This document shows positions 1 to 64,000 of a stretch of 64,000 bases of DNA, one piece after another (position 1 is the first letter of the stretch; every line of letters begins with the position of its first letter). This DNA is from Thozetella sp. PMI_491 (Eukaryota; Ascomycota; Sordariomycetes; Chaetosphaeriales; Chaetosphaeriaceae). Under the pieces are notes generated by a model. That model worked only from the letters and a program-made list of their open reading frames with translations, had not been told where the DNA came from and did not search any database. The DNA is taken from positions 124,001-188,000 of the forward strand of contig MU270051.1 of assembly GCA_021432635.1 (NCBI GenBank), read 5' to 3'. A program made the translations under genes and the position numbers.

Positions 1-384
1 AAATGTCGTAAACATGAGGTAGATGAAGAAACAGCAAAATGTGCTCGTTATTCTATGTGGAAATACTAGAGACGTCCTCAGGAACACCATTAGGATCTTG
101 AAATCATTACGGAATAAATGTAAAGGCGATAGAAACGCCTTTTCCGTGCCTACCTTACTTATGACATGCAATAATAAAAGATTGTATGTCTGATTGGCGC
201 ATATCTTCCCATTCGCTACGCAGTTACGCGGCTGGTACCAACTCGCTCAAGTCCATCCCTGCAGCCCAATCAGAAAGCTAAAAAATTCGAGGGAGCTTCG
301 CAACCAATTTTCTGGCTCGAGACCTCTCTGCGCTGGCAACGGGAAGTCTAGTATCCAAGCCAGCGGCGACCACTCCTTGCTGGT
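1..384. other. Intergenic, upstream of mS35
   Basis: AT-richer stretch at the left edge with no open frame that looks coding. It probably holds the promoter and 5' leader of the mS35 gene that starts at 385. Nothing else is seen. Confidence 0.5.
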
Positions 385-1678
385 ATGGCTTCAGCAGCTA
401 ATTCACTCTGGCTGAGTCTTCGGAGATGTGCCCGTCCTGCGCCATTCCGTGCAGCAACGGTAGCGGCAACAGCACCGGCGCGCCTTCATTTCCCGCGAGC
501 CCTGTCCACGACGAGACCGAGACGAGCCGGCACAGAGCAGGCGGTGGGCAACGAGTCGGCGAAGAGCGACAATGATGAGGAAGAAGGCCTTGAAAAGCAA
601 TACTCCAATGCTGGCCAGGTCCTACGAGACTTGCGCAATGATTCCACCCTCACAAGTGAGGAGAAGGCCGAAGTCGAGACTGCGCTGTCGACCTGGGGAA
701 ACTTGCCTGCGGAACAGCAAAAGAACCTCGAGAGGCTCCTGATGGAGGTTAGGAACGGCCTGGGCCCCCTACGACGACCGGTGAAGCCGAAGAAAAACTC
801 TTTCTGGCACGAAGACGAGGAGGACTCAGATATGATCACCAGTGAGGTCGGCGAAGACGACTTCGAGGAGGATGATATCCTCGGCATGGCCCACGGCAAG
901 CTAGAGGAGCTTCGCGAGTATCGCGAGTATGCACGCCTGGCCGTCTGGGAGCTGCCGTTGCTTGCTAGTCAGTCCTGCCCCCTTCCAAGACGGTTCGCAC
1001 GGCCTGTCGAGCTAACGAGGCAGCAGAGTTCGCGAAGCCGTTCGAACCGCCCGCGAAGAATGAACCCCTGCGTTTTCGCTACACGACATACATGGGCGAG
1101 TTCCACCCAGCCGAGAGGAAGGTGGTTGTCGAGTTCTGCCCCCGCGACCTGAACCTTACCGATGCGCAGCAACTGAAATTGAAGAAACTCGCGGGCGCGC
1201 GCTACAACCCAGGGAAGGACATTGTCCACATGAGCAGCGACATGTTTGACAACCAGGCCCAGAACAAGAGATATCTCGGAGACTTGGTCCAGAAACTGAT
1301 GGCAGAGGCCAAGGTCCGTGCTCTTTCCCGTGGTGTCCCTGGCGTGTCGCTGCCGTCTGAGCTTGTGCTGATTGCCTATAGGACTCGACTGATATGTTTG
1401 AGAACATCCCCCTCGACACTCGCCACCACGTCGTTGAGACCAAGCCCAAGTTCCCCAAGGAGTGGCGGCTGACCGAGGAGCGCCGCAAAGAGTTGGAGGC
1501 CCAGCGCCGGCAGTCGTTCCTGCTCGACGAGGCCAAACGGTCCGAGAACAAGCTAATCAACGGGGTGGAGACCATCGAGAAGGCGTTGGAGGATGTGACC
1601 TTGCAAGAGAAGGTAGCGGAGCTGGTGGCGACTCGCGTACCTCCGCGAGGCCGGCTCTCGGGCCCGGGGCGAAGGTGA
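385..1678 (+). CDS. RSM24: Mitochondrial small-subunit ribosomal protein mS35 (Rsm24)
   Basis: Three exons: 385-967, 1027-1313, 1382-1678 (388 aa). Intron 1 (GTCAGT...GCTAAC...CAG) and intron 2 (GTCCGT...TATAG) restore one frame. The protein starts with an Arg/Ala-rich, acid-poor presequence expected for mitochondrial import, then a very acidic linker (about residues 150-175). The conserved mS35 block follows, including YTTYMGEFHPAERKVVVEF and the stretch around QAQNKRYLGDLV, and then a basic C-terminal helix region (FPKEWRLTEERRKELE). mS35 is a structural protein of the mitoribosomal small subunit. The start is the first ATG of the frame and gives a good targeting peptide. The 3' end of the frame, after KVAELVATR, is low complexity and less certain. 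Confidence 0.9.
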
Positions 1679-3252
1679 ATGAGGAATTAGCATCGGAGCA
1701 TCCTCGTACGGGACGAAGGCGTCGCAGAATGCCTAGCATGTACAAACACCATGTAAATCAGACCTTCCTCGGGTTGGGCAATCGAGCTAGCTCCTCTTCT
1801 GGAAGCTCGTCTTCTCGGGGGAGTATAAACGATCACTTTTCTAAGCTCACTCGCGGCGCTCTCGCCGTGGCAACATGGTTGAACCACCTCGTAGCTGGCG
1901 TGGGCTAGTGCCATGGCTGCAGCTTGTAGTCCGTGCTGAAAGGCAGGTTGAACCCGAGGCAAGGGCACCGGCGAGCGAGGTAGCGCCTTTCCCCCCGTGT
2001 TAGTGTTTGCGTACGTTCTGTACCAACTGTGCCTGGACTAATGCTTTGTTGGCGGGGCCAGGGGTAGCGGTGGTCTTTTCTCGGATCATTGAGGTCCCCT
2101 TCCACTGTGGCTTGGGGCTGCGCTTGAGGCGGCTCTGGGCTATGCCTTCGTTTCGTCTGAGCGAGAGGATACAGAAATGCTCAAAGGGATAGCAGGGTCC
2201 ATTTGCGAGGGTGGCGGTGTCTTCAGTCTTGCGTTGAGGCCATGAGGTAGCATTCGGTAGTCCTCTCTCTCACGTCTCCTTGGCCATCTGCATTCGGATA
2301 GTGCCCGTCGGAGAGACTAATGCTTCCTTCCCCTGTCTTCTCCAATTTTTTAAGTTGCCCTCTCCTTTCACATGCTCCACCACCTCGCTACCGGCCCTTG
2401 CGGCCCTACCTAGGTATCCGTAGGTAGGTCAGATAATTAGGTAGGTACTTGCGCACAGTACAATACAACCCCTCTTTGTTTGTTGGCGTGGGAATAAAAA
2501 GCACTGGCTTCATGAGAAAAGTATTCGATCTAGATACAGGGGGGTGTACAGGGCCAACAGGGAGCCAAATGGGCCAAGAACAGGCCTGCAGGGCTGGTTA
2601 CTGACCTTCAAGCTCTCATGCCTGGCCGGCATCTGTATTGTACCGTAGTACGTACCAAGCTAACAATCATACAGGGGGTGAATTGTAGAACCTTCGGCAC
2701 TGGAACCCCCTACCTATGCATGGGAGGGAGTCCAACAAATGAAGCCACCAGCTCATCTGCTCCAACTCAATGTCGAGCCTTTCTCTCTCTATTCTTTGTA
2801 GAGAAAGTAGTAAGATGGCCACCTTGGCCTCGCAGTTCTGTATATGATTTTCGTGATGTCGTAATTGTGAGAAGCAACCTTGTTTGCGCAAGATTTCCCA
2901 AACAAGAAGATTTGTTGTAGCCACCGAGCCCTGTAGGGCCTTTCTTCCATTTCGACACAACTCCGCCGAGTACTCCGCACTCTGTGCCTCGGTCCACCGT
3001 GCCTAGCATATGGACTAGCAGTAGCAGGAGGCCCGACATGTTTGGGAGGTGTCCACACCCACATTCGCCTCATCCTTGTTCGGCTTGAATAAATACTTGC
3101 GTCGCGTCCCTTTCCGCGAACTCGCACTGCATCCCCCCTGCTGTGCTCTGCACGTCTTCCCCCCCCTGTCGCCTCATCAATCGCCGGCTGGACTTCTACT
3201 GCGAGAGGGTTTCACACAGCGTCGGCGCAAAACCAGAAAGATCCACGCAGCC
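1679..3252. other. Intergenic region with TAGGTA-type motif cluster
   Basis: No coding frame survives inspection. Positions 2410-2448 hold a cluster of TAGGTA/TAGGTAGG motifs of the kind that recurs in other spacers of this window. About 3100-3250 is pyrimidine-rich and is probably the leader of the aldehyde dehydrogenase gene. Confidence 0.5.
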
Positions 3253-4929
3253 ATGTCGTCGAAAGTGGTGATTCCGGATTACGAGACTATGGCGCTGGAC
3301 GCCATACCCAAGGTCGCCGCCAATGCTCGTCTCGCCTTCCGCACTCACAAGACCAAGGACCTCCGATGGCGCCTGACGCAGCTGCGGAAACTCTACTGGG
3401 CGGTAGACGACTACAAAGAGCAGCTCCTCGAGGCTCTGATGAGGGACCTGCACAAGTCCGACTTCGAGTCCCTGCTCACCGAGATTGACTGGGTCAAGAC
3501 CGATTGTCTCTTCATGATCCAGCACCTCGAGACGTTTGCCAAGGATGAGAAGCTGGGTGCCCCCCATGTGCCGGCGACCTTTTCCATGATGAAGCTCCGC
3601 ATCCGCAAGGAGCCTCTCGGCGCCGTGCTCATCATCGGCCCGTACAACTACCCCATCCAGCTGACCATGGGGCCCCTCATTGGTGCCATCGCTGCTGGCT
3701 GCACGGCCGTCATCAAGCCATCGGAGCTCACCCCGGCTTGCGCTATGGTCACCAAGGAGCTGGTGGAGACACGGCTCGATCCCCAAGCCTTTGCCGTTGT
3801 CAACGGTAGCATCCCCGAGACCAATGCCTTGATGGAGGAGAAGTGGGACAAGATCCTGTTCACTGGCAGCGCCGCCGTCGGCACCATCATTGCCAAGAAG
3901 GCCGCCGAGACCCTCACTCCGGTCTGCCTCGAGCTGGGCGGCAAGAACCCGGCCTTCGTCACCAAGAACGCTAACCTCGCCCTCGCTGCGAGGCGGCTCC
4001 TCTGGTCCAAGACCATCAACGTCGGCCAGGTGTGCATGTCCCAGAACTACGTCCTCGTCGACAAGGACATCGTGCCTACCTTCATCCAATTCCTTAATGT
4101 CGCCTACAAGGAAATGTTCCCCAAGGGAGCCAAGGCGAGCTCGGACCTAGGCCGCATCGTGAACGAGAGGCACTTTCAGCGGCTCAAGGCGATGCTCGAT
4201 AGCACCAAGGGCAAGATCGTCCTGGGTGGCCAGCTGGACGAGCCTGACCTCTTTATCGAGCCCACTGCCGTTCTCGTGGACTCGATGGACGACCCTATGG
4301 TCACCAACGAGGCGTTCGGCCCCATTTTTGCCATTCTCCCGTTCAACACCCTAGACGAGGCTCTTAACGTGGCTCACTCGGTCCACCGGACCCCGTTGAC
4401 TCTCTTCTCCTTCGGCTCCAAGGCTGAAAATGCCAAAGGTTCGTTTGCAGAGCTCCTTCCACCACCCTTCTCTTCCTACCAGACCCGCCGTGGCTGACAA
4501 ACTGCGGCAGTCCTCAATGAGATGACCTCGGGAGGCGCTACCCTCAACGATAGCTTCTTTCACGGCTCCCTTAACACGGTGCCGTTTGGCGGCGTCGGTG
4601 ATAGCGGCTGGGGCAACTACCGTGGCAAGGCTAGCTTCGACTGCTTCTCACACTTCCGCACCGTGGCCGAGACTCCGAACTGGATGGAGCGCTTCCTCCG
4701 TGTGCGCTACATGCCCTACAACATCAAGGAGCTAAAGTTGCTGCAGCGGCTAACCCATCCTTCTCCCAATTTTGATCGCAACGGGGCTATCGTCAAGGGC
4801 CTGGGCTATTGGACGGGCCTAGTGCTGGGCCTCGGTGGCAAGGGGCTCAAAGGTGCGTTCCTTCGGTGGGTGTTCGTTCTAGTGAGCGGATACACCGCCA
4901 TGGTCGCGCTCGCGGCGAGGAGAGCTTGA
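3253..4929 (+). CDS. HFD1: Fatty aldehyde dehydrogenase, ALDH3/Hfd1 type, C-terminally anchored
   Basis: Exons 3253-4438 and 4511-4929 (534 aa). The intron (GTTCGT...GGCAG) is needed because the frame hits a stop at about 4494. It oxidises aliphatic aldehydes to acids with NAD(P)+. Class-3 ALDH hallmarks are visible: IIGPYNYPIQL, FTGSAAVG, the LELGGKNPAFV box with catalytic Glu227, and NVGQVCMSQNYV with nucleophile Cys261. The C-terminal VPFGGVGDSGWGNYRGKASFD block is also present. After the enzyme domain there is a hydrophobic C-terminal segment (about residues 505-532) ending Ala-Ala-Arg-Arg-Ala, like the membrane tail of yeast Hfd1 and human ALDH3A2. ER, lipid-droplet or mitochondrial outer-membrane location is therefore likely (inference). 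Start: the ATG at 3253 follows a CT-rich leader; the frame is open further upstream but without ALDH similarity. It converges with MCT1. Confidence 0.93.
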
Positions 4930-5465
4930 GAAGCATACCGCAGGCCTCGAAGATTCCCCTTATGTCTCGGCTATCAAGTCTAATGTGCGTTCTCGCTTTA
5001 GGAACCGGCGAGGCCGGGCGTGTATAATTCATTGGCTTTGGCGTCGTCCAAGATCGTCAGAACAGTGCCAACTGGGCTCTTGGGCACAACAAGCGGCGCC
5101 TCTCGGCTGTCGTGCCAGCAGGGGGTTTCTAATCACGTTCGAGACAAGCAGGCCCGAGAAAAAACTGTGATCTTACTATTATGTACTAGTCGTCGGCGCG
5201 GGGCTCTCTGTCCACTCTACTTCAAGCGTATTCGTGTATACCATCGCTGCACCCAACCTTCCTTTAGGTTTCTTGATATCAAATACAAAAATTTTATGCC
5301 TATCCATATAGCCCAAATAGGAGGTGCTGTGAATGAGCGCCGACCGACACATAGAAGTAATGGGCGACCTGTCTCGTAAACGCCATGGAGTACCTAGACG
5401 ACTACATCCCCTGTCTTTCTTCCATCCAACTCCCTGCGTATCTTATCAGACAGCCAGTCGGTTGA
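4930..5465. other. Convergent 3' spacer
   Basis: Non-coding spacer between the convergent aldehyde dehydrogenase and MCT1 genes. It must hold both 3' UTRs. Nothing else is recognised. Confidence 0.5.
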
Positions 5466-6836
5466 TCATTCGTCCTCATCCACAAACGACTCGGTCTCTT
5501 CTAGTCCCCTGAGCACCTCCTCGATCTCGCTGGGGTCTGTGATGGCCCACACACCGCCTCCTTTGACGCTGTCCTTGCCTCGCATTCCCACTTCCTTGCC
5601 GACTAGATTCCGGCCCACCTTCCCTGGCCCGATGCCAACCCATCGGCGAACCTTCTGCTCCTGGTCGAGGTACTTGACGCTATCCCACCATTGGACGGTT
5701 TCCAAGCACTGTCTCGCCAGAAGCTCCTTCAGGTCGGATTTGCTCTGAAAGGGGCGGGCGCTGACGTTACTTATGCAAGGAAGGTCACCGGGAAAGGTAA
5801 TTATGTCCTCCCCCTCTCTCCCCTTTACGCGGCTCTTGCCGGACAAGATGTGCTGCATGACCGCGACGGCAGGCTTCATGATGGGACTGTGGAAGGGGCT
5901 ATCGCTGTTCAGCCGGACAGCTCTAGGATCGTGCCCCAGGTACTGCCGTACGTGGGCCACGAGAGTCTTTATCCGCTCAATATTGCCACTGAGCACGATT
6001 TGGTTCTTGCTGTTGATATTTGCGATAAGGACTTGCTCGATGGGAGAGCGGTCTTCGGCGCTCTCAGATTTGGAGCCAGCGCTGGAGTAGCCGACGAAGT
6101 CGTGGATCGCACCGATCAACGTCTGGAGGAATTCCGGCTCCGTGACCAAAGCAATCATGCCGTACTCACCGCCATACTCCTCGACGGCGCGCTTTGTCGC
6201 TGCGGCCATAACCTCGGCCCGCCGCTGGACCAAAAACAAGCTGTCTTGGAACTGAATGAAGCCGCCCGCGACGAGGGCCGCGAACTCACCCAAAGAATGG
6301 CCGAGGGTGAAGTCGGCGCGTTCCGCGGCCTTGAACCCAAATTCTCTCTCAAGCACGTGCAGTATCATGATGGAGGTGGCCATGATGGCTGGCTGTGCGT
6401 TTGGCGTCTGGTTAAGCACGCTGCCTGGCCCGTTCTGGATGACATCTGAAAGCTTGTAGCCCACTGTCTCGTCGATCTCCTGGATGATAGCCGTAGCGCT
6501 TGCCGGGAAGGCCTCAAGCCAAGGGGTCAACATGCCAACCTTCTGAACGCCCTGGCCTGCGAACCCGGTGCCATCCTGTCAGCGGGCCGCAATGCTGTAA
6601 CTCGCGACGGAGACGCCCGAATTGAAGTATCTCCTTTGGTTCAAGAAGGCAGACAACCTACCTGGAAAGAATATGGCCGTCTTTGGTCGCGCACTTCGCG
6701 TCGACCCATGTCGAAGCTGTTGGGCTATTGAGCGTCGAGTAGTTTGGGTTGTCCATGAAGTCAACACGGCCGTGGCACGGTAGCCAGGAGCATAGCTCAG
6801 TCTGGACACACTACCCCGGCTCAGGGCTCGGCGCAT
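5466..6836 (-). CDS. MCT1: Mitochondrial malonyl-CoA:ACP transacylase
   Basis: Two exons on the minus strand: 6662-6836 and 5466-6556 (421 aa). The intron 6557-6661 (GTAGGT...CGCAG) splits the conserved FFPG/QGVQKVG motif and splicing rebuilds it. The enzyme moves malonyl groups from CoA to the mitochondrial acyl-carrier protein (type II fatty acid synthesis, lipoate supply). Visible features are an Arg/Ser-rich, acid-free presequence (about residues 1-50), GQGVQKVGM, QPAIMATSI, the nucleophile elbow GHSLGE (Ser146) and the catalytic His281 in DSPFHSPIM. The length is typical for fungal Mct1. The ATG at 6836 is the only in-frame ATG that gives the targeting peptide. It is divergent from RRP4, with about 500 bp between the starts. 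Confidence 0.94.
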
Positions 6837-7340
6837 GGTTGAGGATTCTTGCTGCAAGTGGGCAGCCAGTACCAAGCCGGGGTGTTTATGGAGGTGGCCT
6901 CATGAGCTCGACGAGGGTAATGTAAAGCTCGGCGAAGACAGTAAATTTTAGAAACACGCCAGACGTTGAAGGGGAGGGAAGACAAGAGTCATCAACTTCT
7001 GGTGATGACAGACGCGACTAAACGGAGAGGCCAGCGGGCGGGGTGGGGCTTTCCGACTTGCCGCGGTCAAGTCCATGCAGCCTAGCGATTGTTGATTGGG
7101 CCCATGCCTATGGGACCGCTACAAAAAAAAAAAAAAAAAAAAGGCTGCCCCAACGTTCGTGCTGAACAAACCTGAAAGTTTCCAAGTAAAGACAAGAACC
7201 ATCCTTAGGCCAACCGTTGTTTATCGACCCATATTGCCTTGGATGAGGACGACTGGACAGAGATTTTAGGGTGGCAAGTCGACCTGTGAGGCTGTCCAAG
7301 CCTCCACACTCATAACCATTAAGGAGTTCATGTCATCACC
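6837..7340. promoter_or_regulatory. Shared divergent promoter, MCT1 / RRP4
   Basis: A 504-bp spacer between two divergent start codons, so it should contain both promoters. It includes a run of 20 A at 7123-7142. No TATA box was confidently placed. Confidence 0.5.
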
Positions 7341-8427
7341 ATGCCAATCACGATCATAGCACCAAAGCCGTTCCTCCGGGTGACTGAAGACGACGACATT
7401 CATTCCGACTCGGACTTAAGCGACGGCGGCGCCGATCTGGACGGCGATGTGTCTATGAGACCAGCCAAACGGGAGAGGACCAGTGGGGATTATGAAATTG
7501 TGACGCCGGGAGAGCTCATCACGGACGACCCGCAATGGATGAGGTATGTGACTATGGCATTACCGTGATTACATTGGCTCATTGCTGTATAGAGGCCATG
7601 GCACTTATGTCACACCGGCCACAACATCCATTATCTCCTCTGTAGCGGGGACCATAACGCGCACCAACAAGCTGCTCTCTGTTCGCCCGCTGCGGGCTCG
7701 CTACACACCTGAAATTGGAGATCTTGTCGTTGGCCGGATTGTCGAAGTCCAGGCCAAGCGGTGGCGGGTCGATGTCGGATCGACACAGCTCGCAGTGCTT
7801 CCGCTTAGTGCCATCAATCTCCCCGGCGGCATCTTGCGTCGGCGGACTGAGACTGATGAACTTCAGATCCGAGCGTTTTTTGCCGAGGGTGACTTGCTGG
7901 TGGCCGAGGTCCAGCAGCTGTACCAGGACGGCGGTGCTTCGCTTCACACACGCTCACTCAAGTACGGCAAGCTACGTAACGGCGTCTTCATGGCTGTCTC
8001 TGGAACTGGAGGCGGCGGCGGGGTGGTCCGCAGCCGCCGGCAGGTCTGGACCTTGGATGCCGCGAACAATGGCGGCCAGATCGACATCATACTAGGTGTA
8101 AATGGCTTTGTTTGGATCAGCAAGCACGTGGAGATGCCTGAGGGCATAGAAAAAAACACGGGTGTCACGAATCTGGAAGAGAGCGTCAGCACCACTATGT
8201 ATTCTAGCCAGAACGACTCCATCGCTCTGGACACGATGCGCGAGATTGCCCGAGTCCGTGGCGTGATCACAGCCCTGGTGGAGAACGGTCTTCGAGTGGA
8301 CGAGGATATGGTCATGAAAGGATATCATGAAGCAGTGGAAATGTCTCTGGCGGACGACCCGGACAGCGTGTATCTCGGCGGCGAGAAAGGAGAACGTCTG
8401 GTGGCTGCAGTGACGGGCAGACGATAG
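7341..8427 (+). CDS. RRP4: RNA exosome cap subunit Rrp4
   Basis: Exons 7341-7543 and 7593-8427 (345 aa). A 49-nt intron (GTATGT...GTATAG) lies in the codon for Arg before GHGTYV. Rrp4 is one of three S1/KH proteins capping the nuclear and cytoplasmic exosome, where it guides RNA to the 3'-5' exonuclease. Visible are the N-terminal motif [15 protein letters not shown], an S1 fold (about residues 100-180, containing [20 protein letters not shown]), and the KH-type segment with [11 protein letters not shown] (about residues 245-260). An N-terminal acidic stretch (about residues 15-35) precedes these. The length is close to that of yeast Rrp4. The start ATG is the first in the exon. Confidence 0.94.
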
Positions 8428-8719
8428 ATACGATCTAGCACCGGGTGGCTTTGAGAGCTTGTTGAGACAATGCAAATAAGAGGATGCGTACTAGGCCACT
8501 GGCGGCCCCCCTGACTTCTGTGCTGTCGCCGACTATGCTTTGTTTGGTTCCCCTAGGTCACCGATAACCCTAACCCTGGTCTCTCGTTGGCGTTTTAAAG
8601 CTAGGCAGGGAGCTTCGATGCCGGACCCAGCCCACTTTAGTTGGCTTGGAGCTCACTACCACTACCATCGCTGCTGAACAAGCCGCCACTGGTCGTCGCA
8701 GAAGAACAGGCGTTGGGAA
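8428..8719. promoter_or_regulatory. Spacer with telomere-like box upstream of TCA17
   Basis: A short spacer between two tandem genes. Positions 8565-8577 read TAACCCTAACCCT, two units of the fungal telomere repeat, about 145 bp before the next ATG. Such teloboxes occur in promoters of growth-related genes in fungi and plants; a role here is inference. Confidence 0.45.
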
Positions 8720-9449
8720 ATGGCGACTGCGATACCCTCGATAGTTTGCCTCGGGGTGATCGGGCGAAATGTGACTCTCGGAACTCTTTTCTGTCACCCT
8801 CAGCCAGTGCTAACCGACGTTCAGAACAACCCCCTCCACGTCTCGATCTTTCCGTCCCACGACCAAGTCACCAACACCTTTGCCCCGATCCGGACTCCTC
8901 TCCAGTTCAGCCTTCTGCTCAGCAGTACTCTAGACATATTCGAGCTGCGTGCAAAGCACAATGCCGTCAGCGGGGTGGGGCTGAGCGGCGATTACGGCCT
9001 TCTTCATGCGGTGGACGAGCGGCTTGCTGCCTATGGCTTCGAGACCAATACCGGCACCAAGTTCGTGGTCATTGTAGACATGCGCGGCCGGAGAATAGAC
9101 TCCTCGGTTGCTGGCTTGGCAGAAAAGGAGAAGAGGGCTGGGGCCACGGCGGTTGGGTTACGAGAGGGCGAGATGAAACCCGTAGGTTACTCGACGTTCT
9201 AGATTTCGGCGACTGGCGCAGTCGTTGGCGGCAATGCCCTCGAGGATTTATACCTGCTAACGTGGCATGCATCAGGTATTCAAGGCAATGCAGACGGCCT
9301 ATGTCCGGCTTCTCCAGAATCCCTTCTACGACCCGGACGAGCATGCACCACTGGCCGGTCGTGGCGGCAAGAAGATCACGAGCAAGAAGTTTGCCGACGA
9401 CATGAAGCGGATAGGAGAGGCATGGACCCCGGGAGTGACGAATCTCTAG
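8720..9449 (+). CDS. TCA17: TRAPP-associated sedlin-fold protein, TRAPPC2L/Tca17 family
   Basis: Exons 8720-9181 and 9276-9449 (211 aa). A phase-0 intron (GTAGGT...CTAAC...CATCAG) joins EGEMKP to VFKAMQTAYV. The fold is that of sedlin/longin-type TRAPP subunits. The N-terminal strand (SIVCLGVIGR), a central LDIFELR helix, KFVVIVDM and the C-terminal VFKAMQTAYVRLLQNPFYDPDE align with TRAPPC2L. Tca17 promotes TRAPPII function in Golgi and endosome trafficking. The protein is longer than the roughly 140-aa animal homologue because of two insertions (about residues 33-60 and 128-152). The start is the first ATG. The 3' end faces the GT90 gene. Confidence 0.85.
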
Positions 9450-9871
9450 TTCTCGATTTGTGTTGTATATGTGGAGAGGACTGGACCGACGTTCGCTGGA
9501 GGGAGGGGGCCTGTCATTCTTGGCCGCCGCCTAAGATCATCAACGGCATTTTGTTTACGGTGTTCAACGCCATGCAGAGGATATGATTTACGAAGGAGCT
9601 TGGTACCGTTTCTTGGGAACCGGTTGAGCTCGGCAACCAAACCAAGTGCTCGCCATCACCACTCCTAAAGTGAAATCGGCCTCGTCTGTCCGCCGCGCCT
9701 GATGACCACAACTCAAGGCCCAACCCAATTGCCACTGCGCCTAGGATAACCTCGTGCATCACGTCCTGGTACTGATCTCGTGGTAGTTTTCGGGAACCGA
9801 AACATATCGAGGAGAGAGCATGGTCAACTAAAGCCGAAGACAAACCTAGGCCTCCCCGCCTACTTGCGGCA
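9450..9871. other. Convergent 3' spacer
   Basis: Spacer between the convergent TCA17 and GT90 genes. It holds 3' UTRs only; nothing else is recognised. Confidence 0.5.
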
Positions 9872-11411
9872 TTAGTCGCCGTTGGTCAAGCTGAACGCCT
9901 CAAACGTAACACCCTGAGCGCTATCCCAGCCCTCTCCTTCAGTGCGGGCAACCTGTGCCCATCCCCTAATCATAGCACGCCAGTAGCACACCTCGGCAGC
10001 AGGACTGAAGTAACCGCCGTCGACAAACAGCTCACGCTGGCGCCGCGCAATGCCCTCGGCTACCTCGGGATGGTCCTCGAGCCACGCGACCGTCTCCTCT
10101 AGATCAGACCAGTCCGGTGCAACGAACAGGATGTTCGCCTCCTCTGGGGAATACTGCACGGGCCATACCTTGCGGACCCGCTCTGAAGGCTGCCAGCCGA
10201 GCCGCTTCTCGCCTGCTGGTCCGGAGCCGGGTCCGGGATTCGACCCACTTCCACCCGCCTTGGCGCCATGTTTCGACCTCCCCGGGGCCAGGTCGAGCGT
10301 ACTGGAGAACAGCGGGCGGATCATGTGCGTCGTGTGCTGGAGCCACTGGATTGGGGGTGTGATGACAACGCTTGCACACATCTGTAGAAACTGGAATCGG
10401 CCGCTGTATGCGATACCCTCGGTATGCAGCACATACTTGTACCGGCAAAAGTCTTCTATCGGAAGCGCATTGGTCGCATTTCCCCCGCTACCTTGCCACT
10501 GAAGGGCCTCCACGTCGGCCCAGGGCTTGTTCTTTGCCGCCGCAAGGAGGTTTTGGCGCAGACGCGGATTGTGCACGCTATTGAACCACGTCGTGCCTCG
10601 CCAGACCACCTTGCCGATTTTGCGATGCCACTGGCCTGGCGCTGCGTATGCGGCCTCTAGGGACGCGATTGCATCCGCTGCGCGGGATATAGAGCCAACG
10701 AAGGGAAGGTTCCAAGCCCAGAAGGAGAAATGTGGCATGAGGAAGACACGCGCGTCGGCATCTTTCGGCCGGTGGAGGGGATCCGCAGCCTGGCTATAGG
10801 CCCAGGCGGTTCCAAAAGGCGAATCTTGGAAGTTGAGAGAGAAGACGGTGTCGGGCAGGGGCGTCGGCGAGGTCAGAACAGCACGATGAAGCTGTTGCAG
10901 AGCGGCAGTGCGAGACTATGGCTTGGTGAGATTCCATGAGTAGAGACATCTGGGGGGGGGAGGGGGGGTTGGACCGCGACTTGCACGAACATTCAGCATC
11001 TCTCGCGAGAGATCGGATTTTCTCTGTGAGTGAATGATATATATCTGCCCCCATTAGCTTTACACGGAGGTGGCAGCCGGGTCGCCGCGCGCCTACTTGT
11101 CCATGTTGTATCCTTCCCTGGAGAGGCCCTAGATCTCCAGTCTGCTTCACCTTGAAGGGACCTTCGGCCACGACGTCGTCTATCTGGCTAGTTAAACCGG
11201 GAAACGTCGCCGCACATTGCGCTTCGTCGAGGGAGAGATTGTGAAGCTGGCCTAGGGAGGGTCTTTGCCGCTGGCCAGCTGCAGGTGAATGGCCGTGGTC
11301 GCTGGTGTCGGAAACGAACAATAGGCAGTACAGCACTAGGCAGCACCCCAAAACCCATGTTGCTTGCCTCAACTGCCGACTGGGCTTCAGTTTCATCTTG
11401 TCGCCGCCCAT
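9872..11411 (-). CDS. GT90 (CAP10-like) glycosyltransferase, type II membrane protein
   Basis: Three exons on the minus strand: 11097-11411, 10991-11044, 9872-10915 (470 aa). The middle exon is only 54 nt and encodes IYIIHSQRKSDLSREMLN, matching the family motif (LYI..., DLSREML). The introns are GTAGGC...GGCAG and GTTCGT...CATAG. The N-terminus has a single hydrophobic anchor (about residues 17-34), as in Golgi type II enzymes. Next come FPGLTSQIDDVV, DLGPLQGRI, DTVFSLNFQDSPFGTAWAYS, LMPHFSFWAWNL and the C-terminal RYKYVLHTEG...SGRFQFLQMCASVV, which is typical of CAP10/KTEL proteins. Relatives transfer xylose or glucose, for example to capsule glycans; the donor and acceptor here are unknown. 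The second intron carries long G runs on the plus strand (10951-10968), so the local base count may be unreliable. Confidence 0.88.
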
Positions 11412-12244
11412 GGTGGGTGGACATCAGCGGCGATTCCGCCTGAGCATAGGGGCACGTCAACTCGTCGTCCACAGCACAACGAGTCTCGCTCTAGGTATAC
11501 AAGAAAGCTTTGCTCGATGACCGGAGAAGGGCTACCACCTGCAGCGCCTCCGCACCTCCTCGAAATAGGAGGAGGGGGTCCCATAAGACGCCGTTGGGAC
11601 GGTTACCCGGCAGTGACATGGTGTGTTGCGTCGTGATTGATGGACGACAAGGGAGGGCTGCTTCGATCCGGCGAAACTCGCTCCGGCCAAGGTACCCTTT
11701 TGGTCTCCCCACAGTTCGCCGAAGCGATGGTCGTTAAAAGAGGGGCCGTATCATTGGTCGTTCCCCGGGAGCGGGCGAAAGCCCGGGTATTCCGGCAATT
11801 TCGATATCGAGCCCTTCCAAGGCAAGCAATTCGACGAGCTGATGGCCTTCTGTGACACGTTCTGATTCTCCGCCGCGTAGCACTATATCACGCCGATACA
11901 TGGCAGGCACGCGGGGTGTTGGCCTGTCTTCTCGTCGCGCATGGTCGTCGGTAGAGCTGCGTCTGGGGAAGCGAGGTCGTGCCGCCCTCGGGAGATGTCC
12001 TCCCCACATTTCAAGCTGCGTCTTACACGCCACATTTTCGCGTGGCGAGTTTCCCGTAGCATATGTATGTAGGAGCTAGATTCTTGGGTCGTCGACTGTT
12101 GGCTGCTACAGTGCTATCCTAAGGCCCGAACTGCCGCCTTTCATTTATTGATCGCCCAATGCGACTAGAAATAGCCTCCTCGCTAGCCCAGCATGTAGCC
12201 CCCTTGCAAAGGCCACTGTAGACCCCCCCGAGCCTGCAGCTGCC
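11412..12244. other. Intergenic, GT90 promoter and AFG1 3' flank
   Basis: Both flanking genes lie on the minus strand, so this holds the promoter and 5' leader of GT90 and the 3' UTR of AFG1. Several short open frames on both strands show no protein-like composition. Confidence 0.5.
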
Positions 12245-14568
12245 TCAACTGCGTGTCTTTCTGAGCGCCGCAATCCCAAACCGTTCAAGCCCTGCAGGTT
12301 TGTCCAAGTATGTGGAAGGCCCTAGCGTAATTTCACTCTTCTTCCGCGCTGGGCTTTGTTGTGGCGACAGAGGCTTGGACGATTCCCTGCCTTCCCAGTG
12401 TCTCGCTTCGAGAGGAAGGGGCTGCCACCAGTTGCCCGTCCTAGCGTGCCACTGCGCGCTGCATAGCTCCCATAAGCGACTTGTGGCTCGCTTATACGCA
12501 AACCGTTCGTCCTCTCCTGTGAGTGCTTTTGCATCGGAGAAGTTGATCTCCTTACGCGGTTCCAACTTAAAGTCCGAGTCCTGGTCGGGGTCATACTTCG
12601 CATTAGGCGAGTCTGAATATGTCGAAATATTTGGGCGGAACGGCGACATCCGATCCTGGAAAACCTCTGCTATCGTCTCCGAATACGTCGCGTCGCCGTC
12701 CTCCGCTGCCTGGCCTTCAGTCATCGGTGCATCCGCGGTTAAAGACTTTTTGGTTTCCGGGAAGAAGAGATCGTCGGGAGCGGCTTCAGCTCTGACGATC
12801 AGTTTACATCGTGCCTCACTAACCACATCCGAGTCAGTAATTGCCTTGAGAGGTATGGGACATGCCTGACGACCTCAGATAGGCACCGATCGGTCGCAAC
12901 TGCCCATTGATGGGCCAGCCATAGGGTTGGAGAGGCAGTTTCCCGTCCGCATACGTACTAGAGCGCGTCCAGCATGTTGATGAATCTCCTGGCCTCGTTC
13001 TTCATGGAGACAGGCAGGACTGGGATGTGATCGATAATGAAGAGTTTGTAGTTCGAGGCTAGAGATATATAATCGGCTGGCCCCAGGGCTTGAACAAGCT
13101 CTTCAAAGTCCCAATATGTCGCTCCGTTAGATTGCTTTGGAACGGGTAATATCCTGCCATAAACCACCAAGCTTGCAGGCTGCCACGAAGCGCGTTGGGA
13201 TGAGGAATCATCGGTGCGGGCCGAAACAGCTCTGTGCCAAGCGTGGTCGCCATCTGCGGGTGTGAAGTACATCGCCGGTCGCTTAGGACGGCCGTGCTCG
13301 TCGACGGCGGATAGCCGTTCGGCATCTTCTTGCAAATTCCCAGTAGGTGCTCCGAAATATGCTAGAGGCAAGGACAGCTCCTCCGATGGCGCTTGGGGGC
13401 CAACGGTAGCACCTTCATTCTCTCGCCTCCTCCAGTCACGAACGCCCTCTATATGCCAGAAATCACATCTTGCCTTAAGGGCCTCCAAAAAGGCTGCGAA
13501 GTCGCTTGTGTGGCCGGAGAGCTCTCCCGGCTTTCGGCTTCCGACCCCAAGCAGCTTCTCAACGAGACCCCCAGTTGGGGGAGGGTAGAACCGACTACCC
13601 ATGGCCCTTTCCAGCTCTTCAGGCATGCGGTTGGACGAGGCGATCAATACACCGCCCAACTGGAAGAATTTCATAAACAGACTGTTGATGATCTTGCTGG
13701 CTGCCCTATCGGGGAGCTGGAACTCGTCGAGGAAAAGAATGGGAGATTCCTCTACAATCTCTTTCGCCAGCCACAATACGGAATACCCTCGCTCATCCAA
13801 GGCGCTGTCGACTCTCCGGAACTCCTCTAGCTTCGAGAAAGCGTAGAGCATGAAGGTGTTGAAGTGCCATCGCTTTTTGCGGCTTGTGGGCAGTCCATCT
13901 GCCAGAAGATCCAAGAGCATGGACTTTCCAGTTCCGACCTCACCGGAGAGGAACAAGCCCTTAGGGGAATCAATCTGGGCGGCGGCCTGCTGTGAGTCAA
14001 GAACACGCGTTAGTGCGAGACTGCCTCTGCCCTCGGTCTTGTGGAAAAAACGAGCAAAGAGAGGATTCCGGCGGATGGGATGGCTTTCGGTAGCTAGGTC
14101 GTTGATGCCGTTCCTCCTCTCCGAGTTGATGGCGTTCGTAATCTCGCGAAGTCGCGTGCGGTACTCCGGAGCTGGCACGTACTAGAAGATCCTCAGCTAT
14201 TTGCTAATATTCCAGGGGTATCTCGGGAGGCCCAAGTCATGTCTCGGGAGTAGAGCTTATGTTAAGAGCCCCGTCAGGTATACAGCTGTGTGTAGGATAC
14301 CGACCTATGAGGGCGAATTAAGAACATAGGAAGTACTCACGTCCTTCAACTCGAGGTAGAGTTTTTGGAGGTGGTGTGCCAAACGACGTTGGGCAGGATC
14401 GGGGCTGCACACCCCCGTGGCTATTAGAGAATTGTACTTCACTAAGGGATCTGTAATGGCCAGCGAACTCTTCCCTGCCGACCTGGCCCGGCTCATGTTG
14501 CGACTTTGCGCTCCGAGGCGGGGGAGGGTGGCATATCTGTTCGACAGAGTGATAGCTGTCATTAACAT
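12245..14568 (-). CDS. AFG1: Mitochondrial AAA ATPase Afg1 (LACE1 family)
   Basis: Three exons on the minus strand: 14341-14568, 12959-14181, 12245-12818 (674 aa). The splices rebuild LELKD/YVPAPEYR and NEARRFINMLDAL/YEARCKL. Afg1 is an inner-membrane-associated ATPase involved in turnover of mitochondrially encoded respiratory subunits. Visible: a presequence-like N-terminus starting MLMTAITLSNRYATL; Walker A GEVGTGKS (residues 156-163); Walker B ILFLDEF (Asp228, Glu229); and the family tail RCKLIVRAEAAPDDLFFPE. About 160 low-complexity residues follow that tail, so the protein is longer than yeast or human Afg1. If the last intron (12819-12958) is retained, a TAG follows the DAL codon at once and the C-terminal 190 residues are lost. 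The ATG at 14568 was chosen as the first in-frame ATG; 14562 is also possible. Confidence 0.92.
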
Positions 14569-15435
14569 AAACAGCCCGGGAGACCTCCGGAGGTTCAAAT
14601 TGAGAGTGGTTAGAATCTAACTGCAAATAAAGCTGTTATACGAGTCGAATGCAGCTCGAGCCGTTGATCTGATCGCTTGATGCTTCGGTTCAAGCATGAA
14701 GCATCAAATCAAAAATGATGTCACTAGCGTTCGGTGGGACTGCCGATTCGACGTGAGCCAGTGTCAGGCATGGAAACAAGGGAGAAGGGAAAGGGGGTGT
14801 GGCAACACCTTATTAACAAAGGCATTGATTTGAGATAGATCTCTTCGTCCGATAGAGTCGACAACTCATGAAGGCAGTGCAAGCAGTTGCACCTCACCTC
14901 AACCGATTTTCGGCGAGCAGAGGGTTTTCTGCCATACAGAAAACCTACGTACTAGGGAGGAGGAGGGCTCAAGGGTTCTTTCCCCAAACACCCGGTGCCT
15001 GGCAGTGGTGCATGCGAAAGCGCGCCAAAACAAAACTGGGGTCTCACGTGGGGGCTTTTTCTTTGGGCCTTGACTGGATCTCACTCGAAGCTTGGGCGAC
15101 ATGGCGATCGTGCACTGACCAGTAGCATCCATGGGATTTTTTGGCCAAGTCAACAAGGCCCAATAAATGTTCTTCGGCGTCGCTCATTTTGCAGTCTCGC
15201 TGCCCACTGCCACATCACCACGCGAGGAGAAGCGAAGGCCTGTCGGTCAAACTTCAATCCTGCCCCCCGCTCCTCGCCACGAAATCTCGATTCGCAACAA
15301 ATTTTTGTCTCTTCGCAACGCACTGGGATGGAATGAAGGGCATCGTCATCACCCCGTAAATTCTATTTCTCCCCTCACACCTCGAAGCCGACCGATCGAT
15401 CGTCGCAACCCGATTGCTTCCCATCGCCCGACGAC
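14569..15435. promoter_or_regulatory. Shared divergent promoter, AFG1 / NUP133
   Basis: An 867-bp spacer between divergent starts. It contains a perfect 10-bp inverted repeat at 14677-14707 (described separately) and a CT-rich leader before NUP133. No other element is recognised. Confidence 0.5.
14677..14707. repeat. Inverted repeat, 10-bp arms
   Basis: TTGATGCTTC at 14677-14686 and its exact reverse complement GAAGCATCAA at 14698-14707, separated by 11 nt. It could form a hairpin or bind a dimeric protein. It lies about 110 bp upstream of the AFG1 start. Confidence 0.7.
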
Positions 15436-18400
15436 ATGTTTTCGCCATCGGTCCAAGAAGGCGGCCCGGCCAGGGGCACCAGGAGTAGTCGACGACGCCA
15501 GCGACCTCTAAGCTCCGATAGCTTGGTCCAGCAGCCAAAGGCCAAGCGCCAGAGGGTACCGTTGAGCGAGAATACCTTTGTCAATCCCGACGCGCCGCCA
15601 GAGACCTTCGAGGTCAAGCCTGACAAAGTCGACTTCCTGGGCATCAAACGCGACGGAGTCGAGAACTTTGGTGCACCACGCAAGGAACTCAGCGTTCGCT
15701 CCAAGAAGCCTAAGCCTGGCGAGAGACTGGGGAAAGGCGATGGAAGTGTGGTATTGGTACGCCGAGAACCACCCTCTCCCTCCCAAACCGCCGACGACCC
15801 TTTCATGAAGTAGAGTGTTGCCGTGACTAACTGTTGAGGTAGACTACTAACGCGGCTTATACCGTATCCAAGCTGCCGGCACTGCCCGACAGAATTCGTG
15901 CAGATTCTCAGAGTATGTCGAGACAGCTCGCTCCCACGCACCTGCTGTCAATGCCTTGCTAACTGTTCTCCAGATCGGCAACACGGCGCCATCTACTCGC
16001 CTACTGGTTACGCTCTCAGCCTCACCCATACACATGCTCTTGTCTGGCCCTATACCTCGACCACCGCATCCCCCGAGACCTTTACGTTTGCGCTTCCGTA
16101 TCCTTCAAAACATGCCGCAGACCCCCTCCCCTTGGGGTCCTTGGTCTCGCCACCAGCCTCCTCCGAAGAGCCTGGCTTAGTTGTTGTCATGCCTGTTAGT
16201 GGTAAGATCTCTTTCTGGGAATCGATTTCTAGCGCCGCGACGCTTGACTTCATCCGGCAACAGCGCAGTGGCGTGGAGGACACGATACACGGCATGTTCT
16301 CGGGCGAACATGTGATCCAGATAGTTGATGCAGAGTCTGCCGGATTCATTCTTGTCTTCAGCAGCGGCCGCCTTGCCTACATGAGCGTTCGAGACAGCCA
16401 TGGCCGCCCAGCTATTTCAGTTCAGTTTCTTCGGAACGGCCTCGGCAATGCCTCTGGAGGGTTTCTCGGAAGCATCCGCCATGCTCTCACCAGCTCTTCG
16501 ATCCGAGCGGAAATCGCAGCAGTCAAGGCAAGCCAGGGAACCCAAATTGGAGAGCGCATCGTGGTGGCAGCAACCTCCAAGGGCAAATTACACTCGTGGA
16601 AGCTACATCGTGGCGGCCATTATGACGCTCTAGCCGAAGTTGATGTTCGTGAAGATGTTGCCAAAGCGTTACTGCAGCAGGCAGGACTTTCCACGGCAAA
16701 ACCTCCGCAAGACACATTGGAGGTTCTCGATTTCGCGTTTGTTCCCCGGGGTCTCGAAAAGAAATATGTCGAAATGAACCGCCTAAACGAAGCCTTGTCC
16801 TCTGGGGACGAGTTACTCCAACACCTTGTCCTTCTCGTCTCCATCGCTGGCCAGAGGCGTCAGGCCCGGTACGCTTTAGTTGAGATCGTCCTCTCTGTTA
16901 CCGGTTATCGACTGGGCATGCTTCGACTTTTGACGTCCTACACAAGCCCTGCCAGAGCTACGGCGCTGGAGCGACCGCGGATCTATCTTCCTCGGCCCGG
17001 GATCATCGCCTTCATCGTCTTCGACCGGGCCGTCGTGATTGCCTCGATAGCGTCACTCCCCGACTCACCTGACTCGCAGCTCCGAGAGGACAGCCATATC
17101 CTGCCGGCCGCTTTTGAGGATGTGATCGATTTTCGAGACGAGGATACCTTACAGATTATCGGCTCAGGAGTGGAAGAGCCCACCGGGAATAACCAGGACG
17201 ATACCCGCAGCTCGCGACACCGCACCAAGAATCCTGCTGCCGTGCTCCTGGTCCAGGGCGTTGGTGCTCTTCGCATCTCCATTGCAGACGTTGACCGATT
17301 TGCAAGCGAGCGGCCGCCTGAGGTAACAGCCAAGAGTAAGCTTGAGCAAGCCGTCTTCTTCGGAGTTAAGGACGACAATCCGCTTGTATTCCAGGGCCGC
17401 AGGGCATTACCGTTCGCGAGCAAGGACATAGGTGATGCTGCAATCCAGCTGAGCCATGAGATTGTGGCATCCAAGACTTCTTTCATCAGTGGTGTGCCGG
17501 CATCGCTCGAGAACAACATGAAAACGAGGTCCATGTATTTGGATCGGCTCATTGCCCATCTCAATGCGCTGGAAGTCGACTTAGACAGACGGACACGATG
17601 GATGCTGCTTTATAATGCAGAGAAGATGAACGTGGCAACCCACATCTGGCAGGAGAACGAGAGGTTCTTGGCAGAACGTCCGAAGAACAACAAGAAAAAT
17701 CTCGTCACGGAAACCATCATGTACATCCACGAACAGCAAAAGACGGAAGCCAACCCGGAGATTGGGGAGGTCGACCCGGTGAGGCACTGGTTCATCAACG
17801 ACGTCTGGCGGCTCGACATCTTCATCGCGTGGGCATACCAGATGATCAAGTATGCTTACACAGGGCGCGGGACCGACGAGTCGGGTATCAACCGACTGCT
17901 CTACGAGGCTGTCACCATCAACTCCCTGGCCTTGGCCAAAGCACACGAGTACCGCCAACAAGTCTGTCACGTGTATGGACTGAAGCCAGCAGATACTCCG
18001 GAGGGCGACGCGATGCCCGAACCTTGGACATCCAGCCAGTATATCACAAACAACCTAAAACGGCTCATCGAGTTTTGCTATCAATGGCTCGATACGCACT
18101 ACTCTCTCGATGCCGGCTCGCCCAAGTCATCGGTCGAACCGGGGCCTCTCGAGGTGATTCGAAACACGCTGCCCTCTCTCACTGGCGAGTACTTTACTAC
18201 TCTAAAGGAGTATGCTCAGTGGGCTTCCAATAGCCGCGACTCACGGACAGTCGAGCTCGCGAAGGTCTGCCAGGAAACCCTTGCCGCCAGGGACGAGAAG
18301 ATCCTAAAGCTCAAGGACTACGACTTGTGGGATGAAGCCGTCGCTCTCGCCAAAGAGTACCGTTCGTATCGCGCCATGGCCCAGCTGATAGTGGACCAGA

Positions 18401-19697
18401 TTGAGGCCTACCGACAAGGCGCAGCTTTGCGGGGCATCCCTCCGGCCCAGGTGCAAGAGCACGAGTTGGCAGCGAAGGCCAAGGAAGAGCAGCTGGGCGA
18501 CTTGTTCGACCAGTTCGGCTTGCCTTTCGCCTCCGCTGCATACGAGGTGCTACTCAATACCTGTGGCGTCCAAGCCGTCCTCGACTTCAAGCACGACAAG
18601 AAAGGCTTCGTCACCAATTTCCTGCGGACTAGGCCAGAACTTGCTAAGATTTCCTGGATTAACGACGTGCAGCGAGAGGCGGACATCGATCACGCGGCCG
18701 AGAGTCTACTGGACCTGGGGCTCACACGCGAGCAGCAAGTCTGGAACAAGAAAATTGAATTGAGCTTGAGCAAGTTGGCGCTCATGGCGGAAGAAACCCA
18801 AAGGTCGGCGACTAGCGACAGCAGCTCATCTGAGAACGAGATCAAGAAGGGCGCCAACCTCGACAAGGTCGACCGTGAACTCGAAATCATCAAGATCCAG
18901 GACGACCTTTATGGCCAGATCCTTCCATCGTGCCAGGATGCCGTGGACGCAGCAGCCGAGCTAGAGTTCGCCATGAAGGAGCATGCCGTGCTGATTCCTA
19001 AGAAGCAGAAGGCACTCAATCATGTATTCGAAGAGAGCATGGCCCGACTTCTCCGGCACGAGGCACTGGATGCGTCCTCCCTGATTGACCTCCTTACCCT
19101 GGCCTACCTGGATCTCAAACACCACGACGCCATCGGCTACCAGTTTGATCTCGCGCTCAAGGTTGCTAGTCTCGCCTTGAAAGGCGAGGAGTTAAGCAGC
19201 GCGCAGCGGCTCATCTGGCGACGATGCTACATCCGCGATGATTGGAAGCGCGTAAACGAGACCAACATGAAGGACGACTTAGATCAGCTCGCGGTTCTCG
19301 GTGAGACCGCGGCCTACCATACCCTCTATTCCATTGTGGCAGATCGTAAGTCTTCCCCCCTGTCAGTTTTGTCGCTGCCTCCGTTTCTAATATGCGAGCA
19401 GCGGACCTCGACAAAGACTCGTGGCCTACTGTAAAACCATCTGAGGCTCTTGGTGTCTTCACTGAGCGATTGGACCGCCGCTTCGACGATATGGATGATA
19501 GTGTCCGTGGCATGCTGCTCGACGCTATGCGCTGGGAGGATGCCAAATTGCGCGCCTTCATAGAGAAGAACCGCCTGGATGAGTGGTACTTCACGACGCT
19601 GGAAGTGGCTAGGAATACGGTAAATTACAAACTGAGGGAGACTGACGCTGCCCAGGCTGACCGAGAGGTCAATGGTGGCGTAACCTCAACGCTTTGA
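15436..19697 (+). CDS. NUP133: Nucleoporin Nup133 (Y-complex)
   Basis: Four exons: 15436-15756, 15843-15912, 15974-19345, 19402-19697 (1352 aa). The small 70-nt exon encodes TTNAAYTVSKLPALPDRIRADSQ, and the next exon continues RQHGAIYSPTGYALSLTHTHA, the conserved entry of the propeller. Nup133 is a scaffold of the Nup84/Nup107 Y-complex in the nuclear pore. Layout: a basic disordered N-terminus (about 1-110), a beta-propeller (about 130-560), then a long alpha-helical stack (about 600-1350) with motifs such as FINDVWRLDIFIAWAYQMIKYAY and LLDAMRWEDAKLRAFIEKNRLDEWY. The length is normal for filamentous fungi. The last intron (19346-19401, GTAAGT...CAG) replaces the in-frame stop at 19434. The start is the first ATG after the pyrimidine-rich leader. 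Confidence 0.93.
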
Positions 19698-22600
19698 AGC
19701 CGAGCCCACGGCTCAGATTTGGCCTCGAGTAACCGGAGGGGGAGCCAGGAGGGCTGCAACATACTTTACATCTCTCCCGTCTAAATGAGAGAAAGAAAGG
19801 AACAGGGAGATGGGGATGGAAGATGGGGGTAAACTCGGGTCTGGAACCCCCGATTGGCGTTATACATTCGTCCTTCTCGGGCAGTTGTCCTAGTGGTTGA
19901 CGGTTGGGGCATCGAGCGCAGTGTACAAGTATTAATGTTCTGCCTGGTGTGCACCTGTATATAAGCGGCTGTGATTTCTTCATGGACGGGCTATGACCAA
20001 CTACTCTCCGCTAACTGGCCATCGAGCTAGAGGGAAGCATCTCGAGAAAACAAAACAAGACAATAATGCAACCAAATTTTCTCTTTGTCGGACAATTGGT
20101 AACCGCGACTGAAATCAACCCCCACCCAAAATGCTCCACTGGAGTTGTCGCAGGCGGGAGGACCTAAATTTATTTCGCAGGCAAAGGTAGGCCGATGGGA
20201 TGAGGGGGGATCGACATATAGGCATCTTGAAAGAAAACCATCGTGTGGGTTACGGCCAGCACTGTTGGATAGACCGTTCGCTTGGCGCGCCCAGTTAGAT
20301 CCTGGGCAGAGGGTGTGCTTCAGGAAAGGTGAAACACTGAAAAGTAAATTTCTAGCCCGCTTCCTAGATCCCTGGGATTGAGCTCAGAGGCCAACGTTCC
20401 ATTTGCCCAATTGCGGCAATGCCGCCCAACTGCCGGCGTGGCGGTCGCGTCGTCGCGCCGAACTCATCGAATTGGGCTGAGAACGTCTGCTTTCGAGAGC
20501 ATCTGTGTTTGGGCATAACGCCGAACGGGCACCTACCACTTTGTACATACTAGCTAGCCACGACAGAGGTACAGAGGTGCAACGTCAACAGAGCCAATCG
20601 CTGCACCTCGACTGCAGATCCTACCAGCATCGCCAGCTCTTCGTCTCAAAGCACGACCGCCCCCTTGTCGTCACTGCATTGTCTCGAGACTTATCTTTGT
20701 CGGTGCCGGGGGGCGGCCTGTTAGGCGGCGAGGCAAATATAGACGCCCTACCCGGCCAGACCTTGCAGCGCCCGGTCGGGGGATCGGTAGATATTTGGCG
20801 CAGAGGAAATTTAGCCGCCCCTCCCTGCAGCGGCTCTATGCATCGCTTGGGGCTGACAGGCAGTGATTGGGCTCCGTCTATCGCGGGCGTCTGGCCGGCG
20901 CGAGCCTGGGGCTAGAGGCAGCGGGATGCAGAGCCGTTAAATGCTGTTTTCCCCAGGGACATGACATTTTCTTGGACGGGCCGGACAGGGCCCACTCATT
21001 ACTGGTGAAGCCTAGGAAACTTGTTCGATCCAATCTCTGTTTCTACTGGCGCTAGCTGTGAGGTTCTGTTTCTCAAGAGTCGCTCTACAGTACCTTGCCT
21101 CCCGCCAAAAGGTACTGTGTGGAGTAAGCGCAGGCAGGTGCACGGGGGAGACAACGAGTCTCGGTGGCTCGTCCAGCTTTCCCAGGGCAAACAAGGCTGA
21201 GATGGACGGCATCACTGGGCTCGGCATGTGGGGAGGTTTCTCCGTGTCAACGTTGCGAATGTCACTCAGTACGAGACAGGCAGGTGTAGCCTAGCCAGCT
21301 ACAAGCCCACCAGGCTGACGCGGAAAGCGAGCGTTGAAGGTAGGCAAAGGCATTGATGATTTGCACCCTGGGAACCCGGGCAAGGCTGGGTCCATTTCAT
21401 GCGGGCCGGCGAACGAACGAGCGGGCTGCTCGGCGGACAGGCGCCCAGACCCAGATTAGGGAATTAGGAATTGGGAAACGCCCTAAGCAACAGCCGTGTC
21501 GTTGGATTGATGATCACGATGGCCAGGTGCAAAGAGCAGCAAGCTGTGCAGCAGGGCCACGGCCTTTTGCTTTGCATCTCTATTCCGGCCGTGGCAGGCA
21601 GCATCGCGTTCTCGTTGCTTTGTAGCAGCTTGCCGGACCCCCCAGGGCAGAGGCGCTTGCCGACCGCCGCCATTGGCGGCAGAAACTGGAAGGGGGAAGG
21701 GGCCCTAAACACGGCGTTCGCTGATTTCTCTCTCCAAGACAGTGTGTTCTAGATTGAAAGAAGAGAGCTCTTTGTTGCAGACGACTTGTCCTCGGTATTG
21801 AGTTCCATCCGTGATTTTGGTCGCAGAAACCGGCAATCTAACACGAGCCTTTGGTTTGAGCCGACTTTCTAGGCGGCGCTATCCTTGTCGGTCTAGCCGG
21901 GCGGTGACCCGACCGGGTTAGGAGGCGGGTGCACCCCCCAGGTATAAGGAGGTGCTCCGCCAGTGCCTCAAGGGGAAAGGGGGGCGCGCCGCGAGAGACA
22001 CAAGCTAGCCAGCTGGGTCCTCCGAGCCGCTGCTGCGCTGGGCTGTTGCCGAAGGCAGCCTACCGCCATTGCTGGCCGGAAATTGGGCCGGCCATGTCTC
22101 TCTCCGGGAGTCCCAGCAGCTCTTTTTCTTGCTGTCTCTTTTTTGGTTTAATCCCTCTCCTTCTTCGGCCGGCATAGGTTCCATTGTCACATGGCGGGTT
22201 AAGGAAGTAGGCAGAAGAAGAAAATAGGAGGAATGGGAAATTGGGGGTGGCAGGCGGTGGATGGCGGCGACGTGAAGGAAACAGGAAAGCTGCCGAGGAC
22301 AGTCTCGTGTGCGTTGACAAGCGTGTGTTTTGGCCTGCGCTGTCTGGAATTGGTGCCATGTGAGAATGATAATTTGACATCCCGTCTTGCGGGCCCAAAT
22401 CTCTCCAATGCTGCTGCCATGCCAGGAGACGAATGAATTGAATGAGCGACCCTTTATTGCAATGTGGTATTCGGCCATGCGCACGGGGCAGGACGGGATC
22501 CTCCCCTCGATAGCCCTTTGGACTTTCAGGACCTCACCAGGGCTCGCCCCCCAGCCTGCTTGGCCGCTCCCATTGCTAGCGGCGCGGCTCAATGCTGTGA

Positions 22601-23571
22601 CGGGCGACGCTGGTTGGCTGCAGCGGGGCCGACAGGCTGAAGACTGCGCCCACTCCCTGCCCGGTCGGGCAAGTCAAGCTTTTTTGGGGGGGATGGGAGA
22701 GGACCACTGGTCGGCGCCTCCTGTTTGGCCGGGCTCGCTCCCCCAACTGACTGGGCAAACGTGCACCTGATTTCCCCTGCTTCCTCTGTTTTCGCCCTTT
22801 TTGTCTCCCCGTTCCCTTCCCTCCCCCCCCATCCCCCTTCAAACCACCACCGGACGACCATCGCCACCGCCCCCCCCGGATCTGTGTGCCTTCCCCAAGG
22901 CTGCAGACGACAAGTCTTTCTTTCGGAGGCCTTTACGGGCTTTCTACGGGCTTTTCCATCTTGGGAGCCCCTCGCCGGCCCTGCTTTCTTCTCGTCAGCG
23001 CCCTGAGCAGCCTACTCTCGACAGGGGAAGCCGACAAAGGGCGAGGCACATCGACCGACCCAGGTCCGATTCCCAATTTGCGAGCATCAATAGGTAGACG
23101 ATCCGACAGGCATCTAGAAGACGCGTTCTCTCGACTCCCCATCGCCGCCGCCAGCGTCTGGGATTTGGGTTTTTTCTTTTCAGGGGAAGGCCATTACTAC
23201 TGGACGCCGAAGGTACGTCGTATGCCCGTTGTTTCGGCCTCCACTGCACGCACCGCCTTGCATCGGGCCTGCATTCTGTTACTTCGCCCTTCACCACTCT
23301 ACAACAAGCAATACCCACGGGGGATTGTCCATCCTCGACGCTCTGTCATCAGCGGCACACCTCCAACGATCCTGTCTCTTTTTGTTACCTTGAATTGAGG
23401 AGGGGTTCCCGTGGATCCGTTTTCGCTGACCGCCACTCGTCCCTCCTGTAGAGTCAATCAAGGTGCCTCAACCCGGCGCCTCTGCTCCCTTCTACCTGTT
23501 AAACAGGTCGATCGCCAATAAGCCACGGCTTCCTCCCGCTGCTTCGCCTAGCCGGCACCGACACAGTCGCT
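19698..23571. other. Long non-coding interval upstream of casein kinase I
   Basis: 3.9 kb without a credible protein gene on either strand; the open frames are GC-rich chance frames. From about 22.7 kb it becomes C/T-rich, the usual character of a long fungal 5' leader, and it probably contains the promoter and transcribed leader of the kinase gene. A TATAA-like string lies at about 19958 without a gene downstream nearby. Confidence 0.45.
23213..23451 (+). other. Candidate 5'-UTR intron of the casein kinase I gene
   Basis: GTACGT donor at 23213, CTGAC branch-like motif near 23427 and CTGTAG acceptor ending at 23451, all on the coding strand and 120 bp before the start codon. This fits a leader intron; there is no transcript evidence. 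Confidence 0.4.
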
Positions 23572-25103
23572 ATGGCTTCCTCATCCTCTAACGTGGTTGG
23601 TGTCCACTACCGGGTGGGGAAGAAGATTGGAGAGGGATCATTTGGAGTCATTTTTGAGGGGACGAACTTGCTCAACAACCAGCAAGTTGCCATCAAATTT
23701 GTGAGTTCTTTCCCGAGGCCAGCCCCAAACGCTAGCAAATATTTACCGAAGGATTTGTACAGGAACCTAGGAAGAGTGATGCCCCCCAGCTCCGTGATGA
23801 ATACCGAACCTACAAGATCCTTGTAGGCTGCCGTAAGGAATCCTCTTGTTTTGCCTCTCTTATCTAGGAATGTGTAACCTCGCAGCTAATACGGTATGCA
23901 GCCGGCATACCTAATGTCTACTACTTCGGTCAAGAGGGCCTTCACAACATTCTCGTCATTGACTTGCTGGGGCCCTCGCTGGAGGACCTCTTTGATCACT
24001 GTAACCGGAGATTCAGCATCAAGACGGTAGTAATGGTCGCCAAGCAAATGGTATCTTGTCCCCTTTTCCCATTACTATCGAGTTGCCTCACCTGACGCGT
24101 TCCTCCTCTCTGCTAGTTGTCCCGGGTCCAAACCATCCACGAGAAGAACCTGATTTACCGAGACATCAAGCCTGACAACTTCCTTATCGGTCGGCCGGGC
24201 ACCAAGACTGCCAATGTGATTCATGTCGTGGACTTTGGTATGGCCAAGCAGTACCGGGACCCTAAGACGAAGCAACACATCCCGTACCGCGAACGCAAGT
24301 CTCTGTCGGGCACGGCTCGATATATGAGCATCAACACTCACTTAGGACGGGAGCAGTCGAGGCGAGACGACCTCGAGGCTCTCGGCCACGTCTTCATGTA
24401 CTTCCTTCGCGGTGGACTCCCTTGGCAAGGCCTCAAGGCGGCGACCAACAAGCAAAAGTACGAGAAGATTGGGGAGAAGAAGCAGACGACGCCTATCAAG
24501 GAACTCTGTGAGGGCTTCCCCGAGCAATTCAACCAGTACTTGACGTATGTGCGGAACCTGGGTTTCGAGGATACCCCGGACTACGACTACCTGCGAGAGT
24601 TGTTTACCAAGGCCCTGAAGGATGCCGGTGGCGTGGAGGATGGTGAATATGACTGGATGAAGATTGGCAAGCACGACAAGAAAGGTGATTGGGACCGACC
24701 CGGGGCGCTACACAACCCTAACACGAAACCAGGCCCTTCCAACCGCGAACTCCACGGCACTTCGAGAGGAGGCACGACCCCACACGCGAGCGACCCCCGA
24801 GCCCAACAACTTACTATGGCCCGTTTAAACGCCGCTCAACCCCCGACCCCTCCGACCAAGCAAGGTCGGCAAAACGCCCCCGGCGCGTTGGCAACGCCGA
24901 GGGCCGGGGCCGGGGGTTTCCGGGACATGGCGACGCCGACCGGATCGACACAGGCCCAGTTCCAGAACAGCACACAGAACCTGCCGCAGAGGCCGATGGC
25001 CCATCCTGGCAACATGACCCAGACCCAGCCAGCTAATCCCCCGCCCGCGCAGCCTCAGCCTACCGGCTTCCAGAAGTTCATGAAGACACTCTGCTGTGGC
25101 TAG
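23572..25103 (+). CDS. Casein kinase I, Yck1/2 (CK1-gamma-like) type with Cys tail
   Basis: Four exons: 23572-23700, 23763-23832, 23902-24050, 24117-25103 (444 aa). All junctions give the family sequence [44 protein letters not shown] and [21 protein letters not shown]. It is a Ser/Thr kinase. Visible: glycine loop GEGSFG, VAIK Lys42, catalytic Asp132 in [12 protein letters not shown], the CK1 signature SINTHLG and the EALGH box. The [28 protein letters not shown] start resembles yeast Yck1/2 rather than Hrr25. After about residue 310 there is a Pro/Gln/Gly-rich tail ending LCCG; the Cys pair fits palmitoylation and plasma-membrane anchoring as in Yck proteins (inference). Yck kinases act in glucose sensing, endocytosis and morphogenesis. 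Confidence 0.94.
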
Positions 25104-26533
25104 GTCAGCTGTTGTTGCTGTCGGAAGGAACTCTGGTCATGTGCACAGAGGCCGTCCCCCCTTGACGTTCAGGTCCCGAGCCCTTGGAGGACTTACCTGT
25201 TGACCATTACCTAGCGCGACCCTGCGGTTCGGAAAGGTCGCTTGTGCTTGCAACCAAGAACCATCTCCCCAGCCTGCCCTCGTTGGATGGTCATTAGGCT
25301 CGGCTCTGTCAGCCGTGTGGCTCAGTTGGTCCCTTCCTCGGCGTCATGATCTCGGATCTTTCGCTTCTCCCTGCTTCGCCTGGTATCAGGAAACCACGGT
25401 CGGGATTTATGGCAGGCACTCCGCCGTGGCTGGTCGATCCCAATCATACCACGCCTTTGCCTCCCGTATTTCTTAATAATCAACTTGACCCTCGTCGGGA
25501 TGTTTGCAACGAACCACAACCATGGAGGCCACCGGGCTGGCTGGTCAAGCCGGCCTCGCCCATACGTCATACTCTCTCCTTTTCCGTCGGGATAATGAAC
25601 GAGTCCATAAAAGGCAAAATCACTGCACTGCATTGCACTGCACCAGTATCCACTGGCTGTTCATTGGAACTGTCGCGCAGTTTTTGGCGTCGGGATGGGT
25701 TAAGCATTCTGGGTTGAGGCTATCCGGTTCTGCGTCTCTCTTTCTCTCTGTCTTTCCCTGTCTCTCTATTATCTCTATCTCTCCTTTGTCATACGGGTTG
25801 TCAATAATCAAGGGGTGGGGAGGAGTGTGCTTGCCGTGCTCATGCATGCCCTCGAAGCGGACTCAGCGAAGGCAGAGCGCGAAGAGGAAAAGCGTGAAGC
25901 TAGGGTGAGAAAGGGGACGTCCTTTTTGAGACAGCATGGGGAACTGGGAAGCTAGACGCGTGGTGTGCGGTCTTCTTCACGGATTGAGCAGGCATTGCGC
26001 GGGCTGCTTCCTGGCGTACCTATGGAGTGTTGCTGGGACCTGTTAGATAGAGCACAATGATATGAGGAACTTTATCCAACTCTCCGCTGCCAGGGCTGTC
26101 TTGTGCAGGCAGCTCGTCTATTTCGTGTTGTGGAGAGTGCAATGCCTGGAGGCTTCGCGGCCACCTTCCATCAGAACCAAACATCGAGCAGTGAACCTTC
26201 AAATGAACAATTCTCGGCACATATAGCAGTTGCAGGGGCTAAGATAAGCCACCAATTGCCCCCCCTCCTGACCCTAAAAGGTAGAGTGTTCGTTTCGCAC
26301 AGAGAGTGTGCCTGTGCCCAAGCGCGCATATGTATATTACAATGGACACAACAAAGCTATACTTCATGGGCGCATCATTTGATCCCTTCTTTGTATCCTC
26401 AGGTCTCACCAGGCGCCAAGCTGCTAAGCCGTCCAGATGCCAACACCTTTGAGAACCAACCCATATCGTCTGTTTTACAAGACAAAGCAATCTCTTGATC
26501 CCAACATGTCTCCCAGCGCCCATCCTGTAGCGC
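25104..26533. other. Convergent 3' spacer
   Basis: 1.4 kb between the convergent casein kinase and p24 genes. It contains a (TGCAC)-like run at 25621-25645 and a TC-rich tract at about 25735-25790. No coding frame is supported. Confidence 0.5.
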
Positions 26534-27356
26534 CTAAGTGAGCTTCTGCTTGATGAAGAACGACCGCAAGTGGGACAGCTGCCAAGCGCAGGTGACGCCC
26601 AGAACGGCCAGCTGGATTAGAATCCACCGGATAACACGGGCGTTTGTGCTTTCGGACTGGTCGCGGAATTCGGCCTCACGTTCCTGCGGGGACGCGCTTT
26701 CGTTAGCCTTGGTAGGCGACAAGGAGCCTTGGCTTGAGCCCCTGTCTGAGGGGAAGACGAGCCCATGGGAATGCTTACTCTCTGGAATACCTGTTCCCTC
26801 CGAATGTCATTGAGCCGCATGTTCAAGTCCTTTACTCGAGTCGCGAGGTCTTCGAGCTTATCCTTGTCGGAGCTCTCGATCGCACTGCTCTCGCCGATGG
26901 CCATATCGAGGGTAAGGCGGATTCCACCATTGGGGGAGCTGAGAGACAGCCAGTTGGACCTCCCGCTGCTCGAAGAAGGCGTGAAACAGATCTTGTGATC
27001 ACCAGCCTCGGCAGCAGTGAAGGTGAACTTGCCAGCGCTGCTGCCGCGCTGAGAAACGACGCGGTGGTCGTTGTCGAAGATTTCCTGCGGGAATTGTTAG
27101 CGACATTCGCGCACGCCACACAGAGCGGTCTGCAGGAACCGGGGCCGCATACATCTACTGAGATGTAAATGCTGATGCCATCGTGCTTCCACCATGCCTG
27201 CCGGTGGTCGTCCCACTCCTCGGCCGTATAGTGGCCGACCACCAATGTGTCCTTGGGAAGCTCCTCATAGAAGCACTTCGGTGTGGTGCCGTCGATATAG
27301 AAGTAGAGAGCCTGGGCGACAGCGCTCAGGGAGAGCAATGGGAGGGCGAGCCTCAT
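26534..27356 (-). CDS. p24 (emp24/gp25L/TMED) cargo receptor, alpha subfamily
   Basis: Three exons on the minus strand: 27153-27356, 26779-27084, 26534-26683 (219 aa). The introns are GTATGC...CCGCAG and GTAAGC...CCGCAG. p24 proteins cycle between ER and Golgi in COPII/COPI vesicles and help sort GPI-anchored and other cargo. Features: signal peptide (about 1-16), then [19 protein letters not shown], the start of a GOLD domain whose paired cysteines are the KCF and KICF Cys; a coiled-coil region around [15 protein letters not shown]; one membrane span (about 186-206); and a short cytosolic tail SFFIKQKLT with the FF motif for COPII binding. The LYF...KCF start is that of the alpha class (Erp1/Erp5/Erp6, TMED4/9). 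Divergent from SWC4. Confidence 0.92.
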
Positions 27357-27959
27357 GTTGGCGGGTTTGTATAGGTTGACCGGGGCGTTCGATCAGCGCC
27401 AATGTCTCGCTGGCAATGTGGAATTCGTAGCCGCAGGCAGACGCTCGAGGTCAATGACCAACGCAGTTCGGCTGTGTGGATCGGCTCAAGATGTGCGTGT
27501 GTGGTGAGGGTCTGGCTACGGTAACACGCCAGCAGACTGGAAGCACTTTAGAAGCTGCCACGTTCAAAAAAAAGGGAGGAGCCAGGGGCTGCTTGTCACG
27601 AAAGTGGGTATCATCACGTGTCCTGAACCTCTTCACATGCGGCACGGACCATATGGGGGGGAGGCGGAAATTTTAGCGTGGTAGCAACGGCAGCCTTTGG
27701 GTCGTGAGAAACTCGCGTCGCAACCATCGTTCCGCCCTTGTAATCCGACGACTCTTTGATCCATCACCTGGTCGCCCCAACGCCCGACTTCCATCGTCCA
27801 TAACACAACCGCAGCTTCTGGTCCTGGAAGTCACCTTCTTCGCTAATTTAAATCCTGTCCCCCGCCTGCGCCTCTTCAGCGACCTGCCTGCACATACGCA
27901 CGCCCTCCCCTCCACCAGGCCCGCTGTCGCGCCGTGTGCGCCGCCGCTATTCCTCCGAC
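27357..27959. promoter_or_regulatory. Shared divergent promoter, p24 / SWC4
   Basis: A 603-bp spacer between divergent start codons. It should hold both promoters. No clear TATA box or named site was found. Confidence 0.5.
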
Positions 27960-29813
27960 ATGACCTCCTCCGATGTACGCGATGTGCTCAATCTACCCTC
28001 CGTTCATGCGGGACCCCGGCCGTCCAAGAAGCAGAAGACGTCAGCCTCTCGCCCGAATCTCAAAGGGCTTGCTCGAGAGGTGCAGTATCTCGGTGGAGAC
28101 AACCCCATCGCGATAGTCCCCGAGGTATCCTTCTTTAAGAAACGGCGGCTCGCAAACAAGCCAGCTGCGAAGTGGGAGCTTAGGCCGTTCGCAAATTCTG
28201 CTCGGGGAGATGATGGCGCGCTGCTGCTTCGTCACTGGAGACGCAAGACGACGGACGGGGATGCTATGCAGGTGGACTCTGAGCCCCGGCCAGAAGACGA
28301 CAACATAGAGAACCAAGAGAGCCCCGAGAAGCTCGAGGATTCTGCATTTTCCAAGTACAATGTCAAAGTCGACGTACCCCAGTACACCGAGGCTCAGTAC
28401 AACAGCAATCTCGAAAGCGACGACTGGACTAAAGAGGAGACGGACTACCTGCTAGATCTCGCGCGGGAGTACGATTTGCGGTGGGCTCTCATCTGGGATC
28501 GCTATGATTTTGCACCCGAGGGGTCTGAGGGAGAGGGCGGCAATGGCACTAGCACGGCCGTCATACCTGCCCCGAAACAGCGATCGATGGAGGATCTGAA
28601 GGCACGATACTATGGGGTTGCCGCAAGGATGATGATCGCCCAGACGCCAGCCCAGCACATGAACCGGCAGGAGTTTGAGCTATACGAGACCATGCTGCAC
28701 TTCAACCCGGCCCAGGAGAGGACTCGCAAAGAGTTCGCAGTCAGCACCATGGCTCGTTCCAAAGAGGAAGCCAGGGAGGAGGAATCGCTGCTCCTGGAGG
28801 TCAGGCGCCTGCTGGCGCGATCCCAGCGCTTCAACGAAGAGCGCCGGGAGCTATACAATCGCCTCGACTATCCGCATACGGAGACCGATATCAACGCATT
28901 CAAGAGCTCCAACGGGCTCAACACCTTACTACAGAACCTTATGAACATCGACAAGTCTAAAAAGCGCAAGAGCCTTGTTGGCCCGGAAAGCGCTGCCACC
29001 GCCACGGCCACCGCCACAGCGCCGGGGAGCGCCGTATCCGAAGGTCACAACCGTCGCGAGAGTATCGCCGCATCGGTCAGCCACAGAGATTCGATCGTCG
29101 GCACGCCTGCAACACCGGCAGAACCGACTCCCACCTCCAAGAAGAAGGGGGCGCAGCCGCCGGAGCGCAGGAAGCTCACTGAACTTGAAGAGAAAACATA
29201 CGGGGTTTCCCACCACGACAGACTTGGCAGCGGCCCCACCTTCCGGTACGAGAAGATCAACAAGCTATACAGTCATAAGTCTGGGCAGCAGCAGATGCGT
29301 ATGACAAATGCTCTGAGCGAGCTTGATGTCCCCAGCCGACTGGCTATGCCGACTGCGGCTGTGGTCACTCAATTCGAGGTGCTGTGGGCCGCCGTCGCCA
29401 ATTTGGTTGATCTTCGAAAGACCAGCGATAAGCTCGAGGCTGAAATTAAGGTAGAGGAGGCACGGAAAGCGACTCGTGTGGAGAAGCAGCCCGCTGCTGA
29501 GAAAGCGGACGCTAGCGAGGCGACGGGCACTGAAAAGGGACCGGATGCCGCAGTTGTTCCTGGGGAGTCCAAAGTAGAAGCCTCCAAACAGGGCCCTGCA
29601 GAAGAGAAGACTCAGGCCGAAGGTTCTGACGGATCAGAAATGCAGCCCCCGGCTGTAGATGGCGAGAAATCAGCACCCTCGCCCGTTGCCATCAAGGAGG
29701 AGGAAGGCGAGAAGGATAAGGTGGTTCGCCCAGGCAGCAGCGGTGCACACAAGCGTAGCGCAAGTGTGCTAAGTGTCACAAGTGATAAAAGCGCCAAGAG
29801 GCAGAAGAAATGA
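27960..29813 (+). CDS. SWC4: SWR1/NuA4 complex subunit Swc4 (DMAP1 homologue)
   Basis: A single exon of 617 aa. Swc4/Eaf2 is shared by the SWR1 complex (H2A.Z deposition) and the NuA4 acetyltransferase. Visible: N-terminal SSDVRDVLNLP, the PVPEVSFFKKR-like segment, the SANT/Myb domain (about residues 130-180, core DDWTKEETDYLLDLAREYDLRWALIWDRYDF), and the DMAP1 C-terminal block (about 400-490) with EEKTYGVSHHDRLGSGPTFR and RLAMPTAAVVTQFE. The last 120 residues are Glu/Lys/Ala-rich, probably disordered, with a basic end (SAKRQKK). Translation is taken from the ATG at 27960; the frame extends upstream only through a GTG. Confidence 0.94.
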   Translation: MTSSDVRDVLNLPSVHAGPRPSKKQKTSASRPNLKGLAREVQYLGGDNPIAIVPEVSFFKKRRLANKPAAKWELRPFANSARGDDGALLLRHWRRKTTDGDAMQVDSEPRPEDDNIENQESPEKLEDSAFSKYNVKVDVPQYTEAQYNSNLESDDWTKEETDYLLDLAREYDLRWALIWDRYDFAPEGSEGEGGNGTSTAVIPAPKQRSMEDLKARYYGVAARMMIAQTPAQHMNRQEFELYETMLHFNPAQERTRKEFAVSTMARSKEEAREEESLLLEVRRLLARSQRFNEERRELYNRLDYPHTETDINAFKSSNGLNTLLQNLMNIDKSKKRKSLVGPESAATATATATAPGSAVSEGHNRRESIAASVSHRDSIVGTPATPAEPTPTSKKKGAQPPERRKLTELEEKTYGVSHHDRLGSGPTFRYEKINKLYSHKSGQQQMRMTNALSELDVPSRLAMPTAAVVTQFEVLWAAVANLVDLRKTSDKLEAEIKVEEARKATRVEKQPAAEKADASEATGTEKGPDAAVVPGESKVEASKQGPAEEKTQAEGSDGSEMQPPAVDGEKSAPSPVAIKEEEGEKDKVVRPGSSGAHKRSASVLSVTSDKSAKRQKK

Positions 29814-32800
29814 GGAACGCATCACATCCTCGCCCTGTGGGAGGCTGCCGGTGTATTAGAATACCGGGTAGTAGCTGTGCCAGGCTAAGCAGATGTCAAA
29901 TGTTTGTCAACGACAGTAATCTATGTCAGCACTCTTTCTATCTCCCAGTGCATAGTGATTGCAAGATTTCCGTTCCTTCGGCTATGGCACCTATTCTCTT
30001 CTCTCCTCCCCAACACTTCGATCGATCCGGTCAGACCTGGCGGCGTGGCAATGCTTCAGGCACGCTGCAAGCTCAAGGGGAAGCCAGCATCTTAGGAGCG
30101 GATACAGCAATGCATCACGGTAGGCGCCGACAACTCAAGCACTGCATACTTCGCATGTGATGATTGCCCAAAATGTTCATCCCCCTATTATTAAGAGGTT
30201 ATTTTGCCAACGAGTCGCGTAACTACCGCCCCCAACTCCATCCCCCGGCGTCATCGGGTGTGCCTTGGCTGTGTTGCTCGAAGGGACCTGACCCTGCCAG
30301 TCAACGAGACTCCATCACTCTAGTACTCATTCATCTGTCATGACGGGACTTCACGGTCATATATGCTATGTGCTCTCGAATCGGAGCTGCAGCAAGCCAG
30401 GTTAGGCGGCTATGCTAGTTCACTGCTACTCTGTCTGCCACGCTCCCGACCAACCTTGATCCAGCAGGGGGAAATGTAAATTAAATATTCGGTCCTACTA
30501 ACCACGGTGTGGACATCGGCAGCACCAAAACTACCAGGGTTATAGCCAAGGAATTCGCCGCATCCATTAAAGGGGGACGTTCAAGTTGTACGACGGCATA
30601 TTGCTATCACTCCAAAAGAAGACAATGAAACATGCAGGTGAGGGCGGAGCCGCAGAAGCATGCAACAAGAACGCATATCAGGGCCACGAGGTAGGCGATT
30701 TAGCGCCTAGTCTCCCAGCAGGCCCAACAGTCCGGACACAAACCAGATGTGCTACGTGGAGAGGCACTAGGGGCAATGCGGCCCCCAAGCTGGGGGGTCT
30801 AGTTAGCCAGAGTCCAAGACGGTGCCCGTCCGCATGCCTCTTGTCTCAGGCTCACGCTTGAGCGAGGTAGGACATGTCATCAACGCAGGAGTATATTCTG
30901 TCATATCACACGAAAGATTCCAGGGGGTCGCAGGGCTGGTGGCGTTAAGAGGCAGGCTCCCATCCTGCCCGCTGACATCGGAAGTGGACCCTGAACTTGA
31001 TGCAGGTACCATCTTAGGATCTGCCAGATGGTAGGGCCAAGTACCGATACTTGGCCGTCCGTAGGGCTAAGTACCAGCCCTCACAGACCAAAGGCAGGGG
31101 GAGCGTCTGCAGCCAGCACTGGCAGGCTGTGATTTGAACGTTTCCCGCAGGCGCCTCCCGGAGATGACCTCGAGGCGAGCAGTAGGAAATACCTGTCGAG
31201 GCGCGGTCTTTGCAAGGGGCCTTGATTCGAGACAGTTGCCGCAGCCGCTGGGCTTAACGCGAGAGCGCGTATAGAACCGCGGCCTGCGCCCCAAGGAGAA
31301 TGGTGCCCCTCTAAATGGATGAACCCGGGGAAGTGAGGGTGTAGACTTAGTGGCAGGTGGTCGTGAACGGCAAGCACCAGGCCGCCTGCTCAGGCCAGGT
31401 GGAGGGCGAGAGGGAGAACGTAGCCGCCAGGGCCTGTCGTGAAGACGGTGATACATCACGTTTCGTTGCAATGATGCTAGGCCACAGCCGCCAGGGCTGC
31501 TTCGGCGGCTACTGCACGAGTGCTGAGCAGGCATGAGGCTCCCCAAACTGCAAGGGGGCAAGGGTGCGATGGCGATCTTTGGCCAGCCTCGTACGCACAA
31601 CGCACGTCATGGCTTCGCGGTAGGATTCCGGCATGCGATGGACCTCACGGAACCGCCCGTGGTTCCCAGGGGTATACAAGCAGCCCACGAGACTGGCCCT
31701 GTCCGGCGGCACTCGGGTCAAGGCGGGCAGCCAATGGCCAAAGTTCCCCACAGGGGGGAGTTGACCAGTGGTGCACGTAAGCGCCGCAGACGTCTCCAAA
31801 TATGCACAAGCTTCGCGCCGGAGGACGAGACCGTCTCGAGGCGGTAAGACAGTTCCCGTGTGTCGCGCTGGCCAAGGATCAGCAACAGCAAACAAGATTA
31901 GAGTTGGAGCGCTTCGCGGTCAGTGACCTTATGGGCAACATGTTGGCGCTTCGCCGCCCAATCCTGCCCGGCAGCCCTGCTGGATGTCGAACATCGCTTC
32001 CTGCCTCTCGTTGGCCGCAACACGAGGCATCTTGTTCAAGATGGAAATCCAGAGGACCGTAGGATGCGGCGCATTCACAGACGAGCAGATATTAGGCGCC
32101 GTTGATGCCATATACCGCGGACTCGGATTCAGCATCGCCCAGGCGGATGCAGCGGTAGCGACTGCTTCACCAGCAACAATCCTCCAGAAGGTCAACGCCC
32201 CGCCAAGAAAAAAAAGGGGACGTCTCGGCGCCTAAGATGTATCGGCGGCGGCTATTGCGGCCGTTCTGATTCGCCCACTCAGCACCCGCAGATCCGGCAG
32301 TCAGCCGGTTCTAAGGAGGAAGAAGTTAAAGAAGTAGAGGCCATCGGGACAGCGTAGAAGAGTTTAGTGACAGATTTTGGGTAGCAGGATGTTTGTTTAT
32401 GGAAGAGTCTGGCCCGATCCACGTAGACTCGATATACGGGGGAGAATATGCTGACTGTCTGGATTGATGGTTAGCTGTCGGCCGAGACTCGGCAACGGCG
32501 GTTGTCGCCTAGCGCAGGAGCGGCAGAATTATGGAGCAGGCTCGGCCGGCGTATCGCTTGAAACACTGCTGTCGGCTGGGGGCGGGTAGAGGGAAAGAGC
32601 GGGTTGAGCGTGGCAGGCCCCACCACCCCAAAAAGAACCGCGCTAGGTACCTACGGTAAACGACGCATTGGTTAACCTTGCCTTGCTCGTCACACCTTCG
32701 TCGCGGGCCAAGCCCGCCACGCCGCATCCCCAGGGACACTAACTTGGCTGTAGCCAAAGTCCGCATTTATTAACTGGCTTGGGGACTCCACGAGGGTAGA

Positions 32801-35800
32801 GTGACGCCCGAGGCACGCCATACAGGCGTGTGCTAGGTTCCTACCAGCGCCTTGCCGGGGAGCGTTCGATGGGATACTTCAGACTACTTGGGGCTTTCCT
32901 GTCATTATCCCCGGAATGAATCCGGTGCGTGTGAACTCGAAACACGACAAGGCAGCTGCGTTTGCAAATCCTTGATGCCTACTGTCACCTGCTAGCAACT
33001 GTGGCAGCCCAGCCAGGACGTAACTGCCATGACAAGACATGAGCAGGTCGTTTCGCCTAACCTTTGGAGACATGCCACGCCTCCGCTGCTTTCGCCTACG
33101 TGGCCGGAAAGCACAGATGCGCCGACCGTCCAGGATTTGATGGTGTCCGCTTTGGCCAGAGCCGAGTCGCTGGGCCAACATTAGGACTCGTGGAAGAGTA
33201 TTCCGTACCTATGTAGGTATGCATAGGGAGAGGCGAGAAAGCGGGGGAGAGGGCAATTCATGACTACCGCACCAACTGCCGCCATCATCGGAACAAATTG
33301 TCACGGTCTACAGCTGTGCGACCGAATAGGGTCGCTTGCCAGCCCTCAGATGAGAGTGCAAGGTGGTCGCTACCGAGATCCAACATCTTGATGGTCCTTG
33401 TATTCCATTCCCCGCGACGCCAAGCCGTTGCCCGGCCCCGGTCGGTGTGCATTCTTCTTCTGGGATTGCCTAGGACGCAACGCACCTTCGTTGGATGATC
33501 TTTATTCCAAGGATCGGGTCATCCAAGTCAATGGGTGCATGAGGAGCCTTGCCCTATCTTCCACATGGCTGGTGGGACTATCGCCGAAGCAGCAAGCCCG
33601 TAGGTCGATATTCTTGCCTTGCCGACCAATCCGGCGTGTTGGCTCGCTCAAGTCCATCACCAACATAGAGGCGGTAAGGAACACCCTGGTACCTAGTGAT
33701 ACCACACTGAAAGCCACCGGAGCGGGGCCGCGCGGCGCTAGACGAGCGAGCTGCGAAGCTGCCACGGCACGCCAGTCCAGCCGACTTTGCAACCAGCTCG
33801 TGGCGCTTGAAGCCCGCTTACGATCCTCTTCAGGTGCGTAATCGCGATATTAAGTAGCATGCCCCCCGACTCCCGGAACCCCCATCAGCTGCGCAAACAG
33901 TCGGCTTCCCCCCCGCCGTCTGTCAGGCGCGCTGCTAAATATAACGAGGTCCCCTAGCCCGATGATCCCTGCACGCGTTGCCTTCGGAACATTACCTTGG
34001 CCTTCTCGTTTCATCCTTGGCTTGACAGGCGCTGGGCGTCGATGCGCCTACTGCAGAGATTTCCAGGTTGGTGCACCGGGCGGTAGGGGCCTAGCCCGCA
34101 GCCTGCGTCCAGGCATGCTTAAGCCCGTGGGCGGGGAAGTGTTCAAACCAACAGGGCCATTTATATAATAGTACACCGCTGAGCAAGTCCGCGATGGGAC
34201 AATGCAGCCCACGCTCCGTTGGCTGCAGAGCCGAGAAGGAAGCCCGCCTTGTGTTGCATGCAAGACATCACGATGAATGGAGAAAACAATTGTGCCGTCC
34301 CGACCAGTCAGCGCCCCGCCCACCCCGTTTCTTTTGTGGCCGGGTCATCATGGCGATGGGCGGAGATTCAACTCGCAGACTGCTAGTTTCATTCAGCTCA
34401 GGCGAACTCCAGTCCCTCCTCCCCGAGTCTTGCGCGTCACAAAGCCCTCTGTCCTGCCTGACCGTTCTGGGATTTCAGCACAGCCGCCGGTGGTCATTCG
34501 GGGAAGAAAGAAGGGGCCACAGGGTGTGTGCCATGGAAGATACGAGACTTTTGTGACAATGGTACAGGACTTGCATGGACTCGCGCCAATCGTTGAGAGG
34601 AGAGCCAAATATCTGTGTACTCTGTACATAGTAGGCGCGGGTAGGGGGCGGGGGGGAGGGGGGGGGGTGTGCCTGGCGAGCTTAGCGAATGCCCGCCAGA
34701 ATCACGCCGTGCCAAATTGCATGGTCTCCGCCCCTCCTCACTAGATCCTCATTGGCGGCACACAATGAGACTACTACACAACTCTGTACGGGCCACATGG
34801 CGTTCACACTCGAGGGGACGTAATCACCACGCATGCGACATGTTATAATACCACAGCACGGCGACGCCTGCCGACACTTGCTGAGGTAGGCAGACCGCTC
34901 CCTCCCCCTTTCCTCCTGCTCCCCTCCTCACCTACGAAGGCGAGGAGAAAGAGGTAGGAAGTGTGGGGAGAGGAGGGAAGGGGGGCGGGGAGGCGCTTGT
35001 TCCGCTAGTACTATGTAGACAGCTCGGGGCTACGAAGAACGCGAGCCCGTTTTTTTTTTTTGCAATGTGCCACAACCACCCTTGGATGGCGATAGGGCCA
35101 CATCTACGCGAAGGATGTGTGCCATGTCCACTAGGAGGAACCCATGCCCAACAGCTCCAATCAGCTCCGGTGCGCAGAGTGAAGACATTCGCAGCAGTCA
35201 CTCATCACGGGTTGTTCATCTCCAGCATCTCAGTTGGGCACTGCCAAGCCTAGGCAATATATAGCACACGACCAACATGGCAATTCTGCTCCCGCGCTGC
35301 TTCTATTTACGACCACACGGGTCGTCGAATCTGGGAGCCAGGTTCCGATCTTCGATGCTGGCTATGATCCTATTTATTAACGGCGGGTAAAGAACAGCCG
35401 CCTCGACAGGGATGGCTAGCATGAAGGGTCCCCTGCTCTTCGTGCGATCTACATTGCACGTGTACTCCGCAGAATAGCACTTGTCGACCAGACCTGTGTC
35501 GGCCGAGGCTGCCCCTTTGGTCACCTCCTCCCCCTTTCTGTGGAACGAGGACAATGGCCCTAGCCCTCCCAGCGCCGAAGGCTGGGCGAGAACATATATC
35601 TCGTGCGCGAACACCGCAATATAGAGACGTTTGTGGTGTCTATTCTACTTGCGTTTCTTTTTCCGTACTGGACCCCCTCTCCACCCCCCGGTACAGTAGT
35701 AGCGAGCGGGGAACGAGGCCGAGATGTTACTGCAGGTGCTGGCCCTGCAGTCCCGATTTACAAGCTGGCGAGGAGGCGGCACAGTGGTGTAACACGGGCG

Positions 35801-37819
35801 GGATTCATAGCCGCTATCTACTCTGGTGGCAAATCTGAGCGCGCGTGCGCTGGAGCAGGCTGCCGGTCGCAATATTTATAGCGACTTGACGTTGATATCG
35901 AAAATGTTCTAGCTGAGCGACTAGAGAAATGGAAAACAAGTATCGACGATGTTTGGGAGAATCACCAGCGATGTTGGTTGATCTTGAGACAGTGCTGTTT
36001 CCCTCGCAGAATGCCTTGCATGCAGTAAACGATGGATTATGTAGACACACACCCTCCCTGCTAACGTGCCCCACGAGCGCGGCAGCCTTCGGAGACGTAT
36101 AGGCCACCCACATTGCAATAGGCTGCGCCCGTGCTTCGTAACCGGGAAGGGTGCTTTTGTCGAGTCGAGTTCCGGAGGTACAGTGCTATTACTAGGTACC
36201 TATTCGAACCGATGGCTCAACACCAGTACGAGAGCAAAAAAAATCATAAGAGGAAAAGAGAAAAGAAAGGAGAAAGGAAAAAGGCCGAGTCTGGGGATGG
36301 TGGTGGGGGCCAGTCTATGCCGTCGATCTAACAGAGGACTCTGGTCGTTCTGAGGCTGTTCCGGAGCCTGGCCCTTTGGACGTGTTCAAAGAGGCAACAT
36401 GTCCGGCCCGCTAAATGGCGAGACAGTCAGCACACGAAGCCGCGCGACCGCCAATCTTCCCCAGACCGGATGGGGCATGGGAGGGTGCTGTTGGCCGCGC
36501 TGCTACCCTACCGCACGACAAATTACTACCCAAGCTCGAGCCAAGCCTGGGTACTACGTACTACGAATGGTAGGGCTCCCGGTGTCACTGCCCAAAGATT
36601 CTACTAGAGGGCACGGAAGCACTGCGGGGCCTTCTTTTCCCTCTCAAGAGCCCGAGACCGAGGCCGGGTGGTCGCATCGCGGTAGGCGGCTCAGGAGGAG
36701 GCTGGCTGCTCGCCCGGCAGGGTCTGCGACGAAGCGGTGCGGCGGTGCGATATGGCCCCACGGGGTGGAACAGGGGGGAAAAAAAAAAGTGACAGGCTTC
36801 CAAGACATGGCGCCTCGCGGGGCCTTCTGTTCCCTCAACCGCCGCCGGGCGAATAAAAAAGAGGTCGATGTCGCGACTGCGCTGTACATTTCAGTTTGGG
36901 GCAGGCCGCCCCGGTCGTTTGGCTGTCGAGTCGCCGGCGGATGCGCGGCCACCAGGTCGTCACCGCCGTTCGGGGCGAATCGACCAACTTTAGTCAAACA
37001 ACCCATCTAGCGCTTGTGGGGCATTAGACCTGGGATGTGGGAGGGTTCGGCATGATCGGGGAGGGGGGGAAGAGAGAGAGGCTTGGGGCTGCTTCCCACG
37101 CTGCTACCACGCTGCAGGTGCCTGACCCCTGGCAATTCCATGGGGCGGGAGATACCATTCCGCGCGCAAGTCAGAACCAACACACGCATTATCGGCTGGG
37201 AAGGTACCGGTACAACGCGACTGCAGGTAGGTACGGAGCACGGTAGCTCGTACCTGACCAGGCGGGAAGTACATACCTACCTACAGCATCTGGAGAGCGC
37301 TAGGCGGGAGAGAGACGGCCAAATTAGCGGCGTCCCCCTCCCTTCCTCCCACCCTTTCTACCCCTCCCCTCCCTCCCTCCCCCCCAGGCGTTGGTTGATC
37401 AAGCAAGCGCCCTGCCGCGAGCCTCTGGCCCGTCCGTGACGTGCCCATCCCGGGCTTAGCGACACGCATGGCCCAAACAGGAGGCGTGAGTCTACCCGCT
37501 GGGGGCCATCGTTTTCCCCAATAGGGCAGGGTCGAAGGGTAGCCCCCGGTACCACTAAGAGCTGGCCTCGCTACCTTGACTGCCAGCCTGATCGCCAATC
37601 CCCAGCGCTGGCGCTCGCGCTCCGGCACCAGCGCCATCACATTTCGAGCCTCGACCCTGGGCGGGCGCCCGTTGCGAGATGCGCCTACCACCCCGTCATC
37701 CCCCATGATCGAGTTTGCGCTTCCCAGGACGGACGGCCACCACCAACAGTGCACCAAGCAGTGCACCAGTAGTGCGGCCACCCCTCCCCTCCCCACACCA
37801 CACCTTTACCCCTACCCCC
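29814..37819. other. Gene desert, left part
   Basis: 8 kb with no supported gene. Open frames up to about 200 codons occur (for example 36399-37010), but they are Arg/Pro/Gly-rich chance frames of GC-rich DNA. Features seen are an inverted repeat at 31035-31056, G-rich runs at 34640-34670, a T run at 35050-35061 and TAGGTA-type motifs near 33206-33222 and 37221-37285. No reverse transcriptase, transposase or terminal repeats were recognised. It may contain regulatory DNA or non-coding transcripts of the zinc-cluster/acetyltransferase gene. Confidence 0.45.
31035..31056. repeat. Inverted repeat, 9-bp arms
   Basis: GGCCAAGTA at 31035-31043 and TACTTGGCC at 31048-31056 around the 4-nt spacer CCGA. 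A further partial copy (GGCTAAGTACC) lies at 31065-31075. No gene is adjacent. Confidence 0.7.
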
Positions 37820-37966
37820 NNNNNNNNNNNNNNNNNNNNNNNNNNNNNNNNNNNNNNNNNNNNNNNNNNNNNNNNNNNNNNNNNNNNNNNNNNNNNNNNN
37901 NNNNNNNNNNNNNNNNNNNNNNNNNNNNNNNNNNNNNNNNNNNNNNNNNNNNNNNNNNNNNNNNNN
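37820..37966. other. Assembly gap (147 N)
   Basis: Undetermined bases flanked by a C-rich sequence on the left and a T run on the right, which suggests that a simple repeat prevented sequencing. Confidence 0.99.
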
Positions 37967-39753
37967 CGGCTTAGCCTTTTTTTTTCGCTCTCGTCTTTCT
38001 GGGACGAGGCCGGCCGATATCCGCACCGTATGTGCCGTACCTGCCTGCATGCCAACCGAGCCTCTTTTCTCTCCTCCCCTTCCCCTACCCACCTCTCCGG
38101 CCCTTTCGCTCAGCTGGCTTGCATCTCTCCCTCGAACACGCCGTTGGATCTGCGCCAGACAAAGCCTCTCTCCCCCCCTCTCCTCCCCCCTCCCTCTCCC
38201 ACGGCTATACGAGCCGGAGACAGCAGCTTGCGTGGAACGGGAGGACAGGAACCCACGCACACTTTGCCCGGCTCTGACGGAGCCTGAGGCCGCCCCTAGC
38301 CGTCGCCACCGCCTCGACCCTTCCGACAGGCGCAGCAGCACTTAATCGCGCGTCAAATTTCTCCATCCAAGCAAGCGCCCGTAGCCTCCCGTTTGCTCGC
38401 CCACATCGGACCCAGCGCAAGCGTTTGGCACCAAGGGCCAAAAAAAAGAGGAGCAAACACGAAGCTGGATCGGCCCCAGCTGAACTCTTTAGCTCAGGAC
38501 CTGGTGCGCCAATTGCGGAGCCAGCGCACTTTTATAACCACGGCCGCGCCTCAGGTACGGGGGATCCCAAGTCAGACGGGGCCGCGACTTTTTTGCCCGG
38601 ACCTGGTTTGCGACTTGTGCAAGGACGGCATAGAATCATAAAGAGGGGCATTTCGAGCCATCCGACTAGACACAAACTCGGCATCTCTCGCCTGGCTTGT
38701 TGCGCAAATCAGAGCCTCGTACTTGCAGCATTTGCTGTGGCTCTGACGTGTCACACCTTTTGGCACTCGACTTCTACCTCTTTGCGCGCACACGCACCTG
38801 CACACACCTCTACACACTCGCTCTCTCCTGCAAGACTCGTTAATCGTCTCGCCTCCCTCTACCTCTCTTTTCCTTCTCCCTCCCCCCTCTCTTCCCTCCC
38901 TCCCTCTCGTTTCACTTACTTCCCTTTGCCTGCGGGCACCCGACCCATTCACACTCGGAGACTGCGCCGTTGGTGTGAGCGAGTGAACGACGCACCGCAG
39001 TGGATAGACGTAGGCCGCTACGGTTTGGGGGACAGGATCGCAAAAAAGCAACCCGAGGAAGGGAAGGACTGTGTACGAGAGCAGGCCAAAATCAAAAGAG
39101 CGCCCCGAAGACAGTTTTCGCTTGAACCAACAGCATCTGCGGCGCGCGCATCCGCGGCACTGGCTTGTCAATCGGACAGCCCTGATCCCTCAAGAGCGCC
39201 TCCCCGACCAGGTCGTCAGATCTGACACGGCGCCCGGGAGACCAGGCGAGGCAGAGACAGCGCACGCGCCGTCCACTCCCCCGCCTTGTTGGGACTCCGA
39301 TCTAAGCAATCCTGCAGGCTGATCACACTTTTTAAACGCCGGCTACCCAGGTACAAATCTCACGAGCTCAATAAGCCCCCGGGCACTCACCCACCGCCCT
39401 TTTTTATTTTATTTTTTTTTGTTTTCGGCGGGGACCGTATAACATTGTCCTCTTCTGGTCGGCGTTCTCCTTCTCATATACCCTGCTACCCCACGCAGAA
39501 TCCCCTCCCTTCTCATCGACGTGTACAGCCACTCTCGTCTTGCATCACCTTCGGGTTTGCGACTGTGGAGGATTCGGAACCGAGTTGTGTTCCCCGGGCT
39601 TACACTCTTTCTCCCCGTCTTTGCCTCCGGAGCGGGAAAAGAGGCTTGATCCTTTCCTTCTCACGCTACCACAGCTCGCCAACGCGCATCTGTTTCGCGG
39701 GCAGACATCGTACCCGCAACATCGCCTCCCGGATGCAAGCCTGATCTTGTTGG
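37967..39753. other. Gene desert, right part: pyrimidine-rich leader region
   Basis: Strongly C/T-rich on the plus strand, with a long CT tract at about 38830-38935 and another near 39440-39640. This is typical of the promoter and long 5' leader of a fungal regulatory gene, here the zinc-cluster/acetyltransferase gene. No protein-coding exon is supported. Confidence 0.5.
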
Positions 39754-42243
39754 ATGGTGATACCTGAGAAGACTGAAGCATTGGGGTCTCCCGCGACGAC
39801 ACCGCGCCTGAAGATGGCCACATTTACTGCCTTGAACGGCGCCTCACCCAAGGCAACCGAATCATTGAATGGGAGTGTAGAGATCAGCCGCCCGGGTTCG
39901 GCGAGTAGGCCCACCGCGGATACTGACGCCAGGCCCGCGGGCGAAGTGTCCACCAGCCAGAGGGAAAGGGAAGGCTGGGCTGCTGCGAACCAAGACCGCC
40001 CGCCATATCCATCGGCCAGCTATCCCAACGTGGAGAGCTCTCCTCAGAAACGCAAGCGGTCGGACTCGGCGTCACCGACGAGGGGAGAACGCCAGTATGG
40101 ATCCGCATCTCGGTCGGAGGACGCGTATGATTCGCATAGGCCGCACTCCAGCATGCACGATCAGTTTGGGCCCGCGCACCGGGACTATCGGCCGTACGGA
40201 GAAGAGAGCCGGGAGAGCAGCGACCGATGGCCACCGCGGAGCAGAGATGAGAGAGACTCCGGGTACGACCAGCCATATTCGGCTGCGCCCACTTCTGCTC
40301 AGCCGGATGAGCAGATGAGCCCTGGCAGCGACGAGCGGTCGATGGCTTACTCGCAGGGACACTACACGTCGGAGCAGCGGAGAGATGGCTTGATACAGTC
40401 GGATCCCAAGAAACGGAAGCGGAACTTCAGCAACCGAACCAAGACCGGGTGTCTAACCTGCCGCAAGAGGAAGAAGAAGTGTGACGAGGCGAAACCCGAG
40501 TGTGAGTTTCCTATTCATTGCGGCTCTCTTTTCTCGCATTATTATCTTCTTGCTCCCCACCTACTATCGATCGCAAGCGAGACGTACGTGAGAAAGGTTG
40601 TGGGTGCGAGGTGATATTCTTTTTTTTCTTCTTTCTTTTGCGTCCTCGCGCATTGACGGGGGGATTTGAAATGGTGAGGCTTATGATCCTTCCAGGTAGC
40701 AATTGTATCCGGGGTGGCTTCCTCTGTGCCGGGTATCCACAGCAGCGAGGGGCATGGCCCAAAGCGGAGGCCAAGCCTCCCCAAATCACCATCGAATCCA
40801 AGGATCCTAACTATGTCCCTCCTGGGGCTTACGGTATGCCTCAGCAGCCAGCGTACGGGAACCAGCCCGCATCGGCAGGCAGTCAGCAGCCGCAGTCCCA
40901 GCAACAACCGCAGCCACCGCAGCAGCAACAGCAGAAGCGAGAGCCTCTTCCCTACGCCCGTGGCCAGCCCCTTCGCATTGATACACCCCAGACCCGGCCA
41001 CTTCAGACGGATGATGACAGGGCGACGGCGTCGACCTTGGCCACTGCCTCGTCCGTTATCAGCCCCGAGAACAAGCTCTCTGGGCTCTCTAGCAGCACTA
41101 CATATACCTCCGGCAACGTATTCCCGACTCCCATCTCTGCTGCCCCAATCAGTGTCTTTTCGGACCGCGCAACCAAGGACTACCAGCGAGTACCACCGCT
41201 GCACGATCTGACCAGGACAGATCCCGAACAAGACCAGCAGCCACCTCCGCCGCCGCCACCACAGCAGCAACAGCATCTCTCAGAGTCCCAGGGGCAGCCT
41301 CCGCAGCAACCTCCGCAAGGGCAACAGGCGACCCTACCGCCGCCTCCTCCACCGCCACCGCCTCCAACGCAGGGCAACACGCTCCCCAACATCAACTTTC
41401 TTCATCGGTCTACCAGGACGTCGTCGCCTCCCAGCATGACCAGCACATCTCCTGCAGGCACCAGCGCGGTCCAGGCGACGGCTCAGCTTGCGCTTTCTCA
41501 TACGCAGTTCGATAGGCAACAGCGTCGTGTTGAAAAAGATGAGATGCTCATTGGACGCCCGTACTACCCCTTTGATCGGGAGCTCGTTCTCGAGCGTCAG
41601 AGATGCAGCGTCGCTTGCTGGAAGTTCAACAATCTTACGAACCCGACGACGGGTGTGTCGGTGGCCGAGCGGGCGAGACTATTCCGTGACATCCTCCAGC
41701 CACGGGAGGGCGTCCAGCTGTCGGCGACCCAGACTTCTCCGGTCACGCACACCGGGCGCGTTGGCGAGAACACCACGGTCGAGACACCTTTCAACTGCGA
41801 CTATGGCTACAACATCCACATCGGGAGCAATGTTCTAATCTCGCGCAACTGTCTCATCAATGACGTCTGCGAGGTCCGCATTGGCAACAACGTCATCATC
41901 AGCCCCAATGTCTGCATCTACACGGGCACCTGTAGCACCGATCCTACACGCCGCGGTGGCAACACGGGCCCGCAGCAAGGGCGTCCCATCCTTATTGAAG
42001 ACGATGTGTGGATTGGTGCCAACGCAATCATTCTTGATGGTGTTCGCATAGGCAAAGGATCCACCATCGCGGCCGGCTGCGTTGTAACAAGCGTACGTGC
42101 TACTCCTCCCTTTCTTCCATCCGTGTATACAACAGACAAAGCACCCCTCCAGGCCAACCGACTAACTTGCGCCCCTTTAGGATGTTCCCAAGAATGTCGT
42201 CTATATTGGTCGTCATCACCAGAGGCGCATTGGCCACGTTTGA
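39754..42243 (+). CDS. Zn2Cys6 DNA-binding / hexapeptide acetyltransferase fusion protein
   Basis: Three exons: 39754-40501, 40696-42092, 42181-42243 (735 aa). Intron 1 interrupts the zinc cluster and splicing restores it: Cys233 in [13 protein letters not shown], then [13 protein letters not shown]. The middle (about 275-520) is low complexity, Gln- and Pro-rich. From residue 529 comes a maltose/galactoside-acetyltransferase-like module: the Mac helix region [18 protein letters not shown], then left-handed beta-helix hexapeptides ([50 protein letters not shown]). It ends with the short last exon [20 protein letters not shown]. Bacterial relatives carry a catalytic His in YTATHP; the matching place here reads YTGTCS (Cys662), so classical acetyl transfer is doubtful. 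It may be a transcription factor with a trimerising module. An ATG at 39814 has better start context and would remove 20 residues. Confidence 0.88.
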
Positions 42244-44579
42244 TTTTCTTCCCGGCGTTCGCCTTCGGGAGGTGTTCAAGTGCCTTTTTTTACTTTATGA
42301 TACCCATTCGCTCGTCCTTATCCTCTCTGCACTAGCAACACTCCTCTCGAGCTTATTCCTCTGTCAGCATGCACGTTTTTTCCGGCTCGGGGTATGGCTC
42401 AGCCGCACTGCGGTATTCCTCCCCTCCCCCAGCGATGTATCCAATTTAATATCATGGTTCGCATTTCTTTCGTCTTTTGTCTCTGATGCTCAGCCCGGGT
42501 CCGTCCTCTGCACGGCGTTCTCTACGGGACAGGAAAGGGTTAAACATTTTGTACTAGCGGAGGAAATATCGGGAAATATCGGGCACGAGGATCGGGCCTC
42601 AGCCCCTGTGGTGGCTTTTTTGGGGCTCTGGAAGCCCTCCGCATCTGCTTGGGTCTGGGATTCTGGCGTTTTCTCTTGTTGTTCTTCGGTTCCTGCCCAG
42701 ACCTCTCTTGAATGCTACGATATCGCTATGCCTGGGTACCTCGGGGAATGGGCACGGTCTCGCCTAGACGATTGCAGACTGTCTATCTGCCCATGGCTCT
42801 GGAGCTAATAACAAAGGGAACGAGTGGAATGACGGCTTCGTAGGACAAAGCAGGACAGGAAAATTATACAATAGATTCGGGTCAATATGTTGGTCGTCTT
42901 GCTTGCTGTCGCTCTTGTTGCCGCGGGGGCCGTCGTGCCACACTCGCACAGAATTCCCCCTCCCCATTCATCCTTTCTTTGTTTTCCTCGTCATTCCTCT
43001 TTTCTTTCTTTTTTTAGGAAAAAAAAGAGAGAGCATTTACAGGTGCTGTCCAGGTCAACATTTAACTCCGACGGCATGGGAGAATCGTAAAGGCAGGAGA
43101 GACTGCGCCGTGTGAATATAGCCAAGTGCCTAGTAGTGCCAGACGATTAATACTGAGGTGTACAGGTCCTACAGCGCCTTGAGAACAAGACAAGCCCCCC
43201 TCCCCCACCTCCCCCCGGCAGGCCGGCCCTCGGTTGTGTGAGCTATTGCGTACATGCAGGAGGAGCCGGCGGGCCCCTTTGGGGAAAGAAGACTAAAATG
43301 CACACAACGCAGTCTGGGCCGCTTCCAGGAGAGGAAGACTCGTGGCTGCGCGGAGGAGCGTGTACCACCCTGCACGGAGCGGTGACGCTGTCGACTGTGG
43401 CGCACTGGAGTCGGCATGCGGCGTGGGCACGGCGTGGGCACCACCCTGAGGTACTCGTTGTACAGCGTAGAGCACAGTACAGCACACCACCCTTCCAGAG
43501 GACCCGACCCGGTGGTTGCTGGCTGCGGAATGGTGCCGTTCTCCTTCGTCGCCAGCCTAGGCGCCTCCTTCGGTCAACGAAAACGGCATCCCCACAGCCA
43601 ATTGGCTAGCCGCCAGTCGCCGCGTCAATGCCGCCGCGCAGCCCGGCTGACAGTCAGCGAGATACGGCCCGCCGGCGTTATTCTCTCGCGATCGCCCGCC
43701 GTAATCCACCGAACTCCCGCAGCTACCTCGTGTTGGACCGTCGTTCCCTGGCAAGATGGTCCTCCCCGGCCGTTACTTCATTATCCCAACTCGGGCATAC
43801 GTGGAAAGCCCCCCCCCTTGGGGCTTGGCCTGCCTTGGCCAGCCAGGCCTGCCCCCGGCCACGATCCGTTGCCTACTACATTATAGATAGGGGTCGGCTG
43901 TCGGCCGAGGTCTGCGCTGTGAAATGAGAACGGGTGACTTGGCTTTTGTATTCGTCACCGCCACCAATGTGCGCCTGAGGACATAGCTCCGGGGCCCCCT
44001 ACGGAAGTAGGTCCAGCCAACCCTGTCGAGGCTGGCGTGGACCCAGGCCTGACCAGGGTTGCAATCTCCGCGGGAGGTAAATCTCAGCTATACATAGTAT
44101 TTGTTCCGTCGCTTCATGCTCCGTGGGTACCCTTCCCACCCCCGGTCCCCGACTGACAGGGACATTTTTGGGGGAGGGGGAAGGGCGCATGTTTGTTCAT
44201 GGTAGGGTTACATCAAAGACTATTTCAACCCACAGGCTGGCGTGTCTCATCCTACTCTGTAGAATTGGTGGGCAGGAGCTGACTTCACGGCAACATGTCT
44301 GATGGGAACGCAACACCGTGGCTGTGTCCTTGTGGCCGTCAAAAGTGTTCGCTACCTGAAGTGATAGGACAGAGAGCGGAAAGGCCCCGACTGCCTGAAG
44401 CAACCCCGATTGCGCGAGTGTCTGTCCCTCATCCCTTACCGCTCCACCTCTTGTGCGGCTTGGGATGGATAGGAGCTGCGCTACATCAAGGTACATCCCA
44501 CAGAATTTCTAGCAGCTAGAGTTGCTCCAAAGGCTGAGCAGTGGCTACGCAGTAGGCCCGCAGGCCCGCCAATAGGCCT
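42244..44579. other. Convergent 3' spacer
   Basis: 2.3 kb between the convergent fusion gene and the next zinc-cluster gene. A long frame starting near 42167 merely runs on from the last exon in another phase. A tandem 10-bp duplication (GGAAATATCG-like) lies at about 42562-42582. No gene is supported. Confidence 0.5.
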
Positions 44580-47337
44580 TCAGTAGTAGATGTTGAGGCG
44601 CTGGTTGGCCTTTATTGGTGCATCCTCCGTAGCAGCCGCAGGTGCGGTAGGCGCAACGGTCGAAGCCGGCGCGACAACGGTGGGCTCATTTTGGTTGAGC
44701 AGGTACGAGTCAATGAGGTTCTAGAGGCCCAGTCAGCTATTTGGTTACAGTGTCTGCTTCTCCCGAAACCCCTTCATCGATACATACCCAGTCTAGGTTG
44801 TTCGGGTCGCTGATGAAGCTGTCAAGGGGCATCACGTCCGTGTCCATAAACCCGGCATCGTCATTTCCGATGGGTGCTTCAGCATTCCAATCTGCAAAGT
44901 CAAAGACATCTGCACTTGAGAAGCCAGAGCCCGTAGCTGGACCGCTGCAGCCGGCTAGCAGAAAAGAAGAAGGCTGAGATGTGCTGGAACGCGATTTCCT
45001 GATATCTTCCCGGGAGACACCTGCTTCTGGTTGTTGTGAGGTCACAGAAATATTCACTGCGTCGTTCTCCTTCTCTAGGGAACCTGTTCCCGCAGATTCC
45101 GGTAGCACGGTGGCTACAGTAGGCACAGTTCCGGTAGATGGACGTACTGAAGTATCAGTGTCCATGAGCGCCACTTTCTTTAACATGGCCCCGAGCACAT
45201 TGGTGGCATGCTGTGCTTCTGGAGACATGTGTCTATGCTTGGACCATGTGTTGTAGGCTTTCTGGAGGATGGCTAGCTTTCGGGCTCTATCCGCCGGTCT
45301 AGAACAGCTCGTTAGCATGGACGACCAGAATGGGAGGCAAGACAGCACCACGTAGATCTTCTGTATCTTCCTAAACAAACATGCTGGCTGAATGAGGGTG
45401 TTCGGGGGGCGAGAGGGTAGAGAGAACGAGGTCGGGGCCTCATGGAAGCTCGTTCACACTTACTCCAAGTCACTCTCATTCAAATCCAGGCAGAGAATCA
45501 TAGCGCCCAGCAAGAAATCGTGGAGAGTAATGTTGGCCAAGAGGTGCCGCTCCGGATACAGGCGACCTCCAGGAGCAAGCGCTTCGACGAGCTCTGCATT
45601 TACCTCCATAATCCTCACGGCAGCCTCCCGACATTCCTTGCGCGAGAGCGCATACATGGGGTCCTCCTTTCGAAAAGTTAAGAATGGACGGTGTAAGACA
45701 CACATGGCCTTGAGGTGCATGATCTCGAGGCTGATCCTCTGTAGGATGTGGTAGCCAAAGTCGGTGAAGGGGATGTCCTGGATATGTAGGTAGCGGAAAT
45801 CCGGAGGTACAGTCTTGTAGGTGGCACGCAGGGCAGCGTCCAACTCGAGGGTTGCGCTGTAATCCGGCTGGTCGATGCGGAGTGCGTGCTGGCCTAACCG
45901 GCGGAGCAGGCGTATGAGGCGGGATTTATGACGAAAGTACAGAATGGGGGTGAGCTCAGTCTCGGGCCTTGGGGGCGGCAGGACCTCCATGTGTTCGTCG
46001 AAATCCTCGTCCGCCAGGTTGCTAGGCGCCTGGACATCGCACTCAGCCTCGTTGACAATAGCGGGCATTCCTAGCTGAAAGCTATACATGAGGTCAAAGG
46101 CTTCCACCGCGAACCAGGTGCGCCGCCGCATTTCGGCTTCGAAGGGCGTGATATGGGTATTGCGACTAGAAGTGAGGCTCACCGGGTCACGATGATAGCC
46201 CATGCGTTGGGCTAGACGAGTAGCCAGTGAAAAAATGGACCATAGATCCGGGATATGATCTCCTTTGTCTGCGATGCGGGAGAGGGCATGGATCATGAGA
46301 GCCTCGACGGCCAGCGGCTTGGCCGTAAGGTACTCTCCAGCCATCAGGCACCTCACTCCATACCTCATAAAACGGAACCGCTGAGGATACGGCCTGTCCT
46401 CTTTTGCTGCTTTGATCGTGGCAGCAGTGGATAGCAGAGAGAACAGAATGCTGATCCACAGGAAATCCACTTCGTGGGGTGCCTTCCAGAATGCCTCATA
46501 TTCCCTACGGAAACGCGGGACGTGAAGCAGAGGCGATGCGCTGAACTTGTCTTGGAAGTAGGAGGTGAGAAGAGCATCTGCCTCGCTCCGCGGGGGAAGG
46601 GCATCGAAGACGTCTTGGATGGTGATGTCATCAACGGAGCCGAACAAGAGACAGGGCCCATCTGCTTCTGATCTGGCGGGACTTGACTCTTCTGGGGATG
46701 AGTTCGAATCGTTCTCTTCTAGATAGACTTGTAGGTCGTGTATTGACTCAAGCACAGCCTCCCAATGCGTGGCACCCACGAACCGTCCCTGGTTGCTGAG
46801 ATGCCCGACCGGCTGCGAAGAAGATTCGGGACTGCGAGCAGGAGACCCACCACTGGCGCTCGAGCTTTGTCGAGCCTCAGGAAATAAGGGCTTTGTCGAA
46901 GAAGCGTTAACATCGCCGTCGTAGCGAGCCGGTTCGGGAGTCTCTTGGACGGTCTGGCTGCTTGCCGTTCCGCTCTCTGCTGCCGGACGGTTCGACGTGA
47001 CCAATTCGTTCACTAGCCGCTCCAACTGCTGCAGTCGGATTGCTACATGGCCACGGGCAGGTGTGGGATGGCCGCCTTCGCTCTTATCTCCAGGGCTAGA
47101 CTCGTTTACCTTGGCGGCGCTGGCGAAGGTGGAGGTCGGGCTGTACTTGCAAGTGGTACCTTCTCCGCGCTTGACGCAGGCACCGCAAGCCGGCTGGACC
47201 TTGTCACACTTTGCCTTCCTGTTGCGACAGGACACACAGGCAACTGGGAAACGGGTGCGTTTGTAGACCCGTCGTTGAGCGTTGGCGGATCGGATGTCGG
47301 CACGAAAGACGTGCGTATACTCGGCAAGCTCCGACAT
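44580..47337 (-). CDS. Zn2Cys6 fungal-specific transcription factor
   Basis: Three exons on the minus strand: 45464-47337, 44788-45298, 44580-44720 (841 aa). The zinc cluster is at residues 34-63 (ACVSCRNRKAKCDKVQPACGACVKRGEGTTC), preceded by a basic stretch and followed by a short coiled-coil-like linker (IRLQQLERLVNELV). The fungal transcription-factor homology domain is at about 240-520 (core LLTSYFQDKFSASPLLHVPRFRREYEAFW). The C-terminus (NLDW/NLIDSYLLNQNE) is restored by the last intron (GTATGT...CTCTAG). The intron 45299-45463 has a second in-phase acceptor at 45371 that would add 24 residues. Target genes are unknown. The ATG at 47337 is the first in the exon. Confidence 0.88.
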
Positions 47338-48736
47338 TGCACGCGGCGAAACGCTGACGGAGATTGAGCAGGTCCGGACTAGGGACCGGAGACGTTGTTA
47401 GCCCGATCTGGCACGCAGAACACGGGGACCGGCAGGTTGTAGGAAGTGCCAGGCCAGCAGCAGCAACCAATAGCAAGCAAAGCAACGAGCGGAGAGGGAG
47501 ACCCTGGGCCGGGCAAGGCAGCTCGACATACAGAGAGACCACGGCGTCGTGATGACACCCGCACTGACAAAGCCGAGACGCAGAGGAAACAATCTAGTTA
47601 GACTGCGTACCCAGCAGCTTCTCTCCTTTCCCGAGACTTTAAGTGTGAAATGCCCACCTGACGGGATGGACCAACGCAAGCACGCTGGGGCTAGGCTGTA
47701 TGGAATGGACTTGGGCCGTCGTCTATCTGAAGGGACTGGCTAGCAGCAGCGATGCTCACATACGATATTCAATTCGTCGTCGTAGGCATAAGAAAACAAC
47801 GACGACTGGGGCTGCAAAGTTGGGGGAAGGCTCAAAACTGCTGGATGTTCCTGCCCCCAAAAGAGTTGGCTGGTCTCCGGGGAGGCAGCAACACTAAGAG
47901 AAGACAGTGCGGCGGATGGCCACCGGAGATGAGTTGGTCTCCGGGTGGGGATTTTTTGTCTTCTTACTACCAAATGCTCTCGCCCATATGCCTACCTGCC
48001 ACATTTAATCTGAGCTTCGTCCGAAAGAGGAAATTCACGTCTCCGAAGACGTGTTCTGCACTGTATTTTACACTGTATACTGTCTAATCGCTCCGTTCCT
48101 AACTTAGCCACAGCCTACCTGAACTTGCTTGCTATAGCCAGCTACGTGAGGCGCTATAGATTGATGTACAGTAGTCTGCGTTCTCTCTGTCCTCCGCGCC
48201 TCGGCTTTGATTTAGACACTCCCCTTGTTGGGATAAGGGGGCAGCCCCGCGAGTCGGATATAAAATATGATAGCCTTCTCGTTGCATTTTGCTCTCTGTA
48301 TTTAGCGGCATGCATCTGCTCCATCTCCACAAATTCGCTTTTGCCCACGCAAGCCCAATGTAAATCCATTCTGCCTCTAGGGTGCTTGTCCTACAAAAGA
48401 GAACGACTTCGATTGTCCTGTCTGCTAAGGGCGAGCGGTTCAGGTACAGTTACGCATGCCTCTCTAGCCACTAGCCATACTCAAAGAGGGGGGGATTCGT
48501 TAGCCAGCGAGATTAGGCTAGAGAAATAGAAAGAGGGCGTGCGAATCAGCAGGAATTACTAGAGCGTAGAGCAAGCGACCTGTGCTTACTCCTTGATCTA
48601 AGATCCGGTATCACCTATGTAGCACGGCTAGAGCAAGGCTGTAGGACACATTTTCACTGTTTAATAATTTTTTTTTCTCTGGGTGGAGGTTTGGTGGAAT
48701 AGATGGGTGTTGGTCAGAGAGCCGCTATGCTCTTGG
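47338..48736. promoter_or_regulatory. Promoter region of the zinc-cluster gene and AP-3 mu 3' flank
   Basis: Both neighbours are on the minus strand, so this holds the promoter and leader of the zinc-cluster gene and the 3' UTR of APM3. The right half is AT-richer. No gene is supported. Confidence 0.45.
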
Positions 48737-50491
48737 TCAACACCGTATTTCCACTCCGCCTTTGCTCACCGTGAGATACTTCACCCCTTTGTAAGGTTTG
48801 ACTGACTCGCCAAGACCCCGGCTCTTCCTTGGATCCACGATGATGCTCTCGACCTTGATGCCACTGGGAAGCCAGCCTTTCACTGAAAAGCTGACAGATG
48901 CCGAGCTCGGCATCAAAATCTTGTTCTGTTCTACTTTCTTTTCATCCTTGCCGCCTTCGCGAGGTTCTTCCTGCTTCTTTGCTTTGGTCGGTGAGGTGGT
49001 CTGGTATGGTTCATCGTAGGAGTAGTCTTTCCCGAATCCAAAACCCGACTGTTCGTTCTCGGCGTCGTCACCTGAAAGCGGTCCGACGACTGTGCATCTG
49101 AGACCAAAGTAGGATGCACCGGCAGCGAGCTCTTTGTTAGGGATGTGCCACTCGAGAAATCGATCGCCAGGGTTGTATGTCGCATCGCCCTTGCTTGGTC
49201 GGACGTCGGACAAGTTGCGAACATCGGCCGGCAGTGGCACGGACACCATCAGATCCCCTAGGGAGGGTGCGGCAGGCGTTCCGGCATGCGCCGCTCCGAA
49301 CCCTCGGCCCGCCCCGCCAGCACCTCTTCCTAGGCCGCCCGGGCCGGAGCTCCCGCCTGAGCCGAAGATTTTGTTGACGTTCAGCCTCAACTCGAAATCG
49401 GACCCGGCGGACCCGAGCCCGGTCTTGATCTCGAGGGTCACTGGAAGCTTCAGGTTGTTTGAGGTGAGCCTGCCGCTCTTTCCATTGGTGAATGGGAGGA
49501 GATCCACCTCGTAGCCAGCTAGGATAAAGCGCCCGTCCGGGGGTATAAAGCTGAGCTCCCCTGGCCTCTCCTTCCATCTGGCAAGTCGCACGCAGGGATG
49601 GAATACGGGGAGCTCAATGATGCTGTCGAGGTTGTGCTTGCCCGATGGGCCCGTGAGGCTGAGCACGATGTCCGGGACGCCCGACACTTTGGAGGTAAAC
49701 GCTATCGTGCCGTTGGCAAATGCTGCCAGCGGTCTTCCGGAAGGCGCCAGGGTGACAGAGAGAGTCTCTACCACGTCGGCATAGAGCTCGTTGGACGTAT
49801 GTCGCACGTTTGCTCGCCGCCACGGTAGAGCAGACGTGTTCTGGGTGACGAGAGAGGGCGCGCTAGAGTTGCTAAAGTTGGTGCCGAAGCTTGGCTTGCT
49901 GGGAGGGTAATTAGCCGCTACCAGCGCATAAAAAGGCAGGGTGTTTCCAAGGGAAGGCCCTTTGGTACCTTGGTAGGTTAAGATTGCCAAGTAGCTTGCC
50001 CATGAAACCCTCCACCTCGACCACGTCCCGCAGCGCGTTTGGCTCCGTGGTGCTTATCGTGCCGGCATCGCACATTTCCGTGAGTAGCTGTGCCACTATA
50101 TCATAGTTGTTCTCGATCTTGGGCGCCAGCAAGGGCGCACCGAGGAACTCCTCGAGAGCATCGACAATGCGGTGGAGGAACTCGAGCGCAAGCAGCGGCT
50201 CGACCTCGGATGAGGTTGTCAGGAGGAAGAGGAGGTTGGCATGGCTCAAGCTGAAGACCAGGGTCGGAGGGTTGGTGTTGGGGAGGTAGATGAGATTTGG
50301 TCGGGGTGGCGGGTGGTCGAGGTAGAGGGGTAGCAGATGCGCCGCGGAGAGTGGCCGCGAGGTATATGTGTGCGAGAGAAGTAGGCTGCTATGGAGAGGG
50401 GTTAGCTTGAAGCTGTTGCGGCTCGTCCTCGGAACAGTATGCCTCACTTGCGGTCGTCGTAGATGTGCAACGCCTCGATCGCGCCGTTCAT
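48737..50491 (-). CDS. APM3: AP-3 complex mu subunit
   Basis: Three exons on the minus strand: 50448-50491, 49969-50388, 48737-49898 (541 aa). The first exon is only 44 nt (MNGAIEALHIYDDR) and is spliced (GTGAGG...CCATAG) to NSLLLSHTYTSRPLSAAHLLPLYL. The second intron (GTACCA...GCTAAT...CCCAG) joins LLGNLNLP to SKPSFGTNF. AP-3 sorts cargo from Golgi/endosomes to the vacuole. Visible: an N-terminal longin-like domain (about 1-150, with KIENNYDIVAQLLTEMCDAG), then the mu homology domain starting at PWRRANVRHTSNELYADVVETLSV. That domain binds sorting signals. There is an insertion of Gly/Pro-rich sequence (about residues 325-350). Divergent from the small membrane-protein gene at 50853. Confidence 0.92.
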
Positions 50492-50852
50492 CGTGGGCTT
50501 CTTGCGGCTTGGGCCGGCACGTCGTGGGAAGCTAGCCACGAGAAAAAGCCCCGTGCCAGTGCTGAAGTCGGAGGTGACGTCGTGAGACTGCCCGCAATTA
50601 CGGACGCGCGCCTAGGAACGTTGGAGAAAACGGTGGAACGTCACAGTAGTTAACGGTGGGGCCCTCCGTATGCCGCGGGTGAACAGGCGACGACGCTTCT
50701 GTCGCGTCTCCCCGACCAAATTTTTTTTATGATTCGTTAAACTACCTAAGTTAGGCATCTAAGTAAGTAGCTACCCACGGCCGCCAACCCTTTCACAAGC
50801 AAACCGGCAAGAGACAAGACAAGGGAAAAAAGGAGGAGAGATACTATCAACA
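50492..50852. promoter_or_regulatory. Shared divergent promoter, APM3 / DUF4536 gene
   Basis: A 361-bp spacer between divergent starts. It contains CTAAG/TTAGG-type motifs at 50742-50775. No TATA box was confidently placed. Confidence 0.45.
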
Positions 50853-51239
50853 ATGGCCGGCGATAAAATTCCTTCAATACAGAAATTAGACAAACCGGAG
50901 GACCTCCAGGAGCTGCTAAAGCAAGATCGTGGTGATGACTGCCTCCCCTGCAAAGTCGTTGGTCAGTTCCCTCCTTAATTTTTTTGCCTATTTCACACGC
51001 GCTCCTATTTGTACCTTACACCAGAGATTCGAGGCTATGTGCTGAGTCTCATTGCAGGCAGCGGTGCATTTTTTGGTCTGGCAGCGTACAGTTACCTCTC
51101 AGGTCACTCCCAGCTTGAAAAGCAGCGCGCCAAGATTCTTCAGAGCAAATCCATGTTTGGCATGAGGAGCAGGCAGCTCGGCATCACCAGCATCTCCCTT
51201 GGACTGGCTTGGCTGGGTCTTTGGAGGCTCATGAAGTGA
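50853..51239 (+). CDS. Small two-helix membrane protein, DUF4536 (DMAC1/Dmo2-like)
   Basis: Exons 50853-50961 and 51058-51239 (96 aa). The intron (GTCAGT...TTGCAG) splits a Gly codon in CKVVGSGAFFG. The N-terminal half is hydrophilic and contains DDCLPCK, a CxxC pair. The second half has two short hydrophobic helices (about 38-53 and 78-93) joined by a basic loop (QRAKILQSKSMFG). This layout is that of fungal DUF4536 proteins such as yeast Dmo2 and animal DMAC1, found in mitochondrial membranes. The assignment is by pattern only; the function is unknown in fungi. Confidence 0.75.
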
Positions 51240-51909
51240 ACCACCTGTACCCTCCAACAAACCAATCATCTCCACTCAGAATATCTGCGGCCAGCACTCG
51301 CGACGAGACCCTCTCTGCCGGCACAGGTTTGTTCTGCTGCCTCTCTGGAACTGTTTGGCACATGAACAAGGCGACGTGCGATGGAGCGGTGAGGCCATCG
51401 AATGACCCCCCCCTGTTGGTAGCATGCGCCGGTCTCACTCCGGATAGCCTTGGCCAAGAAGAGACCTAATCTGTAACATATTGTAATATAACTTTGATAT
51501 CCCGCCGGAATGAGCGATATCAACAAGTCTACGACCCTTCTCGTGTGGAACAACTCATGCATGTGTCCGTTGAACAGGGAAACTGTGATTCTCTTCGCGC
51601 CATCTGTATACGTCTAAACTGGCATGCCGTCATAGCCCAGGGTATATGTTTCTATCTCAAAGTGAAAAAGATGGCGGCCAAAGCTCTTCGGTTATAAAAG
51701 AGCGCCTAGTAGGCTAGGGGTTTCCTGCACCGCCCTACGCATCACAGCCGTACCGTATCCTGCCGAGTTTAAGGTGGCGTGAAAGCTGATGCCCCGGACG
51801 CACTGAATTGTCCCTGCATCTTATAGCTGCAGTTTCCTTCGGCGACAACGCTAGAGGTCACTTATCCGAACTGGGGACGGCGTTTGAGCAAAATTGATGC
51901 ACGAACTAA
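51240..51909. other. Convergent 3' spacer
   Basis: Spacer between the convergent DUF4536 gene and the tandem zinc-cluster gene. Nothing is recognised. Confidence 0.5.
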
Positions 51910-54900
51910 CTAGCCCGGCCCCGACGGCCACTGAGGCTGTGTCACCGGAGGAAAGGCGGTAGACATTCCGGTCAATGTGAGATCTGGACCTGTCGGTGGT
52001 TGCGGATAGCTGTATGCCGTTGGATCAGCGAACCCGGTCATCCCATTTCCGCCTGGCGGCATATCTAGGAGCCCATGTTGCATGGGAGAAGTTGGGTTGT
52101 GGATCATCAGAGGAAAGTAAGTTTGAAGGTCATCCAGGCTCGTTGGCAGCTGGAGGCTTTCAAGGTCCATGCTCTCGAAGCCATCCATGAGCGGCATAAC
52201 CGCCTCGTAGATTATTTGCGGATCGGCTGGCACGGGGGCTGCCGATGCGTGTATGGTATCTAGTGTTAGCCCTGTCGAGTGGGTGACCTGGCTCAATGAG
52301 GACGATAATGTATGGTGCGTGCTCTCTGCTCGAACGGTATGTTGCGGCCGCTGCCTAGAAATGCGCTGGTCGCTGGGGCGAGCCAAGCTCAGGATGGTGA
52401 GAGGGTCGATGACATGGTCAGGGGTGAATTGGAGTAGCTGGGAGCCTCCTTCGACGCTTGACCTGGTTGCCATGTTAGCCGTGCAAGGGGCCTCACGAGT
52501 TCGTGTGGATGGGCAACTCACCTGTCACTGTGTTCGATGGTGCTTACTGGAGACACCTCCATTGAAGGAGGGAGCTCTAGACCATGTTTCTTCACAACAT
52601 TGACTGTTGACATGTACTAGAAACTGAGAGTTAGCTTCCTTCCTATTGCGCTGGGGGATTGCGACCGCATGCTTACAAGGGGTTTGGCAAGGGCGTAAAG
52701 TGGGAGCATTCTCTTCAAAGCTCGCAGGTTTGAATGCAGACAAGCAACGGCCTGGTTTTTGAACTGCTCATCTTTGTCTGTAGTCCCTAAGTCTCTCGAG
52801 ATGTAGTGAATGATGACTGTGGAGGAATCTTGGGCGACTACGCCAAGCCAAGTATCAGCCAGCGCGTCGATGCCGTGCCGGAAGGCTTCGTCGAAGATTG
52901 TAGATATTGACACGGCGTGCTGAAAGCATTGGTCCTGCATCGCCTTTTGGAACTCTTGTTGCTCCACCGGGAAGACAAGACCCGCGTGAGTCTTGAACAG
53001 ATCCTGCATCCCCAGTTGAGTGAGATCGCAGAGTGTCTGGTGATATGTGAAATGGAGAAACAGAAGACCACCGAGCTGCGAAGATTCCTTTCGCATGTAT
53101 ATAGCGGCCTTGTCGAAGCGAAGGCTCGAAGGGAGGCGCTCGTTCCACCGGGCCAGCTTGGCTTCTAGGTCGGCATATTCTGAGGTTGCGAACCACGGGG
53201 GTTCTTGCGTATGCGCGATTCGCACGTATCTTCCCACACGTCAGCATTCTTCTCGGATCGCGTGTATTCCAAGCCCTTGATGGGAAGTTCGTACCGCAGA
53301 ACCTTGCGCCTAATGCTGATAAGTCGAATGAACTGCGCAATCAGGTCCAAATCGTTTGAGGAGCCTTCTGCTCGAGTTTTTGGAGACAGAAAGGGGAGGT
53401 ACGAGCCTACTTCCAGGCTCTCGACGACGCAAGGCAGCTCGAAGACAAAGTTTCGCTCATTGCATGGCAGCTGGATCCTCATGGCATGCTCGGGGATCAG
53501 AGGCGTGCCTGCCCAAGCATCCATGACATAAATAGCCCAGGCGAGGCGTCGCCTCGACTCTCGTGCTGAAGGAGTCAAACCATCGCTGTTCCTGCATAGG
53601 ACGTCGGTTGAGGATTCCGACTTCAGCTGTAGAGCCTGGCCCATGCGAACCGCAAGGCCGGAGAGCATAAAAGCCGTGGCGTAGTTGCCCAACCGTAGTT
53701 CATGGTCGTGTAGGAGAACAATGGCCTAGGAAACGATGTCAGAGGTCCGCTTTGGCTACATAGGATTGTACCGGGTCGTCAAACCATGGCGTTATCTAGC
53801 GAAAGATTGTTCAGATTCGCGAATATATGCTGGTGAGCGGTCCTTGCCCACTGAGAACCGGCCTCCAAAACGAAGCCACCGGCCAAAGCCGGGTCATCGA
53901 CATTCTCGAGGGTCTTGAGTGCGTAGAACCTATGCTGTGTCAGAGAAGGCGGGGCCACAGCACGCTCCGCTGGGTGGTTAGACCTACTTCGCACCGAGTG
54001 CACACACCATATGCAAGACCGTGCTAGGACTTTGGGGAGCGCTAGCTGCGTCATCGAGCTGCTGCATGAAAGATGGCTTGTGTATGAAGCCAAAAGATCT
54101 CAGATTGTGGATGTTGTCGAAATACTCCTCCGCGAGCAGTACGAGCCCCTCTTTGTCGGGCAATTCAGTCTCCGTTAGCCTAGAATAGACATTAGTCTGC
54201 ATGCTTCGACATCTATGGCATTGTTTCGGCATCAGAAACCTACCAAAAGAGGTTGTTTGGTACCCCTGGAAAGGCCAGCGATGTAGGGGCGAAGCCGTCG
54301 TTGCTGTCTTGGCTCGCGTCTGCAGAGTAGCTCGCTGGCGTTGAGCTCGCCGTCCGTTCTCGATAGGGCCCTTCTGCCGGCGCGCTGCTCGATCCTGCTC
54401 TGAGGTCTGCCGAGATCGCCTCCGCCCAAGCCGGAGCTTCCCTGCCGTCGTAGGAGCACTCCAGCCCGCGCTGGCGGCACCGGATGCAGATGGGCCGCTC
54501 GCCCGAGCAGCGGCTTTTGGAGACCCGACAGCAGCGGCACGAGCGGTACGTTCTCGACCTCTTGAGGCCGGCTTGCGTGCCAGGCAGGTTAGACGCTGCT
54601 GGGCCGCCCTGCTTCTGCCTGAGCAGGTCGCTATGATAGGATGGGGAGTTGGGGCATGGGAGATTCAGGCGTTCGCAGTTCTTGCAGCCCCCTGGGGTTT
54701 CGTCGCATTTGACCTAGCCAAAACTTGTTAGGGCTCCTCCGCGTGTCGACTGCTCGCTCGTAGAAACCAACCTTGCGCGAACGACATGTTCGACAACCTG
54801 CGCGCCGTCGTTAACAAACGGGAATGTTTCTTGGAGCACCCCTCTTTTCCAGATGCTTACCAGTTCTAGACCTTTGCTTCTCCCGCCCGAGAATTGGCGG

Positions 54901-54954
54901 TGTCTTTGATTTGCGAGATGCCGCCGGAGGCGAACCGGGAGCTCGGCCACTCAT
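51910..54954 (-). CDS. Transcription factor with two tandem Zn2Cys6 clusters
   Basis: Nine exons on the minus strand: 54861-54954, 54772-54797, 54244-54713, 53988-54179, 53785-53929, 53295-53725, 52677-53229, 52522-52616, 51910-52462. All phases agree (852 aa). Exon 2 is only 26 nt. The N-terminus reads RTGCRTCRSRKVKC...GGCKNCERLNLPC, a complete zinc cluster. After about 35 residues comes a second one, SCRCCRVSKSRCSGERPICIRCRQRGLEC; both show C-x2-C-x6-C-x6-C-x2-C-x6-C spacing. The fungal transcription-factor homology domain follows (about 220-650), with LAEEYFDNIHNLRSFGFIHKPSF and RLGNYATAFMLSGLAVRMGQALQL. The Pro/Ser-rich C-terminus may be an activation region. The splice 53230-53294 uses an AAG acceptor and is the least certain junction. 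Target genes are unknown. Confidence 0.87.
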
Positions 54955-55079
54955 GGCGAGGCTCGGTCAGGGTGGGCCTGCTCCTGAGGAAGATGCCGTT
55001 CTCCGCGGCCAAGGCTTGCTGGGTGAGACGAGAGAAGAGGTACTTCGGATTTAACCGTTTCTTTGTTGGGGTGGCTTTT

Positions 55080-55157
55080 GGGGGGGGGGGGGGGGGGGGG
55101 GAAAAAAGGGGAGAAAAGGGGGGGGCGCCGAAAGGGGGGGGGGGGGGGGCCCCCCAA

Positions 55158-55187
<30 letters not shown>
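55080..55187. repeat. Poly-G block
   Basis: 108 nt almost entirely of G, broken by a few A and C runs, 125 bp upstream of the start of the double zinc-cluster gene. It could be a real G-rich (quadruplex-prone) tract or a sequencing/assembly artefact. Confidence 0.8.
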
Positions 55188-55190
<3 letters not shown>

Positions 55191-56485
55191 AAAGTAGTAG
55201 TAATAGGAGTGCTGCCGAACTGAGGCGAGGGCCGGTCCGCTCAACGGGTGGATGGCGGGAGTGAGCGTGCTGGAGCCTGATATTCACCTCAACATACGGA
55301 GGGGATCTGTAACATGTCGAAGGGGGGATGGAACGTTGAAATCCTCATTGCTGTCCGTCTGGGGGCAAGACATAGGTCGTCGTTCCATGTCTCTGGGGTC
55401 TAGCGTTCCTCTTAGCGGCAGCGTGTCAGCATCTGGACACGAGGTTGCCGTGGCGGCGTGGAGGCTCTGGTAGCAAGGTGCATCCGCCACGCAGGGCGAG
55501 CGAAGCCGAGAACGTCCGCGGGTCCGCGGGAGAGGCAGGTCCGGGCGAGATGATAGGCGCCTGCTGGGCAGGCTACTGGACAGGAGCCGAAGGGAAGACC
55601 CGAGGAATTCCACAGATGAACGGGCCGGTGGTGGGCAGTAAAAATACTCGTAGGGCTGAGGTGGTTGGATCGACTACGACAGAACCGTCGTCACGGTCCT
55701 ACCAACTTTGGAGGGTGGGCAAATTGGAAGTGCATGGAAGGTAGCACGGAGTGAGGTAGAAGTAAAGCCAAGGTACCTCGACGCTTGACTCAAGATAGCA
55801 TCACACACATACTATGTACAGTGCCTGTCGCGCAGGTGGCAGGGTCTCATGTACTGTACTTCCGCCTAGGTCGGTGCCCGGGATCCAGGAGCGAAGCCGC
55901 TTAAGCGTGCTTGGCATAGAACCTGGGGATCGGACATTTCTATTTTCCCTCGCCCGCTCCTGCCTCTCGTCCCCCTCGACGCAGAGACAAGCCCCCTGTG
56001 GAGGGTTGACCTAGCCTAGGCCGTAAAAGTTTCGGGAGTTCCATTGGGGCGGGTCGATGCGGCAAGGTTAGGTTATTCCTAGGAAGAAAGGGGAGGTGGA
56101 TTGGGAAAGGGCGGCGGGGGGTACCTATGCCGCCCCCGAAAAAGAACAAAAAAAAAAAACCACATGAGAAATAAAGCAAGATGCTGTCTGTGTGTGGGTG
56201 GGTGCCGCTACCGCCGACTAGGTAATTAGTTCATGCCCCGGCCGAGGTGCCACGGGAGTGGGAATCGGAGTACCACCCACTCGCAACGCGCGGGAGCTAC
56301 GAAGTACCTTATTCTCTCTTGAGTAGGCGACTATGTACCTAGCTTTCAGGCCACTTCCGACCCCAAGCTAGGTATGCATCCACCTACCTAGGTTACCACC
56401 CCCAGGTCCCGCCCAGGGGGGAGGACCTCACACCACGCGCCACTTTCCACGGACTTTAGACAAGGTACTAGGCGACTACCTACAA

Positions 56486-56507
56486 CCTAGCTAGCTAGCT
56501 AGCTAGG
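56486..56507. repeat. (CTAG)n self-complementary microsatellite
   Basis: A 22-bp perfect palindrome built from about five CTAG units flanked by C and G. It is embedded in a cluster of TACCTA and TAGGTA motifs (56330-56665). Confidence 0.85.
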
Positions 56508-57451
56508 TGTTACCTCAGGTAGTACTGTACCTACCTACGTAGTCGGTTGTGGCTTCGCCGGGTCGCCCCTGCCTCACTCAGATCTTTGTCTCCCAACCTT
56601 GTACATCACCCCACGAAGGCATCTCGTCTTTTGTACAGAATACCTACCTAACTACCTTACAATAGATCGCCGTTTTCTCTGGTCCGGGTCGCTCTTGCCG
56701 AATTTCGCGCGTTATTGGGCAGAGACCGCCGGCGTATAGCCACCACTGAGGTCCTGGGGCGCGCTCCCTGCCCACTGTGCGAGCTCTCGGCATCATGGTG
56801 ATCAATCAATCGTCAGTGATCTTCCCCGGCCTCCACTAGACGCTGGGAGAGCATTATGATGCATAATGAACAAATGAACAAATGAACGACGGGCAGAGCA
56901 GGGGACCCGCACGCGCCGCAGAACCAGGTTAGTCAGCACAATAGTCTGGCGTGTCTGGCGCGCGTAACAGGGCGAAATGCGGAAGGTGGGCCGTACCATA
57001 GCCGACATCCGCCGGGTCGTCGGCTACGCAGCGCAGCGTTTGTCTCTGTTTCGCTTTCGCGCGTGCCGCACCTCGATTCCTTGGCCGGGGCTGCGCCTTA
57101 CGGCCTTGCGACGTGCTGGGCTGACGGCGTCGGAGCTAGCGTACTATACGTATACTCCGCAACGGCCACGGGCCATTCGCCAGCCGCCTGGCGGTGGCGG
57201 GAGCCGAATCCCGCATGCGAGATGCGCAGGGGCGAGCGTATTCCCATCCCATCCATGCCCTGTGGGAAGATGTCTAATTTGCCGTCTCTTGCTCACCCCC
57301 TTCTGGACCCTCTGACTCCTCTGACCCCCTCTGACCCCCTCTGGCCCCCCCTTCGTGCCCCTCCGTCCGCCTATTCGTACATACGTGGCTCCTGTTTCGG
57401 TAGTCCATACTAACGCATACTAAGGGGGGCCTTGTGTCTTGCCCCCGGTCC

Positions 57452-57552
57452 CACTGCACTGCGCTGCACTGCACTGCGCTGCGCTGCACCTCCCTCCATC
57501 GCCCTTCCCCCCGCCCAAGCCAGCAAGCCAGCCAGCCAGCCAGCCAGCCAAC
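57452..57552. repeat. Tandem repeats: TGCACTGCGC and CCAG units
   Basis: Positions 57452-57490 are built from TGCACT/TGCGC units; 57517-57552 is a (CCAG)n run. Low-complexity, non-coding. Confidence 0.75.
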
Positions 57553-58819
57553 CGTTCCAAGCCGTCCAAGCCCGTCCTATCCCTCCTCCTTGCCAGCTTG
57601 CCTCCCCCAGGATCGGCTCGTCCTTCGCCTCGCTCTAGCCCTGGGATAATATGAGGGAGGCTTAGTCTGCTGACCGCTTCGCGTTACCGCCGATCAATAC
57701 CAGCCTTGCCAGCTCGGCCGTCTATTGCTTCGTTACCTCGCAAGCTACTGCCTGCCTGCCGTACATGGCGAGAATCTACGAGCGGGTGCCCAATCCGCCC
57801 CGGTCTTCCCCCCCCCCGGCTCCCCCCTTTCTCCCTCACAGGTACTGCGTAGTGTCCTGGCGTACATGCCGTGCTGTTGTGCGCTGCACCCCGTATACAC
57901 CTCCCTCTTACTGGTTGCCCGCTGCACCCGTAATAGCAAGGCGTCCGGTCCGGTTCTAGAGGTTCCAGATGGTTTGCAAGGATCCTGCCCATGCCTGGGG
58001 CCCGGGTCGCCGCCCCACCCCTTCCGTCTCAGCCCTATGGCTGCCCCGGCGCTGCCCCGTCTGCTGCCAGCAACCCGTTCTCACTGGGCGGTGCCGTCGT
58101 CCGCCACCACGGTAACTGCTGATCGGCCGGCATCACTTGCAGCATCGCTGCTGGGCGGCCAATCAGACCGGGATGGCGCCCTCAGGCCGCCCGTCTAACG
58201 GCCGAGGGCTCGGGGGTTCTTGTGCCTTTCATGTCACGTTTGTCTCGGGTTGCCTACCCTCGTGACGGACCCCGGGTCCCGAGGACTCAGGCACATCCGA
58301 TAGCCCCCTCACCCGAACCGGCTTCATTTTGGCGTAGGACTGCCAAGGACTGTGCATAAGCCCAGGATGCACCGTTGTAATCTGGACCTAAGGACAGATG
58401 TCGGAGGTAGGTTGCCAGGCCTCTGACACGCCCTAGGCTTGTGCGCCACCATGCGCGCCTGGGAAGAGAGGATGGATTGACGTGGCCCAAAGCGGTGTAG
58501 CGTGCGACTCCGGCGACTGCAGGGGCCGAGGGCAAATCCGAGCCACACACACCCTTCCTATCTCTGCTACTTCCTATGCCATCCATTACCACGTGTCTGT
58601 CCGGCTGCCTTGGGCGCTCTCAGCTCTCGCTGGCGGTCTGTCTGCCTTGAGTTTCCTAATACGGTCCTACGGTGCGACGACTATTCTCTCCTATCACAAG
58701 CGCTCGTGGGAAGCAGCCGCTTGCAGATCCCTCGTGTCGCCTGCTGGCGCCTCGGCGCAGGGATGTGGGTGGATACGAGCATTCCCAGATGAGAGAGAGG
58801 AGCGCAGCTGAAGCCTGCT

Positions 58820-58868
58820 ACTATATATATATATTCTCATATATATACGCTGAGCTATGTATATATAC
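58820..58868. repeat. AT dinucleotide-rich microsatellite
   Basis: Three blocks of alternating T and A in 50 bp, about 200 bp downstream of the GH6 stop codon. Possibly within its 3' UTR. Confidence 0.7.
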
Positions 58869-59072
58869 ACCTGAAGACATCTCAAGGACGGTTGCTTTGC
58901 AATGGTTGCCACGATGGATTTTTCCCCCCGCAAGCCGCACTAAGCCCTCGCGGAACCTCGGACCGAGTACGACAAACTCTCGCTTGAGCCATTTTGTAGA
59001 ACGAGGCAGGCTGCTCTGTAGGAGAAGAAGAGAGACAGAGCCCGGCCGCCCCGCGACTGCAATGTAGATCCT

Positions 59073-60385
59073 TTAGAAAGCGGGCTTGGCATTCTTGAGA
59101 AGCATCTCGAAGTAGGCCTGGTTCCAGGTACCGGCCTCGGGAGCAGGCTTGTAGGCATCGTCCTTGCCGCAGAAGCTGTCGTAACGGTTAGCGCTGCTGT
59201 CGCTAGTGCCGTCGGACTCGCCACCGGGCTTGATCCAGACGAAGGCGTCAGCCAGGTCGGAGCCAGTGCTGCTGGTCGGGCGGACGCCAAAGCCGGCGCC
59301 GTTGACGTTGCACCAGTCACCCCACTCCTTGCGGAGACCAGTGACGGCGTTACGGCCGGTGTCGATGATGGCATGGTTGGGCATGCCGGCACTCTTGAGG
59401 AGAGGCGCGAACGTCGTGACGTAGGTCTTCTCGTTCTGGCACTTGTTGTACTTGGCGTCCGAGGCCGAGGCGAACTCGCCGGGGCTCTGGTCCCTGTCGA
59501 CCGGTCAGCTTCTTTTTGGCCCATCACTCGCACATGGGGGGGATGGGAAGTCCTACCAAGAGTTCCAACCAGCGGTGTTGGTGGCCCAACCGCGAAGCTG
59601 CTTGGGGCTGCCGCCGGCCTTGAAGGCCTTGGCGAGTTCCTGCGCACCCGGCTTAAGGTTGGCGTCCCAGCCGAGCCAGCCACCGTGACCGGCATCCAGG
59701 TACATGATGACATTGGGAAGGTTGAGGCTCTTGATAGCGTAGGCGACACCGTCGCGGTAGCCGCTGGCCGAGTTCTTGCACGCGTCCTTGTCCGCGTTGG
59801 TAACCAGGTTGGGCAGGGAATCGGGCTCGATGACGAGAGCGAAAGCCACGGTCGAGTACTGCTTGATGAGCTTGACAATGGCTGCACGGAAGGTTAGTAG
59901 CCATTTCCCGAGAGGTAGGAATCGCGTCTCGGGGTGGACTTACGGTCGATGTAGTCGCTCTTGTACTTGCTCAGCTCGCCAACCTTCAGCTCGCCGTTAG
60001 AGGCCTTGGCAGCGCAATCACGGCCGGGCAGATCGTAGATGACGAGACCGAGGATGTGATCGCAAGGCACGTCCGAGACGGCCGGCTCAATCTTCTTGAT
60101 GTTCTCGATGGTGTCGATCCACAGGAAGCTGCCGACGTCCGCGACCTTGGCGGCCGAGGCGGCCAAGCTCGAGTCCGAGATGGCGGCGACGGCAGCGGTG
60201 ACTTCATCACGGTAGAACTTGTTGGCGTGCAGGGTGTACTTGGCGAAGGGGTTGGAGCTGGGGTCGAGAGTGACAGCAGACGAGCAGCCAGGGGCGGCCT
60301 GGGTCGCCGGCTCCTTCTCTGTCGGAGAAGGGGCAGCGGTGACCGTGGCGGCGAAGGCCAGCACGGCGGACTGCGTGAACTTCAT
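59073..60385 (-). CDS. cel6: Secreted GH6 cellobiohydrolase-like enzyme without CBM
   Basis: Three exons on the minus strand: 59944-60385, 59557-59881, 59073-59493 (395 aa). The introns are GTAAGT...GTGCAG and GTAGGA...GACAG. GH6 enzymes cleave cellulose from the non-reducing end with inversion. Visible: signal peptide (about 1-18); then directly the catalytic domain with no CBM1 or Ser/Thr linker; YDLPGRDCAAKASNGE with Asp123 (equivalent to T. reesei Cel6A Asp175); VIEPDSLPNLVTN with the acid Asp168 (equivalent to Asp221); YLDAGHGGWLGW; and the C-terminal FVWIKPGGESDG. Spacing between the two Asp (45 residues) agrees with Cel6A. The loops over the active-site tunnel appear present, suggesting a cellobiohydrolase rather than an open-cleft endoglucanase (inference). 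Confidence 0.95.
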
Positions 60386-60475
60386 GTTTGATAAACACGA
60401 AATCCACGTGGGTAGAGAGGTGGTGAGCTGGTCGGGGACTCTTCTGACTCGGCGAGGGAGGGAGGGCGAGCCAAG

Positions 60476-60482
60476 CTTTATA
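60476..60482 (-). promoter_or_regulatory. TATA box of the GH6 gene
   Basis: TATAAAG on the minus strand, about 90-97 bp upstream of the ATG at 60385, a normal distance for an inducible fungal cellulase promoter. Confidence 0.6.
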
Positions 60483-60877
60483 CCGGGGACGGCGATGGCC
60501 TTCTAGCCTCTCGCTTCGAGCTGTTTTCCTCCTTGTACCTCCCCCCCGGTATCTCCATCCCATCGGATGGGGCAGAATAAGACCGACCGGCCCCAATTCC
60601 AGAAAGGCCCGTGGTATTGCTGGGAGAGGCGCGCAATCAGGAAGAAAGGCCCGTCGTTCGCGACACCTCTCGGCTTGGATCCTCCGAGCATCTCTCGAGC
60701 CGCCGCCAAGGGTCGTTTCTGCCTGCACATGAGATGCGGGGCAGGGAGTAGATGCCGTGATTGTCGAGAGGCCAGCGCACGATCCCATCTCCTCCCATAT
60801 GGGGCTTCATTTGCGGCCAGTCGAGGGCCGCCGAGCCGAGCCTGGATTGGCCGCTGTTTGGCGACCAGAGTGTGGGG
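60483..60877. promoter_or_regulatory. Candidate CreA/CRE1 carbon-repressor sites in the GH6 promoter
   Basis: Matches to the SYGGRG consensus at 60483-60488 (plus strand, next to the TATA box), 60544-60549 (minus), 60736-60741 (plus) and 60872-60877 (plus). The motif is short, so single hits mean little; the clustering in one promoter fits carbon-catabolite repression. No GGCTAA (Xyr1) site was seen. Confidence 0.35.
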
Positions 60878-62530
60878 AAAGGGAAGTGAGCTTCTCCTGT
60901 CAATCAATGTCTATGAGCCATTCGACTTCTTAATATCATGCACACCACTTTTGCCTTGTGGCTGCTTCCGCTCTCCGCCCTAGACATGGGCTATGTTCCT
61001 TGCAGGTACTATGGCAGGACAAGGCAGTGGGGAAGCTTAGGTATTGGAGAGGGTCCCAGCAGCTGGCCATGGGGCAGGGAACTTGTTGGAGAAATGCAGC
61101 TACGCGCCGGAGAAGCGTGCGGAGAGGCCGCAAGGGACAGCTTCGTCGCTGGCTTGAGCAGGGTGCGCCAAGGAGCCATCCCGCCGTCCTGCCGCCGTCA
61201 TTTCTGTTAGCGGGACGGACAGGGACTTGAAGAGCTGGTAAATAGCTCTACGAGAGGTACGGACACAGTACATACGTACTGGTAGAAAGTCTGGAGGCAG
61301 CTAAGTAAGGAAATGCCGACACGCGGATCCGAGCTACGGACTCTGCCAGACCTTGTCCTCTTGGAAGTCGAGCCGCAAGGACCCCACGATGACTTCTGGC
61401 ATTTCTCACGTGGAGTGGACTTGTTTATTATTTGTGCGGGGTCCCCAGAAACTCCAGCAGTTGGGCATACGATGTGACACCGTATCGTGTTAGCGAGGTA
61501 CGCTCGGCTTCTTCTCGAAGTCCAGCCGCGGCCCTCAAAGGGGTTCGAGAGCGTCTGCAACGGCAGATCTCCAGCTCTTGTCTGCCACTATCTGAAACGG
61601 AGACATTGAGCAAATATTTGCAGTTCTATAATACGACAAATAAGCCGGCCACCTTTAGCCGGCACGGCGGCCCAGGTCGACGGGAGAGAAGGCCTGTTGT
61701 TCGCCCTGACGCTCCACTTGGCTACTTCGCTGCCGAGTCGGCTAAAGACTCGGCCTCACTCTCGGCTGTCTACTGTTCGCCGGCACGGAGCGAGGAACCT
61801 ACACGAACAAACTGGGCAAACCAGTAACTCGAGCCAAGCAAAGAGCAGGACAGGGACCATGTGATTCCTCATTGGTTTGTAGATGTCACATATGCCTAGA
61901 CGCTTTTCGACGCCGCTGATGACTAATCAAAGGGGGAAAGTAAACATGACACTTGGGAATACTAAGACTACAGGAATAGGACTGCCTCGTCTTATTGCTA
62001 GTCCTGGAAGTAGATGCACAGAAAGCGGGAAATCATGTCGATGAAGAACCCTCGCAGATTCTACGCTTCGTTTGTAATACCCGACTGCGTTCTCCGCTCA
62101 TATCTGCAACGAGATTTAGACTGGAACCGCGATATGAGGATGGGAATTGCTCGGGTCATGCGTAAACTACACTAGATTGAGGGCAAGGAACTTTGGTCTT
62201 GTGCAAGTAGGATTTTGATTTCGAGGCCGTCCAATAGCTGGAGACCCCATTGTATATATGTTCAAAGCAGACAGAGCCGGGTACCAGAAAACTAGGTTAC
62301 CTTGTCGGGAGACCGTACCCAGCGACTCAAACATGTTCCCTTTCCCGTCTTTGTAAATTTTTGGCACCATTCGCCCGATCTAATGGTACAAGCAGCTGCA
62401 TGGTCCGAGGTATGCCTCTAGATGTGGCATCAGAAATTGGCCATGGCAGGCAGGGAGGCGCTAGAACCATCTGCGAGGCCGAGTCCAGCAGGATTCTCTC
62501 TCCAGAGAGAATTCTTCACTGGGCATCAGC

Positions 62531-63709
62531 TCAGACAAAAGGCGGCAGCGAGAAAGGGTAGCCGCCGTTCTTTACCCGGAAGATGCTCAGGAGGAAGCTG
62601 TACATAAAGAAGAGGGCACCGGCCCAGACCAGGACCAGGATGCCTTGCGTCTTGGGCTCGGCGATGCGGGGAACCTTGACGGCGAGGGAGATGATCGCGA
62701 ACGAAAGGAAGCCATCTTGTCGATGTTAACAGAGACACAGAGGGCAGCGGGGGCAGCAGGACGCGAACTTACAAATGGCAGCGATCAATTGCGTCTCCAT
62801 GCCATACTGGTTCTGGAACCCACCAGCGAAGTAGCTGACTCCTCCGCGGCCATCACCCGCAACGTACGGCACCTTGCGGATGTGGTTGAACATGTGGCCG
62901 CTGATGAAAAGCAGGATGGCAATCAGACTGCCTGCTGCCCAGATATTGCGGTTCTGAATGATGGGCAAGACATAAGGCCAGGCGACGAAGATAGCGGTGG
63001 CACCACCAGAGAGGATGGTAAGGCTGGTAAACCACTTGAGCCAATCGATAGGCCGCTTGACGGGCGGATGGGGACGACCAGGGAGGTGGCGGGTGAACCA
63101 GGAGTGAACCTGCTCGGCGGTTTGCGGCCTGATGCATTATTAGCGGCCTTGTTCCTTTTCCACTCAAGAGGAAGGGGGGGGAGGGGGGTCAATGATTACC
63201 CATTCGTGAAGTCATAGCGGATTGGCTCGGGCGAGGAGACAGCGTGCGGGCCAGTGGTAGGGTTGAAGAACAAGAGGACGGGCGCGGTTTGGAGGTTGAG
63301 CTATCGCTGTTAGCAAGGAGGCGTCCTGACGCATTTCGACTAAGGCCGGGCTACTTACCGACATGAAGATGTCCCTACCATCGGCAAAGTCCAGAGTACC
63401 GAAGACGAGACGCGAATCCCCAGTCTTATCACCCTTTATCCAGCTGCGGGAGAGCAGATCCCACTCGGGCTGGAACTCGTTGCAGAGCACGCAGCCATAG
63501 CGGCTCTCGAGCGCTGTGAGAAGGACGGCGACGCTGTAGTTGCGCGGCGAGGCGGTCAGCGACTTGTAGGAGCTGTCGTCAAGCTTGACTGGCGTCGAGG
63601 AGAGAGATTTGGTATGGAATTCCTGGAATCGGTCCCCAGTTGGCTTCTTGGCGGCGAACGAGCCGGCAGCGAAGAGGGTAGCCGAAAGAAAGGCGGGCAG
63701 CCAGCGCAT
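62531..63709 (-). CDS. OST3: Oligosaccharyltransferase subunit Ost3/Ost6
   Basis: Four exons on the minus strand: 63359-63709, 63200-63300, 62773-63128, 62531-62715 (330 aa). The junctions rebuild DIFMS/LNLQTAPVLLFF, DFTNG/PQTAEQVHSW and LIAAI/YGFLSFAIISL. Ost3/6 is an ER subunit with oxidoreductase activity that aids N-glycosylation of Cys-containing sites. Visible: signal peptide (1-20), a lumenal thioredoxin fold with the CVLC redox motif (residues 73-76), and a conserved TAPVLLFFNPTTG. Four membrane spans follow (about 178-200, 205-225, 262-285, 292-315), in line with the family. The last intron uses an AAG acceptor. The length is normal. Confidence 0.94.
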
Positions 63710-64000
63710 CGTGAAAGAAAAAAAATTGCACTGAAGACGAGATGGAATATGTGCGAAAGGAAAGGAGCGAACGGCGGTTGCTGCTGCTGTTCGCGGGACT
63801 AATTGCGAGCTAGAAACGCTCTTGACATCAATCAATGGCAGTTGTCGCAAGCTCCCGAACTGGCTACGAAGCTCCAGGGCCGACGTCAAATGTGTCCTCA
63901 ATCGAGCTCCCAGATGTCCAGAGACCCACTGGATCTAACGTCCGAACTTCAGCCGACGACGAAGCGAAGCAGAACCTTTAGGACGCAAAAGGTTTGTGTT
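63710..64000. other. Promoter region of OST3 and right edge
   Basis: Upstream of the minus-strand OST3 gene. It may be a divergent promoter if the plus-strand frame at 63914 is a true gene start. Confidence 0.4.
63914..64000 (+). CDS. Possible start of a divergent gene, cut by the window edge
   Basis: From the ATG at 63914 the frame is open to the window end and reads MSRDPLDLTSELQPTTKRSR and on, with an AAG/GTTTGT donor-like site at 63993. An in-phase upstream ATG at 63890 is also possible. The polar, protein-like composition and the position about 200 bp from the OST3 start make a divergent gene plausible. Too short to name. Confidence 0.3.
   Translation, partial: MSRDPLDLTSELQPTTKRSRTFRTQKVCV

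Follow-up and report, generated by a model that had tools for sequence, protein, structure and literature searches.

Zinc-cluster factors are the largest class of fungal regulators and are described as monomers and dimers (PMC8079791). Some of them carry a domain resembling bacterial sugar acetyltransferases in the same protein. In Botrytis cinerea, Bcin04g03490 encodes a protein of 754 aa with a central GAL4-type cluster, an unstructured linker termed Mac_assoc and a C-terminal LbH_MAT_GAT domain, and full-length orthologues are reported only in Pezizomycotina, those named including Neurospora FF-7 (NCU04001) and Fusarium graminearum FGSG_10069 (GzZC087) (PMC8079791). Natural alleles of Bcin04g03490, among them C330Y, Y633D and G722R, were concluded to be loss-of-function; Y633D and G722R fall in the C-terminal domain and abolish function, and the authors speculate that substrates such as chromatin proteins are acetylated by this protein (PMC8079791). 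In Neurospora crassa, FF7 is described as combining a Gal4-type cluster with a maltose-acetyltransferase-like domain, and it interacts with the GATA factor SUB1, although the pull-down worked at low efficiency (PMC4378982). An AACCGC motif goes with its 2756 putative ChIP sites, and the factor was suggested to be necessary for transactivation rather than nucleosome eviction (PMC4378982). The motif is given inconsistently inside that paper, as AACCGC in the results and as AAGCGC in the discussion. According to the accessible portions of the literature, FF-7 and related factors govern sexual development and light-dependent expression, as well as infection in two crop pathogens, and ChIP-seq, knock-outs and loss-of-function alleles have been published for them (PMC8079791, PMC4378982). 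Both main papers term the C-terminal domain a putative or predicted acetyltransferase, and their accessible portions hold no discussion of its active site that we could find. Likewise, a search of open-licence PubMed Central, covering main texts as far as these were available, found no statement that the catalytic His is missing in the FF-7-type family.

Here, we show that a gene of this layout lies in the window, by which we mean the whole 64,000-nucleotide stretch of Thozetella sp. PMI_491 DNA analysed. Three exons at 39754-42243 (+) join across predicted introns, both bordered by GT-AG, into a 735-residue frame ending in a stop codon (Table 1), with the earliest in-frame ATG as the putative start. 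Intron 1 interrupts the codon of the fourth cluster Cys, C250, and stop codons are met if it is read through unspliced, while a CTAAC branch-like site is present within intron 2. Exon 2 is uninterrupted over 1397 bp, from the second zinc-cluster half into the beta-helix, and none of 2000 first-order Markov simulations of it kept the given frame open. Because the second cluster half and the beta-helix sit on a common open exon, we regard the locus as the one spliced gene that the initial annotation had proposed. The component parts named there are also borne out, namely a complete Zn2Cys6 domain, a Gln/Pro-rich linker and a maltose-acetyltransferase-like beta-helix. Specifically, the six Cys follow the canonical CX2CX6CX6CX2CX6C spacing (C233-x2-C236-x6-C243-x6-C250-x2-C253-x6-C260), the linker holds 49 Pro and 40 Gln in the 255 residues 276-530, and Pfam matches to Zn_clus, Mac and Hexapep (residues 681-714, E 8.2e-13) all exceed their own cut-offs. 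No Pfam domain was found in the N-terminal region of exon 1, no Pfam family named Mac_assoc matched in the linker, and no Fungal_trans match occurred in the 735-residue protein at E up to 1; inspection by eye after the zinc cluster noticed no coiled-coil dimerisation element.

Table 1 Features of the studied gene and of its neighbours in the window.
Feature	Position	Strand	Residues	Basis or remark
Exon 1	39754..40501	+		Basic KRKR stretches and Zn2Cys6 first half; start codon inferred
Predicted intron 1	40502..40695	+		194 bp, GTGAGT...TTCCAG
Exon 2	40696..42092	+		Second cluster half, Pro/Gln-rich linker, Mac cap, most of beta-helix; one open frame
Predicted intron 2	42093..42180	+		88 bp, GTACGT...CTTTAG
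Exon 3	42181..42243	+		Final beta-helix turn, GRHH replacing usual GxP, stop codon
Zn_clus (Pfam PF00172)	40444..40748	+	231-267	E 3.3e-10; split by intron 1
Pro/Gln-rich linker	40749..41537	+	268-530 (263 residues)	Composition
Mac, maltose acetyltransferase cap (Pfam PF12464)	41544..41699	+	533-584	E 2.7e-11; helices in model
Left-handed beta-helix	41781..42240	+	612-735	Pfam, predicted fold, Foldseek; split by intron 2
Ser632	41841..41843	+	632	LacA Asn85 column
Cys662 (TGT)	41931..41933	+	662	Catalytic His column: LacA His115, Maa His113
Trp688	42009..42011	+	688	Acetyl-CoA-site Trp kept, LacA Trp139
Aldehyde dehydrogenase	3025-4494	+		Pfam
Acyl transferase	5469-6578	-		Pfam
Family 90 glycosyltransferase	9875-10915	-		Pfam
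AFG1 ATPase	12961-14181	-		Pfam
Nup133-like nucleoporin	15838-19431	+		Pfam
Protein kinase	24117-25100	+		Pfam
DMAP1-like SANT protein	27852-29810	+		Pfam
Second Zn2Cys6 gene with Fungal_trans	45463-47397	-		Pfam; 3.2 kb downstream
Adaptor medium subunit	48740-50053	-		Pfam

The protein thus shares with FF-7 the presence of a Zn2Cys6 cluster and a maltose-acetyltransferase-like domain in a single chain, and with Bcin04g03490 and FGSG_10069 a central GAL4-type cluster followed by a linker and a C-terminal beta-helix domain, as these are described in the available text. The cluster lies at 322-360 in Bcin04g03490 and at 231-267 here, indicating a longer Botrytis N-terminus. Since domain order, spacing and size match, we infer FF-7-type membership by descent, the comparison with FF-7 and Bcin04g03490 being one of described architecture rather than of sequence. 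Canonical Zn2Cys6 factors, such as the one encoded downstream in the window, belong to the same zinc-cluster family, whereas the protein studied lacks Fungal_trans and has its cluster in a central position instead of near the N-terminus. The fusion architecture is therefore already known as the FF-7/Bcin04g03490 type, and its distribution and biology are in print, as far as the available text goes. What is new here is the pseudo-enzyme reading of the C-terminal domain, drawn from the residues of one species.

We aligned the C-terminal domain with E. coli LacA and Maa, with which it shares the Mac cap and the left-handed beta-helix, at 37% identity to LacA over 176 aligned columns and 39% to Maa over 172. 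The alignment puts Cys662 on LacA His115 and Maa His113, confirming the Cys for catalytic His that the initial annotation had placed from the family motif. Additionally, Ser632 occupies the column of LacA Asn85, which we take to belong to the active site; a literature search of open-licence PubMed Central found no paper confirming that role. The pseudo-enzyme idea raised earlier is strengthened by Ser632; the altered residues stand as observed, and a lack of catalysis is what they suggest. Ser715 and Gln729 occupy the columns of LacA Lys166 and Arg180, which presumably contact CoA. The bacterial enzymes further differ in having the usual GxP where the fungal protein has GRHH, and in being free of a DNA-binding fusion. 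Arg669 (LacA Arg122), His624 (LacA His77) and the hexapeptide glycines are retained, Gln676 aligns with LacA Met127, where Maa has Glu, and two additional residues follow Arg669 relative to both enzymes. A single miscalled base was considered as the source of Cys662 and rejected, because TGT is two changes away from CAT, the nearer His codon, and three from CAC. The available text on NeuO crystallography describes the catalytic His as common to all crystallised family members, the fold family as three-subunit enzymes, and acetyl-CoA users as carrying a Trp contributed by the adjacent subunit (PMC3046976).

The first survey of the altered columns comprised 87 homologues, being the best 80 of 578 from named genomes plus 7 from IMG/VR, with none dropped. 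These homologues are prokaryotic or from IMG/VR and were retrieved with short peptide patterns in which the His and Asn columns had no part; the patterns included the Trp688 column, so that conservation of the Trp in this set is partly by construction. The column of Cys662 was His in 87 of the 87, and that of Ser632 was Asn in 82; after thinning the same set to <70% identity the counts were 55/55 and 50/55. A second survey took the Mac domain as its starting point and covered 22 genomes to which first-survey loci had led; 30 of 45 matches, taken as loci, gave 32 distinct ORFs resembling the query, and every one of them carried the His, the Asn and the Trp (32/32 each). The two surveys overlap, some second-survey ORFs being first-survey genes. 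Among the IMG/VR loci and the best 80 of 578 bacterial and archaeal relatives we recognised no fungal relatives. A plasmid collection held 635 matching records, bacterial among the 20 matches listed, which were left out of the counts.

Across the 87 homologues (best 80 of 578 plus 7 from IMG/VR), 27 columns were conserved to at least 85%, and the Thozetella protein departs at 632, 662 and 727. At least three departures were also seen in 21 of these 87 sequences, so the number is not unusual; judged by sequence, what stands out is which columns are affected. Columns 662 and 632 belong to the active site, the former (His) according to the available crystallographic text cited above and the latter (Asn) on our own assumption. 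The third, a His for the Pro of the C-terminal GxP, is weak evidence, as it depends on the alignment and shifted by one column in that of the second survey. None of the three is altered in the paralogues of the same genome where readable, position 727 being readable in three of them.

The genome searched for these paralogues, whose genes seem to resemble those of filamentous ascomycetes, spans 72 Mb in 157 contigs and yielded six paralogous loci, two of which look like near-identical copies, with the catalytic His and the Asn in 6/6 each. A 50-row tree took in three of the six, the other three being left out by name; those included form a supported clade (99/95) that excludes the protein studied, which had no supported partner. 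The cluster motif occurred only at the studied gene among 10 loci scanned with flanks of ~1.5 kb (L006, L009 and L013, which are the same places as other loci, were not scanned). A genome-wide Zn_clus search, in which 150 of the 905 candidates were scored and the split cluster of the studied gene was not picked up, gave no match closer than 20 kb to any of the remaining loci. We noticed that two maltose-acetyltransferase-like loci, L010 (G000:C8:775577-776141, -) and L007 (779179-779804, +), form a pair ~3 kb apart with the catalytic His in both. Near-identical acetyltransferase-like copies, also with the catalytic His, lie on different contigs (L011, G000:C11:656128-656400; L012, G000:C28:796760-797032), and each match is broken by an in-frame TGA, perhaps an intron. 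One zinc-cluster match, at G000:C47:473236-473337, was listed in an open frame of 23139 aa, which is perhaps a long N run reading as open.

An AlphaFold2 single-chain model covering the 181 domain residues encoded by exon 2 (the last 20 missing) reached a pLDDT of 88.7 and a pTM of 0.84, with the ten-residue block around Cys662 averaging pLDDT 92 and the following block 77. Foldseek against the PDB returned Geobacillus Maa (2ic7) as the top match (TM 0.82, 1.6 A), with a TM of 0.80 to LacA (1kru). Behind 2ic7 came other Maa and LacA structures, several of them CoA-bound; ranks 1-26 had TM values (by query length) of 0.75-0.82 and were nearly all Maa/LacA-type enzymes. In the model, therefore, the predicted scaffold is intact despite the loss of the catalytic residue.

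Overall, we consider it probable that the gene encodes an FF-7-type Pezizomycotina developmental regulator whose C-terminal domain is a non-catalytic, probably trimerising platform that may also bind a ligand. DNA binding, the SUB1 partner, the transactivation role and the requirement for the helix domain are taken from the available text of papers on relatives. The zinc cluster would bind DNA at a short site (CGG lies within the complement of the FF7 motif AACCGC). Reach and perhaps activation would come from the long Pro/Gln-rich linker. The Maa-type beta-helix would be required as a folded interaction platform that probably trimerises, letting the protein self-assemble and presenting an interface to partners, SUB1 for example; it would not work as an acetyltransferase, given that the catalytic His and the putative active-site Asn are both gone, but binding of acetyl-CoA or of a ligand resembling a sugar may persist, for which the retained Trp leaves room. 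Among the functions suggested by the initial annotation, namely trimerisation, ligand sensing and Cys chemistry, the trimer appears likeliest by analogy, because enzymes of the fold family are described as having three subunits. A trimeric zinc-cluster factor, if real, would stand apart from its class, whose members act as monomers or dimers according to the available text. Against this reading, Trp688, Arg669 and the hexapeptide glycines persist, as expected of a site that is active or binds CoA, and the Cys, seen here in the one fungal species compared, could be private to it. The Botrytis alleles show that the domain is important but cannot tell a scaffold from an enzyme, because Y633 and G722, which by arithmetic from the C-terminus rather than by alignment correspond to about Tyr619 or Tyr621 and Gly702 or Gly704, are probably structural positions at which the alleles disturb folding.

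Extending the non-catalytic, trimerising platform to the whole FF-7 family is more tentative. All members would then be trimeric zinc-cluster regulators whose C-terminal module, once a sugar acetyltransferase of bacterial type, has lost catalysis and now serves assembly and metabolite sensing, a proposition that we hold possible but rather doubtful. If it were true, the trimer would carry three flexibly tethered DNA-binding clusters, and the published chromatin-acetylation proposal would be wrong.

As a special case of the platform, acetyl-CoA or a sugar bound at the trimer interface might alter DNA or partner binding, making the domain a metabolite sensor. We regard this as unlikely, although several observations fit it: the CoA-site Trp is kept, the Trp of this fold comes from the adjacent subunit in the available crystallographic text (PMC3046976), and ff-7 expression is lower in a col-26 deletion on amylose in the accessible part of published work. 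Conversely, the C-terminal GxP and the columns of LacA Lys166 and Arg180 differ (Ser715, Gln729). CoA contacts may therefore be weakened, if these positions have the contact role we assume.

It is distinctly unlikely that the change is specific to Thozetella sp. PMI_491, with most FF-7 orthologues keeping the His and the activity. The comparison covers a single fungal species, which leaves room for this reading, but the protein agrees with 24 of the 27 strongly conserved columns and its frame is unbroken, which is not how a decaying gene looks.

We give little credence to an active chromatin acetyltransferase, which would modify sugars or proteins at the promoters it targets, with Cys662 or another group standing in for the His. 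The fold and the CoA-site Trp688 are retained, and acetylation of chromatin proteins is the speculation found in the available text of PMC8079791. Nevertheless, the His is universal in the two overlapping sets of homologues (87/87, best 80 of 578 plus 7 from IMG/VR, and 32/32) and in all crystallised family members (PMC3046976, available text), and the LacA Asn85 position is altered as well. By sequence position, none of the domain's remaining His residues seems capable of replacing the catalytic one, neither His624 nor His727/His728, the latter pair judged unlikely as a substitute base for its place at the C-terminal end. The lost catalytic residue points instead to a mechanism other than the published suggestion. 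Finally, the notion that two neighbouring genes have been misread as one, for which a gene model predicted from sequence could leave room, can practically be discarded, as one unbroken exon carries both the second cluster half and the beta-helix and an equal fusion is documented for Botrytis and Neurospora.

The upstream region was also examined for FF7 motifs. AACCGC is absent from 37967-39753 and the alternative AAGCGC occurs there once, so self-regulation is unsupported. A gap in the assembly or a withheld stretch would account for the 147 consecutive N at positions 37820-37966, 1.8 kb upstream of the gene.
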